Shown: one piece after another, positions 1 to 64,000 of the stretch | How positions within the stretch are numbered: position 1 is the stretch's first letter | Layout: every line of letters starts with the position of its first letter | Assembly (NCBI RefSeq): GCF_003852235.1 | Contig: NZ_CP027732.1 | Location: forward strand, 5,772,506 to 5,836,505 | Length of the DNA stretch: 64,000 bases | Reading direction: 5' to 3' | Source of the DNA: Pseudomonas sp. R4-35-07 | Lineage (GTDB): Bacteria > Pseudomonadota > Gammaproteobacteria > Pseudomonadales > Pseudomonadaceae | The notes under the pieces: model-generated | Told to the model about the DNA's origin: nothing | Database searches by the model: none | The model's input: the letters and a program-made list of their open reading frames with translations, nothing else | Made by a program: the position numbers and the translations under genes

Positions 1-2578
1 TGCCGAAATCGTCGATGGCCAGCTTCACGCCCAGGTCACGCAGCTGCCGGAAGGTGGTGATGATGTGCTCGACACTGTCGAGCAGCTGACTTTCGGTCAA
101 TTCCAACTCGAGGTATTGCGGGTCCAGCCCGGTCTCCTCCAACACCTGGCGCACCAGACTGACCAGCTTGCCCTGGCGCAACTGATGCACCGACAGGTTC
201 ACCGACACCCGAATCGGCGCCAGCCCCTGGCGTTGCCACTCACACGCCTGCCAGCACGCCTGGCGCAACACCAGCTCACCCAACGGCACGATCAGGCCGG
301 TTTCTTCGGCCAGGCCGATGAAGTCTCCCGGCGGTACCAGGCCCCACTGCGGATGTTCCCAGCGCACCAGGGCCTCGACCGCATTAAGCTTGCCGGTGGC
401 CAGGCACAGTTTGGGTTGGTAGAACACCGTGAGCTGGCCCTCGTCGATGGCCTTGCGCAGATGGTTTTCCAGTTGCAAGCGCTCCAGGGTGCTGGCTTGC
501 AGGCTGTCGGTGTAGAACTGGAAATTGTTCCCGCCCAGGTGCTTGGCATGCTGCATCGCCATATTCGATTGGCTGACCAGCGCAGAAATTTCCCGCGCAT
601 TATCCGGCAGCAGGCTGACGCCCATGGAGGCGCTGACCACCAGCTCATGCCCCTCCACCGTCACCGGCACGCGCAGCTTGGCCAGCAGCCGAGTCGCCAC
701 CCGCGCCAGGCTCGACAGGTTGCCATAGGCGTCGAACAGCACAGCGAATTCATCACCGGACAGGCGTGCAATGGTGTCGGCTTCCGGCAGTGCGTTGATC
801 AAGCGCCGCGCCATTTTCTGCAACAGTTGGTCGGCCACTTCATGGCCAAGGCTGTCATTGAGCAGCTTGAAACGGTCGAGGTTGATGTGCAGCAGCGCCA
901 GGCTGCGCCCACCCTGACGTACGCGTTGATGCGCTTCGCGCAGCCGTTCGCGAAACAGCGAACGGTTGGCCAGGCCGGTCAACTCGTCGTAATGGGTGAG
1001 GTAGCGCATGCGCTCCTCGGACTCGCGCCGCGCGGACAGATCGGCGAAGAAGCCCACTATATGACTGACATTGCCGCGAACATCGCGCACCACGCTCAGC
1101 TGCAGCCACTGCGGGTACAGCTCGCCGTTCTTGCGTGTTTCCACCAACTCGCCCTGCCAGGTGCCGTGGCTGAGCAGCGCCTGGCGGATCACCGGGAAGT
1201 GACGTCGGGCATCGCGACTGCTGGGCAGCTCCACGACATTGCGACCGAGCATGTCGTCGATGTCAAAACCGGTGACACGGCTGAACGCCTGGTTGACGGC
1301 GAGCAGCACATAGTTCGGGTCGAGAATCACGATGCCTTCGCTGGCGGCCTCGAACACCGTCGAGGCGAGCCGTTGCTGTTCTTCCACGGCCTTGCTGGCA
1401 CTGATGTCACGGCGCGTGCCGAGCATGCGGATCACCCGGCCACTGGGCGAACGCTCTACCGCGCGCCCACGGTCCTCGATCCACACCCAGTGCCCGTCGC
1501 CGTGGCGGATCCGGTATTCCACCTGATAGTCCTCGCTGCGGCCCTTGAGATGCTCCACCAATGCGTGCTTGAGCAGCGGCAGGTCGTCTGGGTGCAGGCG
1601 CGGCTTGAGATGGCTGAGCATCGCGGTGACAAACTCGGGTTCCAGGCCGAACAGTTCCTTGAGCTGGGTGTGGTGCACCTCATCGGTTTGCAGGTTCCAG
1701 TCCCACAGGCCCAGTTCACTGGCCTGCAGCGCCATGGCCAGGCGCGCCTCGCTTTGATTCAGGGCGAGGCTGGCGGCGTCCAGTTCCTGGCTGCGCAGCG
1801 CCACACGGTCTTGCAGGCCAACCTGGGCTTCACGCAGTTCCTGTTCGACCTCGCGGCGCTGTTCGACTTCGCGCAGCAGTTCCTGGTTCAACTGCTCGCT
1901 GCGCTGCTGCGCCTGCTGCAAATGCTCGATCAGGGCCTGGTTCTGGAAGCGTCGCAGCAGCCCGCGCTGGATCAGGCGGTTGACCTGCCACGCCACCACA
2001 CTTAATGACGCCAACAGGATCAGACCGAGCACGCCCCAACCCTGTTGCCGCGAGGTGCCGTTCCAGAATAGATAGGCGATGACCGGCAACAGGCAGGGCA
2101 AGGCGAAGGACAGAAAGGCCCAAAGGCTGACGGCATAGGCCACGCTGGCCGACAACGTCGCCGCGCCGATCAGGCCGAACACCCAGGCCTGTTGCATGAA
2201 GCTGTCGGTCGGTACCAGGGCGATGGCGGCGATCGACAGGGTCAGGCCGCTGACCGCTGAACCGAGCATGAACATGCGGCGCCAGACGGGCTGGGCCTGC
2301 CGGCTGGGCATCGCCGAATCAAAGGCCGCCACCTGGATGACGCGCATCGCCACCAGGGCCAGCAACCAGACCAGCCAGACGCTGTCGAGCAGGTATTGCT
2401 TGGGGTCCCACAAAAGCCAGGCGCAGACCAAACCGTTGACCAGCATCAACAGGGTCGGCAGCAGCGAGCCCTGATACAGCAGGCGTGTACGCTCGACCGC
2501 GATCTCGGTGGCGTAGTGTTTGCGGATAACCTGCGCAGGCGCCGCCGAGGGGCCGAACAGGTCAGTGTCAAAGGTCAT
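1..2578 (-). CDS. PAS-GGDEF-EAL cyclic-di-GMP signalling protein, C-terminus beyond the window
   Basis: Membrane-anchored protein that makes or degrades cyclic di-GMP; 859 residues are visible and the reading frame runs off the left edge in the middle of the EAL domain, at an IDDFG motif. The order is: several membrane segments (about 20-190), a coiled-coil linker (about 195-270), two PAS/PAC sensor repeats (about 270-520), a GGDEF domain whose signature reads SGDEF (607-611), and an EAL domain whose EAL motif starts at residue 735. The SGDEF variant usually still supports cyclase activity, and the EAL motif is intact, so the visible part does not decide which activity dominates. The start is the ATG at 2578. 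It is divergent from uvrD, and I see nothing certain in the 267 bases between them. Confidence 0.93.
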   Translation of the reverse strand, partial: MTFDTDLFGPSAAPAQVIRKHYATEIAVERTRLLYQGSLLPTLLMLVNGLVCAWLLWDPKQYLLDSVWLVWLLALVAMRVIQVAAFDSAMPSRQAQPVWRRMFMLGSAVSGLTLSIAAIALVPTDSFMQQAWVFGLIGAATLSASVAYAVSLWAFLSFALPCLLPVIAYLFWNGTSRQQGWGVLGLILLASLSVVAWQVNRLIQRGLLRRFQNQALIEHLQQAQQRSEQLNQELLREVEQRREVEQELREAQVGLQDRVALRSQELDAASLALNQSEARLAMALQASELGLWDWNLQTDEVHHTQLKELFGLEPEFVTAMLSHLKPRLHPDDLPLLKHALVEHLKGRSEDYQVEYRIRHGDGHWVWIEDRGRAVERSPSGRVIRMLGTRRDISASKAVEEQQRLASTVFEAASEGIVILDPNYVLLAVNQAFSRVTGFDIDDMLGRNVVELPSSRDARRHFPVIRQALLSHGTWQGELVETRKNGELYPQWLQLSVVRDVRGNVSHIVGFFADLSARRESEERMRYLTHYDELTGLANRSLFRERLREAHQRVRQGGRSLALLHINLDRFKLLNDSLGHEVADQLLQKMARRLINALPEADTIARLSGDEFAVLFDAYGNLSSLARVATRLLAKLRVPVTVEGHELVVSASMGVSLLPDNAREISALVSQSNMAMQHAKHLGGNNFQFYTDSLQASTLERLQLENHLRKAIDEGQLTVFYQPKLCLATGKLNAVEALVRWEHPQWGLVPPGDFIGLAEETGLIVPLGELVLRQACWQACEWQRQGLAPIRVSVNLSVHQLRQGKLVSLVRQVLEETGLDPQYLELELTESQLLDSVEHIITTFRQLRDLGVKLAIDDFG

Positions 2579-2845
2579 AGGCAGTGTTCTTATAATGGTG
2601 AGCCCGAAACGTCGTCGGAGCATACACAAGCAAGCGCTCGGACCAAACCGCTCCAGGTCATAAAAACCTCTCGCCGGTTGAGCGCAAAACGTTGTCCCAG
2701 ACAGCTTGAACGAGACGGCACGCGGGTTGTGGCGCATGACTAACCGGTCATCCGCGTCCGCAGAATGTTTGCGCGCAGGTGGTTTTGTGTCGACCACCCG
2801 GCATTGGGATTTGCCCCTCTCCCCCCGGCACCCTAGAATGCGCCG

Positions 2846-5029
2846 ATGCGCGATGATCTCTCCCTTTTGCTGAACTCCCTCAACGATGCCCAACGCCAGG
2901 CCGTAGCGGCCCCCGTTGGCCGTCAGTTGGTCCTGGCCGGTGCTGGCTCCGGTAAAACCCGAGTGCTGGTGCACCGTATCGCTTGGTTGATCCAGGTCGA
3001 GAACGCTTCTCCCCATTCCATCCTGTCGGTGACGTTCACCAACAAGGCGGCTGCCGAGATGCGCCATCGCATCGAGCAGTTGATGGGCATCAGCCCGGCC
3101 GGCATGTGGGTGGGCACCTTCCACGGCCTGGCGCACCGCCTGTTGCGGGCGCATTGGCAGGAAGCGGGGCTGAGCCAGACGTTCCAGATCCTCGACAGCG
3201 ACGACCAGCAACGCCTGGTCAAGCGGGTGATCCGCGAGCTGGGCCTCGATGAACAGCGTTGGCCGGCCCGCCAGGCCCAGTGGTTTATCAACGGCCAGAA
3301 AGACGAAGGCCTGCGCCCACAACATATCCAGGCCAGCGGTGACCTGTTCCTGGCGACCATGCGCAGCATCTATGAAGCCTACGAGGCGGCCTGCGTACGC
3401 GCCGGCGTGATCGACTTCTCCGAACTGCTGTTGCGTGCCCTCGACCTGTGGCGCGACAACCCCGGCTTGCTGGCCCATTACCAGAAGCGCTTCCGGCATG
3501 TTCTGGTGGACGAGTTCCAAGACACCAACGCCGTGCAATACGCCTGGTTGCGCCTGCTGGCCAAGGGCGGCGACAGCCTGATGGTGGTGGGCGATGACGA
3601 CCAGTCGATCTACGGCTGGCGCGGCGCGAAAATCGAGAACATCTACCAGTATTCCGAAGACTTCCCGGACGCGGTGACCATCCGCCTCGAGCAGAACTAC
3701 CGTTCCACCGCCGGGATCCTGAAGGCCGCCAACGCCTTGATCGCCAACAACACCGGGCGCCTGGGCAAAGAGCTGTGGACCGACGGCGGCGAAGGCGAAG
3801 CGATCAACCTGTACGCCGCGTTCAATGAGCACGATGAAGCGCGCTATGTGGTGGAAACCATCGAAAGCGCGTTGAAAACCGGCCTGGCGCGCAGCGACAT
3901 CGCCATTCTCTACCGCTCCAACGCCCAATCGCGGGTGTTGGAAGAAGCCTTGTTGCGCGAGCGCATCCCCTATCGCATCTATGGCGGCCAGCGCTTCTTC
4001 GAGCGGGCGGAAATCAAGAACGCCATGGCCTACCTGCGCTTGCTGGAAGGTCGCGGCAACGATGCGGCGCTGGAGCGGGTGATCAATATCCCGGCCCGTG
4101 GTATCGGTGAAAAAACCGTCGAGGCCATTCGCGAACACGCCCGCCATGCCGATGTGTCGATGTGGGAGGCCATGCGCCTGCTCATCGCCAATAAAGGCCT
4201 GACAGGCCGCGCAGCCGGCGCATTGGGCGTGTTTGTCGAGCTGATCGAGAACCTCGCGGCCAAATGCGCGGAAATGCCCCTGCATTTGATGACCCAGACC
4301 GTGATCGAACAGTCCGGGCTGATCGCCTACCACGAGGCGGAGAAAGGCGAGAAAGGCCAGGCCCGGGTAGAAAACCTCGAGGAACTGGTCAGCGCAGCCC
4401 GCGCCTTCGAAAACACCGAGGACGATGAAGAGCTGACCCCGCTCGCCGCTTTCCTTGGTCACGCATCGCTGGAAGCTGGCGATACCCAGGCCGACGAGCA
4501 TGAAGACAGCATTCAACTGATGACCTTGCACAGTGCCAAGGGCCTGGAATTCCCGTATGTGTTCCTGGTGGGCATGGAAGAAGGCCTGTTCCCCCACAAG
4601 ATGAGCCTGGAAGAGCCCGGCCGCCTTGAGGAAGAACGCCGCCTGGCTTACGTGGGCATTACCAGGGCCATGCAGAACCTGGTGATGACCTATGCCGAGA
4701 CCCGACGCCTGTACGGTAGCGAGACCTACAACAAGGTGTCGCGCTTCGTACGTGAAGTGCCGAAGGGGCTGATCCAGGAAGTGCGTCTGTCCAACAGCGT
4801 CAGTCGCCCGTTCGGCGGCGGCCAGCAGCAGAACTCCAGCACTATGTTTGCCGGCTCCGAGATCCCGGAAACCCCGTTCAGCCTGGGCCAGCAGGTCCGG
4901 CATGCGATCTTCGGCGAGGGCGTGATCCTCAATTTCGAAGGCGCTGGCGCCCAGGCGCGGGTGCAGGTCAACTTCGCCGAGGGCAGCAAGTGGCTGATGA
5001 TGGGCTACGCGAAGCTTGAGGCGGTCTGA
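2846..5029 (+). CDS. uvrD: DNA helicase II (UvrD)
   Basis: Superfamily 1 3'-5' helicase that unwinds DNA in nucleotide excision repair and mismatch repair and strips RecA from DNA. At 727 residues it has the normal family length. Walker A (GAGSGKT, residues 32-38), the DEFQDT Walker B motif (about 222-227), the GDDDQSIYGWRGA motif and the late VGITRAM motif are all present. The C-terminal tail ends in the Tudor-like region typical of UvrD/PcrA (FGEGVILNFEG...WLMMGYAKLE). The start ATG follows a short promoter-distal spacer after the divergent GGDEF/EAL gene. It appears monocistronic; a 113-base inverted-repeat element follows it. Confidence 0.97.
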   Translation: MRDDLSLLLNSLNDAQRQAVAAPVGRQLVLAGAGSGKTRVLVHRIAWLIQVENASPHSILSVTFTNKAAAEMRHRIEQLMGISPAGMWVGTFHGLAHRLLRAHWQEAGLSQTFQILDSDDQQRLVKRVIRELGLDEQRWPARQAQWFINGQKDEGLRPQHIQASGDLFLATMRSIYEAYEAACVRAGVIDFSELLLRALDLWRDNPGLLAHYQKRFRHVLVDEFQDTNAVQYAWLRLLAKGGDSLMVVGDDDQSIYGWRGAKIENIYQYSEDFPDAVTIRLEQNYRSTAGILKAANALIANNTGRLGKELWTDGGEGEAINLYAAFNEHDEARYVVETIESALKTGLARSDIAILYRSNAQSRVLEEALLRERIPYRIYGGQRFFERAEIKNAMAYLRLLEGRGNDAALERVINIPARGIGEKTVEAIREHARHADVSMWEAMRLLIANKGLTGRAAGALGVFVELIENLAAKCAEMPLHLMTQTVIEQSGLIAYHEAEKGEKGQARVENLEELVSAARAFENTEDDEELTPLAAFLGHASLEAGDTQADEHEDSIQLMTLHSAKGLEFPYVFLVGMEEGLFPHKMSLEEPGRLEEERRLAYVGITRAMQNLVMTYAETRRLYGSETYNKVSRFVREVPKGLIQEVRLSNSVSRPFGGGQQQNSSTMFAGSEIPETPFSLGQQVRHAIFGEGVILNFEGAGAQARVQVNFAEGSKWLMMGYAKLEAV

Positions 5030-5047
5030 AGTCTTACCTCCTGTATT

Positions 5048-5160
5048 GATCGTTCCCACGCTCTGCGTGGGAATGCCGCCCGGGACGCCCCGCGTCCGCT
5101 CTTAAAGCACTGACGCAGAGCGTCACAGGATGCGTTACCACGCGGAGCGTGGGAACGATC
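5048..5160. repeat. 113-base inverted-repeat element (Pseudomonas intergenic repeat)
   Basis: The two ends are inverted copies: GATCGTTCCCACGC at the left and its complement at the right. There is internal dyad symmetry around CTCTGCGTGGGAA and CGCAGAGCGTCA. It lies just after uvrD. This looks like a widely scattered non-coding repeat of fluorescent pseudomonads (REP/MITE class), probably mobilised in trans; that class assignment is from memory. The remaining spacer up to 5328 shows no gene that I can support. Confidence 0.75.
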
Positions 5161-5328
5161 TGGGGTACTGCCCTTGTATTTAACGAGGGCGGGCCAATAT
5201 CTGTAATAAGTCCTACAGACCATTCTGAATCGGTCCTACGTAAAAGCCCGAAACATTATGTCGCTAGCCACTGTCACGACATCTGTGCAACATGGCGCGC
5301 GTGCAATCCACAAATGGGAATTCCCTTT

Positions 5329-6198
5329 ATGAAACGTTTTCTTAGCATCGCCATGGCGTTGTGCATCGGCTTGACGATGAGCCTCGACGCCAACGCCAAA
5401 CGCTTCGGTGGCGGCAAAAGCATGGGCTCGGCACCGACCCACCAGACCAGCCAGATGGCTCCATCCGCCGGTGCCGGCGGTGCTGCGGCTACCGCAGGCG
5501 CGGCTGGTGCTGCGGGCGCTGCGGCCAAGGCCGGCGGTGCTTCGCGCTGGTTGGGTCCATTGGCCGGCATCGCCGCCGGTGGCCTGCTCGCTTCCATGTT
5601 CATGGGCGGCGGCTTCCAGGGCATGCAGATCTTCGACATCCTGATCCTGGCCGTTATCGCCTTTGTGATCTTCCGCTTTATCGCCGCCCGTCGCCGCAAG
5701 CAGCAGGAGCACCTGGCTCCGGCCGGCGCGCCGATGCAGCGTGAAGTGTTCGAGCAAAAACCGGCCATGGGTTCGATCTTCGGTGGTTCGGCAGCGCCTG
5801 CCGCCGCCCGTCCGGTGATCAACGCACCGGCCTGGTTCAACGAAGAGCGTTTCGTCGAAGCGGCCCGCAGCCACTTCCAGTCCCTGCAGCAGCACTGGGA
5901 CGCCAACGAAATGGACAAGATCTCCGAGTTCGTGACCCCGCAACTGCTCGAGTTCCTCAAGCGCGAACGCGCCGACCTGGGTGACGCCTTCCAGTCGACT
6001 TATATCGACGACCTGCGCGTACAACTGGAAGGCGTGGATGATCGCGCCGACAAGACCATCGCCACCCTGACCTTCAGCGGTGTGTCGAAGACCTCGCGTT
6101 TCGACCAGGGCGAAGTGTTCAGCGAAAGCTGGAACATGGAACGCGCCCAGGGCGACAACCAGCCATGGCTGGTCGCCGGTATCCGCCAGAACGGCTGA
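5329..6198 (+). CDS. Tim44-like domain membrane protein
   Basis: A 289-residue membrane protein of unknown function. It begins with a signal-like hydrophobic segment (1-24, ending ANA), followed by a Gly/Ala-rich low-complexity stretch (about 25-75), two hydrophobic segments (about 80-115) and a C-terminal Tim44-like domain (about 160-289, beginning WFNEERFVEAARSHF). In mitochondria this fold binds the inner membrane near the import motor; in bacteria its role is not established. The frame is open upstream to a GTG at 5149, but that codon lies inside the repeat, and an in-frame ATG also occurs at 5314. I chose 5329 because the signal peptide begins there. A strong terminator follows the gene. 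Confidence 0.85.
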   Translation: MKRFLSIAMALCIGLTMSLDANAKRFGGGKSMGSAPTHQTSQMAPSAGAGGAAATAGAAGAAGAAAKAGGASRWLGPLAGIAAGGLLASMFMGGGFQGMQIFDILILAVIAFVIFRFIAARRRKQQEHLAPAGAPMQREVFEQKPAMGSIFGGSAAPAAARPVINAPAWFNEERFVEAARSHFQSLQQHWDANEMDKISEFVTPQLLEFLKRERADLGDAFQSTYIDDLRVQLEGVDDRADKTIATLTFSGVSKTSRFDQGEVFSESWNMERAQGDNQPWLVAGIRQNG

Positions 6199-6225
6199 TA
6201 CCTGCTCGTTTGAGCACGCGGTAAC

Positions 6226-6252
6226 AAAAACCCCGGACATGTCCGGGGTTTT
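6226..6252 (+). terminator. Rho-independent terminator after the Tim44-like gene
   Basis: Perfect dyad AAAACCCCGGAC/GTCCGGGGTTTT with a very short loop, ending in a T run followed by CTATTT. It lies 28 bases after the stop codon and is symmetrical enough to act in both directions. Confidence 0.9.
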
Positions 6253-6333
6253 CTATTTCACGGTTGCACTTATAGCGAGCTACTGTATAAAACGCCCCTA
6301 TAAACCGCGCCTACTAGCAAGAGGATCCCGGCC

Positions 6334-6741
6334 GTGGAAGAAATCATCGAACAACTGCGTGAAGCCAACGAACCGGTCCCGGTTCCTTTGGAGCTGCCTG
6401 ACGAAGACCAACTGGTGGAAATCGAGGAACAACTGTTCATCGACATCCCGTTTGTGTTCCGCGAATTCCTGCTGACCGTCAGCGACGTGGTCTACGGCAG
6501 CCTTGAGCCGGTGACCGTCACCGACCCGCAATCCCACACTTATCTGCCGGATGTTGCCGCCAACGCCTGGGATGCCGGGGTTGATCGCAGCATGATCCCG
6601 ATCTGCCAGGATGGCGACGATTACTACTGCGTCGAGGAAGACGGCACCGTGGTGCTGTGGTCCGCCGAGGAAGAACTGGTCCAGGAAGAGACCTGGGAGT
6701 CGGTGTGGCACTGGGCACGGGACGTCTGGCTGGAGAGCTGA
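6334..6741 (+). CDS. SMI1/KNR4 family protein
   Basis: A 135-residue acidic cytosolic protein with the SMI1/KNR4 (SUKH) fold signature: an N-terminal helix, the LPxxYxxFL-like IPFVFREFLLTVSDV segment (about 33-47), then acidic strands with IPICQDGDDYYCVEEDGTVVLW. SUKH proteins often act as immunity proteins against contact-dependent toxins, but stand-alone housekeeping members exist. No toxin gene lies next to it, so a housekeeping role is as likely. It is convergent with the antiporter gene downstream (13-base gap). Confidence 0.85.
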   Translation: MEEIIEQLREANEPVPVPLELPDEDQLVEIEEQLFIDIPFVFREFLLTVSDVVYGSLEPVTVTDPQSHTYLPDVAANAWDAGVDRSMIPICQDGDDYYCVEEDGTVVLWSAEEELVQEETWESVWHWARDVWLES

Positions 6742-6754
6742 TTCCCAAACCCCG

Positions 6755-8518
6755 CTAGTGCTCCGGCGTATCCTTGTGGTTATCCAGCGTCTCCAGCAAG
6801 GCCACCTGCATCCGCGTATGCACGCGGATGAACCAGCGCCAGAGCACCGCCGCCACCGCCGCCGTGACTACCGCGATCAGCACCAGCAACTTGTTGGTCG
6901 GCAGAATACTGGCCGACAAGGCTGCCAACAGCAGGAAGATCACCAGCAGTGACAGGATGGGGATCAACTCTGCAATCACCCGCCGCACCCGCTGGGTATG
7001 CCGGCCCGCCATTTCCGGCTTCACGCTCATCTCGGCCAGCAACATCGACAACGCCTTGAGCTTGCGATACGCCGCAATCAGGAACGGCAGCGACAAGAGC
7101 AACGCCCCGCCCCAGATCAATGCCTTCTGCCAGCTTTGATCGCTGATCCAGCCTTCCAGATACCCACCGATGCGCGCCGCAAAAAAGCTTCCTGCGAAGA
7201 AGATCGCGATCACCAGCGCCAGGTTCACTCCTACTTGCAGCACGATCTTACGGATCATCGACGCCAGCATGGCGCCTTCGCCTTGAGGCTGAATACTGCG
7301 CAGCCATTCGCCATACATCCCGAATACCCGGCTCATGCGCTGGGGCATCACGGCGGCAATTTTCAACGACAGCGGGTCGGCACCGCGGATCAGGTAAGGC
7401 GTGAGCAAGGTGGTGATCGCCGAAACCGCCACCGCCACCGGGTAGAGAAAGTCGCTGGTCACTTGCAGGGTCATCCCCAGCGCCGCGATGATGAAAGAGA
7501 ACTCGCCGATCTGTGACAGCCCCATGCCCACCCGCAGCGAGGTGCGACCATCGTTGCCAGCGATAAACGCGCCCAGCCCGCACGACAGCATCTTGCCCAA
7601 CACCACCGCCACAGTGATCACCGCAATCGGCCAGGCGTACTGCAGCAAGATCTGCGGGTCGATCATCAACCCAATGGCCACGAAGAAAATCGCACTGAAC
7701 ATGTCGCGCACCGGCTCGATCAGGCGCTCGATTTTAATCAGTTGGCGTGACTCGGCCATAATCGCACCGATCAGGAAGGCCCCCAGCACCATGCTGTATT
7801 CGAGCTTGACCACCAGCAGGCAGAAGCCGAAACACAGGCCCAACACGGTGATCAGCAGCATCTCGTTGCTTTCGAACCTGGCGACGTAAGCCAGCAGGCG
7901 GGGCACCAGCAGAATGCCAATCACCAGCGCAACAATCATGAACAACGACAGCTTGCCCACGGTGGAAAACACCTCGCCGGAGCTGACCGTGCCACTGACG
8001 GCGATGCTCGACAGCAAAGCAATGATGCCGATGCCCAGGATGTCCTCGACGATCAGCACGCCGAATATCAGCTGGGCGAACCGCTGATTCTTCATCTTCA
8101 GGTCATTGAGCGCCTTGACGATGATGGTGGTCGAGGAAATCGCCAGGATCGCGCCGAGAAACAACGAGTCCATGGTGTTCCAGTCAAACCATTGGCCGAT
8201 TTCGTAGCCGATCCAGATCATCAGGATGATTTCCAGGAACGCCGCGATAAACGCCGTGGCGCCTACCTTGAACAGCTTGCGCAGGCTGAACTCCAGGCCC
8301 AGGCAGAACATCAGGAAGATCACCCCCAGTTCTGCCAGGGTCTTGATCGTATCCTCATCGTGAATCAGGCCGAACGGCGGCGTGTGCGGGCCAATAATGA
8401 AGCCGGCGACGATGTAGCCCAGCACCACCGGCTGCTTGAGGCGATGAAACAGAATGGTGACAACCCCTGCCACCAACATGATCACGGCCAGATCCTGGAT
8501 AAAACTGATGGCGTGCAT
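6755..8518 (-). CDS. Kef-type CPA2 cation:proton antiporter without an RCK domain
   Basis: Inner-membrane monovalent cation/proton antiporter of 587 residues. Residues 1-380 form the multi-helix Na+/H+ exchanger domain of the CPA2 family, with the characteristic glycine-rich HxPPFGLI and GLGLEFSLRKLF segments. Unlike KefB/KefC or YbaL there is no C-terminal Rossmann (RCK/TrkA-N) domain; the C-terminal third instead holds three or four more hydrophobic segments (about 425-555). Substrate (K+ or Na+) cannot be read from sequence. The gene stands alone, convergent with the SMI1 gene and divergent from the thioesterase leader. Confidence 0.88.
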   Translation of the reverse strand: MHAISFIQDLAVIMLVAGVVTILFHRLKQPVVLGYIVAGFIIGPHTPPFGLIHDEDTIKTLAELGVIFLMFCLGLEFSLRKLFKVGATAFIAAFLEIILMIWIGYEIGQWFDWNTMDSLFLGAILAISSTTIIVKALNDLKMKNQRFAQLIFGVLIVEDILGIGIIALLSSIAVSGTVSSGEVFSTVGKLSLFMIVALVIGILLVPRLLAYVARFESNEMLLITVLGLCFGFCLLVVKLEYSMVLGAFLIGAIMAESRQLIKIERLIEPVRDMFSAIFFVAIGLMIDPQILLQYAWPIAVITVAVVLGKMLSCGLGAFIAGNDGRTSLRVGMGLSQIGEFSFIIAALGMTLQVTSDFLYPVAVAVSAITTLLTPYLIRGADPLSLKIAAVMPQRMSRVFGMYGEWLRSIQPQGEGAMLASMIRKIVLQVGVNLALVIAIFFAGSFFAARIGGYLEGWISDQSWQKALIWGGALLLSLPFLIAAYRKLKALSMLLAEMSVKPEMAGRHTQRVRRVIAELIPILSLLVIFLLLAALSASILPTNKLLVLIAVVTAAVAAVLWRWFIRVHTRMQVALLETLDNHKDTPEH

Positions 8519-8639
8519 GGCGAAGGGCTCCTTGAAATGGCTGGCGCTTTCTCACTTTCCGCGTGTGCTACCGCTGAAAGAAAAGTCTGCCGTGATCGTA
8601 AGAAATGCCCGGAGATGGGCTTTTGAAGGTTAACACCGC

Positions 8640-8765
8640 GACTTCCGCCGGAAAGCCGGTGCAATATATGGAAACAGATCGACCCGCGCGTGACGGCAAG
8701 CCGTCCACTGGCGTCCCGTTAGGGATGGCGCTGCAAAGACCCCAGCACCCGCAGAGGTGCCCTAC
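8640..8765 (+). promoter_or_regulatory. Hairpin-rich leader upstream of the thioesterase gene (candidate structured RNA)
   Basis: At least four short perfect hairpins lie in a row: CCGG-AAAG-CCGG (8648-8659), GACGG-CAAG-CCGTC (8692-8705), CGTCCC-GTTA-GGGATG with one G-U pair (8712-8727) and GCACC-N6-GGTGC (8745-8760). The words AAGCCGGTGCAA and CCACTGGCG recall parts of cobalamin riboswitches, but the full B12-box architecture is not evident to me. The frame of the thioesterase is open through this stretch, so an N-terminal extension is the alternative explanation. See findings. Confidence 0.4.
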
Positions 8766-8796
8766 CCAACCAATGCCTACAACCCGTGAGTGTGCT

Positions 8797-9282
8797 ATGG
8801 AACCCGGAAACGCCCAGCTGTCGATGACGGTATTGATGACCCCTGACATGGCCAATTTCTCAGGCAATGTCCACGGTGGCACCCTGCTCAAGTACCTCGA
8901 CGAAGTGGCGTACGCGTGCGCCAGCCGTTATGCCGGCCGCTATGTGGTCACGCTGTCGGTGGACCAGGTGATTTTCCGCGAGCCGATCCATGTCGGCGAG
9001 CTGGTGACCTTTCTCGCGTCGGTCAACTACACCGGCAACACCTCGATGGAAGTGGGCATCAAGGTGGTGACCGAGAACATCCGTGAACGCTCAGTGCGTC
9101 ATACCAACAGTTGCTTTTTCACCATGGTGGCGGTGGACGACCAGCGCAAACCGGCCGCCGTGCCACCCTTGCAGCCGCACAACAGCGAAGACAAACGCCG
9201 CTTCGTACAGGCCCAGCAGCGTCGGCAGATTCGCCAGGAATTGGAAAAGCGCTATCAGGAAATCAAGGCCGACGCGCCCTGA
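8797..9282 (+). CDS. Acyl-CoA thioesterase, hot-dog fold (YciA/BACH type)
   Basis: A 161-residue cytosolic hot-dog thioesterase that hydrolyses acyl-CoA to free acid and CoA. The MTPDMANFSGNVHGGTLLKYLDE segment (residues 13-35) carries the catalytic Asp/His-Gly-Gly arrangement of the YciA/ACOT family. The tail (about 135-161) is a charged helix rich in Gln and Arg. The start is the ATG at 8797, which begins the conserved domain; an in-frame ATG at 8773 and others further upstream are possible but would translate the hairpin-rich leader. The chain-length preference is unknown. A REP doublet follows. Confidence 0.9.
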   Translation: MEPGNAQLSMTVLMTPDMANFSGNVHGGTLLKYLDEVAYACASRYAGRYVVTLSVDQVIFREPIHVGELVTFLASVNYTGNTSMEVGIKVVTENIRERSVRHTNSCFFTMVAVDDQRKPAAVPPLQPHNSEDKRRFVQAQQRRQIRQELEKRYQEIKADAP

Positions 9283-9305
9283 TTCAGATCTGCGAACCCA
9301 GTCAA

Positions 9306-9398
9306 AATGTGGGAGGGGGCTTGCCCCCGATAGCGGTGTTTCAGCCAAAGAGGTGGCGGCTGTTATATCGCAATCGGGGGCAAGCCCCCTCCCACATT
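9306..9398. repeat. REP doublet (REPIN)
   Basis: Two inverted copies of the group's REP sequence (GTGGGAGGGGGCTTGCCCCC at the left and its complement at the right) are separated by about 40 bases. It lies between the convergent thioesterase and pdxY genes and could fold into one long hairpin that also stops transcription. Confidence 0.9.
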
Positions 9399-9410
9399 GG
9401 TTCTGTGTGC

Positions 9411-10283
9411 TTACAGGCTGATCGGTGTCGCCTCGAACCGTACGCGGGGATGGGCAATGCGATCCTGCGCCCGCACCAGTTCCAGTTCATAACTGGCGCA
9501 GGCCTGGGTCTCCAGCAGCACCTCGTGCACCGCTGCGGCGGTGAATTCGAAGGCCGCCACCAGGCTATCCCCCAGCAGCACCCGCGCCAGGAACAGCCCT
9601 GACGTCAGGTCGCCCACACCCACCGGCTGGCGCGGGAATGCCAGCAGCGGCCGACGCAAGTGCCAACTGCCATCAGCCGTCACCAGCAGCATCTCAAAGC
9701 CGTCCGGCAGCTTGCCGGGGTACTCCAGATGCTTGACCAGCACCGCCTTCGGCCCGCGCGCCAACAGGGCTTTGGCCATCGCCAGGCAATCGAACAGCGA
9801 TTGCGGTTTGCGCCCGGCAAAGCTGTCCAGCTCCAGTTGATTGGGGCACAGGAAATCCGCCATGGCCGCCGCCTCGTTCAGCAGGAAATCACTGACTTCC
9901 TGCGGCACGATGCAGCCTTTTTCAGGATGGCCCATCACCGGGTCGCACAGGTACATCGCCTTGGGATTGAGCGCCTTGATGCGCGCCACGCCGGTAAGAA
10001 TCGCACGCCCCTGATCCGCACTGCCGAGGTAGCCGGACAGCACTGCATCGCAGTTACCCAACTCGCCGATGGCTGCGATACCTTCCACCAATGCCGGAAT
10101 CTGCTGCGGCGCCAGCACTTCACCTGCCCAGTGGCCATACTGTGTGTGGTTGGAGAACTGCACTGTGTTGAGCGGCCATACATTCACCCCGACCCGCTGC
10201 ATGGGGAACACGGCGGCGCTGTTTCCGGCGTGGCCGAAAACCACATGAGACTGGATCGCAAGCAGATGGGGTGTGCGTTTCAT
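9411..10283 (-). CDS. pdxY: Pyridoxal kinase PdxY
   Basis: Ribokinase-family enzyme that phosphorylates pyridoxal with ATP in the vitamin B6 salvage pathway. At 290 residues it has the usual length. It begins [23 protein letters not shown], the conserved substrate-binding start of PdxY, and carries the LCDPVMG motif and the late [10 protein letters not shown] anion-hole motif with the catalytic Asp. I prefer the ATG at 10283 because it starts the conserved block; an upstream in-frame ATG at 10298 would add five residues. It is divergent from the DUF3301 gene. Confidence 0.95.
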
Positions 10284-10400
10284 GCAGGAGATGTCCATAA
10301 AGCCGTTGAAATTCTGGCCGCGCAGTATGCGACTAAACGCAGCCTGTACGACAGACCGGCGACACAGTTAAGCTGCGCTCACTTTGTTGGAGTTCATGCA

Positions 10401-10796
10401 ATGCTGACCCTGGGAAACATGTTCGTGTTGATGCTGCTGGCGACCGGCGCCACTTGGGTCTGGCACAACCATGGCCTGCGCGAGCGCGCGTTGGAGCGGG
10501 TCAAGCAGCACTGCGCCAAGCTCGATATCGAACTGCTCGATGGCGCGGTGGCACTCAAACGCATCGGTTTCGTGAAGGATGCCAAGGGTCGGCGCCGGTT
10601 GGCACGGGTCTACAATTTCGAGTTCACCGTGACGGGCGAGGCTCGCCACAGCGGCACCATTACCCAATTTGGCGCCCACAGCGCGCAGATTGAATTGGCG
10701 CCCTACCCGTTCGAAGCCAAGGAGCCGCTGCCCAGCGCCAACGTCATCGAGCTGAGCCAGTGGCGCCAAGACCACGCAACCAAGAACCGTCAGTAA
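10401..10796 (+). CDS. DUF3301 family small membrane-anchored protein
   Basis: A 131-residue protein with one N-terminal membrane helix (about 3-22) and a soluble domain that matches the DUF3301 pattern (hydrophobic anchor, WVWHNHGLRERAL, then a beta-rich domain ending in PLPSANVIELSQWR). Function unknown. GGAG lies 5-9 bases before the ATG. Its 3' end overlaps the convergent GTPase gene by 7 bases. Confidence 0.85.
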   Translation: MLTLGNMFVLMLLATGATWVWHNHGLRERALERVKQHCAKLDIELLDGAVALKRIGFVKDAKGRRRLARVYNFEFTVTGEARHSGTITQFGAHSAQIELAPYPFEAKEPLPSANVIELSQWRQDHATKNRQ

Positions 10797-11752
10797 CGGC
10801 AGGCAGCCAGAGCGGCCTGCAATGCCGCCACGTTCTGTGGTGCACTGAAGATCAATTCGATACGTGAATCGCGGCGCCATTCGCTGGGCTGCCAGACGAG
10901 TGGACTGTTATCCACAGCGTTGGCGGACACCCACGCGTCACGGCTGTGGATAACAAGTTTGGCGCGACGCCATTGCAGACTCGTCAGCCATTGGCTCACT
11001 GGTTCCAGGTCAAATCGCTGGCTCGGATGCCAGCGCCAGCCAATGCTCCAGCCTCCTTCCTCGGCCTGGCTCAAGCAGATCGGCAACGTGGGGTCGCTCC
11101 AGATCGCCGGCATTTGCGCCAAGCCTTGGGGCACCGCGAAGTTATCCACAACCCCGCCAGCCTGGGCTTTCAAGCCAGGCAAGTGTTCCAGAGGCAACTG
11201 AGCCTGGCGCGTCCAATAGAGCGCGCTGCCAGATAACCGCTGCTCAATAGCCTGGCGTTGCGCAGCGTCCAGCGCCTCATCCTTGTTCAACACCAGCAAG
11301 CCGGCACCGGCCAGCGCCTCCTGCTGCGCTTGCGGCAAGGGTTTGCCCGCTGCCAGGGCCTGGGCGTCCAGCACCAGCACCCAGGGCTGAACCGCCAGCA
11401 CGCCTTGCCATGGCGCTTCGCCTAACTGTTTGAGCAACTGCGCCGGATGGCCCAGGCCCGACGGCTCGATAAACAGCCGATCCGGCTTGGCCTTACGCAA
11501 TAACCGACCCAGGCCTACCTGGAACGGCGCGCCATTCACACAACACAGGCAGCCACCCGCCACTTCGCCCAAGGCAATGCCATCGTCAGCTTGAGTGAGC
11601 AAGGCCGCGTCCAGGCCGATCTGCCCGAACTCGTTGATCAGCACCGCCCAGCGCTCGTTGGCCGGGCGTTGGGCAAGCAGGTGTTTGATCAGGCTCGTCT
11701 TGCCGGCGCCCAAGGGCCCGGCAATCACATGGGTGGGAATGTTCTGCAGCAT
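10790..11752 (-). CDS. COG0523/CobW-type GTPase (YjiA-like metallochaperone)
   Basis: G3E-family GTPase of 320 residues that probably moves zinc or another divalent metal to a client protein. The P-loop is GPLGAGKTS (about 12-20), the metal-binding CxCC motif of the family is CLCC (68-71), the GTP-specificity motif is NKDE, and the C-terminal CobW domain is present but short. No Zur box lies directly before it, and it begins 45 bases downstream of the DUF1826 stop in the same direction, so it probably belongs to the zigA transcript. Two exact DnaA boxes lie inside its 3' part and one in the middle. Confidence 0.88.
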   Translation of the reverse strand: MLQNIPTHVIAGPLGAGKTSLIKHLLAQRPANERWAVLINEFGQIGLDAALLTQADDGIALGEVAGGCLCCVNGAPFQVGLGRLLRKAKPDRLFIEPSGLGHPAQLLKQLGEAPWQGVLAVQPWVLVLDAQALAAGKPLPQAQQEALAGAGLLVLNKDEALDAAQRQAIEQRLSGSALYWTRQAQLPLEHLPGLKAQAGGVVDNFAVPQGLAQMPAIWSDPTLPICLSQAEEGGWSIGWRWHPSQRFDLEPVSQWLTSLQWRRAKLVIHSRDAWVSANAVDNSPLVWQPSEWRRDSRIELIFSAPQNVAALQAALAACRY

Positions 11753-11797
11753 GGGTTGGCATCATTCAGACCGTGTAGAGCGCTTGATCCTACGCGT

Positions 11798-12441
11798 TTA
11801 TGCAAGCCAATCCAGTGTGAGGATCAAGCGACGCTCATTGGCTTTCAGTGCAGGTGAGCGGTGAATGAGGCCATGGTCTTCGTTGCCATGCCATTTGGTG
11901 CCCTTGAGCAGGGCCACCTCTCCACAGAGAATTTGCTCGATGCGCTCGGTGGGCTCTGCGTCGGGCTGGCTTAATCGTCGGCGGTCCATGACGCCTTCGC
12001 GCAGCCATTGGCTGCCGACGCCAGCGTAGGTGGTGATCAGCCGCACAGGCACATGGTCGACGTGAAAACGTGGGCACATGGCCCTGTCCAGCAGGCGCAG
12101 ACGCACGCCGATGCGCCTGGCGCCCAGCAGGCAGGCGAATGCACTGACCAGCCAGGACACATCGGCGATAAAACCATCATAGCCTTCAAGATCGCGGCAA
12201 CGGGGCGCCAGCCCCTGCAGGTTCGGCGCGCTGTCTTCGCGGTCCAACTCGATAACTAGTGCTTCGGCCAGCGGCTCATCGAGCGCCACGACCAAGGCGG
12301 CGAATTCGGCGATGTGCAACGGTAATTGGCGCTGCCACAGCGCCAGGTTCACGCCGTCTTCCAGGATGTCAGCCAGCGCCAGCGGGGTTTGCCCGCGGGT
12401 TTGGCGAACCACCGGGCGCAGGGGAGTAAGCGGGGCCAACA

Positions 12442-12442
<1 letters not shown>
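11798..12442 (-). CDS. DUF1826 domain protein
   Basis: A 214-residue protein of the DUF1826 family, of unknown biochemical function. The C-terminal half holds conserved His and Cys residues (MCPRFHVDHVPVRL, KWHGNEDHGLIHRSP) arranged as in an iron/2-oxoglutarate oxygenase-like fold, which is inference only. DUF1826 genes are commonly neighbours of COG0523 GTPases in Zur regulons. Its ATG overlaps the zigA stop (TGATG), so the two are translationally coupled behind the Zur box at 13699. Confidence 0.85.
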
Positions 12443-13650
<1,208 letters not shown>

Positions 13651-13698
13651 CGGTTCGCTCTCATCAGGCTGCCCGGTCGAGCCAGGCTTTGTTTTTAT

Positions 13699-13711
13699 GT
13701 TATAGTATAAC
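13699..13711. promoter_or_regulatory. Zur box, zigA promoter
   Basis: The 13-mer GTTATAGTATAAC is a perfect palindrome except for the centre base and fits the GTTATAnTATAAC Zur consensus of gamma-proteobacteria. It lies between zigA (minus) and a small secreted protein gene (plus). It abuts the most likely ATG of the plus gene, so repression of zigA is the safest reading. Confidence 0.93.
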
Positions 13712-13712
13712 A

Positions 13713-14102
13713 ATGCAAATAAGCCAACCCTCCTTGCTCTTCGCGATTTGCGCCCTGTTATCAGCAGTGGCAGGACCTGCCTGTGCCCAACCCCCAAGCC
13801 TGCTAGCCAACTGCACCCGCAGCGCCAACCTGCTGGCCTGTGTCGACCCGCTGGGCAACGCCTATAGCGTGGCGACCGTTGGCAGCACCACGTATCTGCG
13901 CGGGTTCGAAGTGATCGGCAAACGCTACTGGGCACAAACTAACAGCCGCTATGGGCAGCTGACGTTTTTTACCGGGTTGGCATCGGACGGTGAGGCATGG
14001 GTTGGCTACACGCGGCGCGTGGGCTGGACCACCCTTAACCGGTTCTCCAGTTCGGGTGGCGCCAGCGCCAGGTTCACCTGCAGCCGAATGACCGGCTGTT
14101 AG
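13713..14102 (+). CDS. Small secreted protein of unknown function, adjacent to a Zur box
   Basis: A 129-residue protein that I do not recognise. Residues 1-25 look like a signal peptide ending PACAQ. The mature part has four Cys residues (in ANCTRS, LACVD, FTCSR and the terminal TGC), enough for two disulfides, and several aromatic glycine-rich strands ([18 protein letters not shown]). The start is doubtful: the ATG at 13713 has no ribosome site because the Zur box occupies it, a TTG at 13689 would read through the box, and a TTG at 13734 would shorten the signal. It converges on the amidase gene with a 4-base overlap. Confidence 0.6.
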
Positions 14103-15310
14103 ACCTGGTTGTTCTTCTGCTCCTGCACCCAGGCCATGTAGCTGTTCATTGGAGGGTTCTTCTCGAAGTATGTTTTCAGCCCGTTGAACAAGCCGTCCGC
14201 CACTGCCTGTTGATGGCGCGCCGTCACCAGCCGCTGGGCGTCCTGGGTGTTGGAGATAAACCCGGTCTCGACCAGGATCGACGGCACGTCGGGCGATTTG
14301 AGCACCGCGAAGCCAGCCTGCTCCACACGCTTCTGATGCAAGCTGGTGATGTTTTGCAGGCTGCCCAACACCGCGCTGCCCAGTTGCAGGCTGGAGGCGA
14401 TGGTGGCGTTCATCGACATGTCGAGAATCACGCCCGCGAGCATCGGGTCCTTGTCCTTCAGGTTGAGTAACGTCGTGGCGCCCAGCAGATCCGCGCCGTT
14501 TTCGCGCTGTGCCATGAAACGCGCGGTTGCCGAGGTGGCACCGCCCTCGGACAACGCATACACCGAGGCCCCCGATGCGGTGAGCCTGGGTGCCGCGTCG
14601 GCATGCACCGAGATGAACATATCGGCTTTGTGCTGGCGGGCGATGTCCACGCGCTTGCGTAAAGGCACGAAAAAGTCATCGTTGCGCACCAGCTTTACAT
14701 CGAAACCCTTTTCGCGTTTCAAGCGTTTAGCCAGCAACTGGGCAATCGACAACACCACGTCTTTTTCCCGCTGGCCTTTGGAGCCGATGGCGCCGGGGTC
14801 TTTGCCGCCATGGCCAGGGTCGACCACCACGATGATGTCGCGCCTGGGATGAGCTTTATCCACCGGCGCGATCAATGGCGCAGGCTCAGCGGCGATTTGA
14901 CGAGGCGCCGAGGTGGCGCGAGTCAGGTCGAGTACCAGGCGATGACCCTGACCTTCCTGGGGCGGCAATAAAAAACTGTTGAGCTGCATCGGTGCGGCCA
15001 GGTCCAGTACGATGCGGGTGTCGGCCTTGCCAAAATGCCCGGAGCGAATCGAGGTAATTCCGCTGTTCTTCAGCATCAACTGGGAGAAGTCTCCACTGAG
15101 CCCGGCGCCGCTCAGGTCAATGATCACGCGATCCGGGGCGGCCAGGGAAAACGTCTTGTATTGCACCGGCCCGCTGAGGTCGAACACCAGCCGCAGCTTA
15201 TCCTCCGAACGCCACAGGCGCGCATTGCGGATTTGCGTGGCGCAGGCCCCCGGCGGCAAGGCGAACAAGGGGCTGACCAGCAGCAGGTTGAGGAGCTGAC
15301 GTCTGTGCAT
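14099..15310 (-). CDS. Zur-linked N-acetylmuramoyl-L-alanine amidase (AmiC-like)
   Basis: Periplasmic zinc amidase of 403 residues that cuts the peptide stem from peptidoglycan during cell separation. It has an N-terminal twin-arginine signal (MHRRQLLNLLL), an AMIN domain (about 30-130) and an Amidase_3 domain (about 165-390) with zinc ligands in DPGHGG, QREKD and SVHAD and the catalytic Glu in ILVETGF. There is no LysM domain. The start at 15310 places the twin Arg at the N-terminus; an upstream TTG at 15346 is less likely. It shares a spacer and Zur box with folE2, suggesting a back-up amidase made when zinc is short. Confidence 0.9.
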   Translation of the reverse strand: MHRRQLLNLLLVSPLFALPPGACATQIRNARLWRSEDKLRLVFDLSGPVQYKTFSLAAPDRVIIDLSGAGLSGDFSQLMLKNSGITSIRSGHFGKADTRIVLDLAAPMQLNSFLLPPQEGQGHRLVLDLTRATSAPRQIAAEPAPLIAPVDKAHPRRDIIVVVDPGHGGKDPGAIGSKGQREKDVVLSIAQLLAKRLKREKGFDVKLVRNDDFFVPLRKRVDIARQHKADMFISVHADAAPRLTASGASVYALSEGGATSATARFMAQRENGADLLGATTLLNLKDKDPMLAGVILDMSMNATIASSLQLGSAVLGSLQNITSLHQKRVEQAGFAVLKSPDVPSILVETGFISNTQDAQRLVTARHQQAVADGLFNGLKTYFEKNPPMNSYMAWVQEQKNNQV

Positions 15311-15393
15311 GACCAATACCGCAAATAAAGGAGCGTCCCTGCTCAACGTGGCTGAAGAAAGGCTGGAGCAGAAATTTCATCGTCGAGGTAATT

Positions 15394-15406
15394 GTTATAC
15401 TATAAC
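15394..15406. promoter_or_regulatory. Zur box between amidase and folE2
   Basis: GTTATACTATAAC, again a perfect 6-1-6 palindrome matching the Zur consensus. It lies 33 bases before the folE2 ATG and 84 bases before the amidase ATG, so it can control both divergent transcripts. Confidence 0.94.
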
Positions 15407-15438
15407 ATGTCGAATCATTTCCAACGATGGACCTGCTT

Positions 15439-16329
15439 ATGAATGCGCTGACTCTGCCGGATATCGCCACGCAGGCTTCACGCCAAGCCTTGCCACTCGA
15501 CTGGGTGGGCATGTGCGGCATCGCCTTGCCGGTTCTGCTCGAGGGCCAACGTCTGCCTGCCACCGCCGATGCAGGGGTGAGCCTGGACGATGGCTTGGCC
15601 CGTGGTATTCATATGTCACGCCTGTACCTGGCGCTGCAGGTGTTCGACCAGCAACCGCTTACGCCTGCACTTCTGCGTAATGTACTGCAGCGCTTTCTCG
15701 ACACACATGAAGATTTATCTAACAACGCCTACCTGCGGATCCACACCCATTTACTGTTGAAACGCCCCGCCCTGGTCAGCCCATTGGACGGTTGGAAGCG
15801 CTACCCGGTAAGCATCGAGGCACGTCTGGAAAACCAGATGTTCCACGTGGAACTAAAAATTGACGTTGCTTATTCCTCGACCTGCCCGTGTTCCGCTGCC
15901 CTTGCCAGGCAATTGATTCAGCAGCAATTTCTCGAAGATTTCGCCAACACGCCATTGCGGCATGCAGACGTGTTGACCTGGCTCGGCAGCACCAATGGCA
16001 TCGTTGCCACGCCCCACAGTCAGCGCAGCAGCGCACAGTTGCATGTGCAACTGCAAGGCGACCAATTGTCCGTCATCGATTTGATCAACGCTGCCGAAGC
16101 CGCGCTCGGCACCGCTGTGCAAACCGCAGTGAAGCGTGCCGACGAACAAGCCTTCGCGCTGGCCAACGGGCAGAACCTGATGTTCTGCGAAGACGCCGCC
16201 CGCCGCCTGAACCTCGCCTTGAAACGCTCGGATGCGGTCAAAGCCTTCCACCTCAAAGTGATCCACGCTGAAAGCCTGCACGCGCACGATGCCGTGGCTG
16301 AAAGCCGTTGGACGAGACCCTCCCCATGA
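15439..16329 (+). CDS. folE2: GTP cyclohydrolase I type 2 (FolE2), zinc-independent
   Basis: Catalyses GTP to 7,8-dihydroneopterin triphosphate, the first step of folate synthesis, in place of zinc-dependent FolE. It is a T-fold enzyme of 296 residues. The conserved Cys lies in SSTCPCSAALARQL (about 150-165), and the C-terminal SLHAHDAVAES motif typical of FolE2 is present. The start at 15439 begins the conserved MNALTLPDIA; the in-frame ATG at 15427 has no ribosome site. The stop overlaps the ATPase start (ATGA). It heads a probable folE2-ABC importer operon behind the Zur box, and contains a parS-type site. Confidence 0.94.
   Translation: MNALTLPDIATQASRQALPLDWVGMCGIALPVLLEGQRLPATADAGVSLDDGLARGIHMSRLYLALQVFDQQPLTPALLRNVLQRFLDTHEDLSNNAYLRIHTHLLLKRPALVSPLDGWKRYPVSIEARLENQMFHVELKIDVAYSSTCPCSAALARQLIQQQFLEDFANTPLRHADVLTWLGSTNGIVATPHSQRSSAQLHVQLQGDQLSVIDLINAAEAALGTAVQTAVKRADEQAFALANGQNLMFCEDAARRLNLALKRSDAVKAFHLKVIHAESLHAHDAVAESRWTRPSP
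15839..15854. promoter_or_regulatory. parS site (ParB-binding palindrome) inside folE2
   Basis: TGTTCCACGTGGAACT contains the perfect 14-base palindrome GTTCCACGTGGAAC, the form of parS found in Pseudomonas chromosomes. It lies within folE2, about 35 kb from parAB and 48 kb from oriC, a typical location for origin-proximal ParB loading. It is the only perfect copy I found in the window. Confidence 0.88.
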
Positions 16330-16994
16330 TCATCTGCAACGCTTTGCGCTGGGGCGCCCCGAGCCAACCGCTGACCCCCGCCGTGGATTTCACCCTGGCA
16401 AAGGGCAGTCTCACTGGCGTCATCGGCCCCAATGGCTTTGGCAAAAGCAGCCTGCTCAAAGTCATCGCCGGCCTGCAAAAGCCGCTGGCGGGGACCGTCA
16501 GCGTCGCTGTTCCACGCCGTGGCGGCTTGGCGTTCCTGCCTCAGCAGCAACACCTGGACCGCCAGTTCCCCATCAGCCTGCAAGAACTGGTTGCCGCCGG
16601 ATTCTGGGGCACCCGGCTCACACCACCGCAACGCAGCGAGCGCCTGCAAACCGTGCTGGAAGACTGGTGCCTCAGCGGCCTGGAGCAACGCCCATTGATG
16701 GCGCTGTCTGGCGGCCAGCTGCAACGCGCCCTGCTCGCCCGCATGAGCCTGACCGACGCACCGGTCCTGCTGCTCGACGAACCTCACGCGGCCCTCGACG
16801 AAGAAGGCCAGGCGCTGTGCTGGAAACACATCCACGCCTGGCACGAAGCGGGCCGCACGCTGATGGTGGTCTGCCATGACCTGGCGTCGGTGCGCCACCA
16901 CACTCCGCATGTGCTGCACATCAAAAGCACCGGCTGCGCATTGGGCCCGAGCAAAGAGCTGATCCGCCCACAACCGCAATTGCAGGTGGCCTGA
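16326..16994 (+). CDS. Metal ABC transporter ATPase (ZnuC/AztA type)
   Basis: Cytosolic ATPase subunit of a zinc/manganese-class ABC importer; 222 residues. Walker A GPNGFGKS (34-41), the signature LSGGQ near 126, and Walker B VLLLDEPHAALD near 150 are intact, followed by the switch His in MVVCHDL. The start ATG overlaps the folE2 stop, and its stop overlaps the permease start (TGATG), so the three are tightly coupled. Zinc is the likely substrate because of the Zur box upstream of folE2. Confidence 0.92.
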   Translation: MIICNALRWGAPSQPLTPAVDFTLAKGSLTGVIGPNGFGKSSLLKVIAGLQKPLAGTVSVAVPRRGGLAFLPQQQHLDRQFPISLQELVAAGFWGTRLTPPQRSERLQTVLEDWCLSGLEQRPLMALSGGQLQRALLARMSLTDAPVLLLDEPHAALDEEGQALCWKHIHAWHEAGRTLMVVCHDLASVRHHTPHVLHIKSTGCALGPSKELIRPQPQLQVA

Positions 16995-17860
16995 TGCACT
17001 TTGCTGCTCACTTGTGGATGCCCTTTGTCGACTTCGTCTTCATGCGCCGCGCGCTGATCGGCGGCCTGGTACTCGCCTGCAGCACGGCGCCGCTGGGCGT
17101 GTTTCTGATCCTGCGGCGCATGAGCCTGATCGGTGACGCCGTGGCCCACGGCATTCTGCCCGGTGCCGCCCTGGGCTTCTGGTTCGCCGGGTTGAGCCTG
17201 CCGGCACTGACTATCGGCGGCCTCGGTGCGGGCCTGAGCATGGCCGGGCTATCCGCCTGGATCACCCGCCGCACCGGCCTGCGTGAAGACGCCAGCCTTG
17301 CCGCCATCTACCCTATCTCCCTCGCTGCCGGCGTGCTGATCCTGGGCATCGCCGGCAAGCGCCTGGACCTTTTGCACCTGCTGTTCGGCTCGGCCCTGGC
17401 CGTGGATGAGACCACCCTCACCGGCATGCTCTGGGTCTGCGGCTTGAGCCTGATCGCCATGGCGCTGATCTACAAACCGCTGCTGCTCGATACGCTCGAC
17501 CCGCTGTTTCTGCAAACCGTCAGCCGCCTCGGCCCGCTCGCCCACGGGCTGTTCCTGACCCTGGTGGTGCTGAACCTGGTCATCGGTTTCCAGGCCATCG
17601 GCGCCTTGATGGTGGTGGGTTTGATGATGTTGCCGGCCATCGCTTCGCGCTTCTGGAGCCGGCGCCTGCCGGTGCTGATCGCAGTATCGGCCGTGCTGGG
17701 ATGCCTGTCGGTGTGGCTGGGATTATTGCTGTCGTTCTACTACTCACTGCCCAGCGGCCCGGCCATCGTGCTGGTGGCGGGCGCCGGGTATGCGTTGTCC
17801 GTGGTTTTCGGTCCGGTGCACGGCTTGCTGCGCCGCCCGCCCTTGCTTACATCCCAATGA
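16994..17860 (+). CDS. Metal ABC transporter permease (ZnuB/AztB type)
   Basis: Inner-membrane permease of the ABC-3 (zinc/manganese/iron) family; 288 residues with eight or nine hydrophobic helices. The early RRMSLIGDAVAHGILPG motif is the conserved cytoplasmic loop of this family. It overlaps the ATPase gene by one base and ends with an ATGA that could also start a longer form of the binding protein. Confidence 0.92.
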   Translation: MHFAAHLWMPFVDFVFMRRALIGGLVLACSTAPLGVFLILRRMSLIGDAVAHGILPGAALGFWFAGLSLPALTIGGLGAGLSMAGLSAWITRRTGLREDASLAAIYPISLAAGVLILGIAGKRLDLLHLLFGSALAVDETTLTGMLWVCGLSLIAMALIYKPLLLDTLDPLFLQTVSRLGPLAHGLFLTLVVLNLVIGFQAIGALMVVGLMMLPAIASRFWSRRLPVLIAVSAVLGCLSVWLGLLLSFYYSLPSGPAIVLVAGAGYALSVVFGPVHGLLRRPPLLTSQ

Positions 17861-17871
17861 GGTGTTTTCCG

Positions 17872-18750
17872 ATGCGCGCTCTACTTGTGCTGTTCAGTCT
17901 GCTGTTGCCCCTCTCGATGGCCCAGGCCGCCGATAAACTCCAAGTGGTCACCAGCTTCAGTATTCTCGATGACATCACCCACCAGATCGGTGGCGATCAT
18001 ATCCAGATCAGCAACATGGTCGGCCCGGACGCCGACGCCCACACCTACGAACCCACGCCGGACGACGCCAAGGCGTTGCTCAAGGCCAGACTCATCATCA
18101 AGAACGGCCTAGGCTTCGAGCCTTGGCTGGACCGCCTGGTGAGCAGCACCGAGACCAAGGCCACGGTGGTCACCGCCAGCAAAGGCGTGATCTCCCACAC
18201 CATGGACGAGGACGGCGAGACCATCCCGGACCCACACGCCTGGCACAATCTGGCCAACGCCGAGATTTACGTCAACAACATCACCAAGGCCCTGGTGATC
18301 GCCGACCCGGCCAACCAGGCGGACTACCTGCGCAACAGCCAGGCCTACCTGAAAGAAATCCACCGCGTGTTGGCCGAAGCCAAGGCCAAGTTCGGCGCAC
18401 TGCCGGCGGGTAACCGCCGTATCGTGACCTCCCATGACGCCTTCGGTTACCTGGGCCAGGCCTATGGCATCCAGTTCCTCGCGCCACAAGGTTTGTCCAC
18501 CGAGCGCGAACCATCAGCCGCCGAAGTGGCCGCGCTGATCACCCAGATTCGCCAGGACAAGGTCAAGGCCGTGTTCATGGAGAACATCAAGGACTCACGC
18601 CTGCTCAAGCAAATTGCCGACGAAAGCGGCGCGCAGATCGGCGGCACGCTGTACTCCGACGCCCTCGCCACCGAAGGCCCGGCCAGCACGTTTATCGGGC
18701 TGTTCGAATACAACCTCAATACCTTGTGCGCGGCTCTGGGCACACCATGA
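17872..18750 (+). CDS. Zinc-binding periplasmic protein of an ABC importer (ZnuA/AztC type)
   Basis: Cluster A-I metal-binding protein of 292 residues with a cleavable signal (1-19, MAQAA). The three family His ligands appear in DADAHTYEPT, PDPHAWHN and TSHDAFGY, and the acidic ligand in YSDALAT. The His-rich loop of classic ZnuA is absent, being replaced by a short acidic loop (TMDEDGETIPD), which is closer to AztC-type binders. The start at 17872 has GAGG 13 bases before; an ATG at 17857 overlapping the permease stop would add five residues. It is the last gene of the folE2 transcript, and convergent with DUF3617. Confidence 0.92.
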   Translation: MRALLVLFSLLLPLSMAQAADKLQVVTSFSILDDITHQIGGDHIQISNMVGPDADAHTYEPTPDDAKALLKARLIIKNGLGFEPWLDRLVSSTETKATVVTASKGVISHTMDEDGETIPDPHAWHNLANAEIYVNNITKALVIADPANQADYLRNSQAYLKEIHRVLAEAKAKFGALPAGNRRIVTSHDAFGYLGQAYGIQFLAPQGLSTEREPSAAEVAALITQIRQDKVKAVFMENIKDSRLLKQIADESGAQIGGTLYSDALATEGPASTFIGLFEYNLNTLCAALGTP

Positions 18751-18774
18751 TTCGCAATGCCTGATGGTTCTGCG

Positions 18775-19296
18775 TCAAGCGCGAGGTTTGACGGTACCGC
18801 AATCGTTGCCCAGCCATTGCGCGTGAGTGTCCAGGCTGCCCTTTTGCTGGATGCCGGTGGCATTGAAGGTGCCGTTGACGGTGGTGGTGAATTCTTTCTG
18901 GCTCTGGAAAGTCGCCACGCCTACGCCTTGGGCTTTCGGGCAACTGAAGCGGAATTTCCATTGGTTGCCGGTCTTGTCGGTCACTTGCTGTTTGCAACCC
19001 GATTGCGGGTCCGTCAGGGGGATGGAGTCGGACGCGACCTGAGCCGGCGTCAGGCACACCTGCACGCCTTTACCGGCCATGGTGATGCCCTGTTTTTCCA
19101 GCATGGCGCGCTGTTCGGGGGTCATCTGTTGCTTGAGTTGACCGAGAATCAGGGACAGGTCCGGCAGGTCCTGGTTGTCGACTTTCATATTGCTGGTCGT
19201 CAATTCCCACAAGCCCGGCGCCAACATCTGTGCCTGTGCTGCCACCGGCAGCGACAAACCAACAACCATGGATAAACAGAGCAGACGAGCATTCAT
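18775..19296 (-). CDS. DUF3617 periplasmic protein
   Basis: A 173-residue exported protein of the DUF3617 family, of unknown function. It has a signal peptide (1-22, VAAQAQ), then the family pattern PGLWELTTSNMK, a helix with LGQLKQQMTPEQRAMLEKQGI, and the paired-Cys segments VCLTPAQVA, GCKQQV and FSCP, plus a last DCGTVKPR. The four or five Cys suggest disulfides. AGGAG lies 10 bases before the ATG. It is monocistronic and convergent with the zinc-binding protein gene. Confidence 0.87.
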   Translation of the reverse strand: MNARLLCLSMVVGLSLPVAAQAQMLAPGLWELTTSNMKVDNQDLPDLSLILGQLKQQMTPEQRAMLEKQGITMAGKGVQVCLTPAQVASDSIPLTDPQSGCKQQVTDKTGNQWKFRFSCPKAQGVGVATFQSQKEFTTTVNGTFNATGIQQKGSLDTHAQWLGNDCGTVKPRA

Positions 19297-19426
19297 CGGG
19301 TAACTCCTGGGCAATTGTGGGCGTTAGACGCCGCAAAGGTGCCAGTGTTGCACGGCAAATAAAATAGCGACATTCACTGTGGAACATGGTCTGTTACGCA
19401 TTGGACTGCCCGGAGTAATGTCGTTC

Positions 19427-20866
19427 ATGGATTTTTTTGGCCCGCACCTGCTCGCCTACTTCATTGCCACGCTGCATTTTTTCGGGAGCCTCGCCGCGAT
19501 CCATGCGGTACTGACCGTCAGGACCGCCCAAGGCTCGATTGCCTGGGCGTTGTCGCTGATGTTCATGCCTTACCTCACACTGATTCCCTACCTGATTTTC
19601 GGCCGCAGCACCTTCGACGCCTACATCCAGGCGCGTCGCCAGGCCAACCAGGAAATGCACACGGCCATCGCCGAATTGAACTGGCGCCCCTGGGTCGAGG
19701 AGGCGCTGGCCGCGCGCAATTCCAATGCCTACGCCTCTTTGCGCGCCATGCCCAAATTGGGCCGCATGCCCTGTCTGGCCAATAACCAGGTGCAGTTGCT
19801 GATTAACGGCGACGCCACCTTCAGCGCAATCTTCGAGGCCATCGGCAGCGCAAAAACCGCTGTGCTGTTCCAGTTCTTCATCATTCATGACGATGAACTC
19901 GGTCGCCAACTGCACAGGTTGCTCACGGCAAAAGCGGCCGAAGGCGTGGATATTTACGTGCTCTACGACCGCATCGGCAGCCACGCCCTGCCCCATCGTT
20001 ATGTGCAGTCGCTGCGCGACGCGGGTGTCAACGTCAAAGCCTTCGCCACCCGCAGCGGCTGGCTGAATCGCTTTCAGGTCAACTTTCGCAACCACCGCAA
20101 GATCGTGGTGGTGGACGGCATCACCGGGTTTGTCGGCGGGCACAATGTGGGCGATGAATACCTCGGTAAAAAGCCGCCCCTGTCGCCATGGCGCGATACC
20201 CATGTGCAGGTCACCGGCCCGGTGGTGGCGTGCTTGCAAGAGTCGTTTGCCGAAGACTGGTTCTGGGCCGCACGCGAACTGCCACCCCTGATTCTGCCGG
20301 ACGCTTACCCCGAGAATGGCGTGCTCTGCCAATTGCTCGCCAGCGGCCCGGCCGACGCGTATGAAACTTGCTCGCTGTTTTTCGTCGAGGCCATTCACGC
20401 CGCGACCGAACGCGTGTGGATCACAAGCCCGTATTTCATTCCCGACGAAGCCGTATTCGCCGCCCTGCGCCTGGCGGTCTTGCGCGGGGTCGACGTACGC
20501 CTGTTACTGCCATCGCGCCCTGATCACCGTATCGTCTACGCCGCCTCCAGCCTTTACGCGATCGAAGCGGTACGCGCCGGCGTGCGAGTGTTCCGCTATA
20601 CGCCGGGCTTTCTGCATCAGAAGGTGGTGCTGGTGGACAGCGAAATCAGCGCCATTGGCAGTGCGAACATGGACAACCGTTCGTTCCGGCTCAATTTCGA
20701 AGTGATGTTGCTGACGGTCGATGAAGCCTTCGCCAAACAGGTGGAACGGATGCTGCTGGACGACTTCGCCCTGGCCCATGAAGTCAGCCAGGAGGAAAGC
20801 CGCGAAACCCGGCGCCTGCAACAGCTGGGCATGCGCGTGGCGCGCTTGATCTCGCCGATTCTGTAA
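19427..20866 (+). CDS. cls: Cardiolipin synthase A
   Basis: Inner-membrane phospholipase-D-family enzyme that joins two phosphatidylglycerols into cardiolipin and glycerol. At 479 residues it matches the ClsA length. Two N-terminal membrane helices (about 8-28 and 38-58) precede two HKD catalytic motifs, HRKIVVVDG at 223 and HQKVVLVDS at 397. The start at 19427 has GGAG 11 bases upstream; the ATG at 19418 is too close to it. A REP palindrome right after the stop may end the transcript. Confidence 0.95.
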
Positions 20867-20902
20867 CAAATGTGGGAGGGGGCAAGCCCCCTCCCACATT
20901 TG
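20867..20902. repeat. REP palindrome after cls
   Basis: A perfect inverted repeat: 17 bases, an AA centre, then the exact complement. It starts on the base after the cls stop. It is a collapsed REP doublet and probably works as a two-way transcript end for the convergent cls and cfa genes. Confidence 0.92.
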
Positions 20903-20928
20903 GTCCTTCAGTGTTCTGAAGAAACGGG

Positions 20929-22113
20929 TCAGCGGTAGATATCCTCCCGCGTCCACGGCAGTTCATGGCTGCCATCGGCATGGGGTTTTACCGCCAGGAT
21001 CTGATGCAGGTTGATCCAACCCCGCGCAAAGGCATAGGCGCAACCCGCCAGGTACAGGCGCCAGATACGCAAGGCGTGCTCCGGCACCATCTTCGCCGCT
21101 GCTTCGAGGTTGTCCTCCAGGCGCTCGCTCCAATGGTCCAGCGTACGGGCGTAGTGCAGGCGCAGGCTTTCGACGTCCACCACTTCCAGCCCGACTTCGC
21201 TGATTTCGGCCGTCATCATCGCCAGGTGCGGCAGCTCGCCGTTGGGGAACACGTAGCGCTCGATAAAGTCCCCGGCGCCACGGCCCACGGGACGGCCGTC
21301 GGTGTGTTTGGCAGTAATGCCATGGTTCATCACCAGACCGCCCTCACGCACGGCGCCGTGCAGAATCTGACAGTATTGCGCCAGGTTGGCGTGGCCGACA
21401 TGTTCGAACATGCCCACGCTCACCACTTTGTCGAAACGGCCGTCCTGAGGCAGGTCGCGGTAGTCGAGCAGCTGCAGGTCGACCTGGTCCTCCAGGCCTT
21501 CGGCCTTCACCCGCTCCTGGGCCAGGGCCAGTTGTTCCTTGCTCAAGGTAATCCCAAACACCTTGACCCCGAATTCCCGCGCCGCAAACCGCGCCAGCCC
21601 GCCCCATCCACATCCCACATCGAGCAGATACTCACCCGGCTGCAGCCGCAATTTGCGGCACAGATGGCGGAATTTGTCTTGTTGGGCCTGGTCGATGGAC
21701 TCGCTGCCGGTTTCGAAATAACCGCAGGAATACACCATGTCCTGGTCCAGCCATAGCTGGTAGAACTCGTTGGACAGGTCGTAATGGTAGGAAATGGCCG
21801 CCGCGTCGGTCGCCTTGTCGTGGATCGAGCGCACCGGCCGAGGGCCATCGTCGTCTTCGATCAAGGCGTGACTCAACTCGTCACATACCCTGATCACCTC
21901 GGCGATGGAGCCTTCCAGCTCCAGTTTGCCCTCGACGAAGGCTTCGCCCAGGGCGTCGAGCGTGGGATGGGTCAGTTGTGAGACGACCGTAGGGTCCTTG
22001 ACCACGATGGTCACACTGGGCTCGGGGCCCAGGTTGAATTCATGGCCGTCCCAGAGTCGAAGACGCAGCGGTAGCTGAAGATTCTGTAAGGCCGGTGGAA
22101 GTTGCGCGAGCAT
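20929..22113 (-). CDS. cfa: Cyclopropane-fatty-acyl-phospholipid synthase
   Basis: S-adenosylmethionine-dependent enzyme that adds a methylene bridge to unsaturated acyl chains of membrane phospholipids, usually in stationary phase. It has 394 residues, with an N-terminal lipid-binding domain (1-110), a SAM-binding motif LDVGCGWGGL (about 168-177), and the VGMFEHVG and ERYVFPNGELP segments of the active site. A GGGGGGA ribosome site precedes the ATG. It lies downstream of the bufferin genes on the same strand with an 89-base gap, so it may be read from its own promoter. Confidence 0.95.
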   Translation of the reverse strand: MLAQLPPALQNLQLPLRLRLWDGHEFNLGPEPSVTIVVKDPTVVSQLTHPTLDALGEAFVEGKLELEGSIAEVIRVCDELSHALIEDDDGPRPVRSIHDKATDAAAISYHYDLSNEFYQLWLDQDMVYSCGYFETGSESIDQAQQDKFRHLCRKLRLQPGEYLLDVGCGWGGLARFAAREFGVKVFGITLSKEQLALAQERVKAEGLEDQVDLQLLDYRDLPQDGRFDKVVSVGMFEHVGHANLAQYCQILHGAVREGGLVMNHGITAKHTDGRPVGRGAGDFIERYVFPNGELPHLAMMTAEISEVGLEVVDVESLRLHYARTLDHWSERLEDNLEAAAKMVPEHALRIWRLYLAGCAYAFARGWINLHQILAVKPHADGSHELPWTREDIYR

Positions 22114-22202
22114 GAGTAGTCCCCCCTTGTTTCAGACGTCTGCTGTGAGGGTAGACCATCCAAAATAAAGTAGGAAGCTATCGATTAAATAACTGCCTGC
22201 CA

Positions 22203-22988
22203 TTAAGCCCGACGCTCGAGCAACCCGTCCTGGATCCACTGTTTCAACCATGTGGCCGCTTGCAGTGGCGCACCCTCTTCATAAGTGACTGCCAACTCGA
22301 CGCACAGTTCTGAAAAGTTCCAGCTGCTGGCGGTCATGCCTATCAGGGCGTGGGCTTCGGCGGGCTCGAGACTGCGATAACGACACAGGTTCTGATGGCG
22401 CCACACCAGGCAGACCTGCGCCAGGTCCAGCGCCTGGCTGCCGGGAAAGTCCGATTCATCCTTATTGGCCCGCCAGATGCCCAGCGTGTTGAAACGGCAC
22501 GTTAGCTGCTGCACTGAAGGCACCAGCGATACGCGCAATGCCGGCCAGTCTTCAGGCGCCAGTTGCGCCATATGGTCGAGGGTCAGCGGCTCGCCCGCAG
22601 GCGCGTCGAATGCCAGGGTGAATGCCCACTCCAGCCGCGCCAGTTCCGCCAGCGGGACACTTTGTTCGGCCATCAGGTGCTCAAGAATAAACCCTGCAAA
22701 ACGCTCACCCAGCCACCGCAGGCTGTAATGGGCCGAGGGATAACGACGAATATACGCTTGGCTCAGCGCGGCAAACTCATCATCGCCCAGCCAATACCGG
22801 ATGGCGGCAAAGTCGTGACGTAATACGTCCTGCAATCGGGACAGGTAGGCGTTGTGATAAATCGCCAGGCCCGTGTCCACATCCAGCGTCGGCCCGCCAA
22901 GCAAGGTGGCGGCAAAGCCACTGTCGGCGGTGCAGGTTTCAGACAGCAGATGTGCCTCGAACGCCCGTTGCCAATCGATCAAGCGCAT
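22203..22988 (-). CDS. bufC: BufC/HvfC partner protein (DUF2063, DNA-binding domain-like)
   Basis: A 261-residue protein of the DUF2063 family (residues 1-100 carry the MRLIDWQRAFEAHLL and GLAIYHNAYLSRLQDVLRHDF signatures). In bufferin and methanobactin-like clusters this protein binds the precursor peptide and presents it to the DUF692 enzyme. Its start overlaps the bufB stop by 10 bases, indicating translational coupling. It is the last gene of the cluster; no DoxX-family (BufD) gene follows, unlike the four-gene layout known elsewhere. Confidence 0.87.
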   Translation of the reverse strand: MRLIDWQRAFEAHLLSETCTADSGFAATLLGGPTLDVDTGLAIYHNAYLSRLQDVLRHDFAAIRYWLGDDEFAALSQAYIRRYPSAHYSLRWLGERFAGFILEHLMAEQSVPLAELARLEWAFTLAFDAPAGEPLTLDHMAQLAPEDWPALRVSLVPSVQQLTCRFNTLGIWRANKDESDFPGSQALDLAQVCLVWRHQNLCRYRSLEPAEAHALIGMTASSWNFSELCVELAVTYEEGAPLQAATWLKQWIQDGLLERRA

Positions 22989-23824
22989 AGCGACCGCCTG
23001 GCCAACGCAGTGGCACCCAGTTCCCGGGCCTTGTTCAATTCAGCCAGCAGCACTTCGAACGGCGGGAAATGATCGTCGCGCTCCAACAGCGTCGAGACCG
23101 GCCCCAGATGTTCCAGCGTGCGCTGATAGAGCGCCCACACCGGATCGCACACCGGCTGATCGTGGGTATCGACCACGTAGTCGCCGTAGTCCCTATGCCC
23201 CGCCAGATGCAGCTGGCGAATGCTTTCAGGCGGCAGGTTGCGAATGAACGTCCAGGCATCGAATCCGTGATTACGCGAGCTGACGTACACATTGTTCACG
23301 TCCAGCAGCAATTGGCATCCGGTCAGATGCGCCAGGGCATTGAGAAATTGCCACTCAGTGAATTCATCGGCCTTGGAGCGCACATAGCTGGAGACGTTTT
23401 CCAGCACCAGCGGGCGTTGCAACACGTCCTGCACCTGAAGCACGCGACCGGCCACGTGGTACAGGCTTTCTTCGGTGTACGGCAGGGGCAGCAGGTCATG
23501 CAACTGGTGTGCGCTGCCACGGCTCCAGCACAGGTGATCGGAAATCCAGGCTGGCTGGATGCGCTCGGCCAGGGCCTTTATCTGCTTGAGATAAGCGGTG
23601 TCGATGGCATGGGGCCCGCCGATCGATAACGACACGCCGTGCATCACCAAGGGGTAGCGTTCGGCTATGGCGTCCAGGTAATACAAGGCCTTGCCGCCCT
23701 GCACCAGATAATTCTCGGAGATCACTTCGAACCAATCCACTGCAGGGGATTGGGCAAGGATCTGTTCATAGTATTCGTGACGCAAACCCAGGCCGTAACC
23801 CAGGGAGGGAAGAGAACGGGTCAT
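22979..23824 (-). CDS. bufB: BufB, DUF692 multinuclear iron enzyme (MNIO) that modifies the bufferin peptide
   Basis: A TIM-barrel, multinuclear non-heme iron oxidase of the DUF692 family; 281 residues. Family members convert Cys residues of a precursor peptide into heterocycles that bind copper. Conserved metal-site segments visible here are LGLRHEYYEQIL, FEVISENYL, LSIGGPHAID, WISDHLCW, LVLENVSSYV, LLLDVNNVYVSSRNHGFD and LAGHRDYGDYVVDTHDQPV. There are two adjacent ATGs; the second (23824) has better spacing from AGGAG. It lies 63 bases after bufA, with a strong hairpin in that gap. Confidence 0.92.
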   Translation of the reverse strand: MTRSLPSLGYGLGLRHEYYEQILAQSPAVDWFEVISENYLVQGGKALYYLDAIAERYPLVMHGVSLSIGGPHAIDTAYLKQIKALAERIQPAWISDHLCWSRGSAHQLHDLLPLPYTEESLYHVAGRVLQVQDVLQRPLVLENVSSYVRSKADEFTEWQFLNALAHLTGCQLLLDVNNVYVSSRNHGFDAWTFIRNLPPESIRQLHLAGHRDYGDYVVDTHDQPVCDPVWALYQRTLEHLGPVSTLLERDDHFPPFEVLLAELNKARELGATALARRSLCA

Positions 23825-23844
23825 CATGCGCTCCTGGAAAGTGT

Positions 23845-23870
23845 CCGCAGCGGCGCGAGGTCCGCTGCGG
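23845..23870 (-). promoter_or_regulatory. Hairpin in the bufA-bufB gap
   Basis: The 9-base arms CCGCAGCGG and CCGCTGCGG are perfect complements around an 8-base loop. There is no T run, so it is not a classical terminator. In this position it could protect the bufA message or reduce read-through, giving more precursor peptide than enzyme. Confidence 0.65.
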
Positions 23871-23887
23871 TTGCACTCGCGTGTCGG

Positions 23888-24139
23888 TTACTCGCCGACT
23901 TTGCCACCGGCCTTGTCGCACTCAGCCTTGGTCATGGCCTTGAAGCCGTGGCCCTTGCACTCCGCCTGGCCTTTGCAGGCGTTTTCAGCGGTTTTGCAAT
24001 CGTTCATGCCTTTGCAGGACGTGACACCGTAGCAATGAACCGGAGCGTCGGCGGCCTGTACCTGGGTGGCGACGCCGGCAAACATGGAGGCCGCAGCGAT
24101 AGCCAGGGCAGCACCGGAAACGGCGTGTTTGATATTCAT
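23888..24139 (-). CDS. bufA: BufA precursor peptide (DUF2282), bufferin-type copper metallophore
   Basis: An 83-residue exported precursor. Residues 1-29 are a Sec signal ending VQA, and the core has six Cys at 36, 42, 48, 55, 61 and 74, within the family words [22 protein letters not shown] and [11 protein letters not shown]. In characterised BufA1 peptides some of these Cys are converted to thiooxazole rings that bind copper in the periplasm. The ATG at 24139 follows AGGA and begins the signal; an upstream start at 24199 would spoil it. It lies 116 bases downstream of the ATPase gene, so it may have its own promoter. Confidence 0.9.
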
Positions 24140-24255
24140 TGTGTAGTCCTCATCGGTCAGTGGTGATGCCGGTCTGAGCGGATTGCCCAGTCTCGACACA
24201 CCACTAGAGTGAGGCGCCCTTTTAGCGTTACAGCCCGGTACGAAGTTTTCTGAAA

Positions 24256-26142
24256 TTATTCGTCAAGCTTCAACAGCGGCTCCTGAAAACGCAGCAATCG
24301 CCCGGCGTTACCCAGTACCAGCAAGGTGCTGAGGTTATGCAACACCGCTGCGATCATGGCTCCGGCGGCGCCCAGCCAGCCGAAGGCGGCGAACACCACG
24401 ATGGCCAGCGTCCAGCCCAGGCCGATGATCACATTCACCTGCAAGGTGTGCCGGCACTGGCGGCTCAAGCGCACGCAGGTGCCCAGGCGGCGCAGGTCGC
24501 TGCCGATCAACACCACGTCTGCCGAGGCCAGCGCGATATCGGCACCGCCCGCGCCCATCGCCACGCCGACCACACCGGCTTTGAGGGCAAGGGAGTCGTT
24601 GATGCCATCCCCCACCACCATCGGCCGGAAACCGCTGCCGATCTCCCCCAGCACACGGTTGAGTTTGTCTTCCGGCAGCGCTTGGGCCTGGACCTCAGCG
24701 ATGCCCACATTCACGGCCAGGCTGTCGGCCACGCTCTGGCGGTCGCCGGTGAGCAGCAACTGGCGACCCAGCCCCAGCTCGCGCAGTTCCTGCAGGGCCT
24801 GGCGCGCCTCGGGTTTGACGCTATCGGCCAGCAGCAGCCAGGCCAGGAACTGTCCGTTCAGCGCCAGCCCGGCAATCGGGCCGTCATGGTTGGGCACGGC
24901 GGTCGTGGCGATAGCCAGCTGCTCGAACAGTTCGGGACGGCCCAGCGCCGCTTCGCCCTGTTCAGTGTGCGCAACGACACCGAGTCCCTGGCGCTCGCGA
25001 ATATCGGTCAGCACCACGCGCTGTTGCTGTGTCGCCAACCCCGCCAATGCACGGCTGACCGGATGGCTGCTGGCCGCACCGAGGCTGGCCGCCAGGTTGA
25101 GCAAGGCCTGGCGATCGGTAGACACGGTTTCGATGGACTGCAGGCGCAAGGTGCCGAAGGTCAAGGTACCGGTCTTGTCGATAACCAGTGAAGTGAGGTC
25201 CGCCAGCTCTTCCAGAAACGCCGAGCTGCGAATCAGAATGCCGTGCCGTGCAGCGACCGCGATCCCGGCGATTGCGGTAGCCGGCGCCGACAACACCAAC
25301 GCACACGGGCACGCCGCCACCAGCACGGCCAGCATCGCCTGGGCGTCGTTGGTGACGAACCAGGTGACCGCCGCCAACAACAGCACCAACACCATGTAGC
25401 TACCGGCATAACGCTCCAGCAACCGGGTGATCGGTGGCTTGGAACGTTCGGCGTTCTGCATCAGCGCAATCACTTTGCCCAGGGTCGACTCATTGCCCGT
25501 GCGCGTCACTTCAAGGCGCAGCAGGCCGTCCAGGTTGATCGCCCCGCCAAACACCTGCACGCCCACGCTGGCTTCCAACGGTACCGATTCACCGGTGATC
25601 GGCGCGGTGTCCAGGCTGGCCTGGCCCGACAGCACCACGCCGTCGGCCGGCACGCGGTCGCCGGCGCGCACTTCGACCACATCGCCGGTGTTCAGCGTGC
25701 CGTTATCCACTTCCACAATGCTGCCGTCAGCCTGCACCCGGCGCGCATGGCTGCGCGTGAGTTTACCCAGCGCGTGGATCGCTTCCTGGGAACCGATCAC
25801 GCTGCGCTCTTCAAGCACATGCCCGAAAATCATGATGATCGGCAGCAGCGCTGCGGTCAGCAGATCGCCAGTGGCCCAGGCGCCGATCATCGCCAGCGCG
25901 ATCAATTGGTCAGTGATGCCATGCAGGCTGGGATAGCGCAGGCTGTACCAGGCCGAACGCATCACCGGCACGGCCACCAGCAGCGAGGCCACACCGAGCA
26001 GCAGTTGGCTGACCCCGCTCTGGTCCGCCGCCAGCCAGCGCCATACCAGGCCTAATACGAGTAAACCCAAGGCCAGCATGGCCAGGGTCAATTGCCGGGC
26101 GGCGCTGCGCTGCTCGGCGGAGGTCAGCATGGGTGCGCTCAT
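24256..26142 (-). CDS. P1B-type heavy-metal ATPase without an N-terminal metal-binding domain
   Basis: Inner-membrane ATPase of 628 residues that moves a soft divalent or monovalent metal. Visible motifs are TGES (actuator), CPC in the ion path (278-280), the phosphorylated Asp in DKTGT (322), SHPVSRA in the nucleotide domain and GDGINDS in the hinge. There is no HMA or His-rich N-terminus; the first helix begins near residue 15. The last helix pair reads [17 protein letters not shown], without the Asp expected for classic ZntA-type zinc exporters. Its start overlaps the SPFH gene stop by 4 bases, placing it in the Zur-boxed operon. Confidence 0.9.
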
Positions 26143-27173
26143 TGTTCGGCTCCCTGAATGATCAAACGGGAGTCGTCTTTAGGATCGACCGTGGTGACGG
26201 AGCCGGCCTGGCCCAGAATCTTCGGCAGGCGCTCGCGGTACAGGCGCAGCAACAGGCCCGGGTCTCGGACTTGCGCCAGGCTGGTGACGGCAGCGGTCTG
26301 CGCCTGGGCATTGGCCAGGCGTTCACTGGCTTGGGCATGGGCGACTTGCACCTGGCGGTCAGCCTCCTGGTTGGCGGTCTGGGTGAGTTTTTCCGCATCG
26401 GTACGCGCGTTGGCCACCGCCTTGTCGGCTTGCTGGCTGGCGGTGAGTACCGCATTGAACGCGTTCACCGCCGGGCCCGGCAGGCTCGATTGCACATCGA
26501 CCCGTGTCACTTCGATGCCCAGGCCCAACCCGCTGGCAGTCAACTGCGCCAAGCGCTTATTGATGCCTTGCACCAAGTCGCCGCGCAGTTTTTCGCGGCG
26601 CTCGGCGGCGCCGTTGTCGGCGCCGATCAGCTCGGGGCGCGCGACCAGGATGGTGTCCAGGTCGCGCGCCGCCGTCAGGGCCACCGCGCTGCGGGTCACC
26701 AGGCGGTCCAACGCCGGCAGCACATGCTCGCCCTGCAACACAAAGGCGTAGGGCTCGGTGACCTTGTAGAACACCCGCACATCCAGCTGCACGATCCCGG
26801 CATCGCCGGTCAGCAAATAGCCGGAACCGGCCAGCGTATCGCTCAGGGGTGTGGCGAAACTGGCCACGCGGTCAGCCTGCACGGCCGCCTCAGAACGCAA
26901 CAGGTTCTCCACCCGACGCTCGATCACCCGGTCTGCCGCCGGCAACAACACCACCTGCTCGAACGGTTGCGGCCAGGCCAGCAGCAGCCCGGCGTTCTGA
27001 ATCCGGTCGAGGGCGCCGAAGTGCAGCACCATGGCGCGGTTCTGCGGGTCGATCTGGCGCACATTGGAAAACGCCCAGGCCAGCGCCGCCAACACGGTGA
27101 CCGCGTACAGCGCCAGGAACGTCAGGCGCCCGGCCTGGATCCAGGGGCTGTCCGGGCTGTCACGCTCACTCAT
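26139..27173 (-). CDS. SPFH/band-7 membrane protein, HflK/HflC-like
   Basis: A 344-residue membrane-anchored SPFH protein with one helix (about 16-38), an SPFH domain (about 40-230) and a long Ala/Gln-rich coiled coil (about 230-300; QQADKAVANARTDAEKL). In E. coli HflK and HflC form a cage around the FtsH protease; the cellular HflK/HflC pair is normally beside hflX, so this is a paralogous set. It overlaps the gene before it and the gene after it by 4 bases each, so a fixed stoichiometry with the ATPase is likely. Confidence 0.85.
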   Translation of the reverse strand: MSERDSPDSPWIQAGRLTFLALYAVTVLAALAWAFSNVRQIDPQNRAMVLHFGALDRIQNAGLLLAWPQPFEQVVLLPAADRVIERRVENLLRSEAAVQADRVASFATPLSDTLAGSGYLLTGDAGIVQLDVRVFYKVTEPYAFVLQGEHVLPALDRLVTRSAVALTAARDLDTILVARPELIGADNGAAERREKLRGDLVQGINKRLAQLTASGLGLGIEVTRVDVQSSLPGPAVNAFNAVLTASQQADKAVANARTDAEKLTQTANQEADRQVQVAHAQASERLANAQAQTAAVTSLAQVRDPGLLLRLYRERLPKILGQAGSVTTVDPKDDSRLIIQGAEQ

Positions 27174-28159
27174 GGCTGCACATCCTTGGGCCCATCCACC
27201 AGCGCGCGGAACGGCGCGGCATCGGTGCGCAGGATGATTTTGGTGCCCGGCGTCACCACGGTGCCCAAGGTATCCAGCGAGCGCAGCAGGTTGTACAGCT
27301 GCGGATTACCCGCGTAGGCGCGTCCATAAATCTGCGCTGCTTCAACCCGCGATTGCGCTTCGATATCAGCGGCTTTCACCGTGGCATCGGCTTGCATGAT
27401 CCGTGCATCACGTTCGGCCGCCGAGCGGATCTGCGCCGCCTCACGCTTGCCCACGGCGGTGCGCTCGGTGGCGATGGTTTCACGTTCGGCGCGCATGCGG
27501 TCGACCGTGGCGGTGAGGGTCACCGACGGCAAGGTCAGCCGTTCGACACCGACCTGGGCGACGCGTACGCCATAGGTGGCCAGCAATTGCTGATCGATCT
27601 GCTGGCGCAGTTGGGCTTCGAAATCGGCGATGCGCACCTGGTTGGCGTCGGTATTGATCAGGCTGGACAGGTCAAAACTGGCCGCCGTGGTTTCCAGCGC
27701 CGAACCGACGAAGGTACGGATCTGCCGCGCCGCTTCATCCGGCTGGTTCTGCACCGCGCGCATGAAGCGTTGCACATTGTCGGTATCGCCCTGCACCTGC
27801 CACGCTACGTAGGCCTGCACGATGATCCGCAGGCCATCGCGGGTGCCGACATCCTGCAGCCCGCTGGAAGTGGTGCGCAGGCGCAGGTCAACCGGAATCG
27901 CCGCTTCAAACGGCGCCGGCCAGCGCCAGCCCAGGCCCGGTTTCAGCAGCACCCGCACCGGGTTGCCGAAACGGGTAATCACCGTGGCCTCGCCGGAGCG
28001 CACCTGCACCAGGCTCGCCGCCGCGATGGCAAACAGCACCAGCACTGCCGCCCAGGCCATACGCCGCCAGGGGAAAGGGCTGTCTGCCTGTTCATCGCCA
28101 TGATGGTGATGGTGGCCGTGATGATGGTGATGACCGTGATCGTGAGAATGAGCGCTCAA
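27170..28159 (-). CDS. HflC-like SPFH protein with a His-rich N-terminal tail
   Basis: A 329-residue SPFH protein. The first 20 residues contain 13 His (positions 4, 6, 8, 10-14 and 16-20), a likely metal-binding tail on the cytosolic side, followed by one membrane helix (about 33-52), the SPFH domain (about 55-235; VITRFGNPVRVLLKPGLGWRWPAPF) and a coiled coil with KREAAQIRSAAERDARI. A His-rich tail is not a usual HflC feature and fits a zinc-linked role. Middle gene of the SPFH trio; 12-base gap from the first. Confidence 0.88.
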   Translation of the reverse strand: MSAHSHDHGHHHHHGHHHHHGDEQADSPFPWRRMAWAAVLVLFAIAAASLVQVRSGEATVITRFGNPVRVLLKPGLGWRWPAPFEAAIPVDLRLRTTSSGLQDVGTRDGLRIIVQAYVAWQVQGDTDNVQRFMRAVQNQPDEAARQIRTFVGSALETTAASFDLSSLINTDANQVRIADFEAQLRQQIDQQLLATYGVRVAQVGVERLTLPSVTLTATVDRMRAERETIATERTAVGKREAAQIRSAAERDARIMQADATVKAADIEAQSRVEAAQIYGRAYAGNPQLYNLLRSLDTLGTVVTPGTKIILRTDAAPFRALVDGPKDVQP

Positions 28160-28171
28160 CAGACAGACTCC

Positions 28172-30076
28172 TTATTGAACGGCTTTACGCGGCACCGAGG
28201 GATCGGCCGGTAAGGTAAAAGATCGCAGATCGATCGTCGGCGCACTGTCGGCGCCCAGGCGATGATCCAGAATAAGCAGTTTGGCGTGGGCCAGGCCCTG
28301 GCTGAGCTGGCCCAGGTACTGTTCCAACACGAAAGCCCGGCCCGCTGCGGCGTAGGCTTTTTGTTCGGCAACGAAGCGCAGGTTGGCCGCCTGGGCACTG
28401 GCATTCACTTCGCGCGCGGTGGCCTGGGCCTGGTTGCGGGCGGTGCTGGCCTGCAGCAACGCCTGGTTGGTCTGCTCGCTGGCCGCGCCACGCTCGCGAG
28501 CGATCAATGCCTGGGCGCCGATCTGCGCGGCTTGCACGCCGTGATAGGCGTTGGCGGCGCCGGCCGGTGGGTGGATCGCTTCGACGACCGTGGCGAGAAT
28601 TTCCACACCGCTGTCGAGCTTTTGCAGGTCTGCTTGTACGCTGCGGCCGATTTCGTCGGCAAGGCGGGTGCGTTGTTCGCCGAGCAATTCATCAAGGGTG
28701 CGTGAGGCAAAGTCGTGCACCAGGATGCGGCTGGCGGTGCTGCGGATCAGGGTCGGGACATCGGCGCTGTTGTAGGTGGCAGCCAGTGCGGCCTGGTCCG
28801 TCAGGCCGATGCGGTAGACGAACCGCACGTCCATGTTGACGATCTGGAAGCTCTGTTTGTCGCCACTGCTGCTGGCGATGACTTGGGACTTGTCATTCAC
28901 ATGGCTGGCGTCCCACAAGCGATTGGCGATCAGCGGCGCCGGGCCTTCGGCGGCGGCCAGCTCGGGCGCGGCGCTTTCGCTGACGCTGGTCGCCAGCTCG
29001 TGCACCACGCCGTTCTCCACGTTCAACACGCGGCCCAGGGGCCAGGGCAACCCAACGTGCAAGCCCGGGCCGAACACTTCGACCGGTTTACCGAAACGCT
29101 CATAAATCCCACGGCCCTGCAGAGGGACTTCATGCACGCCGGTCAGCGCCCAGCCTACCGCCAGCACCACCAGCAGCACCGGCAGGAACGCGCGACGCAT
29201 GTAGGTAAATGCCCAAATCTGGCGCAGGTCGATGCCGAAACGATTGTGCAGTTCATGCTGCAAAGCTTGCAGCGGCTGCGGCGGCCAGCGCAGCAGGCCT
29301 GCGACCACACTCTGCGCCATCAGGCGCGGTTCCAGACGCGGCTGGCGTGGGCTGAACAGTGACAGCACGCCGCGCAGCACAAATTCCAGCGCCACCAGCG
29401 CAGGCAACAGGCCGATCAGCGTCGCCAGCCGCAGCGGCCACACCGATTGCGCACCAGCAAACAACAGGCACAGCGCACTGATCACCAGGCAGGTGATCGC
29501 CACCCGGCTCAATTGCGCCAGTTGCGCAGCTTCCGGCCATTGCACGGCGGTTTCCTGGGCCATGCGCCGCTCGAACACCAGCAAACCGAACGCCAGCGCC
29601 AAGCCCAGCGCCGCGCCGATACTGGCGGATTGACCGACGGCGGCAGCGGGCAGCGCCAGGTTCCAGAATTCGATAACGCTGACCAGCGCCAGCAACGACC
29701 AACCGCACAGCCACAACACCGGCGCGCCGATCTGCTTGCCCAGGCGCTGCGCAAGGCGCTCGTAGCGGCCCGTCTCTACACCCGGCAATTCAACTGCCGG
29801 CTCTTCCAGCGCCTGGGCACGCCAATCGGCTACCCACCACGCCGACTGCAAGCCGGCTACCAGGACGAGCAAGGCCGACGAGCAATTGATCAACACCACC
29901 GGCCAGATCGAGACCGGTGCAAACAGCGCCACAAATAACGCCAGCACCCAACCGGTAACGGCCAAGGCTGTCAGGCTGATACCGGCTTGGCGCAATCGAC
30001 GGGCATGGAACAGCCCCTGCTGAAAACGCGGCAGGCCCTCAACCGAAGCTCCGTCAGCTTCTAGATCCACTTGCAT
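28172..30076 (-). CDS. HflK-like SPFH protein fused to an N-terminal polytopic membrane domain
   Basis: A 634-residue protein and first gene of the operon. Residues 1-330 hold about six to eight hydrophobic helices; only after a further helix (about 310-330) does the SPFH domain start (GRGIYERFGKPVEVFGPGLHVGLPWP, about 340), followed by a coiled coil rich in Ala and Gln (about 520-590). Ordinary HflK has one helix, so this is a fusion or expansion. The start is the ATG at 30076; upstream extension would cross the Zur-like box and a REP. Confidence 0.82.
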   Translation of the reverse strand: MQVDLEADGASVEGLPRFQQGLFHARRLRQAGISLTALAVTGWVLALFVALFAPVSIWPVVLINCSSALLVLVAGLQSAWWVADWRAQALEEPAVELPGVETGRYERLAQRLGKQIGAPVLWLCGWSLLALVSVIEFWNLALPAAAVGQSASIGAALGLALAFGLLVFERRMAQETAVQWPEAAQLAQLSRVAITCLVISALCLLFAGAQSVWPLRLATLIGLLPALVALEFVLRGVLSLFSPRQPRLEPRLMAQSVVAGLLRWPPQPLQALQHELHNRFGIDLRQIWAFTYMRRAFLPVLLVVLAVGWALTGVHEVPLQGRGIYERFGKPVEVFGPGLHVGLPWPLGRVLNVENGVVHELATSVSESAAPELAAAEGPAPLIANRLWDASHVNDKSQVIASSSGDKQSFQIVNMDVRFVYRIGLTDQAALAATYNSADVPTLIRSTASRILVHDFASRTLDELLGEQRTRLADEIGRSVQADLQKLDSGVEILATVVEAIHPPAGAANAYHGVQAAQIGAQALIARERGAASEQTNQALLQASTARNQAQATAREVNASAQAANLRFVAEQKAYAAAGRAFVLEQYLGQLSQGLAHAKLLILDHRLGADSAPTIDLRSFTLPADPSVPRKAVQ

Positions 30077-30104
30077 CCACTCAACGCCCGCTTGTACATA
30101 ATTC

Positions 30105-30117
30105 GTTACGATATAAC
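30105..30117. promoter_or_regulatory. Zur-like box before the SPFH/ATPase operon
   Basis: GTTACGATATAAC matches the Zur consensus at 11 of 13 positions (CG replaces TA in the left arm). It lies 28 bases before the ATG of the first SPFH gene on the minus strand. This degenerate copy is weaker than the two boxes at 13699 and 15394. Confidence 0.75.
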
Positions 30118-30160
30118 ACGCGGCGTGAAATTTTTGTTCGCTTTTGGCTACAACGCAGAT

Positions 30161-30258
30161 CCCCTGTGGCAGGGGGCTTGCTCCCGATAACGGTGGGTCA
30201 GCAGTACATGTATCAACTGACCCAAAGCCATCGGGAGCAAGCCCCCTCCCACATTTGA
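30161..30258. repeat. REP doublet
   Basis: Inverted REP copies (GCAGGGGGCTTGCTCCCGAT at the left, its complement with CCCTCCCACATTTG at the right) around a 41-base centre. With the Zur-like box it fills the 311-base divergent spacer before the ynbA-like gene; no further gene is seen there. Confidence 0.88.
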
Positions 30259-30387
30259 TCTTTGTTGTTCCAAAGATCGTGACTAAACCCCCATAAACAG
30301 GCGGCATCACTGGTACGCGCCCAAATTAATCGGCACACTCCAGAACAGTTTTTTCGCGGCTCCACGGACAGGGAAGCGCCCTCCTTC

Positions 30388-31011
30388 ATGATCTCCATTT
30401 ATCAGCTCAAACCGCGGTTCCAAAACCTGCTGCGGCCCCTCGTGCAGCGCCTTTATGACAACGGCACCACCGCCAACCAGATCACCGTGCTGGCCGGCGT
30501 GATTTCCGTGTTGGTGGGCCTGCTGATTGCCAGCTTCGCCCAGCACTTGTGGCTGTTCGCGCTGATCCCGCTGTGGATGATTGTGCGCATGGCCCTTAAC
30601 GCCGTCGACGGCATGCTCGCGCGCGAGTTCGGCCAGCAATCGCGCCTGGGCGCCTACCTCAATGAACTGTGCGATGTGATCGCCGACAGCGCGCTGATCC
30701 TGCCGTTTGCGCTGATCCCCGACGTCAGCCTGGCGCCCGTGCTGTTGGTGACGCTGCTCGCAGTGTTCAGCGAATACGCCGGTGTGCTGGGGCCGATGGT
30801 GGGCGCATCGCGCCGCTATGACGGGCCGATGGGCAAAAGTGACCGGGCGTTCGTACTCGGGGTGCTGGCCACCGGCGTGGCGTTGGGCTGGTTCGGCGCC
30901 GGCTGGGTCGACACGGTGATGTGGCTGGTCGCCGCGCTGCTGGCCTACACCCTGGTCAACCGGGTGCGTCAGGGCCTCAAGGAACACTCAGACACCTCAC
31001 CGATTGCATAA
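30388..31011 (+). CDS. CDP-alcohol phosphatidyltransferase family protein (YnbA-like)
   Basis: An integral-membrane CDP-alcohol phosphotransferase of 207 residues with about six helices. The family motif DxxDGxxAR...GxxxDxxxD reads NAVDGMLAR then GAYLNELCD here: the first and third Asp are Asn, while the second and the catalytic last Asp are kept. From memory E. coli YnbA shares this change, so it marks a subfamily. The alcohol it uses is unknown. It is first of six plus-strand genes packed without gaps or with short overlaps, resembling ynbABCD plus two more genes. Confidence 0.85.
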   Translation: MISIYQLKPRFQNLLRPLVQRLYDNGTTANQITVLAGVISVLVGLLIASFAQHLWLFALIPLWMIVRMALNAVDGMLAREFGQQSRLGAYLNELCDVIADSALILPFALIPDVSLAPVLLVTLLAVFSEYAGVLGPMVGASRRYDGPMGKSDRAFVLGVLATGVALGWFGAGWVDTVMWLVAALLAYTLVNRVRQGLKEHSDTSPIA

Positions 31012-31022
31012 GGATGCTTGCG

Positions 31023-32771
31023 ATGCGCGAACAGCAACCACACAGCTTCAGCACCCATGACGGCGTCGAGCTGTTTTACCGGCACTGGCCGGCCACGGCA
31101 GGCGCCGGGCCGCGCAAGGCGATTATGTTGTTCCATCGCGGTCATGAGCACTCCGGGCGTATCGCGCACTTGGTGGACGAACTGGGCCTGCCTGACTTTG
31201 ACTTCTTCGCCTGGGACGCCCGTGGTCACGGCCAATCCCCCGGCGAGCGCGGTGACAGCCCCAGCTTTGCCACCAGCGCCCGCGACGTGCAGACTTTCTG
31301 CGACCACATCGGCGCCACCTACGGCATCGAAGAGGAAAACGTCGCGGTCATCGCCCAAAGCGTCGGCGCGGTGATCGCGGCCACCTGGGTGCATGACTAC
31401 GCACCGAAGATCCGCGCCCTGGTACTCGCCTCCCCTGCCTTCAAGGTCAAGCTGTACGTGCCCTTCGCACGCCCGGGCCTGGCCCTGATGCGCAAGTTTC
31501 GCGGCAACTTTTTCGTCAACAGTTACGTCAAGGCCAAGTTCCTCAGCCATGACCCGGAGCGCGTGGCGTCCTACGATAGCGATCCGCTGATCACCAAGGC
31601 CATCTCGGTGAATGTGCTGCTGGGCCTGTACGAAGCGGCCGACCGGGTGGTCGCCGATGCCCAGGCCATCCAGGTGCCGACCCAGTTGCTGGTCTCCGGC
31701 TCCGACTTCGTGGTGCACCGTAAGCCCCAGCAGCAGTTTTTCGACCGTCTCGGCAGCCTGAAAAAAGAGCTGCATATCCTCCCGGGTTTCTTTCACGACA
31801 CCCTTGGCGAACGTGACCGCGCCCTGGCCATCAACAGCGCCAGGCGCTTTATCCTGCAAAACTTTGCGCAGCCGCTGGACCGCGCCTCGCTGCTGGACGC
31901 CGACAAACTGGGCGCTACCTGCGCCGAATCCGAAGCCCTCGCCGCACCACTGCCGCGCAATTCCCTGCGCGATCTGTACTGGCGCATGACCCGCGCCAGC
32001 ATGGGCCTGGGCAAGAACCTGTCGGAGGGGGTGAAACTGGGCTTCGACACCGGCTTCGATTCCGGCAGCACCCTGGATTACGTGTACCGCAACACGCCCA
32101 CCGGCAAAGGCGCGCTGGGGCGGATGATCGACACCAACTACCTCAACTCCATCGGCTGGCGCGGCATTCGCCAGCGCAAGCTGAACGTCGAAGAACTGCT
32201 ACGCCTGGCCATGGCCAGGTTGCGTGCCGATGAGCGCGAAGTGCGCATCGTCGATATCGCTGCTGGCCATGGTCGTTACATTCTGGAAGCTTTGCAGGGT
32301 GTGTCGCCGCTACCGGAATCGATCCTGCTGCGCGACTACAGCGACATCAACGTGCGCGACGGTGGCGCCTTGATCCGTGAAAAGGGCCTGGACGATATCG
32401 CCCAGTTCATCAAAGCCGATGCATTCGATCGGGCGAATCTGGCCGCGCTGGAGCCGAAACCGACGCTGGCGGTGGTGTCCGGGCTGTATGAATTGTTTGC
32501 CGATAACGCCATGGTCGGCGGTTCGTTGGCGGGCCTCGCCGAAGCGGTGGAGCCCGGCGGTTGTCTGGTCTACACCGGCCAACCGTGGCACCCACAGCTG
32601 GAACTGATCGCCCGCGCCTTGACCAGCCACCGCCAGGGCCAGGCCTGGGTGATGCGTCGACGCAGCCAGGCGGAAATGGACCAACTGGTGGAGGCTGCGG
32701 GCTTTCGCAAGATCACCCAGCGTGTGGATGAGTGGGGTATTTTCACCGTGTCCCTGGCACAGAAGATCTGA
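31023..32771 (+). CDS. Bifunctional alpha/beta hydrolase / SAM methyltransferase (YnbC-like)
   Basis: A 582-residue two-domain cytosolic protein. The N-terminal alpha/beta hydrolase (about 1-310) has the HRGHEHSGR oxyanion segment, WDARGHGQS, and the nucleophile Ser near 113 in AQSVGAV; it resembles lysophospholipase/monoacylglycerol lipases. The C-terminal domain (about 370-582) is a class I methyltransferase with IVDIAAGHGRYILEAL as SAM loop. The start at 31023 has AAGGA eight bases upstream. The length and domain order match E. coli YnbC. A lipid or lipid-headgroup substrate is inferred from neighbours. Confidence 0.87.
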   Translation: MREQQPHSFSTHDGVELFYRHWPATAGAGPRKAIMLFHRGHEHSGRIAHLVDELGLPDFDFFAWDARGHGQSPGERGDSPSFATSARDVQTFCDHIGATYGIEEENVAVIAQSVGAVIAATWVHDYAPKIRALVLASPAFKVKLYVPFARPGLALMRKFRGNFFVNSYVKAKFLSHDPERVASYDSDPLITKAISVNVLLGLYEAADRVVADAQAIQVPTQLLVSGSDFVVHRKPQQQFFDRLGSLKKELHILPGFFHDTLGERDRALAINSARRFILQNFAQPLDRASLLDADKLGATCAESEALAAPLPRNSLRDLYWRMTRASMGLGKNLSEGVKLGFDTGFDSGSTLDYVYRNTPTGKGALGRMIDTNYLNSIGWRGIRQRKLNVEELLRLAMARLRADEREVRIVDIAAGHGRYILEALQGVSPLPESILLRDYSDINVRDGGALIREKGLDDIAQFIKADAFDRANLAALEPKPTLAVVSGLYELFADNAMVGGSLAGLAEAVEPGGCLVYTGQPWHPQLELIARALTSHRQGQAWVMRRRSQAEMDQLVEAAGFRKITQRVDEWGIFTVSLAQKI

Positions 32772-32773
32772 GC

Positions 32774-34072
32774 ATGCGCGAACCCGGCTTGTTTAAACCG
32801 GCGCTGCTGTGGCTGCTGGTGTTGGCGCCGCTGTTTTTCAGCACCTACGGCTTCGCTACTTGGGTCACCAACCAGCGCAGCGATGTGGGCACGCTGGTGT
32901 TCGGCTGGGAAACCCATATGCCGTTCTGGGCCTGGACCATCGTGCCCTATTGGTCCATCGACTTGCTCTACGGGTTCTCGCTGTTGCTGCCGAGCACCCG
33001 CCACGAACTCAAGCAGCATGCCCTGCGCCTGCTGACGGCCCAGGTGATAGCCGTCAGTTGCTTCCTGATCTGGCCGCTGCGCTTCACCTTCGAACGGCCG
33101 GAACTGGATGGCGTGTTCGGCTGGTTGTTTGCCGTGCTGGCCGGCTTCGACAAGCCCTTCAACCAGGCGCCCTCACTACATATCGCGCTGCTGGTGATCC
33201 TGTGGGTCATGTACCAGCGGCATACCCAAGGTTTTTGGCGCTGGGTGGTGCACGGCTGGTTTGCGCTGATCGGTATTTCCGTACTGACCACTTATCAACA
33301 TCACTTTGTCGACTTACCCACAGGCGCCCTCGCGGGGTGGTTGTGCGTGTGGTTATGGCCGCTGGAACACGCCAGCCCGCTGCTCAATGCCCGACTTACG
33401 CGCGACTCTAAACGCCGTTGGCTGGGTGCGCGCTACGCCCTTGGCGCGCTGGCGCTGATGCTGCTCGCGCTGGCTTTGGGCGGTTGGGGGTTATGGTTGC
33501 TGTGGCCGGCGGTGTCCCTCGCGCTGGTCGCAGCCAATTACTGGCTGCTGGGTGCCGAGGGCTTTCAGAAACGCAACAATGGCCAGCTGACGCCTGCTGC
33601 GCGTTGGCTGTATGCGCCTTATCTGGTCGCCGCCTGGATCAATTCGCGGCTGTGGACACGCCGGCATCCACAGCCTGAGCTGATTGTGGATAACGTCTGG
33701 CTGGGGCGAATTCCTACATCGAGCGAGCAGCAGTCTTTCAAGGCCATCGTCGATCTCTGCGCCGAATTGCCGATTAATCCACAGGGTCGTAGCTATCACT
33801 GCATTCCTGTTGTGGACTTGATCGCGCCCACCTCCGCCGAATGCCTGCAAGCCGCCAAGGCCATCGAACGCCTGCGCTTGGACGGCCCGTTGCTGGTGTG
33901 CTGCGCCCTGGGCTACTCGCGCAGCGCCACGGCCATTGCCGCCTGGCTGTTGCACAGCGGACGCGCGACGACGGTGGATCAAGCGCTGGCTATTATTCGT
34001 ACAGCGCGGGCCCGTGTGGTCCTGCATCCCGCACATCGTCTCGCCTTGGAGGGTTTGCCCCATGCCTGCTGA
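32774..34072 (+). CDS. PAP2-like / dual-specificity phosphatase fusion (YnbD-like)
   Basis: A 432-residue membrane protein. The first 300 residues contain about eight helices of the PAP2/inositol-phosphoryl-transfer type, with HIALL and YQHHFVDLPTG as the likely catalytic His segments. The C-terminal 130 residues form a dual-specificity phosphatase domain with Cys377-x5-Arg383 (CALGYSRS). Thus one protein could remove phosphate on both sides of the membrane. It begins two bases after the ynbC-like stop and overlaps the next gene by 11 bases. Confidence 0.87.
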   Translation: MREPGLFKPALLWLLVLAPLFFSTYGFATWVTNQRSDVGTLVFGWETHMPFWAWTIVPYWSIDLLYGFSLLLPSTRHELKQHALRLLTAQVIAVSCFLIWPLRFTFERPELDGVFGWLFAVLAGFDKPFNQAPSLHIALLVILWVMYQRHTQGFWRWVVHGWFALIGISVLTTYQHHFVDLPTGALAGWLCVWLWPLEHASPLLNARLTRDSKRRWLGARYALGALALMLLALALGGWGLWLLWPAVSLALVAANYWLLGAEGFQKRNNGQLTPAARWLYAPYLVAAWINSRLWTRRHPQPELIVDNVWLGRIPTSSEQQSFKAIVDLCAELPINPQGRSYHCIPVVDLIAPTSAECLQAAKAIERLRLDGPLLVCCALGYSRSATAIAAWLLHSGRATTVDQALAIIRTARARVVLHPAHRLALEGLPHAC

Positions 34073-34505
34073 TATGGAACTGCAAGTCGTCGCCAGCCTG
34101 CTGCGCCGTGGCCGTTCGCTGGATCAGTTATCCACAGGCCTTACAGTGGCCGGCGTGTTGTTCGGTGTGGCCCAACTGTTGATGGCGAGTGTTTCAACGG
34201 TCTGCCTGCTGCTGGCCTTGTGGATGATCATCCTGGGCCTTGTGCAAAAATACTGGGCCCTGCGCGTTGCGTTCGATGCCGATCTGTTTGCCCTGCTCGC
34301 TCGCGACGTCGAGCGCACCGCAGACCTTGACCAAGCCCTGCAGACCCTTGGCCTGCAATCGGCCAAGCGCGCCGGCCGGCCTTGGGCCGAACGCCGTCGT
34401 GGCGCCCTCAAATTGCTGCGCAAACAGGCCTGGCTGCTCGGCGCGCAAGCGCTGCTGACCCTGGCCGTGCTGCTTGCCAGCCCTTGGCTACCTTTCGCCG
34501 AATAA
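34062..34505 (+). CDS. Small two-helix membrane protein in the ynb-like operon
   Basis: A 147-residue protein that I do not recognise. There are two hydrophobic helices near 30-65 and one near 120-140, with a charged segment between them (DLFALLARDVERTADLDQALQTLG). GGAGG lies 10 bases before the ATG at 34062, which overlaps the preceding gene; the ATG at 34074 is the alternative. E. coli ynbABCD lacks this gene, so it is an addition specific to this version. Confidence 0.7.
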   Translation: MPADMELQVVASLLRRGRSLDQLSTGLTVAGVLFGVAQLLMASVSTVCLLLALWMIILGLVQKYWALRVAFDADLFALLARDVERTADLDQALQTLGLQSAKRAGRPWAERRRGALKLLRKQAWLLGAQALLTLAVLLASPWLPFAE

Positions 34506-34514
34506 GGAATTCCC

Positions 34515-35135
34515 ATGTTCGAACCCGTGGTCGCCACACTGATTACTTCCATGGCCCGCACCGTCACCGGCGCCCGCAGCCTGTGGTTGGGCTGCGCGCC
34601 CGTGCCGGTGCAGCGCATCTACTTCGCCAACCACAGCAGCCACGGCGACTTCGTGCTGGTGTGGGCGTCGCTACCGCAAAACCTGCGCAAATTCACCCGC
34701 CCTGTGGCCGGCAGCGATTACTGGAATAAAAGCGCGCTGCGCCGCTACATCATCAACCGCGTGTTCAACGGCGTACTGATTGATCGCGAGCGCAAAGAGC
34801 CTGTGGATAACCCTTTGCAGCCAATGCTTGCTGCGTTGGAAGGCGGCGACTCGCTGATCATCTTTCCTGAAGGCACGCGCAATCTGGAGGACGGCCTGCT
34901 GCCGTTCAAAAGCGGGTTGTATCACTTGGCAAACAGTTACCCACAGGCCGAGTTGATTCCGGTGTGGATAGCCAATTTGAACCGCGTGATGCCCAAGGGC
35001 CGTGTCCTGCCATTACCGCTGTTATGCACAACCAGCTTCGGCGCGCCCCTGCAATTGGAAGAAGGCGAAGACAAAGCCGCGTTCCTTGCCCGCACCCGCG
35101 ACGCCCTGCTCGCCCTCGCCCCGGAGCATTCCTGA
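34515..35135 (+). CDS. 1-acyl-glycerol-3-phosphate acyltransferase family protein (PlsC-like)
   Basis: A 206-residue acyltransferase that transfers an acyl chain to a lysophosphatidate-like acceptor at the inner membrane. The HX4D motif is HSSHGD (40-45) and the acceptor-binding motif is FPEGTRN (about 116). AAGGA precedes the ATG. In this operon it would provide the diacyl backbone for the CdsA-like enzyme that starts two bases after its stop. The housekeeping plsC is expected elsewhere in the chromosome. Confidence 0.88.
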   Translation: MFEPVVATLITSMARTVTGARSLWLGCAPVPVQRIYFANHSSHGDFVLVWASLPQNLRKFTRPVAGSDYWNKSALRRYIINRVFNGVLIDRERKEPVDNPLQPMLAALEGGDSLIIFPEGTRNLEDGLLPFKSGLYHLANSYPQAELIPVWIANLNRVMPKGRVLPLPLLCTTSFGAPLQLEEGEDKAAFLARTRDALLALAPEHS

Positions 35136-35136
35136 G

Positions 35137-36069
35137 ATGGATAGCCAGACCTTGATGTTATTCGGCGGGATCGGCGCGATTCTGGTCACCGCCTCGCTGA
35201 TCGGCCTGATCCTGAAGTTGCGCACCCGTGGCAATCCCAACGCGGTGATCGACAACCTCAACGCCCGCATCAACGCCTGGTGGGTGATGGTGGTGGTGAT
35301 CGGTGTCGCCTTCTGGCTCGGCACCGGCGCAGTGATCCTGCTGTTCTATGCGGTGTCCTTCTATGCCTTGCGCGAATTTCTCACCCTCACTCCGACCCGG
35401 CGCAGCGACTACCCGGCCCTGGTAGCGGCGTTCTACCTCGCCCTCCCGCTGCAGTACGTGCTGATCTACGCCGACTGGTACGGACTATTCTCGATCTTCA
35501 TCCCGGTCTACGTGTTCCTGCTGCTGCCGATACTCGCCTCCCTGGGCGGCGACAGCACTCACTTCCTGGAGCGCGCATCCAAGGTGCAATGGGGCCTGAT
35601 GATCGCGGTGTTCTGCGTGTCGTTCGTGCCGGCGTTGCTGACCCTGGACATCCCCGGCTATGAAGGCCGCAACCTGCTGCTGATCGCCTACCTGGTGATC
35701 GTGGTGCAACTGTCGGACGTGTTGCAGTACGTGTGCGGCAAGCTGTTCGGCAAACACAAGATCGCGCCCAACCTCTCGCCGTCCAAAACCGTGGAAGGTT
35801 TTGTCGGCGGCATCCTGCTGTCCTCTCTGATCGGTGCCGCGCTGTGGTGGACCACGCCGTTCAATCCCTGGCAGTCGTTTTTGATCGCGCTGTTGATCAA
35901 CCTGCTGGGCTTTGCCGGCGGGATCGTGATGTCGGCGATCAAGCGCGATCGCGGCGTGAAGGATTGGGGGCACATGATCGAAGGGCACGGCGGCATGCTG
36001 GATCGGCTGGATTCGGTGTGCTTTGCGGCGCCGATCTTCTTCCACCTGGTGCGGTACTGGTGGACCTGA
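35137..36069 (+). CDS. Phosphatidate cytidylyltransferase family protein (CdsA/YnbB-like)
   Basis: Integral-membrane enzyme of 310 residues with about eight helices that activates phosphatidate with CTP to give CDP-diacylglycerol. The family signature SxxKRxxxxKDxxxxxxGHGGxxDRxD is intact (SAIKRDRGVKDWGHMIEGHGGMLDRLDS). It is last in the operon and would feed the YnbA-like transferase. A separate housekeeping cdsA is expected near dxr; this copy is the dedicated one. The ATG at 35137 overlaps no upstream gene. Confidence 0.88.
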   Translation: MDSQTLMLFGGIGAILVTASLIGLILKLRTRGNPNAVIDNLNARINAWWVMVVVIGVAFWLGTGAVILLFYAVSFYALREFLTLTPTRRSDYPALVAAFYLALPLQYVLIYADWYGLFSIFIPVYVFLLLPILASLGGDSTHFLERASKVQWGLMIAVFCVSFVPALLTLDIPGYEGRNLLLIAYLVIVVQLSDVLQYVCGKLFGKHKIAPNLSPSKTVEGFVGGILLSSLIGAALWWTTPFNPWQSFLIALLINLLGFAGGIVMSAIKRDRGVKDWGHMIEGHGGMLDRLDSVCFAAPIFFHLVRYWWT

Positions 36070-36101
36070 CCTACCCCTTTCTCAAAACCAATGAAGATCA
36101 A

Positions 36102-36197
36102 ACTGTGGGAGAGGGCTTGCCCCCGATGGCGGTGTGACAGTCACCGAATAGGTTGGCTGATACACCGCAATCGAGGGCAAGCCCCCTCCCACATTGG
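36102..36197. repeat. REP doublet after the ynb-like operon
   Basis: Inverted REP copies (CTGTGGGAGAGGGCTTGCCC left; complement right), slightly diverged from the group consensus. They probably end the lipid operon transcript. The following 140 bases up to the hydrolase remnant show no gene. Confidence 0.85.
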
Positions 36198-36339
36198 TTT
36201 TGTGGTGCTTTCCGGGTTTAGGCAAAGTCGGATCCTGGTCACTTGAAACACAGTTCATAAACCGTGCTTCCATGCTGGCCTATTGCGGCTGGGTTCGGTT
36301 GATCCCAGGATTCAGCCAGCACCCTTATGGAGTCGAATC

Positions 36340-36480
36340 ATGTTTGCTGGTTTCCAGAAACAACAGCCCCAGGTCAATGGCCTGAACATCAGCTTTCGCA
36401 TCGGTGGATCCGGCCCCGCGCTGTTGCTGTTGCATGGTCACCCTCAGACCCACGTTATCTGGCACAAGGTCGCCGAACGT
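36340..36480 (+). pseudogene. Alpha/beta hydrolase remnant (haloacetate-dehalogenase-like N-terminus)
   Basis: An ATG with GGAG upstream begins about 46 codons that read like the start of a haloalkane/haloacetate dehalogenase-type hydrolase (NGLNISFRIGGSGPALLLLHGHPQT, then WHKVAER). The homology stops near 36480, where the sequence runs into the 3' end of the TetR gene on the other strand; about 250 residues including the catalytic triad are missing. A deletion or insertion of the TetR-amidase pair is the likely cause. Confidence 0.75.
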
Positions 36481-36494
36481 ACCTATCGCCTCCG

Positions 36495-37067
36495 TCACGA
36501 TCCCAGGCGCCGGTTGACCATTTCGGTCAAGCGCTCGCCGACTCGCTCAATCCCTTTGTTTTGCGCCACCACCTGGGCACCCTCCATGAGCAAGGTCAGT
36601 TCCTCGGCCACCTGCTCCGGCTCGCTCAATGCCATGGCGGTGCAGAGGGCAAGCAGCCGCGCGAATTGCCGTTGCTTGTGCGCCTGGATCAGCAACCGGG
36701 CGGGGTGCTCAGCCTCGGGCAACTCGGCCAGGGTGTTGGTGAACGGGCAGCCCCGGTAATCCGAGCATTGCAGGTCAGTCACGATGAACTCAACAAAGCC
36801 CAGCAGTTGCTTGGGCGGTGAATCCGGGTGCTCCGATGCCAGTCGGTCGAAGACATCGCCATAGCTTTCAGTAAGCTGCTCAAGCCATTCCAGCACCAGC
36901 GCATCCTTGTTCTCGAAATGCCGGTAGACGGTCATTTTCGTCGAGGCCGCCCGCTCGGCGATGGCGTCCATGCTGACCCGCGTAATCCCTTGCTCCCTGA
37001 ACAACACCGTCGCAGCATCGATGATGCGTTCCCGGGGCGGCAGTTGGGGTGTCCGTTGTGGGCGCAT
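36495..37067 (-). CDS. TetR-family transcriptional repressor
   Basis: A 190-residue regulator with an N-terminal helix-turn-helix (about 14-58; ERIIDAATVLFREQGITRVSMDAIAERA and MTVYRHFENKD) and a ligand-binding core with a small Cys-rich patch (LQCSDYRGCPF). GGAG precedes the ATG at 37067; an upstream start at 37136 would overlap the operators. It is divergent from the amidase gene, with three operator-like palindromes in the spacer, so it very likely represses both itself and the amidase. Confidence 0.9.
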   Translation of the reverse strand: MRPQRTPQLPPRERIIDAATVLFREQGITRVSMDAIAERAASTKMTVYRHFENKDALVLEWLEQLTESYGDVFDRLASEHPDSPPKQLLGFVEFIVTDLQCSDYRGCPFTNTLAELPEAEHPARLLIQAHKQRQFARLLALCTAMALSEPEQVAEELTLLMEGAQVVAQNKGIERVGERLTEMVNRRLGS

Positions 37068-37088
37068 GAATAATCTCCGCTTGACATC

Positions 37089-37144
37089 GATACCGGTAAG
37101 TATCGCATGATACTGATAGGTATCGTCAGATACCATCCAGTATC
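37089..37144. promoter_or_regulatory. Three tandem GATAC-N6-GTATC operators between tetR and the amidase
   Basis: The palindrome GATAC-N6-GTATC occurs at 37089-37104, 37109-37124 and 37129-37144: 16 bases each, repeating every 20 bases, thus on nearly the same DNA face at two-turn spacing. A TTGACA sequence at 37081-37086 just before them could be the -35 element of the amidase promoter. Confidence 0.88.
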
Positions 37145-37168
37145 GATCATACTCAATGGGAGACTGCC

Positions 37169-38605
37169 ATGCACCTGTCCGACTACGCTGTTCACGATGC
37201 CACGGGCCTGAGTCAACTGATCCAGGCCAAACAGGTCAGCCCAAGCGAGGTGCGTGCGGCGGCCTTCCACGCTATCGAGGCCCTCAATCCGCAAATTAAT
37301 GCACTGGTTGAAACCTGGAACGATGAGCCTGCCCCCCACGCCGGTGTGTTTTCAGGCGTGCCGGTGCTGATCAAGGACCTGGGCATTACTGCCAAGGGGC
37401 GTCGCAACGAACTGGGCAGCGCGTTGGCACTCGGCTGCACCGCCGAAGGCGATTCACAGCTCATGAGCCGCTTGCGTTTCGCCGGACTTGTGCCGCTTGG
37501 CCGAACCACCACACCGGAGTTCGCTGCAAGCACCACCACCGAAAGCCGACTTTATGGACCCACCCGTAATCCCTGGAATGTAGAACGAAGCGCCGGAGGC
37601 TCAAGTGGCGGTTCGGCAGCCGCCGTCGCGGCCGGCATGGTACCCATCGCTCACGCAACCGATGGCGGCGGCTCCATCCGGGTACCTGCCTCGCTGTGTG
37701 GCCTGTTCGGCTTGAAACCCAGCCGCGGGCGAGTGCCCATGGGGCCGGACGTGGATGAAGTCTGGAGCGGCCTTGCGGTGCACGGCGTACTGACACGCTC
37801 GGTGCGTGACAGTGCGGCCCTGCTGGACGCTGTGCATGGCAGCGCAGTCGGTGACCCGTTCCACATTGCGTCGCCGCCGACCAGCTTTCTGGAACAATCC
37901 CGGCTTGAGCCCCACGCATTGCGTATCGGTGTGCACACTCGCCCGCTCAATGGCCAAGCGCTGCACCCAGCGGTGCAAATCGCATTGGAGCAGACGATGC
38001 GACATCTCGAGGCGCTTGGGCACCAGGTCGAGGAAGTCGAGCCGGATATTGGCGTGAGCTGGGAGGCTTTTGTCGAGCTGAATGGGCGCTTCTGGTCGTC
38101 CAATACCGCCGCCTGGATCGACGCCATTGCAGCCGCAACCGGACGTAGTATCGATGCTGAACACCTTGAGCCCGCTACCTTGGCGCTGTACCGATACGGC
38201 AAGACGCTAAGTGCCACCGAACTGTTGGGTGCGTTGCACGAACGCAATATTGTCGCCCGAACGCTCGGCGGCTTTTTCGAGGATTACGATCTGCTGCTGT
38301 CACCGACCTTGCCAGGCTTGGCACCGATGATCGGTCAATACAATGCACAGCAAGCGCATCTGGACGGACGAGGCTGGATGAACCATGTGTTCAACCAGTC
38401 ACCGTTCACCGCGCTGGCGAATGTCACCGGCGCGCCGGCTATGTCGGTTCCGCTGTCACAAGACCCTCAAACCGGTTTGCCTATTGGCATGCAGTTCATG
38501 GGCAAGTTCGGCGCTGAGGGCGTGTTGCTGGGGTTGGCTGGGCAGCTTGAACGTGAGTGTGCGTGGGCCGGTCGGCGGCCGGGCGTGTGGGCGGGTAAGC
38601 TCTGA
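37169..38605 (+). CDS. Amidase signature family enzyme
   Basis: Amidase of 478 residues with the Ser-Ser-Lys triad: Lys69 (VLIKDLG), cis-Ser145 ([15 protein letters not shown]) and nucleophile Ser169 ([11 protein letters not shown]). Enzymes of this family hydrolyse carboxamides or short peptide amides; the natural substrate cannot be told from sequence. No signal peptide is visible, so it is cytosolic. The start ATG follows GGGAG. Regulation by the neighbouring TetR protein through the GATAC operators is likely. It is monocistronic. Confidence 0.92.
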
Positions 38606-38646
38606 TAGAGGCTCGAACGGGCGCGGTAATAGGTGGCGTTCTCAGG

Positions 38647-38674
38647 TTTTTCGCGAGCAAGCTCGCTCCTACAG
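38647..38674. repeat. Short repeat TTCGCGAGCAAGCTCGCTCC
   Basis: A short element with arms GCGAGC and GCTCGC around AA, followed by CTCCTACAG. The same wording is a common intergenic repeat in fluorescent pseudomonads. It lies between the amidase and the convergent hypothetical gene. Confidence 0.7.
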
Positions 38675-38711
38675 TAAATGCGGTGCAGCCTAGCCGTGTA
38701 CTACGGGCTCT

Positions 38712-39071
38712 TTAAGCAGTGATCTCGACATAGCTAGACTCTCCGCCTCCTGTCGCACCCGATAGCCAGCCCCAAACAAAACTCAGCGTCGTGCGCCCGG
38801 CGTGATCCACGCCTACCGTGCCACGAGACCACCCAGCAAGCAGTTCCCCTTCCAGGGTCAGGCACTGATACAGCAGCTCGATGGTATCTGGACCGGTCAC
38901 CCGTCCGACTTGAGTACCCAGGCGAATCCGGCCCCCCTGGTAAGTGCTCGAAATCGCGTCATCTTCGACTTGGTAGTGAAATACGGTGCCGGTGCCGGAC
39001 AGTCCCTGAGCGTTGTCGGCGACTACAAACCGGCGATTGTGCAGACGTGCGTAGACAGTAGGATTTTGCAT
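38712..39071 (-). CDS. Small beta-rich protein sometimes annotated n-acetylglutamate synthase
   Basis: A 119-residue cytosolic protein that is predicted to be almost all beta strand, with the pattern FRYHQ/FHYQVEDDAISSTYQGGRIRLGTQVGRV and LLYQCLTLEGELLAG. Related proteins are often labelled n-acetylglutamate synthase, which I believe is a wrong transfer since there is no GNAT acetyltransferase motif. Function unknown. A strong terminator on the 3' side of glmS lies just upstream of its start. Confidence 0.7.
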   Translation of the reverse strand: MQNPTVYARLHNRRFVVADNAQGLSGTGTVFHYQVEDDAISSTYQGGRIRLGTQVGRVTGPDTIELLYQCLTLEGELLAGWSRGTVGVDHAGRTTLSFVWGWLSGATGGGESSYVEITA

Positions 39072-39108
39072 CAGTCGACATCCTTGAATTGAGCGAATTC
39101 AAAACGTA

Positions 39109-39139
39109 AAAAAGGGGCTGTTGAAAACAGCCCCTTTTT
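39109..39139 (-). terminator. Terminator after glmS
   Basis: The stem AAAAAGGGGCTGTT/AACAGCCCCTTTTT (14 pairs) has a GAA loop and T runs on both strands. It ends the glmS transcript on the minus strand. Confidence 0.93.
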
Positions 39140-39156
39140 GGGTACGTCAGTGAGGC

Positions 39157-40989
39157 TTACTCCACCGTCACCGACTTCGCCAGGTTGCGCGGCTGGTCAA
39201 CGTCGGTGCCTTTAAGCACAGCAACGTAGTACGACAGCAACTGCAGCGGGATGGTGTAGAGGATCGGCGACAGGGTGTCGTGGATGTGCGGCATGTTGAT
39301 CACGTGAGTGCCTTCACCGTTGGTCATGCCTGCCTTTTCGTCGGCAAACACGATCAGTTGGCCGCCGCGGGCGCGGACTTCCTGCAGATTGGACTTGAGC
39401 TTTTCCAGCAGTTCGTTGTTCGGCGCCACGGTGACCACCGGCATGTCGTCATCCACCAGGGCCAACGGGCCGTGTTTCAGCTCGCCAGCTGGATAGGCTT
39501 CGGCGTGGATGTACGAGATTTCCTTGAGTTTGAGCGAACCTTCCATCGCTACCGGGTACTGCGCGCCACGGCCGAGGAACAGGGTGTGGTTTTTGTCGGC
39601 AAACAGCTCGGCGACTTTTTCCACGGTGCTGTCCATGGCCAGGGCTTCACCCAGGCGGGTCGGCAGGCGGCGCAGTTCTTCCACCAGGGTGGCTTCAATG
39701 CCTTCGGCCAGGGTGCCGCGCACTTGGCCGAGGGACAAGGTCAGCAGCAACAGGCCAACCAGCTGGGTGGTGAAGGCTTTGGTCGACGCTACGCCGATTT
39801 CGCGACCGGCCTGGGTCAGCAGGGTCAGGTCGGATTCACGCACAAGGGAGCTGATGCTGACGTTGCAGATTGCCAGGCTGGCGAGGAAGCCTAGCTCTTT
39901 GGCATTGCGCAGGGCAGCCAGAGTGTCGGCGGTTTCGCCGGACTGGGAGATGGTCACGAACAGGGTGTCTGGCTGCACCACCACCTTGCGGTAGCGGAAT
40001 TCGCTGGCGACTTCGACCTGGCACGGGATGCCGGCCAGTTCTTCCAGCCAGTAACGCGCAACCATGCCGGCGTGGTAGCTGGTGCCGCAGGCGACGATCT
40101 GCACGTTGCGCACTTTGGCGAACAGCTCGGCGGCTTGTGGGCCGAAGGCGTTGACCAATACTTGGTTCTGGCTCAGGCGACCTTCCAGGGTGCGCTGCAC
40201 CACAGACGGCTGCTCGTGGATTTCCTTGAGCATGAAGTGGCGGAACTCGCCCTTGTCGGCGGCTTCGGCACCGTCGCGGTATTGCACAGCTTCGCGCTCG
40301 ACGGACTGACCGTTCACGTCCCAGATCTGCACGCTTTCACGGCGGATGTCGGCGATGTCGCCTTCTTCCAGGTACATGAAGCGGTCGGTGACCTGGCGCA
40401 GGGCGAGTTGGTCGGAGGCCAGGAAGTTTTCCCCCAGGCCCAGGCCGATCACCAATGGGCTGCCGCTGCGTGCGGCAACCAGGCGGTCAGGCTGGCTGGC
40501 GCTGATCACGGCCAGGCCGTAGGCGCCGTGCAGTTCCTTGACCGTGGCCTTGAGGGCGGTGGTCAGGTCGCTGTGGTCCTTGAGCTTGTGGTTGAGCAGA
40601 TGGGCGATAACTTCAGTGTCGGTGTCCGACGTGAACACATAGCCCAGGCCCTTGAGTTGTTCGCGCAGCACTTCGTGGTTTTCGATGATGCCGTTGTGCA
40701 CCACCGCCAGGTCACCCGAGAAGTGTGGGTGAGCGTTACGCTCGCACGGCGCACCGTGGGTGGCCCAACGGGTGTGGGCGATGCCCAGGCGCCCAACCAG
40801 CGGCTCGCCGGCCAGGGCCTGGTCCAACTCGCTGACTTTGCCCGGACGGCGCATGCGCTCAAGCTTGCCAGCATTGGTGAAGACGGCCACACCGGCGCTG
40901 TCATAGCCGCGGTACTCCAGGCGCTTGAGGCCTTCGAGCAGGATGGGAGTTACGTTACGTTCGGCGACTGCGCCAACAATTCCACACAT
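39157..40989 (-). CDS. glmS: Glutamine-fructose-6-phosphate aminotransferase
   Basis: Makes glucosamine-6-phosphate from fructose-6-phosphate and glutamine, the first step to UDP-GlcNAc for the cell wall. It has 610 residues, the standard length. After the initiator Met, Cys2 (CGIVGAVA) is the glutaminase nucleophile; the glutaminase domain spans about 1-240 and two SIS sugar-isomerase domains about 285-600. The end [11 protein letters not shown] is the conserved C-terminus and attTn7 target. It begins 10 bases after the DeoR regulator gene. Confidence 0.98.
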
Positions 40990-40999
40990 GGTATTTCTC

Positions 41000-41767
41000 C
41001 TAGATGACTGCCGCGCATATCAGCGTAATGCCGCGGGCTTGGATCTGGTCGCGGGCCTCAAGCGGCAGGCGATCATCGGTGATAAGGGTATGGACGCTGC
41101 TCCAGGGCAGTTCCAGGTTGGGAATCTTGCGGCCGATCTTGTCGGATTCGACCATCACCACCACTTCGCGGGCGACCTCGGCCATGACGCGGCTCAGGCC
41201 CAATAACTCGTTGAACGTGGTGGTACCGCGCTGCAGATCGATGCCGTCGGCGCCGATGAACAGTTGGTCGAAATCGTAGGAGCGCAGCACCTGCTCGGCG
41301 ACCTGGCCCTGGAACGAATCCGAATGCGGGTCCCAGGTGCCGCCGGTCATCAGCAGCACCGGTTCATGCTCCAGCTCGCTCAAGGCGCGGGCCACGTTCA
41401 GGGAATTGGTCATGACCACCAGGCCGGGTTGATGGCCCAGTTCAGGGATCATCGCGGCGGTGGTGCTGCCGCTGTCGATGATGATGCGCGCGTGCTCACG
41501 CAACCGCGCCACGGCCGCACGGGCGATGGCGCGCTTGTAGGCAGAGACCGGTTGAGCCGCGTCGCCCACCAGCTCATGAGGCATGGTGATCGCGCCACCG
41601 TAGCGGCGCAGAAGCAGGCCATTGCTTTCGAGGGCGGCCAGGTCCTTGCGGATGGTCACCTCCGAAGTTTCGAAACGCTTGGCCAGTTCGTCCACGCTGA
41701 CTTCGCCCTGTTCATTGAGCAAGGTCAGGATATTGTGGCGACGTTGGGGGGTATTTCGTTTCGACAT
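41000..41767 (-). CDS. DeoR-family regulator of the glm genes (GlmR-like)
   Basis: A 255-residue repressor with an N-terminal winged helix ([38 protein letters not shown], about 8-45) and a DeoR C-terminal sugar-phosphate-sensing domain (about 75-235; [15 protein letters not shown]). It lies between glmU and glmS, so regulation of amino-sugar synthesis is likely. The start at 41767 gives the normal length; an in-frame start at 41806 would add 13 residues. No strong ribosome site is visible. Confidence 0.9.
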
Positions 41768-41866
41768 GGCGATGGTAAGTTTCGGTTCGAAAGATAACGA
41801 AGGCAATCAAAACCTATTCGGAACTCATCGTCAAGCGTTTGGAAGAGATTCTTCAGACGACACGAG

Positions 41867-41964
41867 CAAATGTGGGAGGGGGCTTGCTCCCGATTGCGGC
41901 AGATCAGTCAACTTTTACATCGACTGGACCACCGCTATCGGGGGCAAGCCCCCTCCCACATTTG
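41867..41964. repeat. REP doublet between glmU and the DeoR gene
   Basis: Full-length inverted REP copies starting CAAATGTGGGAGGGGG and ending in the complement, around a 42-base centre. No gene is visible between 41768 and 41994. Confidence 0.92.
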
Positions 41965-41994
41965 GATATCACTGCTGAGGGAGCAGTGGATAAC

Positions 41995-43362
41995 TCAGGT
42001 CTTGTTGATTTTGACCGGGCGCTTCCAGCCGTCGATGTTGCGTTGGCGGGCGCGGGCGACTGCCAGTTGGGACTTATCCACATCCTGATTGATGGTTGAG
42101 CCCGCAGCGGTGTTGGAACCATCACGGATAGTGACGGGTGCGACCAGCGAGTTGTTGGAGCCGATAAATACGTCTTCACCAATGGTGGTCTGGTGCTTAT
42201 TGGCGCCGTCGTAGTTACAGGTAATCGTGCCCGCGCCAACGTTGGTGCGTGCACCGATCACTGCATCGCCCAAGTAGGTAAGGTGCCCGGCCTTGGCGCC
42301 TTCGCCCAGGTGAGCATTTTTCAGCTCCACGAAGTTACCCACATGGGCCTTGGCTTCCAGCACGCTGCCAGGACGCAGCCGCGCAAACGGACCCGCATCG
42401 CTGCCCTCGCCCATTACCGCGCCGTCGATATGGCTGTTGGCCTTGACCACGACACCTTTGCGCAGCGTGCTGTCCTTGATCACGCAGTTCGGGCCGATCA
42501 CTACGTCGTCTTCGATGATCACACGGCCTTCGAGGATCACATTGATGTCGATCAGTACGTCGCGGCCCACCGTCACTTCACCGCGTACGTCGAAACGCGC
42601 CGGGTCACGCAGGGTCACGCCCTGGGCCATCAGGCGGCGCCCTTCACGCAGCTGATAGTGGCGCTCCAACTCGGCCAATTGCTTACGGTCATTGGCGCCC
42701 TGCACTTCCATCGGGTCGTGGGGCTGCTCGGTGGCGACCACCAGGCCGTCACTGACCGCCATCTCGATGACGTCAGTAAGGTAGTACTCGCCTTGGGCAT
42801 TGTTGTTGGACAGGCGGCTCATCCAGTCGGCGAGGCGATTGGCTGGCACCGCGAGAATCCCGGTGTTGCCTTCGGTGATGGCGCGCTGGGCTTCACTGGC
42901 GTCCTTGTGCTCGACGATGGCCGCGACCTTGCCCTCGGCGTCACGCACGATGCGCCCGTAGCCGGTGGGGTCGTCCAGCTCGACGGTGAGCAGGCCCATC
43001 TGGCCAGGCACCACATGCTTGAGCAGGCGTTGCAGGGTTTCCACTTCGATCAGCGGCACATCACCGTACAGGATCAGCACGGTGTCAGCGGTGATGAACG
43101 GCACCGCTTGCGCGGTGGCATGGCCAGTGCCCAATTGCTTGTCCTGCAAGACGAAATTCAAGTCGTCTGCGGCCAGACGCTCACGTACCACATCGGCACC
43201 GTGCCCGATGACTACGTGAATGCGCTGCGGGTCCAACTGCCGGGCACTGTGGATAACATGGCCAAGCATGGAATTGCCTGCGACCGGGTGCAGTACCTTG
43301 GGCAAGGCCGAACGCATGCGGGTGCCCTGGCCAGCGGCGAGAATTACGATTTCAAGAGACAT
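41995..43362 (-). CDS. glmU: Bifunctional UDP-GlcNAc pyrophosphorylase / glucosamine-1-phosphate acetyltransferase
   Basis: Two-step enzyme of 455 residues: the N-terminal uridylyltransferase domain (about 1-228) with [18 protein letters not shown], and the C-terminal left-handed beta-helix (about 250-440) of hexapeptide repeats that acetylates glucosamine-1-phosphate, with a catalytic His in HVGNFVELK. It supplies UDP-GlcNAc for peptidoglycan and LPS. Its position next to atpC is the usual Pseudomonas layout. One exact DnaA box lies near each end. Confidence 0.98.
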
Positions 43363-43421
43363 GAATGGCTACCAATCCTGGGCGGTCCGGCTTCAGACCA
43401 AAGAAGTGTTTTGCAAAAAAG

Positions 43422-43449
43422 AAAAAGGGTAGCCGAGGCTACCCTTTTT
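43422..43449 (-). terminator. Terminator after atpC
   Basis: AAAAAGGGTAGCC/GGCTACCCTTTTT stem with a 2-base centre; T runs on both sides. It ends the atp operon on the minus strand and separates it from glmU. Confidence 0.93.
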
Positions 43450-43484
43450 AATCAATCACGCGTGAAGCGTAACGGCAACGCCGC

Positions 43485-43901
43485 TTACTTCTTGCGGATC
43501 TGCTGGAGCGTCCGCAGCTGGGCTGCGGCCTCGGCCAGACGGACTGCAGCAGCGCTGTAGTCGAAGTCTGCGCCTTTTTCGTTCAGCGCCTTCTCGGCAG
43601 CCTTTACGGCTTCCTGAGCGGAGGCTTCATCCAGGTCGCCAGCACGTTGCACGGTATCGGCAAGTACCTTGACCATGTTCGGCTGAACCTCGAGGAAACC
43701 GCCAGAGATGTAGAACACCTCCTTTTCCCCGCCTTGCTTGGTCAGAGTGATCGGACCTGGCTTCAAGCTGGTGATCAACGGCGCGTGGCCCATGGCAATA
43801 CCCAGGTCACCCAGGTCGCCGTGTGCAATCACCATTTCTACCAGACCGGAGAAGATTTCCCCTTCCGCGCTGACGATATCGCAATGGACTGTCATAGCCA
43901 T
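43485..43901 (-). CDS. atpC: ATP synthase F1 epsilon subunit
   Basis: Rotor subunit of 138 residues that links gamma to the c-ring and restrains ATP hydrolysis. The N-terminal beta sandwich (1-85; [19 protein letters not shown]) and two C-terminal helices (90-135) are intact. It is last in the atp operon; a strong terminator follows. Confidence 0.97.
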
Positions 43902-43945
43902 CTGATTGCCTCAACCTGATGAGCGCCCGTTTCCGGGCGCCAGGA

Positions 43946-45349
<1,404 letters not shown>

Positions 45350-46210
45350 TTAAACCGCGGCAGCGCCGCCGACGATTTCCGAGATCTCTTGGGTGATCGC
45401 AGCCTGACGCGCCTTGTTGTAGATCAGCTGCAAATCGCTGATCAGATCACCGGCGTTATCGGTAGCGTTTTTCATCGCGATCATCCGCGCCGCTTGTTCA
45501 GCTGCGTTGTTCTCGACCACCGCCTGGTACACCTGCGACTCCACGTAGCGCACCATCAAGCCGTCAAGCAGCTCTTTGGCGTCTGGTTCGTAGAGGTAGT
45601 CCCAGTGGTGCTTGAGTTCCTGATCCGGAGTCGCCACCAGTGGAATCAATTGCTCCACGGTTGGCTGCTGGGTCATGGTGTTGATGAACTTGTTGGATAC
45701 CACGGACAGGCGGTCAATCCGGCCTTCCAGGTACGCATCCAGCATCACCTTCACACTGCCGATCAAATCATTGATCGACGGCTCTTCACCCAGGTGGCTG
45801 ATAGCTGCAACGACGTTACCGCCGAAGTTACGGAAAAAGGCCGCACCCTTGCTACCCACAACACACAGATCGATCTCGACGCCTTTTTCGCGGTTTACCG
45901 CCATGTCCTTGACCAGGGCCTTGAACAGGTTGGTATTCAGGCCACCACACAGACCACGGTCACTGCTCACTACCACATAACCCACGCGCTTGACTTCGCG
46001 CTCGATCATGAACGGGTGGCGGTATTCCGGGTTGGCGTTGGCCAGATGCCCAATTACCTGGCGGATACGTTCCGCATAAGGACGGCTGGCTGCCATGCGC
46101 ATTTGTGCCTTGCGCATTTTGCTGACCGCCACTTTTTCCATGGCGCTGGTAATCTTTTGCGTGCTTTTGATGCTCGCAATCTTACTGCGAATCTCTTTTG
46201 CGCCTGCCAT
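45350..46210 (-). CDS. atpG: ATP synthase F1 gamma subunit
   Basis: Central shaft subunit of 286 residues made of two long coiled helices (1-55 and 210-286) around a Rossmann-like middle. The N-terminal [24 protein letters not shown] and C-terminal [18 protein letters not shown] are the family ends. Confidence 0.98.
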
Positions 46211-46260
46211 GTAACACCTATCAGGTTAGCAAGCGGGAGCCTTGCGGCTCCCGCTGCGGC

Positions 46261-47805
46261 TTACCAGGTTTGGGTGGCCTTGAACTTCTCGATACCGGCT
46301 TTCATGCCAGCGTCGATATCGTCATTGAAGTCACCCTTCACGTTGATCTTCGCCATCAATTCGGCGTGATCGCGGTTGAAGTAAGCAATCAGCGCTTGTT
46401 CAAAGCTGCCGATCTTGGCGATTTCAACGTCGGTCAGGAACCCACGCTCAGCGGCATACAGCGACAACGCCATGTCAGCGATCGACATCGGGGCGTATTG
46501 CTTCTGCTTCATCAGCTCGGTAACGCGCTGACCATGCTCAAGTTGCTTACGGGTCGCTTCGTCCAGGTCAGACGCGAACTGGGCGAATGCCGCCAGTTCA
46601 CGGTACTGAGCCAGAGCGGTACGGATACCACCGGAGAGCTTCTTGATGATCTTGGTCTGAGCGGCACCACCCACACGGGATACCGAAACACCGGCGTTCA
46701 CTGCAGGACGGATGCCTGAGTTGAACATGGCCGATTCCAGGAAGATCTGACCGTCAGTGATGGAAATCACGTTGGTCGGAACAAACGCGGAAACGTCGCC
46801 AGCCTGGGTTTCGATGATCGGCAGTGCGGTCAGGGAACCGGTTTTGCCGGTCACTGCGCCGTTGGTGAACTTCTCTACGTACTCTTCGGAAACGCGGGAT
46901 GCGCGCTCCAGCAGACGGGAGTGGAGATAGAACACGTCGCCTGGGTAGGCTTCACGGCCTGGTGGACGGCGCAGCAGCAGGGAAATCTGGCGGTAAGCCA
47001 CTGCTTGCTTGGACAGATCGTCATAAACGATCAGCGCGTCTTCACCGCGGTCGCGGAAGAACTCACCCATGGTGCAACCGGAGTACGGTGCCAGGAATTG
47101 CAGCGCAGGAGATTCCGAAGCACTGGCAGCCACGATGATCGTGTTGGCCAGGGCGCCGTTTTCTTCCAGCTTGCGAACCACGTTGGCGATGGTCGATTGC
47201 TTCTGACCGATCGCTACGTAGACGCAGAAAATGCCGCTGTTCTTCTGGTTGATGATCGCGTCGATCGCCAGAGCGGTTTTACCGATCTGACGGTCACCGA
47301 TGATCAGCTCACGCTGGCCACGGCCGACCGGAATCATGGCATCGACAGCCTTGTAGCCAGTCTGTACAGGCTGGTCTACCGACTTACGCCAGATCACGCC
47401 TGGAGCAACTTTCTCGACCGCGTCGGTCTCGGTGTTGCCCAGTGGACCTTTACCGTCAACAGGGTTACCCAGTGCGTCGACGACGCGGCCCAGCAGTTCC
47501 TTACCTACCGGAACTTCCAGGATGCGGCCTGTGCACTTGGCGCTCATGCCTTCAGCCAGACTGGTATACGCGCCCAATACAACGGCACCTACGGAGTCTT
47601 GCTCCAGGTTGAGGGCCATACCGTAGACGCCGCCCGGAAACTCGATCATCTCGCCGTACATAACGTCGGCCAGACCGTGAATCCGCACGATGCCGTCAGA
47701 TACGCTGACGACAGTGCCTTCGTTACGGGCTTGGGAGGTCACATCGAGCTTGTCGATGCGGCCCTTGATAATTTCACTTATTTCGGAAGGATTGAGTTGC
47801 TGCAT
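46261..47805 (-). CDS. atpA: ATP synthase F1 alpha subunit
   Basis: Non-catalytic nucleotide-binding subunit of 514 residues; Walker A GDRQIGKT (about 170-177), the arginine finger segment in [10 protein letters not shown] and the N-terminal [14 protein letters not shown] helix that meets delta. Standard length. Confidence 0.98.
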
Positions 47806-47826
47806 TGCTCTGCTGCCCCTTCAAAC

Positions 47827-48363
47827 TCAAGATTTCAATGCTTCGGCAAGTTTCGCGATTTTGCCGCGAATCGAGCCATCGATAACCAGGTCGCCGGCAC
47901 GGATAACGACACCACCAATCAGGGATGCGTCCTCCGAAGCTTGCAGGCGCACTTCCCGATTGAGTCGTGCACTGAGAACCTTGGCGAGTTTGTCTTGCTG
48001 TTCTTGGTTCAATGCAAAAGCACTGGTCACTTCAACGTCTACCGACTTCTCTGCTTCGGCCTTGTACAGGTCGAACAGAGCGGCGATCTCCGGCAATAGC
48101 GGGAGACGGTCGTTTTCGGCAACGACGTGGATGAAGTTCTGCACCTTCACATCAAACTTGTCGCCGCACACTTCAATAAAAGTGGCGGCCTTGTCTGCGC
48201 TCGTCAGGCGCGGGGCCTTGAGCACGCGCTGCATGGTGTCGTCTTGCGACACTGCTGCAGCCAGGCCGAGCATGGCTGACCAAGAGGCCAGCTGCTGGTG
48301 GGCCTGGGCGTGCTCGAAGGCTGCCTTAGCGTAAGGTCGGGCCAACGTGGTCAGTTCTGCCAT
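47827..48363 (-). CDS. atpH: ATP synthase F1 delta subunit
   Basis: Stator subunit of 178 residues that joins the F1 crown to the b-subunit stalk. The N-terminal helical bundle starts [15 protein letters not shown] and the C-terminal part has [17 protein letters not shown] and [11 protein letters not shown]. Confidence 0.97.
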
Positions 48364-48375
48364 GATCGCCCTCGC

Positions 48376-48846
48376 TTAAATTTCAGCAGCCAGTTTATTA
48401 ACCAGCTCCGCGTGCGCGTTTTGATCGATTGTGGCACCAAGGATCTTCTCGGCACCGCCGACCGCCAGAGCACCCAGTTGGGCACGCAGCGCGTCTTTGA
48501 CGCCATTCAGTTCCTGTTCGATCTCGGCATGAGCCGAAGCCTTGACACGGTCAGCTTCGACGCGGGCTTTTTCAACAGCCTCTTCGACGATCTGGTTACC
48601 GCGCTTCTTGGCTTGCTCAATGATCTCAGCTGCCTGTGCTTTAGCTTCGCGCAGTTGATGACCCACTTTCTCTTGGGCCAACTCCAGGTCGCGAGCTGCA
48701 CGGCTGGCAGCGTCCAAACCATCCGCGATCTTCTTCTGACGTTCGTGCAAAGCCGCGATGACCGGAGGCCACACGAACTTCATGCAAAACACTACAAAAA
48801 TGAAGAACGCAACGGATTGGCCAATCAGGGTTGCATTAATGTTCAC
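48376..48846 (-). CDS. atpF: ATP synthase Fo b subunit
   Basis: Peripheral-stalk subunit of 156 residues: a membrane helix (about 5-27) with the [10 protein letters not shown] turn and a long cytoplasmic helix rich in Ala, Glu and Lys. It works as a dimer. 56 bases separate it from atpE. Confidence 0.97.
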
Positions 48847-48902
48847 GCCAACACCTCGCTCATTCGTTGTCCATCACCCTAATCACTCGAAACGTCGAGT
48901 GA

Positions 48903-49175
<273 letters not shown>

Positions 49176-49247
49176 TTACGTCGTATGGTTTAGGTTTTTT
49201 AGATTTTAAAGCGGTAAAACAAATCGTTTCATAGCCCTGGAGGGCCA

Positions 49248-49269
49248 CCTTCCCGTTTCACCGGGAAGG
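49248..49269 (-). promoter_or_regulatory. Hairpin in the atpB-atpE gap
   Basis: The arms CCTTCCCG and CGGGAAGG (8 pairs) close a 6-base loop, 79 bases from the atpE start on the minus strand. No T run follows, so it is not a terminator. It may stabilise the atpE part of the message. Confidence 0.6.
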
Positions 49270-49293
49270 ACATCAGACTAGTCGAGACTGGCC

Positions 49294-50587
<1,294 letters not shown>

Positions 50588-50747
50588 CACTCTTGCTCCT
50601 CAATGGTCGGCTGCCGGAAATCAATAACTTGGCATACTTTGTGCCGACAAAATGCGCGCAGAGTATAGGGGCGGTTCTGCCCCTATTCAACTGCCGGGTA
50701 GTGATTTCCGATCACGCGCTACATGAGCAATTGTTTCAGCGAATGTT

Positions 50748-51620
50748 TCAACGGATATGGGCAAGCACACCTTGAAGCTCGTCGAGGGAGTTATATCCGA
50801 TAACCAATTGCCCTTTACCTTTCTTGCCGTGGCGAATTTGCACCGCAGAGCCTAGCCGTTCGGCCAGGCGCTGCTCGAGGCGCGCGATATCCGGATCAGG
50901 TTTGGCGGTTTCGACCGGTGCAGGTTTGCCGCTCAACCATTGGCGAACCAACGCTTCGGTCTGACGAACGGTAAGCCCGCGTGCGACAACGTGACGCGCC
51001 CCTTCAACCTGTTGATTTTCCGGCAAACCGAGCAAAGCACGGGCGTGACCCATTTCCAGGTCGCCGTGGGACAACATGGTCTTGATGACTTCCGGCAGCG
51101 CGATCAAACGCAGCAGGTTGGACACAGTCACGCGGGATTTACCCACCGCATCGGCCACTTGTTGCTGGGTCAGCTGGAATTCGTGCTGCAACCGCTGCAG
51201 CGCGATGGCTTCCTCGATCGGGTTGAGGTCTTCACGCTGGATGTTTTCGATCAATGCCATGGCGATGGCCGTTTCATCCGGTACGTCGCGCACCATCGCC
51301 GGGATGGTTTCCTTGCCTGCCTGCTGGCTGGCGCGCCAGCGACGTTCGCCGGCGATGATTTCAAAGCGGCCGCTGCCAATGGGGCGCACCACGATCGGCT
51401 GCATCACGCCCTGGGCCTTGATCGAGTTGGCCAGCTCTTCCAGCGCCTGCGGGTCCATGTCCCGGCGCGGCTGGTATTTGCCGCGCTGGATCAGGTCCAG
51501 GGGCAAGTGCTGCAGCTCACGTTCGTCGGCCTGCACCGCTTGCTCTTCCAGCGAAGTGACGGTCGGACCACTCAGGAGTGCATCCAGTCCACGTCCGAGA
51601 CCTCGTTTTTTGACGGCCAT
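50748..51620 (-). CDS. parB: Chromosome-partitioning protein ParB
   Basis: CTP-dependent DNA clamp that loads at parS and spreads; 290 residues. The N-terminal tail KKRGLGRGLDALLSG interacts with ParA/SMC, the CTP-binding domain holds GERRWRA (about 92-98), and the helix-turn-helix contains LTQQQVADAVGKSRVTVSNLLRL. parA follows 9 bases upstream in the operon. A perfect parS copy is at 15839 in this window. Confidence 0.98.
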   Translation of the reverse strand: MAVKKRGLGRGLDALLSGPTVTSLEEQAVQADERELQHLPLDLIQRGKYQPRRDMDPQALEELANSIKAQGVMQPIVVRPIGSGRFEIIAGERRWRASQQAGKETIPAMVRDVPDETAIAMALIENIQREDLNPIEEAIALQRLQHEFQLTQQQVADAVGKSRVTVSNLLRLIALPEVIKTMLSHGDLEMGHARALLGLPENQQVEGARHVVARGLTVRQTEALVRQWLSGKPAPVETAKPDPDIARLEQRLAERLGSAVQIRHGKKGKGQLVIGYNSLDELQGVLAHIR

Positions 51621-51629
51621 GGGGATTCC

Positions 51630-52427
51630 TTAAGTTGGCTGGGCTGCAGCGGTGCGTGAATTGCGACGTTGGCGACGCACCATCTCGCCGGCCAGCGCCA
51701 GGTAGGCAATGGCGCCACGGGAGGATTTGTCGTAGGCCAGCGCCGGCATGCCGTAGCTTGGCGCTTCGGCCAGGCGAATGTTGCGTGGAATCACCGTGTC
51801 GTAGAGCTGGTCGCCGAAATGTTCCTTGAGCTGCGCCGACACATCGTTCATCAGGCTCAGGCGCGGGTCATACATGGTCCGCAGCAGGCCTTCGACTTTC
51901 AGGTTCGGGTTGAGCAATTCGGCGATACGCTTGATGTTATCCACAAGGTCGCTCAGGCCTTCGAGCGCAAAGTACTCGCACTGCATGGGGATGATCACCC
52001 CATCGGCGGCAACCAGAGCGTTGAGCGTGAGCATCGACAGCGACGGCGGGCAGTCGATCAGGATGTAGTCGTAATTCTCGCGGATCGGCGCCAAGGCGCT
52101 GCGCAGACGGCTTTCCTTCATCTGCATTTCCAGCAGCACCACTTCCGCCGCAGTCAGGTCGCGGTTGGCCGGCAGCAGTTGATAACCGCCATGCTCGGAA
52201 TAGTGCATGGCCTGGCCCAGGTCGCACTCGCCGATCAGCAAGTCGTAGACCGAGTTTTCCAGGCCGTGTTTATCCACACCGCTACCCATGGTGGCGTTGC
52301 CCTGTGGATCGAGATCGATCAACAGCACCCGGCGCTTGGTCGCGACCAGGGATGCTGCGAGGTTGATGCAGGTGGTGGTTTTGCCCACGCCACCTTTCTG
52401 GTTCGCTACCGCGAATACCTTAGCCAT
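51630..52427 (-). CDS. parA: Chromosome-partitioning ATPase ParA (Soj)
   Basis: Walker-type ATPase of 265 residues that binds DNA non-specifically and pulls ParB-parS complexes apart. The deviant Walker A KGGVGKTT is at 11-18, the DLDPQGN motif near 40 and DCPPSLSMLTLNAL near 121. The start at 52427 begins MAKVFAVANQ; an in-frame start at 52445 is less likely. Confidence 0.98.
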   Translation of the reverse strand: MAKVFAVANQKGGVGKTTTCINLAASLVATKRRVLLIDLDPQGNATMGSGVDKHGLENSVYDLLIGECDLGQAMHYSEHGGYQLLPANRDLTAAEVVLLEMQMKESRLRSALAPIRENYDYILIDCPPSLSMLTLNALVAADGVIIPMQCEYFALEGLSDLVDNIKRIAELLNPNLKVEGLLRTMYDPRLSLMNDVSAQLKEHFGDQLYDTVIPRNIRLAEAPSYGMPALAYDKSSRGAIAYLALAGEMVRRQRRNSRTAAAQPT

Positions 52428-52445
52428 TCTTGCTTGTGTTCCCAA

Positions 52446-53090
52446 TCATGCCGTGCGGCGCAGTATCAGCAGATGGCGTTGGCCTTGGCAACCGGGTACG
52501 GCCAAGGCGTGTTCGCTATCGAGGTGGAAGTCTGCCGGCAATGCTAACAGCTCGTCGCTTGGATGGACGCCCTTCATTGCCAGCCAGCGGGTATCGCGGT
52601 CGCCAAGGTGGCGAGTCCAGTTGCTGAAGTTCTCCATGCTGCTGAACGCCCGGGAAACAATTCCGTTGAAGGGCTGCTCAGGCGTAAAGGCTTCGACGCG
52701 ACTGTGGATAACCTGCAGATTGTCCAGCTTGAGTTCGAGTTTGACCTGGGTCAGGAAGCGGGTTTTCTTGCCGTTGCTGTCCAGGCAGGTGACCTGTGAC
52801 TCTGGAAACAGGATGGCCAGCGGTATGCCTGGCATGCCGCCGCCGCTGCCGACGTCCAACCAGCGACCGTTTTCGATAAACGGCATCCCGCTCAAGCTGT
52901 CGAGCAAATGGCGCGAGACCATTTCGTCCGGATTGCGCACCGCAGTCAGGTTGTAAGCCTTGTTCCATTTGATCAACAGGGCCAGGTAGCCCATCAGCAA
53001 CGCGTGCTGGGTTTCGGTCAGGTCTATGCCCAACTGGCGCGCACCTGTGGATAACTCTTCGGCGTGTTGCGAGGTGACCAACGAACTCAA
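52446..53090 (-). CDS. rsmG: 16S rRNA m7G527 methyltransferase RsmG
   Basis: Methylates G527 of 16S rRNA with SAM; 214 residues. The SAM loop is [16 protein letters not shown] (about 77-92). The start is an unusual TTG at 53090, chosen because GGAG lies 8 bases upstream and the conserved N-terminus [12 protein letters not shown] begins there; it overlaps the mnmG stop by 4 bases. Confidence 0.94.
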
Positions 53091-54982
53091 GCGCTTTGCT
53101 CCAACTGACGGCCCGCGCCGCGTTTTTTCAAATGAATCATCAACAGTGAAATCGCTGCCGGCGTCACGCCAGGTATACGCGAAGCCTGGCCGAGCGTTTC
53201 CGGCCGAGTTATCCCCAGCTTGCTTTGAATTTCCTTCGACAGCCCGGAAATCCCGGTGTAGTCGATATCCACAGGCAGCTTGGTGCTTTCACTGGCGCGC
53301 AGGCGAGCGATCTCGTCCTGCTGGCGATCAATGTAACCGGCGTATTTGGTCTTGATTTCCACCTGTTCGGCGACCTGTGGATCTTCTGCGCCGCCGCCGG
53401 TCACTTCGACCAGGCCAGCGTAATCGATTTCCGGACGCGACAGCAGGTTCAGCAAGTTGTATTCGTGAGTCAGGGGCGTGCCAAATTTTTCGGCTATCGC
53501 ATCGCCCTGTTCAGTGCCGGGGCGGACCCAGGTGCTTTTCAGGCGCTGCTCTTCGAGAGTGATGCTCTCGCGTTTTTTGCAAAAGGCCGCCCAGCGCGCG
53601 TCATCGACCAAACCCAGCTCGCGACCTTTTTCGGTCAGGCGCAGATCGGCATTGTCTTCGCGCAGGATCAGGCGATATTCCGCCCTGGACGTGAACATCC
53701 GGTACGGTTCCTGGGTTCCCAGGGTGATCAGGTCGTCAACCAATACGCCGATGTACGCTTCATCGCGACGCGGGCACCAGCTGTCTTTGCCCTGGGCACG
53801 CAATGCAGCGTTGGTGCCGGCGAGCAAACCCTGGGCGCCGGCTTCTTCGTAACCGGTGGTGCCGTTGATTTGCCCGGCGAAGAACAAACCGCCGATCACT
53901 TTGGTTTCCAGGCTGTACTTCAGGTCACGCGGATCGAAGTAGTCGTACTCGATGGCGTAGCCAGGGCGAACGATGTGGGCGTTTTCCATGCCGCGAATCG
54001 ATTGCACGATCTGGATTTGCACGTCGAACGGCAGGGACGTGGAAATCCCGTTCGGGTACAGCTCGTGGGTGGTCAGGCCTTCGGGCTCGATGAAGACCTG
54101 GTGACTTTCCTTGTCGGCAAAGCGGTGGATCTTGTCTTCGATCGACGGGCAATAACGCGGGCCGATCCCTTCGATCACCCCGGAATACATCGGCGAACGG
54201 TCGAGGTTCGCGGCAATGATTTCGTGGGTACGGGCATTGGTGTGGGTAATCCAGCAACTGACTTGTTTCGGGTGCTGCTCCTTGGAACCCATGAACGACA
54301 TGACCGGGATCGGTGTATCGCCGGCTTGTTCGGTCATCACCGAAAAATCCACAGAACGCCCGTCGATTCGCGGCGGGGTCCCGGTTTTCAAGCGGCCCAC
54401 ACGCAGCGGCAATTCACGCAAGCGTTTTGCCAGGGCAATCGACGGCGGATCGCCAGCGCGCCCGCCGGAATAGTTCTGCATGCCAATGTGGATAAGCCCG
54501 CCGAGGAAGGTACCGGTGGTCAACACCACGGATTCTGCGAAGAAACGCAGGCCCATTTGGGTGACAACGCCGCGTACCTGGTCCTGCTCGACGATCAGGT
54601 CGTCAGCTGCCTGTTGAAATATCCACAGGTTCGGCTGGTTTTCCAGAGTTTCACGTACCGCTGCCTTGTACAGAATGCGGTCGGCTTGTGCGCGGGTAGC
54701 ACGCACGGCCGGGCCTTTGCGGCTGTTCAGCACGCGAAATTGAATACCACCTTTGTCGGTAGCCGTTGCCATCACGCCGCCAAGGGCATCGATTTCCTTG
54801 ACCAGATGGCTTTTGCCGATGCCTCCGATGGCAGGGTTGCAACTCATGGCGCCGAGGGTTTCCACGTTATGCGTCAGCAACAGGGTTTTTACGCCCATGC
54901 GCGCTGACGCCAGTGCTGCCTCGGTACCGGCATGACCGCCGCCGATGACGATCACTTCAAAACGGGAAGGGAAATCCACCAC
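53087..54982 (-). CDS. mnmG: tRNA uridine 5-carboxymethylaminomethyl modification enzyme MnmG (GidA)
   Basis: FAD enzyme of 631 residues that with MnmE modifies U34 of certain tRNAs. The FAD-binding [12 protein letters not shown] is at 14-25, and the C-terminal helix that meets MnmE ends [14 protein letters not shown]. The start codon is GTG. In most Pseudomonas chromosomes mnmE lies directly upstream; here a 4.5 kb iron-uptake cassette lies between them. Confidence 0.97.
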
Positions 54983-55104
54983 GCACCTCGTGCCTGCTTA
55001 TGTAGGTAATCAGGAATTGTTTGTTGAAAGAGTTTTAGAGCTTTGGCGGCAAGTATAGGGACTTAGGCCTGCCTAAAGAACCCTTTGCACAAAATTTAAC
55101 CAGC

Positions 55105-55379
55105 TGTGGATGAATCACAGACAATAGAAATTAAAAGAGAGAAATATATTAAATCTTTGTTTTTATGTTTATTTCTACTGAGCACCTTTTCTGTGGATAG
55201 ATCTCTACAGGCTTTGATTTACGTTGTGTACAGCGATTCAAAAGGTTGTGGTCATGTGCCAATGAGGGGGTTGGATAAGTGGCTTAAACCTGTGGATTAA
55301 AGTGATGGTTATCCACAGAGCGGTTTTTGCTCAGGTTTCAGGCGTGGTTATCAACTGGGCCCAAGGGCGGTTATTCACA
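55105..55379. other. DnaA-box cluster in AT-rich spacer upstream of mnmG
   Basis: The 516-base spacer 54983-55498 has no gene that I can support. It holds one exact DnaA box (55309-55317) and four near matches: TGTGGATGA (55105), TGTGGATAG (55192), TGTGGATTA (55291) and TTATTCACA (55371). An AT-rich run lies at 55117-55180. It may be an origin-like or DnaA-titrating element. Confidence 0.7.
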
Positions 55380-55460
55380 GGGCTTAAATCACGGAAACCA
55401 CCGGCTCCAACCGCAGATTTGGCCTCAAGACATCTATTGTGGGAAAACACGAGGACGGTT

Positions 55461-55479
55461 AATAATAGCGATTATCATT
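55461..55479. promoter_or_regulatory. Fur box before the ECF sigma gene
   Basis: AATAATAGCGATTATCATT matches the 19-base Fur consensus in its overlapping NATWAT hexamer pattern (AATAAT, GATTAT, CATTA). It lies 20 bases before the ATG of the sigma factor and implies iron repression. Confidence 0.85.
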
Positions 55480-55498
55480 AACCTACCTTGTCGCGCCT

Positions 55499-56005
55499 AT
55501 GTCCCCTCCTTCACACACGACAGCTGTGCAGCACATCTATGAGCAACACCATTCGTGGTTGCATGGGTGGCTCAAAGGCAAGCTGCATAACGCCTGCGAT
55601 GCGGCCGATGTGGCCCACGATACGTTCGTGCGTATTCTGGGTGGGCGCGACGCTGTGCAGATCCTCGAACCACGGGATTACCTGGCGACCATCGCGAGAG
55701 GCCTGGTGATTGATCGCTATCGCCGGCACGCCATCGAGCAGGCCTATAAACAAACCCTGGCTGAGCGCCCTGAAGCCACCGCCATCAGTGAAGAAGACAA
55801 GGCAATCATCATTGAAACCCTGGTGTCTGTGGACAAGGCGCTGGCCGGTGTGGGGGAACGTGCACGGCGGATCTTCATGCTGTCGCAGATTGAAGGGCTG
55901 ACTTATCAACAGATCGCCGATGATCTGCAGGTGTCATTGACCACGGTGAAGAAACACATGATTCGTGCGCTGACCGAGTGTTCGCTGATCATGGCCAGTC
56001 TGTAA
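55499..56005 (+). CDS. ECF sigma factor (FecI/iron-starvation type)
   Basis: A 168-residue extracytoplasmic-function sigma factor. Region 2 (about 8-75; DAADVAHDTFVRIL, then RDYLATIARGLVIDRYRR) and region 4 (about 110-160; LSQIEGLTYQQIADDLQVSLTTVKKHMIRAL) are intact. It overlaps fecR (TAATG), the hallmark of sigma/anti-sigma pairs, and should direct transcription of the TonB receptor downstream. Confidence 0.94.
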   Translation: MSPPSHTTAVQHIYEQHHSWLHGWLKGKLHNACDAADVAHDTFVRILGGRDAVQILEPRDYLATIARGLVIDRYRRHAIEQAYKQTLAERPEATAISEEDKAIIIETLVSVDKALAGVGERARRIFMLSQIEGLTYQQIADDLQVSLTTVKKHMIRALTECSLIMASL

Positions 56006-56949
56006 TGCCCGCGCCTGATCGCAAGACATTCGAGGCTGCAGCCGGCTGGTATGTGCAGTTTCAAGCGCAATCGCCGACGCCCGCCGAACGGCAAGCCTGG
56101 CAGCAATGGCTCAACGGGGATCCTTCCCATCAAGCGGCGTGGAGCCAACTGGAGCAGTTGCAGCGCAGCCTCGGCGCCCTGCCCCAGGACTTCACGCGGC
56201 GCGCCTTGACCACCACGCAACAACGCCGCCAGGTACTCAAGTGGATGCTGGTACTCGGCGGTACCGGGTATCTGGGCTGGAATGTTCAACGCCATACATC
56301 CCTGGGTAACGTATGGGCCGACTACCGAACGCCTGTGGGTAAACATCGGCGAATCGAACTGGCCGATGGCACTCAAGTTGATCTCAACACCAACACGGCC
56401 ATCGATGTGATGTTCGACACGCGCCAGCGCTTGATCCGGCTGCGCGAGGGTGAGGTACTTATCCACAGCGGGAAGCGGGCCGGGTACCCGCCGTTATACG
56501 TGGAGACGCATCACGGCCGCGTGCAGGCGTTGGGCACTCGATTTACCGTGCGTCAGTTCCCAGATTCCACACGGGTAGGCGTTCTGGAAGATCGGGTCAA
56601 CCTGTCCCCCGGCGACCAGCCCGACCGCAGCCGAACGCTGGGTGCGGGTGAATGCGCGGAATTTGACCGACACGCCATAAGGCCCACCCAGCACTATGGC
56701 CGCACACAAGCAGCTTGGACCGACGGTCAATTGATCGTGCTCGACGCCAGACTTGGCGATGTTATTGCTGAACTGGCGCGCTATCGGCCGGGCCTGATGC
56801 AGTGTGACCAGGCCTGCGCTGGCCTGCGTGTTTCCGGAGCGTTCCGCCTGGACTCGACAGACGCGGTACTGGCCAACCTACAGGCTACCCTGCCGATTCA
56901 GGTGAAGTACTTCACGCGCTATTGGGTGTCAGTCAACCGAATCGTTTGA
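56005..56949 (+). CDS. FecR-type transmembrane sigma regulator
   Basis: A 314-residue inner-membrane anti-sigma factor/signal relay. The N-terminal cytosolic domain has AAGWYVQFQAQSPTPAERQAWQQWLNGDPSHQAAW (two windows of the FecR_N motif), one membrane helix lies near 80-95, and the periplasmic FecR domain (about 105-200) has HRRIELADGTQVDLNTNTAI. It receives the signal from the receptor's STN domain. The start overlaps the sigma stop. Confidence 0.93.
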   Translation: MPAPDRKTFEAAAGWYVQFQAQSPTPAERQAWQQWLNGDPSHQAAWSQLEQLQRSLGALPQDFTRRALTTTQQRRQVLKWMLVLGGTGYLGWNVQRHTSLGNVWADYRTPVGKHRRIELADGTQVDLNTNTAIDVMFDTRQRLIRLREGEVLIHSGKRAGYPPLYVETHHGRVQALGTRFTVRQFPDSTRVGVLEDRVNLSPGDQPDRSRTLGAGECAEFDRHAIRPTQHYGRTQAAWTDGQLIVLDARLGDVIAELARYRPGLMQCDQACAGLRVSGAFRLDSTDAVLANLQATLPIQVKYFTRYWVSVNRIV

Positions 56950-56950
56950 T

Positions 56951-56985
56951 AAAAAAAATAATCCACAGGGGGTTATCTTTTTTTT
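56951..56985 (+). terminator. Terminator-like hairpin between fecR and the receptor gene
   Basis: The stem ATAATCC/GGGTTAT (with a T-G pair) around ACAGG is flanked by an A run and an eight-T run. It may end the fecIR transcript so that the receptor depends on its own ECF promoter. Confidence 0.7.
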
Positions 56986-57039
56986 ATCTGGCGCGGCCCT
57001 TCAGGTAATCACGACGCTACCTTCAGGGCTTACCCATTT

Positions 57040-59472
57040 ATGTACCTTCCTACCCCGCTACGCCAGCGACTTTCCTGCCGCGCCCTTACCTACGGCCTGC
57101 TGCTCGCCACCTCCTGCGGTACGTTGTTATCCACAGGGGTCATGGCCGCCAGTACGACGCAACATTACGTCATCGCTGCCGGCCCACTGGACAGTGCACT
57201 GAGCCAGTTTGCCGCCAGGGCCAATGTGATTCTGTCGTTCTCGCCCCAACAGACTTCGCGTCTGACCACTTCCGGTCTGGATGGCGATTATTCGGTAGAT
57301 CAAGGTTTCGCGCTGCTGCTGCAAAACTCGGGGTTGCAGGCCGTCGCCCAGGCGCCCGGCAGCTATGGCTTGCAAGCAATACCTATCGGCCAGCTCACTC
57401 TCGCACCGACGACCGTAAGCGCGTATCAATCGGATGGATTCGGTCAGGAACTGGCGCCGGATGTTGGCTACAAGGCGCAAAACAGCCGTATCGGCACCAA
57501 GACTAGTACGCCTCTGTCACAGACGCCTCGTTCGGTATCGGTGGTGACCGGGCAACGTATCAAGGATCAAAAATCGCAAACACTGACCGAAGTGCTCGGT
57601 TACGTACCCGGTATTTTCGCGCCGCCTTTTGCCGCAGGCGACGGGCTGGCGGGCGATCTGTTTTTCATTCGAGGCTTCAACGCTACGGACTATGGCTACG
57701 GCCTGCTCAGGGATGGACTACGCGTGCAAGGCAATCGGTACGACACCACCAGTGAGCCTTATGGCCTGGAGCGGGTCGAGGTTTTCCGCGGCCCTTCTTC
57801 GCTGCTCTACGGTGAAAACGCGCCGGGCGGCTTGGTCAACCTGGTCAGCAAACATCCGACCGCCAACCCCCAGGGCGAAGTGCAATTGGGGTACGGCTCG
57901 AACAACCGGCGCCAGGTGGGTGTGGATATCTCCGGGCCGCTCAATGACAGTGACAATGTCCTCGGTCGCCTGGTGATGCTTGGCCGAAAATCCGATACCC
58001 AGACCGACCACGTACCGGACGATCGTATCTACATCGCCCCGTCCCTGACCCTGAATTTTGACGACTACAACACCCTGACCCTGTTGGCCAACTACCAGAA
58101 AGACCACACCAATCTGGAACTTGGCCTACCCGCTGCGGGCACCTTACTCACTAATCCCAACGGTAAGCTGTCCAAGCACACCATGCTCGGCGACCCGGAT
58201 TGGAACACCTTTGAGCGTGAAGCCTGGAGCACTGGCTACGAGTTCAGCCATAGCTTCAACGACGATTGGCAGTTCCGCCAGAACTCGCGGTACATGCAGT
58301 CACGTATCGACCGCCATGAAACCTGGCCGAGCGCGCTGAATAACCGGGGCTTCGGCACCCAACTGAACATGACCGCCTACGACCGCTACAACAAATCCAT
58401 GGTCTATTCCCTGGATAACCAGCTCGAAGGCAAATTCCAGGTCGGCGGGCTGGAAAACACTGTGTTGTTCGGTGCCAGCTACGACCGCACCTCGTTCAAC
58501 CAGGATTGGGATGCCGGTTTCGCCGGTACCATCAATGTGTATAACCCCGTGTACCTGAGGGACCCGCTCACGCCGATCGCTGTGCAGAACACCTTGCTCG
58601 AGCAGCAAATGAAAGGCGTGTACGCCCAGATCCAAAGCAAGTACGACCACTGGCTGTTCCTGCTCGGTGGGCGGCAGGACTGGGTCGACAGCGATTTCCG
58701 CGACAAAGTGAACAAGGCCAGCAACATCAGCACCCAAGACCGCAAGTTCACCTATCAGGGTGGCGTGATGTACCAGTTCGACAACGGCCTGACGCCGTAT
58801 GTCAGCTATTCCACCGCGTTCGTTCCGGTGCAGCAGATTTCCAACGCCGGCGCACCGTTGAAGCCGATCACCAGCAGCCAATATGAAGTGGGCGTGAAGT
58901 ACGAGCCGATCGGCTGGGACACGGCGATGACACTCTCGGTGTACGACTTGCGCAAACAGGACGACACCTACCTCGATGCCACCACCAACAGTTATCGCCA
59001 GGTAGGTGAGAGCCGCGCCAAAGGTGTGGAAGTTGAAATCAACAGTGACCTTACGCCAAACCTGAATGTGACCGCGGCCTACACCTACACTGACGCACGG
59101 ATTACCAAGGATTCCGCCACTTCCTTGGTAGAAGGGCATCAGATGACCGGCGTTCCGCGCAACCAGGCTTCGGTGTGGAGCAAATACCGCTTCCTCGACG
59201 GTCACCTTAAAGGCCTGTCTGTGGGCGGCGGCGTGCGGTATTTCGACAGCACCTTTTCCTACACGGCGCCTACGCTGTACGGGAAGCTGGATGCTGGAAG
59301 TGTCACGCTGGTGGATGCAGCGGTGGGGTATCAGATCGATTCGCACTGGTCAGTGGACGTGAACGCCAAGAACCTGTTCGACAAGGAGTACGTAGCCGGT
59401 TGCAACGACGCGGGGCGCTGCTATTGGGGCGACAGCCGTACCTTGCTGGGTACGGTGTCCTACAACTGGTAA
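57040..59472 (+). CDS. TonB-dependent siderophore receptor with STN signalling domain
   Basis: Outer-membrane receptor of 810 residues. It has a signal peptide (about 1-36), an STN signalling domain (about 45-105; YVIAAGPLDSALSQFAARANVILSF), a plug domain (about 145-260; RSVSVVTGQRI and GLERVEVFRGPSSLLYGENAPGG) and a 22-strand barrel that ends in the terminal aromatic LLGTVSYNW. The ligand is unknown; ferrichrome- or pyoverdine-type siderophores are common for this group. Genes for the sigma factor and regulator lie just upstream. Confidence 0.93.
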   Translation: MYLPTPLRQRLSCRALTYGLLLATSCGTLLSTGVMAASTTQHYVIAAGPLDSALSQFAARANVILSFSPQQTSRLTTSGLDGDYSVDQGFALLLQNSGLQAVAQAPGSYGLQAIPIGQLTLAPTTVSAYQSDGFGQELAPDVGYKAQNSRIGTKTSTPLSQTPRSVSVVTGQRIKDQKSQTLTEVLGYVPGIFAPPFAAGDGLAGDLFFIRGFNATDYGYGLLRDGLRVQGNRYDTTSEPYGLERVEVFRGPSSLLYGENAPGGLVNLVSKHPTANPQGEVQLGYGSNNRRQVGVDISGPLNDSDNVLGRLVMLGRKSDTQTDHVPDDRIYIAPSLTLNFDDYNTLTLLANYQKDHTNLELGLPAAGTLLTNPNGKLSKHTMLGDPDWNTFEREAWSTGYEFSHSFNDDWQFRQNSRYMQSRIDRHETWPSALNNRGFGTQLNMTAYDRYNKSMVYSLDNQLEGKFQVGGLENTVLFGASYDRTSFNQDWDAGFAGTINVYNPVYLRDPLTPIAVQNTLLEQQMKGVYAQIQSKYDHWLFLLGGRQDWVDSDFRDKVNKASNISTQDRKFTYQGGVMYQFDNGLTPYVSYSTAFVPVQQISNAGAPLKPITSSQYEVGVKYEPIGWDTAMTLSVYDLRKQDDTYLDATTNSYRQVGESRAKGVEVEINSDLTPNLNVTAAYTYTDARITKDSATSLVEGHQMTGVPRNQASVWSKYRFLDGHLKGLSVGGGVRYFDSTFSYTAPTLYGKLDAGSVTLVDAAVGYQIDSHWSVDVNAKNLFDKEYVAGCNDAGRCYWGDSRTLLGTVSYNW

Positions 59473-59480
59473 GCGCGTGA

Positions 59481-60851
59481 CTATTTGCCGATACAGAAGC
59501 TGGAAAAGATTCGCCCGAGCAAATCATCGGAACTGAACGCGCCGGTGATCTCCCCCAACAGCTGCTGCGCCTGACGCAAATCCTCAGCCAGCAGCTCCCC
59601 TGCCCCTGCCAGGGTCAGCTGTGCTCGCCCGTGCTCCAACGCCGCGCTGGCGTGGCGAAGCGCCTCCAGATGCCTGCGGCGTGCACTGAAGCTGCTCTCC
59701 GAGGTCTGCTCATAGCCCATGCACGCCTTGAGATGGTCACGGAGCAACTCCAGGCCATCCCCTGCCGATTTGGCACTGAGGCTGATAGTCACATGGCCGT
59801 CGTCGCTGGTTTGCATCGCAATGGCCTCACCGGTCAAGTCGGCCTTGTTACGGATCAAGGTGACTTTGGCCGGGTCTGGCCGTTGCTCGAGGAATTCCGG
59901 CCACAACGCAAAAGGATCCACAGCCTCGGGGGCCGTCGCATCCACCACCAATAAAACTCGATCTGCTTCGCCGATGGCTTTGAGCGCGCGTTCTACACCG
60001 ATTTTTTCCACCTGGTCGTCGGTATCGCGCAATCCGGCCGTATCGACCACGTGCAACGGCATGCCATCTATGTGGATATGTTCGCGCAGGATATCCCGAG
60101 TGGTACCGGCAATTTCGGTGACGATAGCCGCTTCGCGCCCCGCCAACGCATTAAGCAGGCTGGATTTGCCGGCGTTGGGACGACCCGCGATCACCACGGT
60201 CATGCCGTCACGCAGCAATGCGCCCTGCCCGGCTTCGCGCAACACTGTGGATAACTCCTCGCGGACTTTATCCAGCATCGCCAGGACGTGGCCATCGGCC
60301 AGGAAGTCAATTTCCTCTTCAGGGAAATCAATGGCCGCTTCGACATAGATGCGCAGGCTGATCAACTGCTCAGTCAAGTTATGCACACGTAACGAAAAAG
60401 CCCCCTGCAACGAACGCAATGCGTTGCGCGCTGCCTGTGCAGAACTGGCCTCGATCAGGTCGGCAATGGCTTCGGCCTGGGCCAGGTCGAGTTTGTCATT
60501 CAGGAAGGCGCGCTCGCTGAACTCCCCCGGACGGGCCAGGCGGCAGCCCAATTGCAGACAGCGCTGCAGCAACATATCCAATACGACCGGGCCGCCGTGC
60601 CCCTGCAGTTCCAGCACATCTTCACCGGTAAAGGAGTTGGGTCCCGGGAAATACAGCGCCAGGCCCTCATCCAGCACGCTTTCGTCCACATCCAGAAACG
60701 GGCCGTAATGGGCATACCGCGGCTTTAGCTCCCGCCCACTGATCGCCTTGGCGGCCACGCCCGCGAGCGGCCCGGAAATTCGAACGATACCGACGCCGCC
60801 GCGACCTTGAGCGGTTGCGACAGCAGCGATGGTTTCACGAGGAGCGCTCAT
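59481..60851 (-). CDS. mnmE: tRNA modification GTPase MnmE (TrmE)
   Basis: GTPase of 456 residues that works with MnmG. N-terminal folate-binding domain (1-118), helical domain with embedded G domain: GRPNAGKSS (about 224-232), [12 protein letters not shown]; the C-terminal catalytic Cys motif is CIGK at the very end. Convergent with the receptor gene, 8-base gap. Confidence 0.97.
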
Positions 60852-60882
60852 CAGCAGGTTCCAGAATTAAAGTGTCGGAAAG

Positions 60883-60905
60883 CAAAACGCCCCACTAGGG
60901 GGCGT
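60883..60905 (-). terminator. Terminator after yidC
   Basis: On the minus strand the stem ACGCCCC/GGGGCGT closes a 5-base loop and is followed by TTTTGC. It separates the yidC transcript from mnmE. Confidence 0.8.
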
Positions 60906-60930
60906 CTTGAGTGGTTATCCACAGAGTAAA

Positions 60931-62613
60931 TTACGCCTCGGCTTTTTTGGTAGCCGCTTCGATTTTACGTGTGATGTACCACTGTTGGGAGATCGACAAG
61001 ACGTTGTTGACTACCCAGTACAGCACCAAACCTGCCGGGAACCACAGGAAGAAGAAGGTGAAGATGATTGGCATCATTTTCATCACCTTGGCCTGCATCG
61101 GATCCGGCGGAGTCGGGTTCAGGCGCTGCTGGATAAACATGGTCGCGCCCATGATGATCGGCAGGATAAAGAACGGGTCTTTGATCGACAGGTCAGTTAT
61201 CCACAGCATGAACGGCGCCTGGCGCATTTCCACGCTTTCCAGGAGTACCCAGTAAAGCGACAGGAATACCGGCATCTGCACCAGAATCGGCAAGCAACCA
61301 CCCAACGGGTTGATCTTCTCTTTCTTGTACAGCTCCATCATGGCCTGCGACATTTTCTGCCGGTCGTCACCATGCTGCTCTTTCAGCGCGGCCAGCTTCG
61401 GCGCCACGGCACGCATGCGCGCCATCGACTTGTAGCTGGCGGCTGACAGCGGGAAGAAGATCCCCTTGATCAGCATGGTCAGGAAAATGATCGAGAAGCC
61501 CCAGTTGCCCACAATGCTGTGGATATGTTGCAGCAGCCAGAAAATCGGCTGGGCAATGAACCAGAGGAAGCCGTAGTCCACAGTCAGTTCCAGACCTGGG
61601 GACAACTCTTTCAGCACGGCCTGGCTTTTCGGGCCAGCGTACAAGGTAGCGCTGGTTTCAGCCTTGGCGCCGGGTGCGACGGTCAACGCCGGGCCAGTAA
61701 AGCCAATGATGTAGTTGCCCTGGCTGTCCTTGCGGGTTTGAACCAGGTTCGCATCACCCTTGTTCGGGATCCATGCGGTCACGAAGTAGTGCTGCAGCCA
61801 GGCTACCCAGCCACCTTGAACGGTTTCCTTCAGCGCGCCCTTGTCGATATCTTTCATCGACACTTTTTTGTACGGCTCGTTACTTGTCCACAGGGCAGCG
61901 CCCAGGTAAGTCGCGGTGCCGGTGGCGGTGCTGGAAGAAGGATCGGAGCTGGCGTCACGCTTGAGCTGGGCAAACAGGTTGCCGCTCCAGGCTTTGTCGC
62001 TGGTGTTGTCGATCAGGTAAGTGACCTTCAGATCGTACAAACCACGGGTAAAGCTGAAACGCTTGATGTAATTGACGCCGTCGAGGCTGAATTTCAGGTC
62101 GACGTTCAGCTGGTTCTGGCCATCAGCCAGTTGATAGCTTTTCTGCTCGGTCGAATAAATCGGACGACCGGTAGCACGCGCATCCGGACCATTGGTGCCG
62201 GTCAGGCCGCTTTGCGCCAGATAGGTACGTTCACCGCCGTTATCGAACAGCTGGAACGGAACATCCGGGTGGTCCTGGCGACGTGGATAAAGCGGCAGCT
62301 TCAGCTGTGCGATATCACCGCCCTGCGGGTCGATAGCCAGGTCGAGCACATCCGTTTTCACGTGGATGAGGTCTTTGTTGGTGACCACTGGCGTTTCTAA
62401 CGGGGCACTTGTCTCGCCATTCGCGCTGGGAACATCGGCACTCGCGGACGCATTGTTACCCAGCGGGGTGTCCGGAATAGCCGGCGCAGCCTGATTGGTA
62501 GCAACATTCTGAGTCGGCAGGGCAGCCTGGCCATAGTCTTGGTTCCATTTCAGGACCATGACGTAGGACACGATTGCCAGGGCGACGATCAGGATCGTGC
62601 GTTTAATATCCAT
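60931..62613 (-). CDS. yidC: Membrane protein insertase YidC
   Basis: Inserts proteins into the inner membrane with or without the Sec translocon; 560 residues. One N-terminal helix (about 5-22), a large periplasmic P1 beta domain (about 60-340), then five helices with the conserved Arg in the SAASYKSMARMRAV segment and the C-terminal NNVLSISQQW. Standard for gamma-proteobacteria. Confidence 0.97.
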   Translation of the reverse strand: MDIKRTILIVALAIVSYVMVLKWNQDYGQAALPTQNVATNQAAPAIPDTPLGNNASASADVPSANGETSAPLETPVVTNKDLIHVKTDVLDLAIDPQGGDIAQLKLPLYPRRQDHPDVPFQLFDNGGERTYLAQSGLTGTNGPDARATGRPIYSTEQKSYQLADGQNQLNVDLKFSLDGVNYIKRFSFTRGLYDLKVTYLIDNTSDKAWSGNLFAQLKRDASSDPSSSTATGTATYLGAALWTSNEPYKKVSMKDIDKGALKETVQGGWVAWLQHYFVTAWIPNKGDANLVQTRKDSQGNYIIGFTGPALTVAPGAKAETSATLYAGPKSQAVLKELSPGLELTVDYGFLWFIAQPIFWLLQHIHSIVGNWGFSIIFLTMLIKGIFFPLSAASYKSMARMRAVAPKLAALKEQHGDDRQKMSQAMMELYKKEKINPLGGCLPILVQMPVFLSLYWVLLESVEMRQAPFMLWITDLSIKDPFFILPIIMGATMFIQQRLNPTPPDPMQAKVMKMMPIIFTFFFLWFPAGLVLYWVVNNVLSISQQWYITRKIEAATKKAEA

Positions 62614-62615
62614 GA

Positions 62616-62861
62616 TTACTCGGCCATCGAAGAGGAACGGGAGGTAGGGATAGGCGGAACCGGGTCATAACCACCGGGATTCCACGGATGACAGCGACCT
62701 AAACGACGAAAGGTCAGCCAGCCACCGCGCAGAAGGCCATGATTTTCTATGGCCTCTAACGCGTAGCAGGAACAACTGGGGTAGAAGCGACAGTGGTTGG
62801 CCATCAGAGGACTAATGGCATAGCGATAAAACTGGATCGGAACGAGTGCCAGTTTACGCAT
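62616..62861 (-). CDS. yidD: Membrane protein insertion efficiency factor YidD
   Basis: An 81-residue membrane-associated protein with the family signature [28 protein letters not shown] and a C-rich pattern. It overlaps rnpA by 8 bases and is 2 bases from yidC, the universal arrangement. Confidence 0.95.
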
Positions 62862-63261
62862 CGGTACTGTCTACCCCTACAGTTTCGGTGCTGACTGCTG
62901 GTGCTGGTTTGTGGGTACGCGCCAGACGTTTCCAGAGCTTGCCGAAATGCTGAATCAATTCGGGGTTTTCTACATCCCCCAAGCCTTTGCGCGCGACGAT
63001 AACAATATCCCAACCAACCAGAGTGTCCTGGTGGAGGCGAAACGATTCGCGCATCAGACGCTTGAGGCGATTGCGCTCAACGGAGAGCTTTACGCTCTTC
63101 TTGCCGATCACCAACCCGAGACGGGGGTGACCAAGATCGTTGTTACGCGCAAGGAGCAGGAGATTTTTCCCCGGAACCTTGCCGGTGGGGGAGTCAAAGA
63201 CTGCCTTGAAATGCCGGGGGGTTAGCAGACGCTTTTCCCGACTGAAGTCCTGACTCACCAC
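62854..63261 (-). CDS. rnpA: Ribonuclease P protein component
   Basis: Protein subunit of RNase P, 135 residues. The RNR motif is [15 protein letters not shown] (about 61-75). The start is a GTG at 63261 giving [11 protein letters not shown], the usual Pseudomonas N-terminus; a second GTG follows at 63258. An upstream frame extension reaches rpmH and is unlikely. Confidence 0.95.
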
Positions 63262-63274
63262 CAGTACCGGATTA

Positions 63275-63409
63275 TCAAACTGCCAGACGCGCACGACCTT
63301 TGGCGCGGCGACGCGACAGGACAGCACGGCCGTTCTTGGTAGCCATGCGAGCACGGAAGCCGTGAGTACGGGCGCGTTTGATGGTGCTTGGTTGGAAAGT
63401 ACGTTTCAT
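63275..63409 (-). CDS. rpmH: Ribosomal protein L34
   Basis: A 44-residue basic ribosomal protein ([17 protein letters not shown] start, [10 protein letters not shown] end). Read directly from the minus strand: ATG at 63409, TGA at 63275. It begins the rpmH-rnpA-yidD-yidC series, with its promoter in the oriC spacer. Confidence 0.97.
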
Positions 63410-63587
63410 GGCGTTGTTACCTGGTTCGTCCACAACGGGCCGGAATGGCCCCCGTTTTAAGAGACCGGCGATTCTAGAGAAAGCAAGCCTCTAGGTCAAT
63501 TTCCAACCAGCTTTTCCTTTAATTAGATCTCTGGCGGCCACGTCAGCCTTTCTGCCTGCTTCTCTTCCATGAGCGATGGCATAGATA

Positions 63588-63928
63588 TAAAAATAAAGAA
63601 GGAAGTTATTTAAAGCTTTTCTGTAAAGCTTATAAAAGCTAGGGAAGCGATCTGCTGTGGATAACTGCCTTTAGGCCTTATTCCACCTGATGTACAGAGA
63701 ATGACAACACGGGGGAGAAACGGTGCTCTGCCTGTGCTGCGCTGTCGGATAAGCTGTGTGTGGAATGGCTTGTTATCCACAGGCCAGTTACCCACAGACT
63801 TTCGGCCCCACTTGTACAATGGGCTCAGGGGCGGTTATCCACAGAGCTTATTCACAGACCGTCGGTCGCCTTTTTCAAGGATAAGGCGTTGATTTTGGGT
63901 GGCCTGTGCGCAACCTTCATGTGGATAA
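63588..63928. other. oriC: Chromosomal replication origin oriC
   Basis: The 585-base rpmH-dnaA spacer holds an AT-rich stretch (about 63588-63645, likely unwinding element) followed by four exact DnaA boxes (63656-63664, 63773-63781, 63835-63843, 63920-63928) and near matches TTACCCACA (63788) and TTATTCACA (63848). Position between rpmH and dnaA is the known Pseudomonas origin. No other gene is seen in the spacer. Confidence 0.92.
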
Positions 63929-63994
63929 GTGGGCGGCTGGTCGCTACAATGGCGGCTGTTTTTGCCTCACCGGCTTTCAACTTAGGGGATATCC

Positions 63995-64000
63995 GTGTCA
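63995..64000 (+). CDS. dnaA: dnaA, first two codons only
   Basis: GTG TCA at the right edge, preceded by TAGGGGAT, reads as the usual Pseudomonas DnaA start (Met-Ser). Called on position next to oriC and rpmH; the rest lies beyond the window. Confidence 0.85.

Follow-up and report, generated by a model that had tools for sequence, protein, structure and literature searches.

A tight row of seven Pseudomonas genes is best read as two adjacent modules, an SPFH/HmtA-type ATPase operon and a bufferin operon

Seven genes encoding three SPFH proteins, a P1B-type ATPase and a three-gene bufferin operon stand in close succession on one strand of a Pseudomonas genome, which raises the question of whether such a row works as a single unit. 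We analysed the surrounding stretch of 64,000 nucleotides (the window), and ORF and domain checks bore out the layout described in the original prediction, with its seven same-strand genes, overlaps, gaps and Zur-like box. All seven ORFs are carried by the minus strand, within 22203-30117:

30105..30117, minus strand: Zur-like box 28 bases ahead of the start of SPFH1; sequence on the operon strand GTTATATCGTAAC
28172..30076, minus strand: SPFH1, 634 aa, HflK-like, with a hydrophobic multi-span N-terminal half; Band_7
27170..28159, minus strand: SPFH2, HflC-like, with one N-terminal span preceded by a histidine-rich tail; Band_7
26139..27173, minus strand: SPFH3, HflK-like, with one N-terminal span; Band_7
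24256..26142, minus strand: P1B-type ATPase, probable HmtA ortholog; E1-E2_ATPase and Hydrolase
24202..24232, minus strand: promoter-like element TGTAACG-N16-CTCTAGTG ahead of bufA, common to the genome's second bufferin operon
23888..24139, minus strand: bufA2, 83-aa bufferin precursor; NF050166
22979..23827, minus strand: bufB, MNIO-type bufferin maturase; NF050167, MbnB_TglH_ChrH (PF05114)
22203..22988, minus strand: bufC, DUF2063 partner protein; PF09836

SPFH1 and SPFH2 are separated by a 12-base gap, SPFH2/SPFH3 and SPFH3/ATPase share 4-base overlaps, bufA follows the ATPase after 116 bases (24140-24255), and bufB and bufC overlap by 10 bases. We consider it likely that this row consists of two separately controlled modules lying side by side. 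The gene order, the families, both conserved DNA elements and the independent gain and loss of the halves were all established by computation, and they carry the warning that a tight gene row need not be one functional unit.

By order and sequence, the front half matches the published hmtA cluster PA2439-PA2435. Locus L213 of a P. aeruginosa-like genome (G494) has the SPFH1-SPFH2-SPFH3-ATPase order of the hmtA cluster PA2434-PA2439, with identities of 57, 79, 66 and 81%, respectively; it is through this genome that the PA2437-PA2439-type SPFH neighborhood around an HmtA-type ATPase was recognized. L213 has about 690 bases between SPFH3 and the ATPase where the window has an overlap, and two further loci of the same genus (L214 and L215) carry a gene for a 150-residue protein there and an ATPase ORF that begins with a His-rich stretch. 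The three 18-kb stretches of L213, L214 and L215 gave no buf match.

The ATPase carries a CPC motif and HNxST near its C-terminus, and no N-terminal metal-binding domain was found in it; CPC was present in 126/126 ATPase loci, which are not independent of one another. Zinc exporters of the ZntA type (P1B-2) combine CPC with a TM7 Lys and a TM8 Asp. The window's ATPase has the CPC, but GLGWT and HNxST occupy the places of the TM7 Lys and TM8 Asp, and we rejected this class. The P1B-4 (sCoaT type) class rule is SPC with an HEGST-like last span; HNxST resembles the HEGST of 7qbz, but CPC stands in place of SPC, and this class was rejected as well. A protein search with the ATPase returned close relatives as the best 120 of 3941 matches, none of these 120 being named HmtA. 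HmtA (PA2435) is reported to import zinc and copper (Lewinson 2009, as cited in PMC10393844, which calls for confirmation). The pump would carry zinc, and perhaps copper as well, out of the periplasm into the cytoplasm.

In SPFH1, Band_7 spans residues 320-531, behind about six or seven hydrophobic stretches. The three proteins are like E. coli HflK/HflC in placing the SPFH domain behind an N-terminal span and in matching solved HflC/HflK by sequence; they are unlike them in having an ATPase transporter gene as partner, in the multi-span front half of SPFH1, and in scoring below the NCBIfam equivalog cut-offs (SPFH1 and SPFH3 at 58.3 and 89 bits against hflK, cut-off 159.4; SPFH2 at 91.6 bits against hflC, cut-off 134.4). 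The original prediction had linked the SPFH proteins to the ATPase, and this pairing held throughout the sample: 61 of 99 genomes had both SPFH1 (E 1e-60) and the ATPase (E 1e-100), hereafter the core, and no genome had one without the other. At the family level the ATPase was present in 13 of 34 chosen genomes, all of them in one of the two genera searched (13/25 vs 0/9), and in a strict search (E 1e-120) of 273 genomes of the class outside Pseudomonas, only one of them from the same family, none had the core. The reason for this constant association of an HmtA-type ATPase with its SPFH partners in the sampled genomes is now directly testable. The SPFH proteins may form a membrane cage of the HflK/HflC kind in which HmtA is held or regulated, with the histidine-rich tail of SPFH2 binding metal; such a scaffolded metal pump, if true, would widen the known cargo of these cages.

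A competing view, somewhat unlikely, is that the SPFH triad tunes the zinc protease FtsH in zinc starvation and that HmtA is merely a co-regulated neighbor. FtsH occurs generally, whereas SPFH1 was never found without the ATPase in the 99 genomes, and the scores below the HflK/HflC equivalog cut-offs also speak against this view. In its favor, SPFH2 resembles HflC, SPFH1 and SPFH3 resemble HflK, and PA2437-PA2439 have been seen as FtsH modulators (PMC9431628).

The Zur-like box (GTTACGATATAAC at 30105-30117) is more than a chance match, being conserved and rare in the home genome: the 300 bases upstream of SPFH1 contain the pattern GTTATANNGTAAC in 79/79 named loci where the start of SPFH1 is readable (of 80 fetched, L049 was left out as its sequence was cut), and the 5.84-Mb home genome holds only two matches to it. 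Because the box departs from the palindrome GTTATANTATAAC at two positions, it is weaker than the two perfect palindrome sites elsewhere in the window. Among 16 more distant loci of the same genus, 10 have a site with at most two mismatches; none was found near SPFH1 in three family-level loci, L215 having one match 1.3 kb off. Zur control of the front four genes, as originally proposed, is supported by this conserved box together with published induction of the P. aeruginosa counterparts under zinc depletion: in a znuA mutant the hmtA cluster, which has a weak Zur site, was up 5.6- to 14.4-fold (PMC4542158), with one contrary report of unchanged hmtA mRNA from another study (noted in PMC11761036). 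The first module would then be a Zur-repressed operon that yields the three SPFH proteins and the HmtA-type P1B ATPase in zinc starvation.

The identity of the rear half as a bufferin operon, also part of the original prediction, was upheld by NCBIfam models over their cut-offs for BufA2 (NF050166, 97.5 bits, cut-off 60) and BufB (NF050167, 377 bits, cut-off 310). No Pfam match was found for bufA; its product has a hydrophobic, signal-peptide-like N-terminus and six cysteines, in keeping with the signal peptide and six conserved Cys that define Buf2. The MNIO enzyme and DUF2063 partner of Buf2 operons are likewise present, with PF05114 in BufB and PF09836 (DUF2063) in BufC above cut-off, and BufC scored 35.6 bits against the HvfC-family model (cut-off 142). 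In this Buf2 operon, BufB and BufC would modify the BufA2 cysteines before Sec export, and the exported peptide would then buffer copper in the periplasm. The operon is like the SigF-controlled Caulobacter bufferin operons CC3254-CC3257 and CC2907-CC2905 in having precursor, MNIO and DUF2063 genes in order, and like gigPABT of Cupriavidus metallidurans, a bufferin-type operon that is copper-responsive (PMC10304878). gigPABT has the DoxX-like gigT and a neighboring sigma/anti-sigma pair, neither of which adjoins the window operon.

Within the 116-base gap ahead of bufA lies the conserved element TGTAACG-N16-CTCTAGTG, which has exactly two matches in the 5.84-Mb home genome, each ahead of the bufA of a bufferin operon. 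Of 62 bufA loci linked to the core, counting the one in the window, 61 have the looser form GTAAC-N14..18-CTCTA; the element also stands ahead of bufA in 19 of 29 readable loci of other clusters. The layout of TGTAACG-N16-CTCTAGTG is similar to that of GTAACC-N16-CGAA, the SigF promoter of bufferin genes in Caulobacter (PMC3511200). Like Caulobacter, the genome has two bufferin operons with one common promoter motif, a first block of GTAAC and an N16 gap; unlike Caulobacter, it has CTCTA rather than CGAA as second block, no NrsF, and a window operon without a DoxX gene. SigF/NrsF-type control was rejected because no NrsF was found (PF06532; 0 matches in the home genome, with the positive control found in Caulobacter). 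A sigma gene bearing the same element was also rejected: the strict pattern lay near 0 of the 22 Sigma70_r4_2 loci (three of the 22 under the family cut-off), and a looser pattern near 3 of the 22 was taken as chance.

From the layout of the element, we infer that an ECF-sigma-like promoter may drive both the second module and the genome's other bufferin operon. It is unlikely that TGTAACG-N16-CTCTAGTG is instead an activator or repressor site beside an ordinary promoter, although no ECF gene with the strict element was found and the element is followed, ahead of bufA2, by a further conserved stretch, TGTCGRGAC. The two blocks stand at a fixed gap, the first being like that of the SigF promoter, and a scan of positions 22000-30400 gave no sigma-70-like promoter. 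As both bufferin operons of the genome are marked by the same promoter-like element, this element should lead to the regulator and makes the control of bufferins in Pseudomonas directly testable.

The original prediction had treated all seven genes as one unit. The genus did not show such a unit: each half occurs without the other, and the two assort independently. Among the 99 genomes, 19 had both core and buf, 42 the core only, 16 buf only and 22 neither (odds ratio 0.62, p = 0.29, Fisher test with kinship ignored), bufB adjoined the core in 18 of the 61 core-bearing genomes, and 6 and 5 state changes are required on the trees. Scraps of bufC were seen behind the ATPase in four loci, one of them weak. 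In core-less genomes, bufABC and its element mostly lie upstream of the same fatty-acid synthase gene, and the element was present in 11 of 12 fetched buf-without-core loci. Common regulation fared no better, bufA having an element of its own that it has in common with the unlinked second bufferin operon, and the halves look separately regulated on this sequence evidence. A DUF692 RiPP gene set forms an expression component distinct from Zur-1 and Zur-2, and it is raised by hypochlorite, GlcNAc and copper (PMC9023270).

It is quite improbable that Zur release in zinc starvation makes pump, SPFH scaffold and bufferin together from one operon, with the peptide keeping copper from entering via HmtA or occupying zinc sites; given the separate element and the independent assortment, we rejected this as the main reading, despite the shared strand and tight spacing, the reported import of both zinc and copper by HmtA, and a core-buf juxtaposition that is stable in one clade of the ATPase tree (43/46 rows). 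No terminator-like site was found between the ATPase and bufA, so a single long transcript under Zur control could form, and Zur-driven read-through into bufABC would probably be a secondary feature of the two-module arrangement. PA3282-PA3284 may be the bufABC genes of P. aeruginosa. If so, bufferins do rise in zinc starvation, as PA3282-PA3284 were up 4.1- to 5.0-fold in the znuA mutant, without a Zur site (PMC4542158). A bolder combination, HmtA inside a dedicated three-part SPFH cage with the bufferin drawn into the Zur response by read-through in the P. fluorescens subgroup, is a long shot; if true, SPFH scaffolds would be newly used for a metal pump, and the periplasmic copper trap of a zinc-starved cell would stop copper riding in through HmtA. 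Scraps of bufC were seen behind the ATPase in four loci, one of them weak.

The seven minus-strand genes have the positions, overlaps and gaps that the original prediction described. By Pfam and NCBIfam, three of the products are SPFH (Band 7) proteins and one is a P1B ATPase (the probable HmtA ortholog); the remaining three are a bufferin precursor of BufA2 type, the maturase BufB and a protein of the DUF2063 family. Reading all seven as a single unit behind a Zur-like box joined too much: the bufferin half (bufA2-bufB-bufC, here buf) has an element of its own, and it assorts independently of the front half (SPFH1-SPFH2-SPFH3-ATPase, here the core). The seven genes comprise one more member of a known zinc-starvation locus and, next to it, one more bufferin-family member. 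Their control elements are as follows.

24202..24232 (-), bufA element: TGTAACG-N16-block containing CTCTA, in the 116-base ATPase-bufA gap
30105..30117 (-), Zur-like box: a 13-mer, 28 bases ahead of the SPFH1 start

The front half is a locus of the P. aeruginosa hmtA cluster type. The P. aeruginosa cluster PA2434-PA2439 is reported to include HmtA (PA2435) and HflC/HflK-like proteins (PA2437-PA2439); its listed members are 5.6- to 14.4-fold up in a znuA mutant, and it has a weak Zur site with an E-value of 0.11 (PMC4542158). Two other papers place PA2437-PA2439 in the Zur regulon (PMC9431628) and report higher levels of PA2435 and PA2437-PA2439 under zinc depletion, claiming significance for the PA2438 and PA2439 changes (PMC11761036). 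A P. aeruginosa-like genome has the same gene order as the window, with identities of 57, 79, 66 and 81% for SPFH1, SPFH2, SPFH3 and the ATPase; the 18-kb stretch fetched there gave no buf match. SPFH1 and the ATPase occurred together in 61 of 99 sampled genomes of the genus and neither was found alone; in one of the 61 (G034) the SPFH1 match was broken into two. In two genomes from the P. aeruginosa-like genus, a gene that lies between SPFH3 and the ATPase (L214, 8154-8604; L215, 8141-8591) encodes a protein of 150 residues, similar in both, whose N-terminus resembles a signal peptide; the window does not have it.

The Zur box ahead of SPFH1 can be taken as genuine by its conservation. GTTATANNGTAAC lies within 300 bases upstream of SPFH1 in 79/79 named loci with a readable start (80 loci in total, an uneven sample of the closest relatives of the query), and the outer bases of its flanks vary more. 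Among 16 more distant genus loci, 10 had a site carrying two mismatches or fewer, and no Zur-type site was found near SPFH1 in the three family-level loci. Directly upstream of the box, a second block, AAATTTCAC (operon strand, 30125-30133), is near-invariant in the 79 loci and could belong to the promoter or form a different site. A larger zinc-starvation block also lies nearby:

10790-18750, two CobW/COG0523 genes, DUF1826, an amidase and FolE2
within 10790-18750, an ABC metal importer with its ZnuA-like protein
13699, perfect Zur-type box GTTATAGTATAAC
15394, perfect Zur-type box GTTATACTATAAC

The back half has its own promoter-like element, separate from the Zur box. GTAAC-N14..18-CTCTA was present in the ATPase-bufA gap of 61 of 62 core-linked bufA loci, a set in which the locus of the window itself and some near-copies are counted; the exception is L045, where CTCAAGT stands in place of CTCTAGT. 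Across the home genome, TGTAACGN{14,18}CTCTA gave two matches and its reversed control also two, while TGTAACN{16,19}TCTAGTG gave two and its reversed control none; both patterns mark the same two places, one ahead of the window bufA and the other, at 1.47 Mb on the chromosome, ahead of a DUF2282-type bufA. Among the best-scoring bufB clusters (30 loci including the home genome, one without a recognisable bufA), a CTCTA-type element preceded bufA in 19 of 29 readable genus loci under a strict rule and 22 of 29 under a looser one; several misses retain TGTAAC followed by CTCAAGT and others have neither. In Caulobacter, two bufferin operons are under a single ECF sigma factor, SigF, which acts at GTAACC-N16-CGAA (PMC3511200), so that the layout of the Pseudomonas element is a close analogue of the SigF site. 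The home genome yielded no NrsF gene and no sigma gene with the strict bufA element. After the bufA element, TGTCGRGAC (24190-24198) is mostly conserved ahead of core-linked bufA2, and none was seen ahead of the bufA1 genes examined.

Core and buf assort independently. With Buf2-type bufB counted at ≥69% identity, which excludes five weaker copies (50-52%) in core-bearing genomes, the 99 genomes comprised 19 with both, 42 with the core only, 16 with buf only and 22 with neither (Fisher p = 0.29, odds ratio 0.62, kinship ignored). Where both occurred they were adjacent in 18 of 19 genomes, and on different contigs in G009. Fifteen unlinked bufB loci were fetched, 12 from core-lacking genomes and three from core-bearing ones. 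The element stood ahead of bufA in 11 of the 12, and in 10 the next gene, recognised by its start, was the cyclopropane-fatty-acid synthase gene that the window has after bufC (L193 has only an antisense ORF there, L200 a different neighbour). Two loci, L188 and L189, retain the window's CDP-alcohol phosphatidyltransferase neighbour on the other side, and therefore the core alone is missing there. The three from core-bearing genomes (L196-L198) are distant copies, two lacking the element and one without a bufA match; L196 and L197 hold a more distant bufferin cluster (bufB ~50% identical) without TGTAACG. In the more distant genus set, the synthase gene comes after the ATPase in 7 of 16 core-only loci. 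Four loci with the core only carry a bufC scrap next to the ATPase: clear in L110 (80% over 35 residues, E 1e-10, with a stop codon), modest in L047 and L049 (E 2e-4 and 8e-4, each with a stop codon), and weak in L050 (37%, E 1e-3, overlapping with the end of the ATPase). Trees built quickly, in which many forks are weak, gave six buf-state changes for the ATPase (98 sequences, 47 with buf; outgroup not on one side of a branch), at least four forced by well-supported branches, and five core-linkage changes for BufB (77 sequences, 15 not core-linked, three of these distant copies), at least three forced.

The two-module reading has three observations against it: no terminator was detected between the ATPase and bufA, the core-buf join is stable in one clade of the ATPase tree (43 of 46 rows), and PA3282-PA3284 of P. 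aeruginosa, which may be bufferin genes, go up under zinc depletion. These genes rose 4.1- to 5.0-fold in a zinc-depleted strain and had no Zur site (PMC4542158). If they are bufferin genes, bufferins do react to zinc starvation, through a different route.

Under the two-module reading, the Buf2 bufferin would act as a copper buffer, as Buf1 does, judging from PMC12452194. Zinc starvation would lift Zur from the front half, allowing synthesis of HmtA and the three SPFH proteins. Since SPFH1 did not occur without the ATPase in any sampled genome, the SPFH assembly most likely serves HmtA rather than FtsH. This strict pairing and both DNA elements are worth following; in a literature search made on listings and excerpts, with few subscription papers in its scope, no paper was seen to describe an SPFH-HmtA machine or the common bufferin element in Pseudomonas. 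The ATPase combines CPC with HNxST near its C-terminal end and lacks the ZntA lysine, so its metal choice is not readable from either classical group. HflC topology places the N-terminal tail in the cytoplasm, and the His-rich SPFH2 tail would by that topology lie where an importer would release zinc. This tail, ahead of the sole span, has a median of 14 His (range 0-19, 80 loci), L049, which is cut, being one of the loci with none. The count was taken on the in-frame stretch upstream and may therefore take in a few residues from before the true start.
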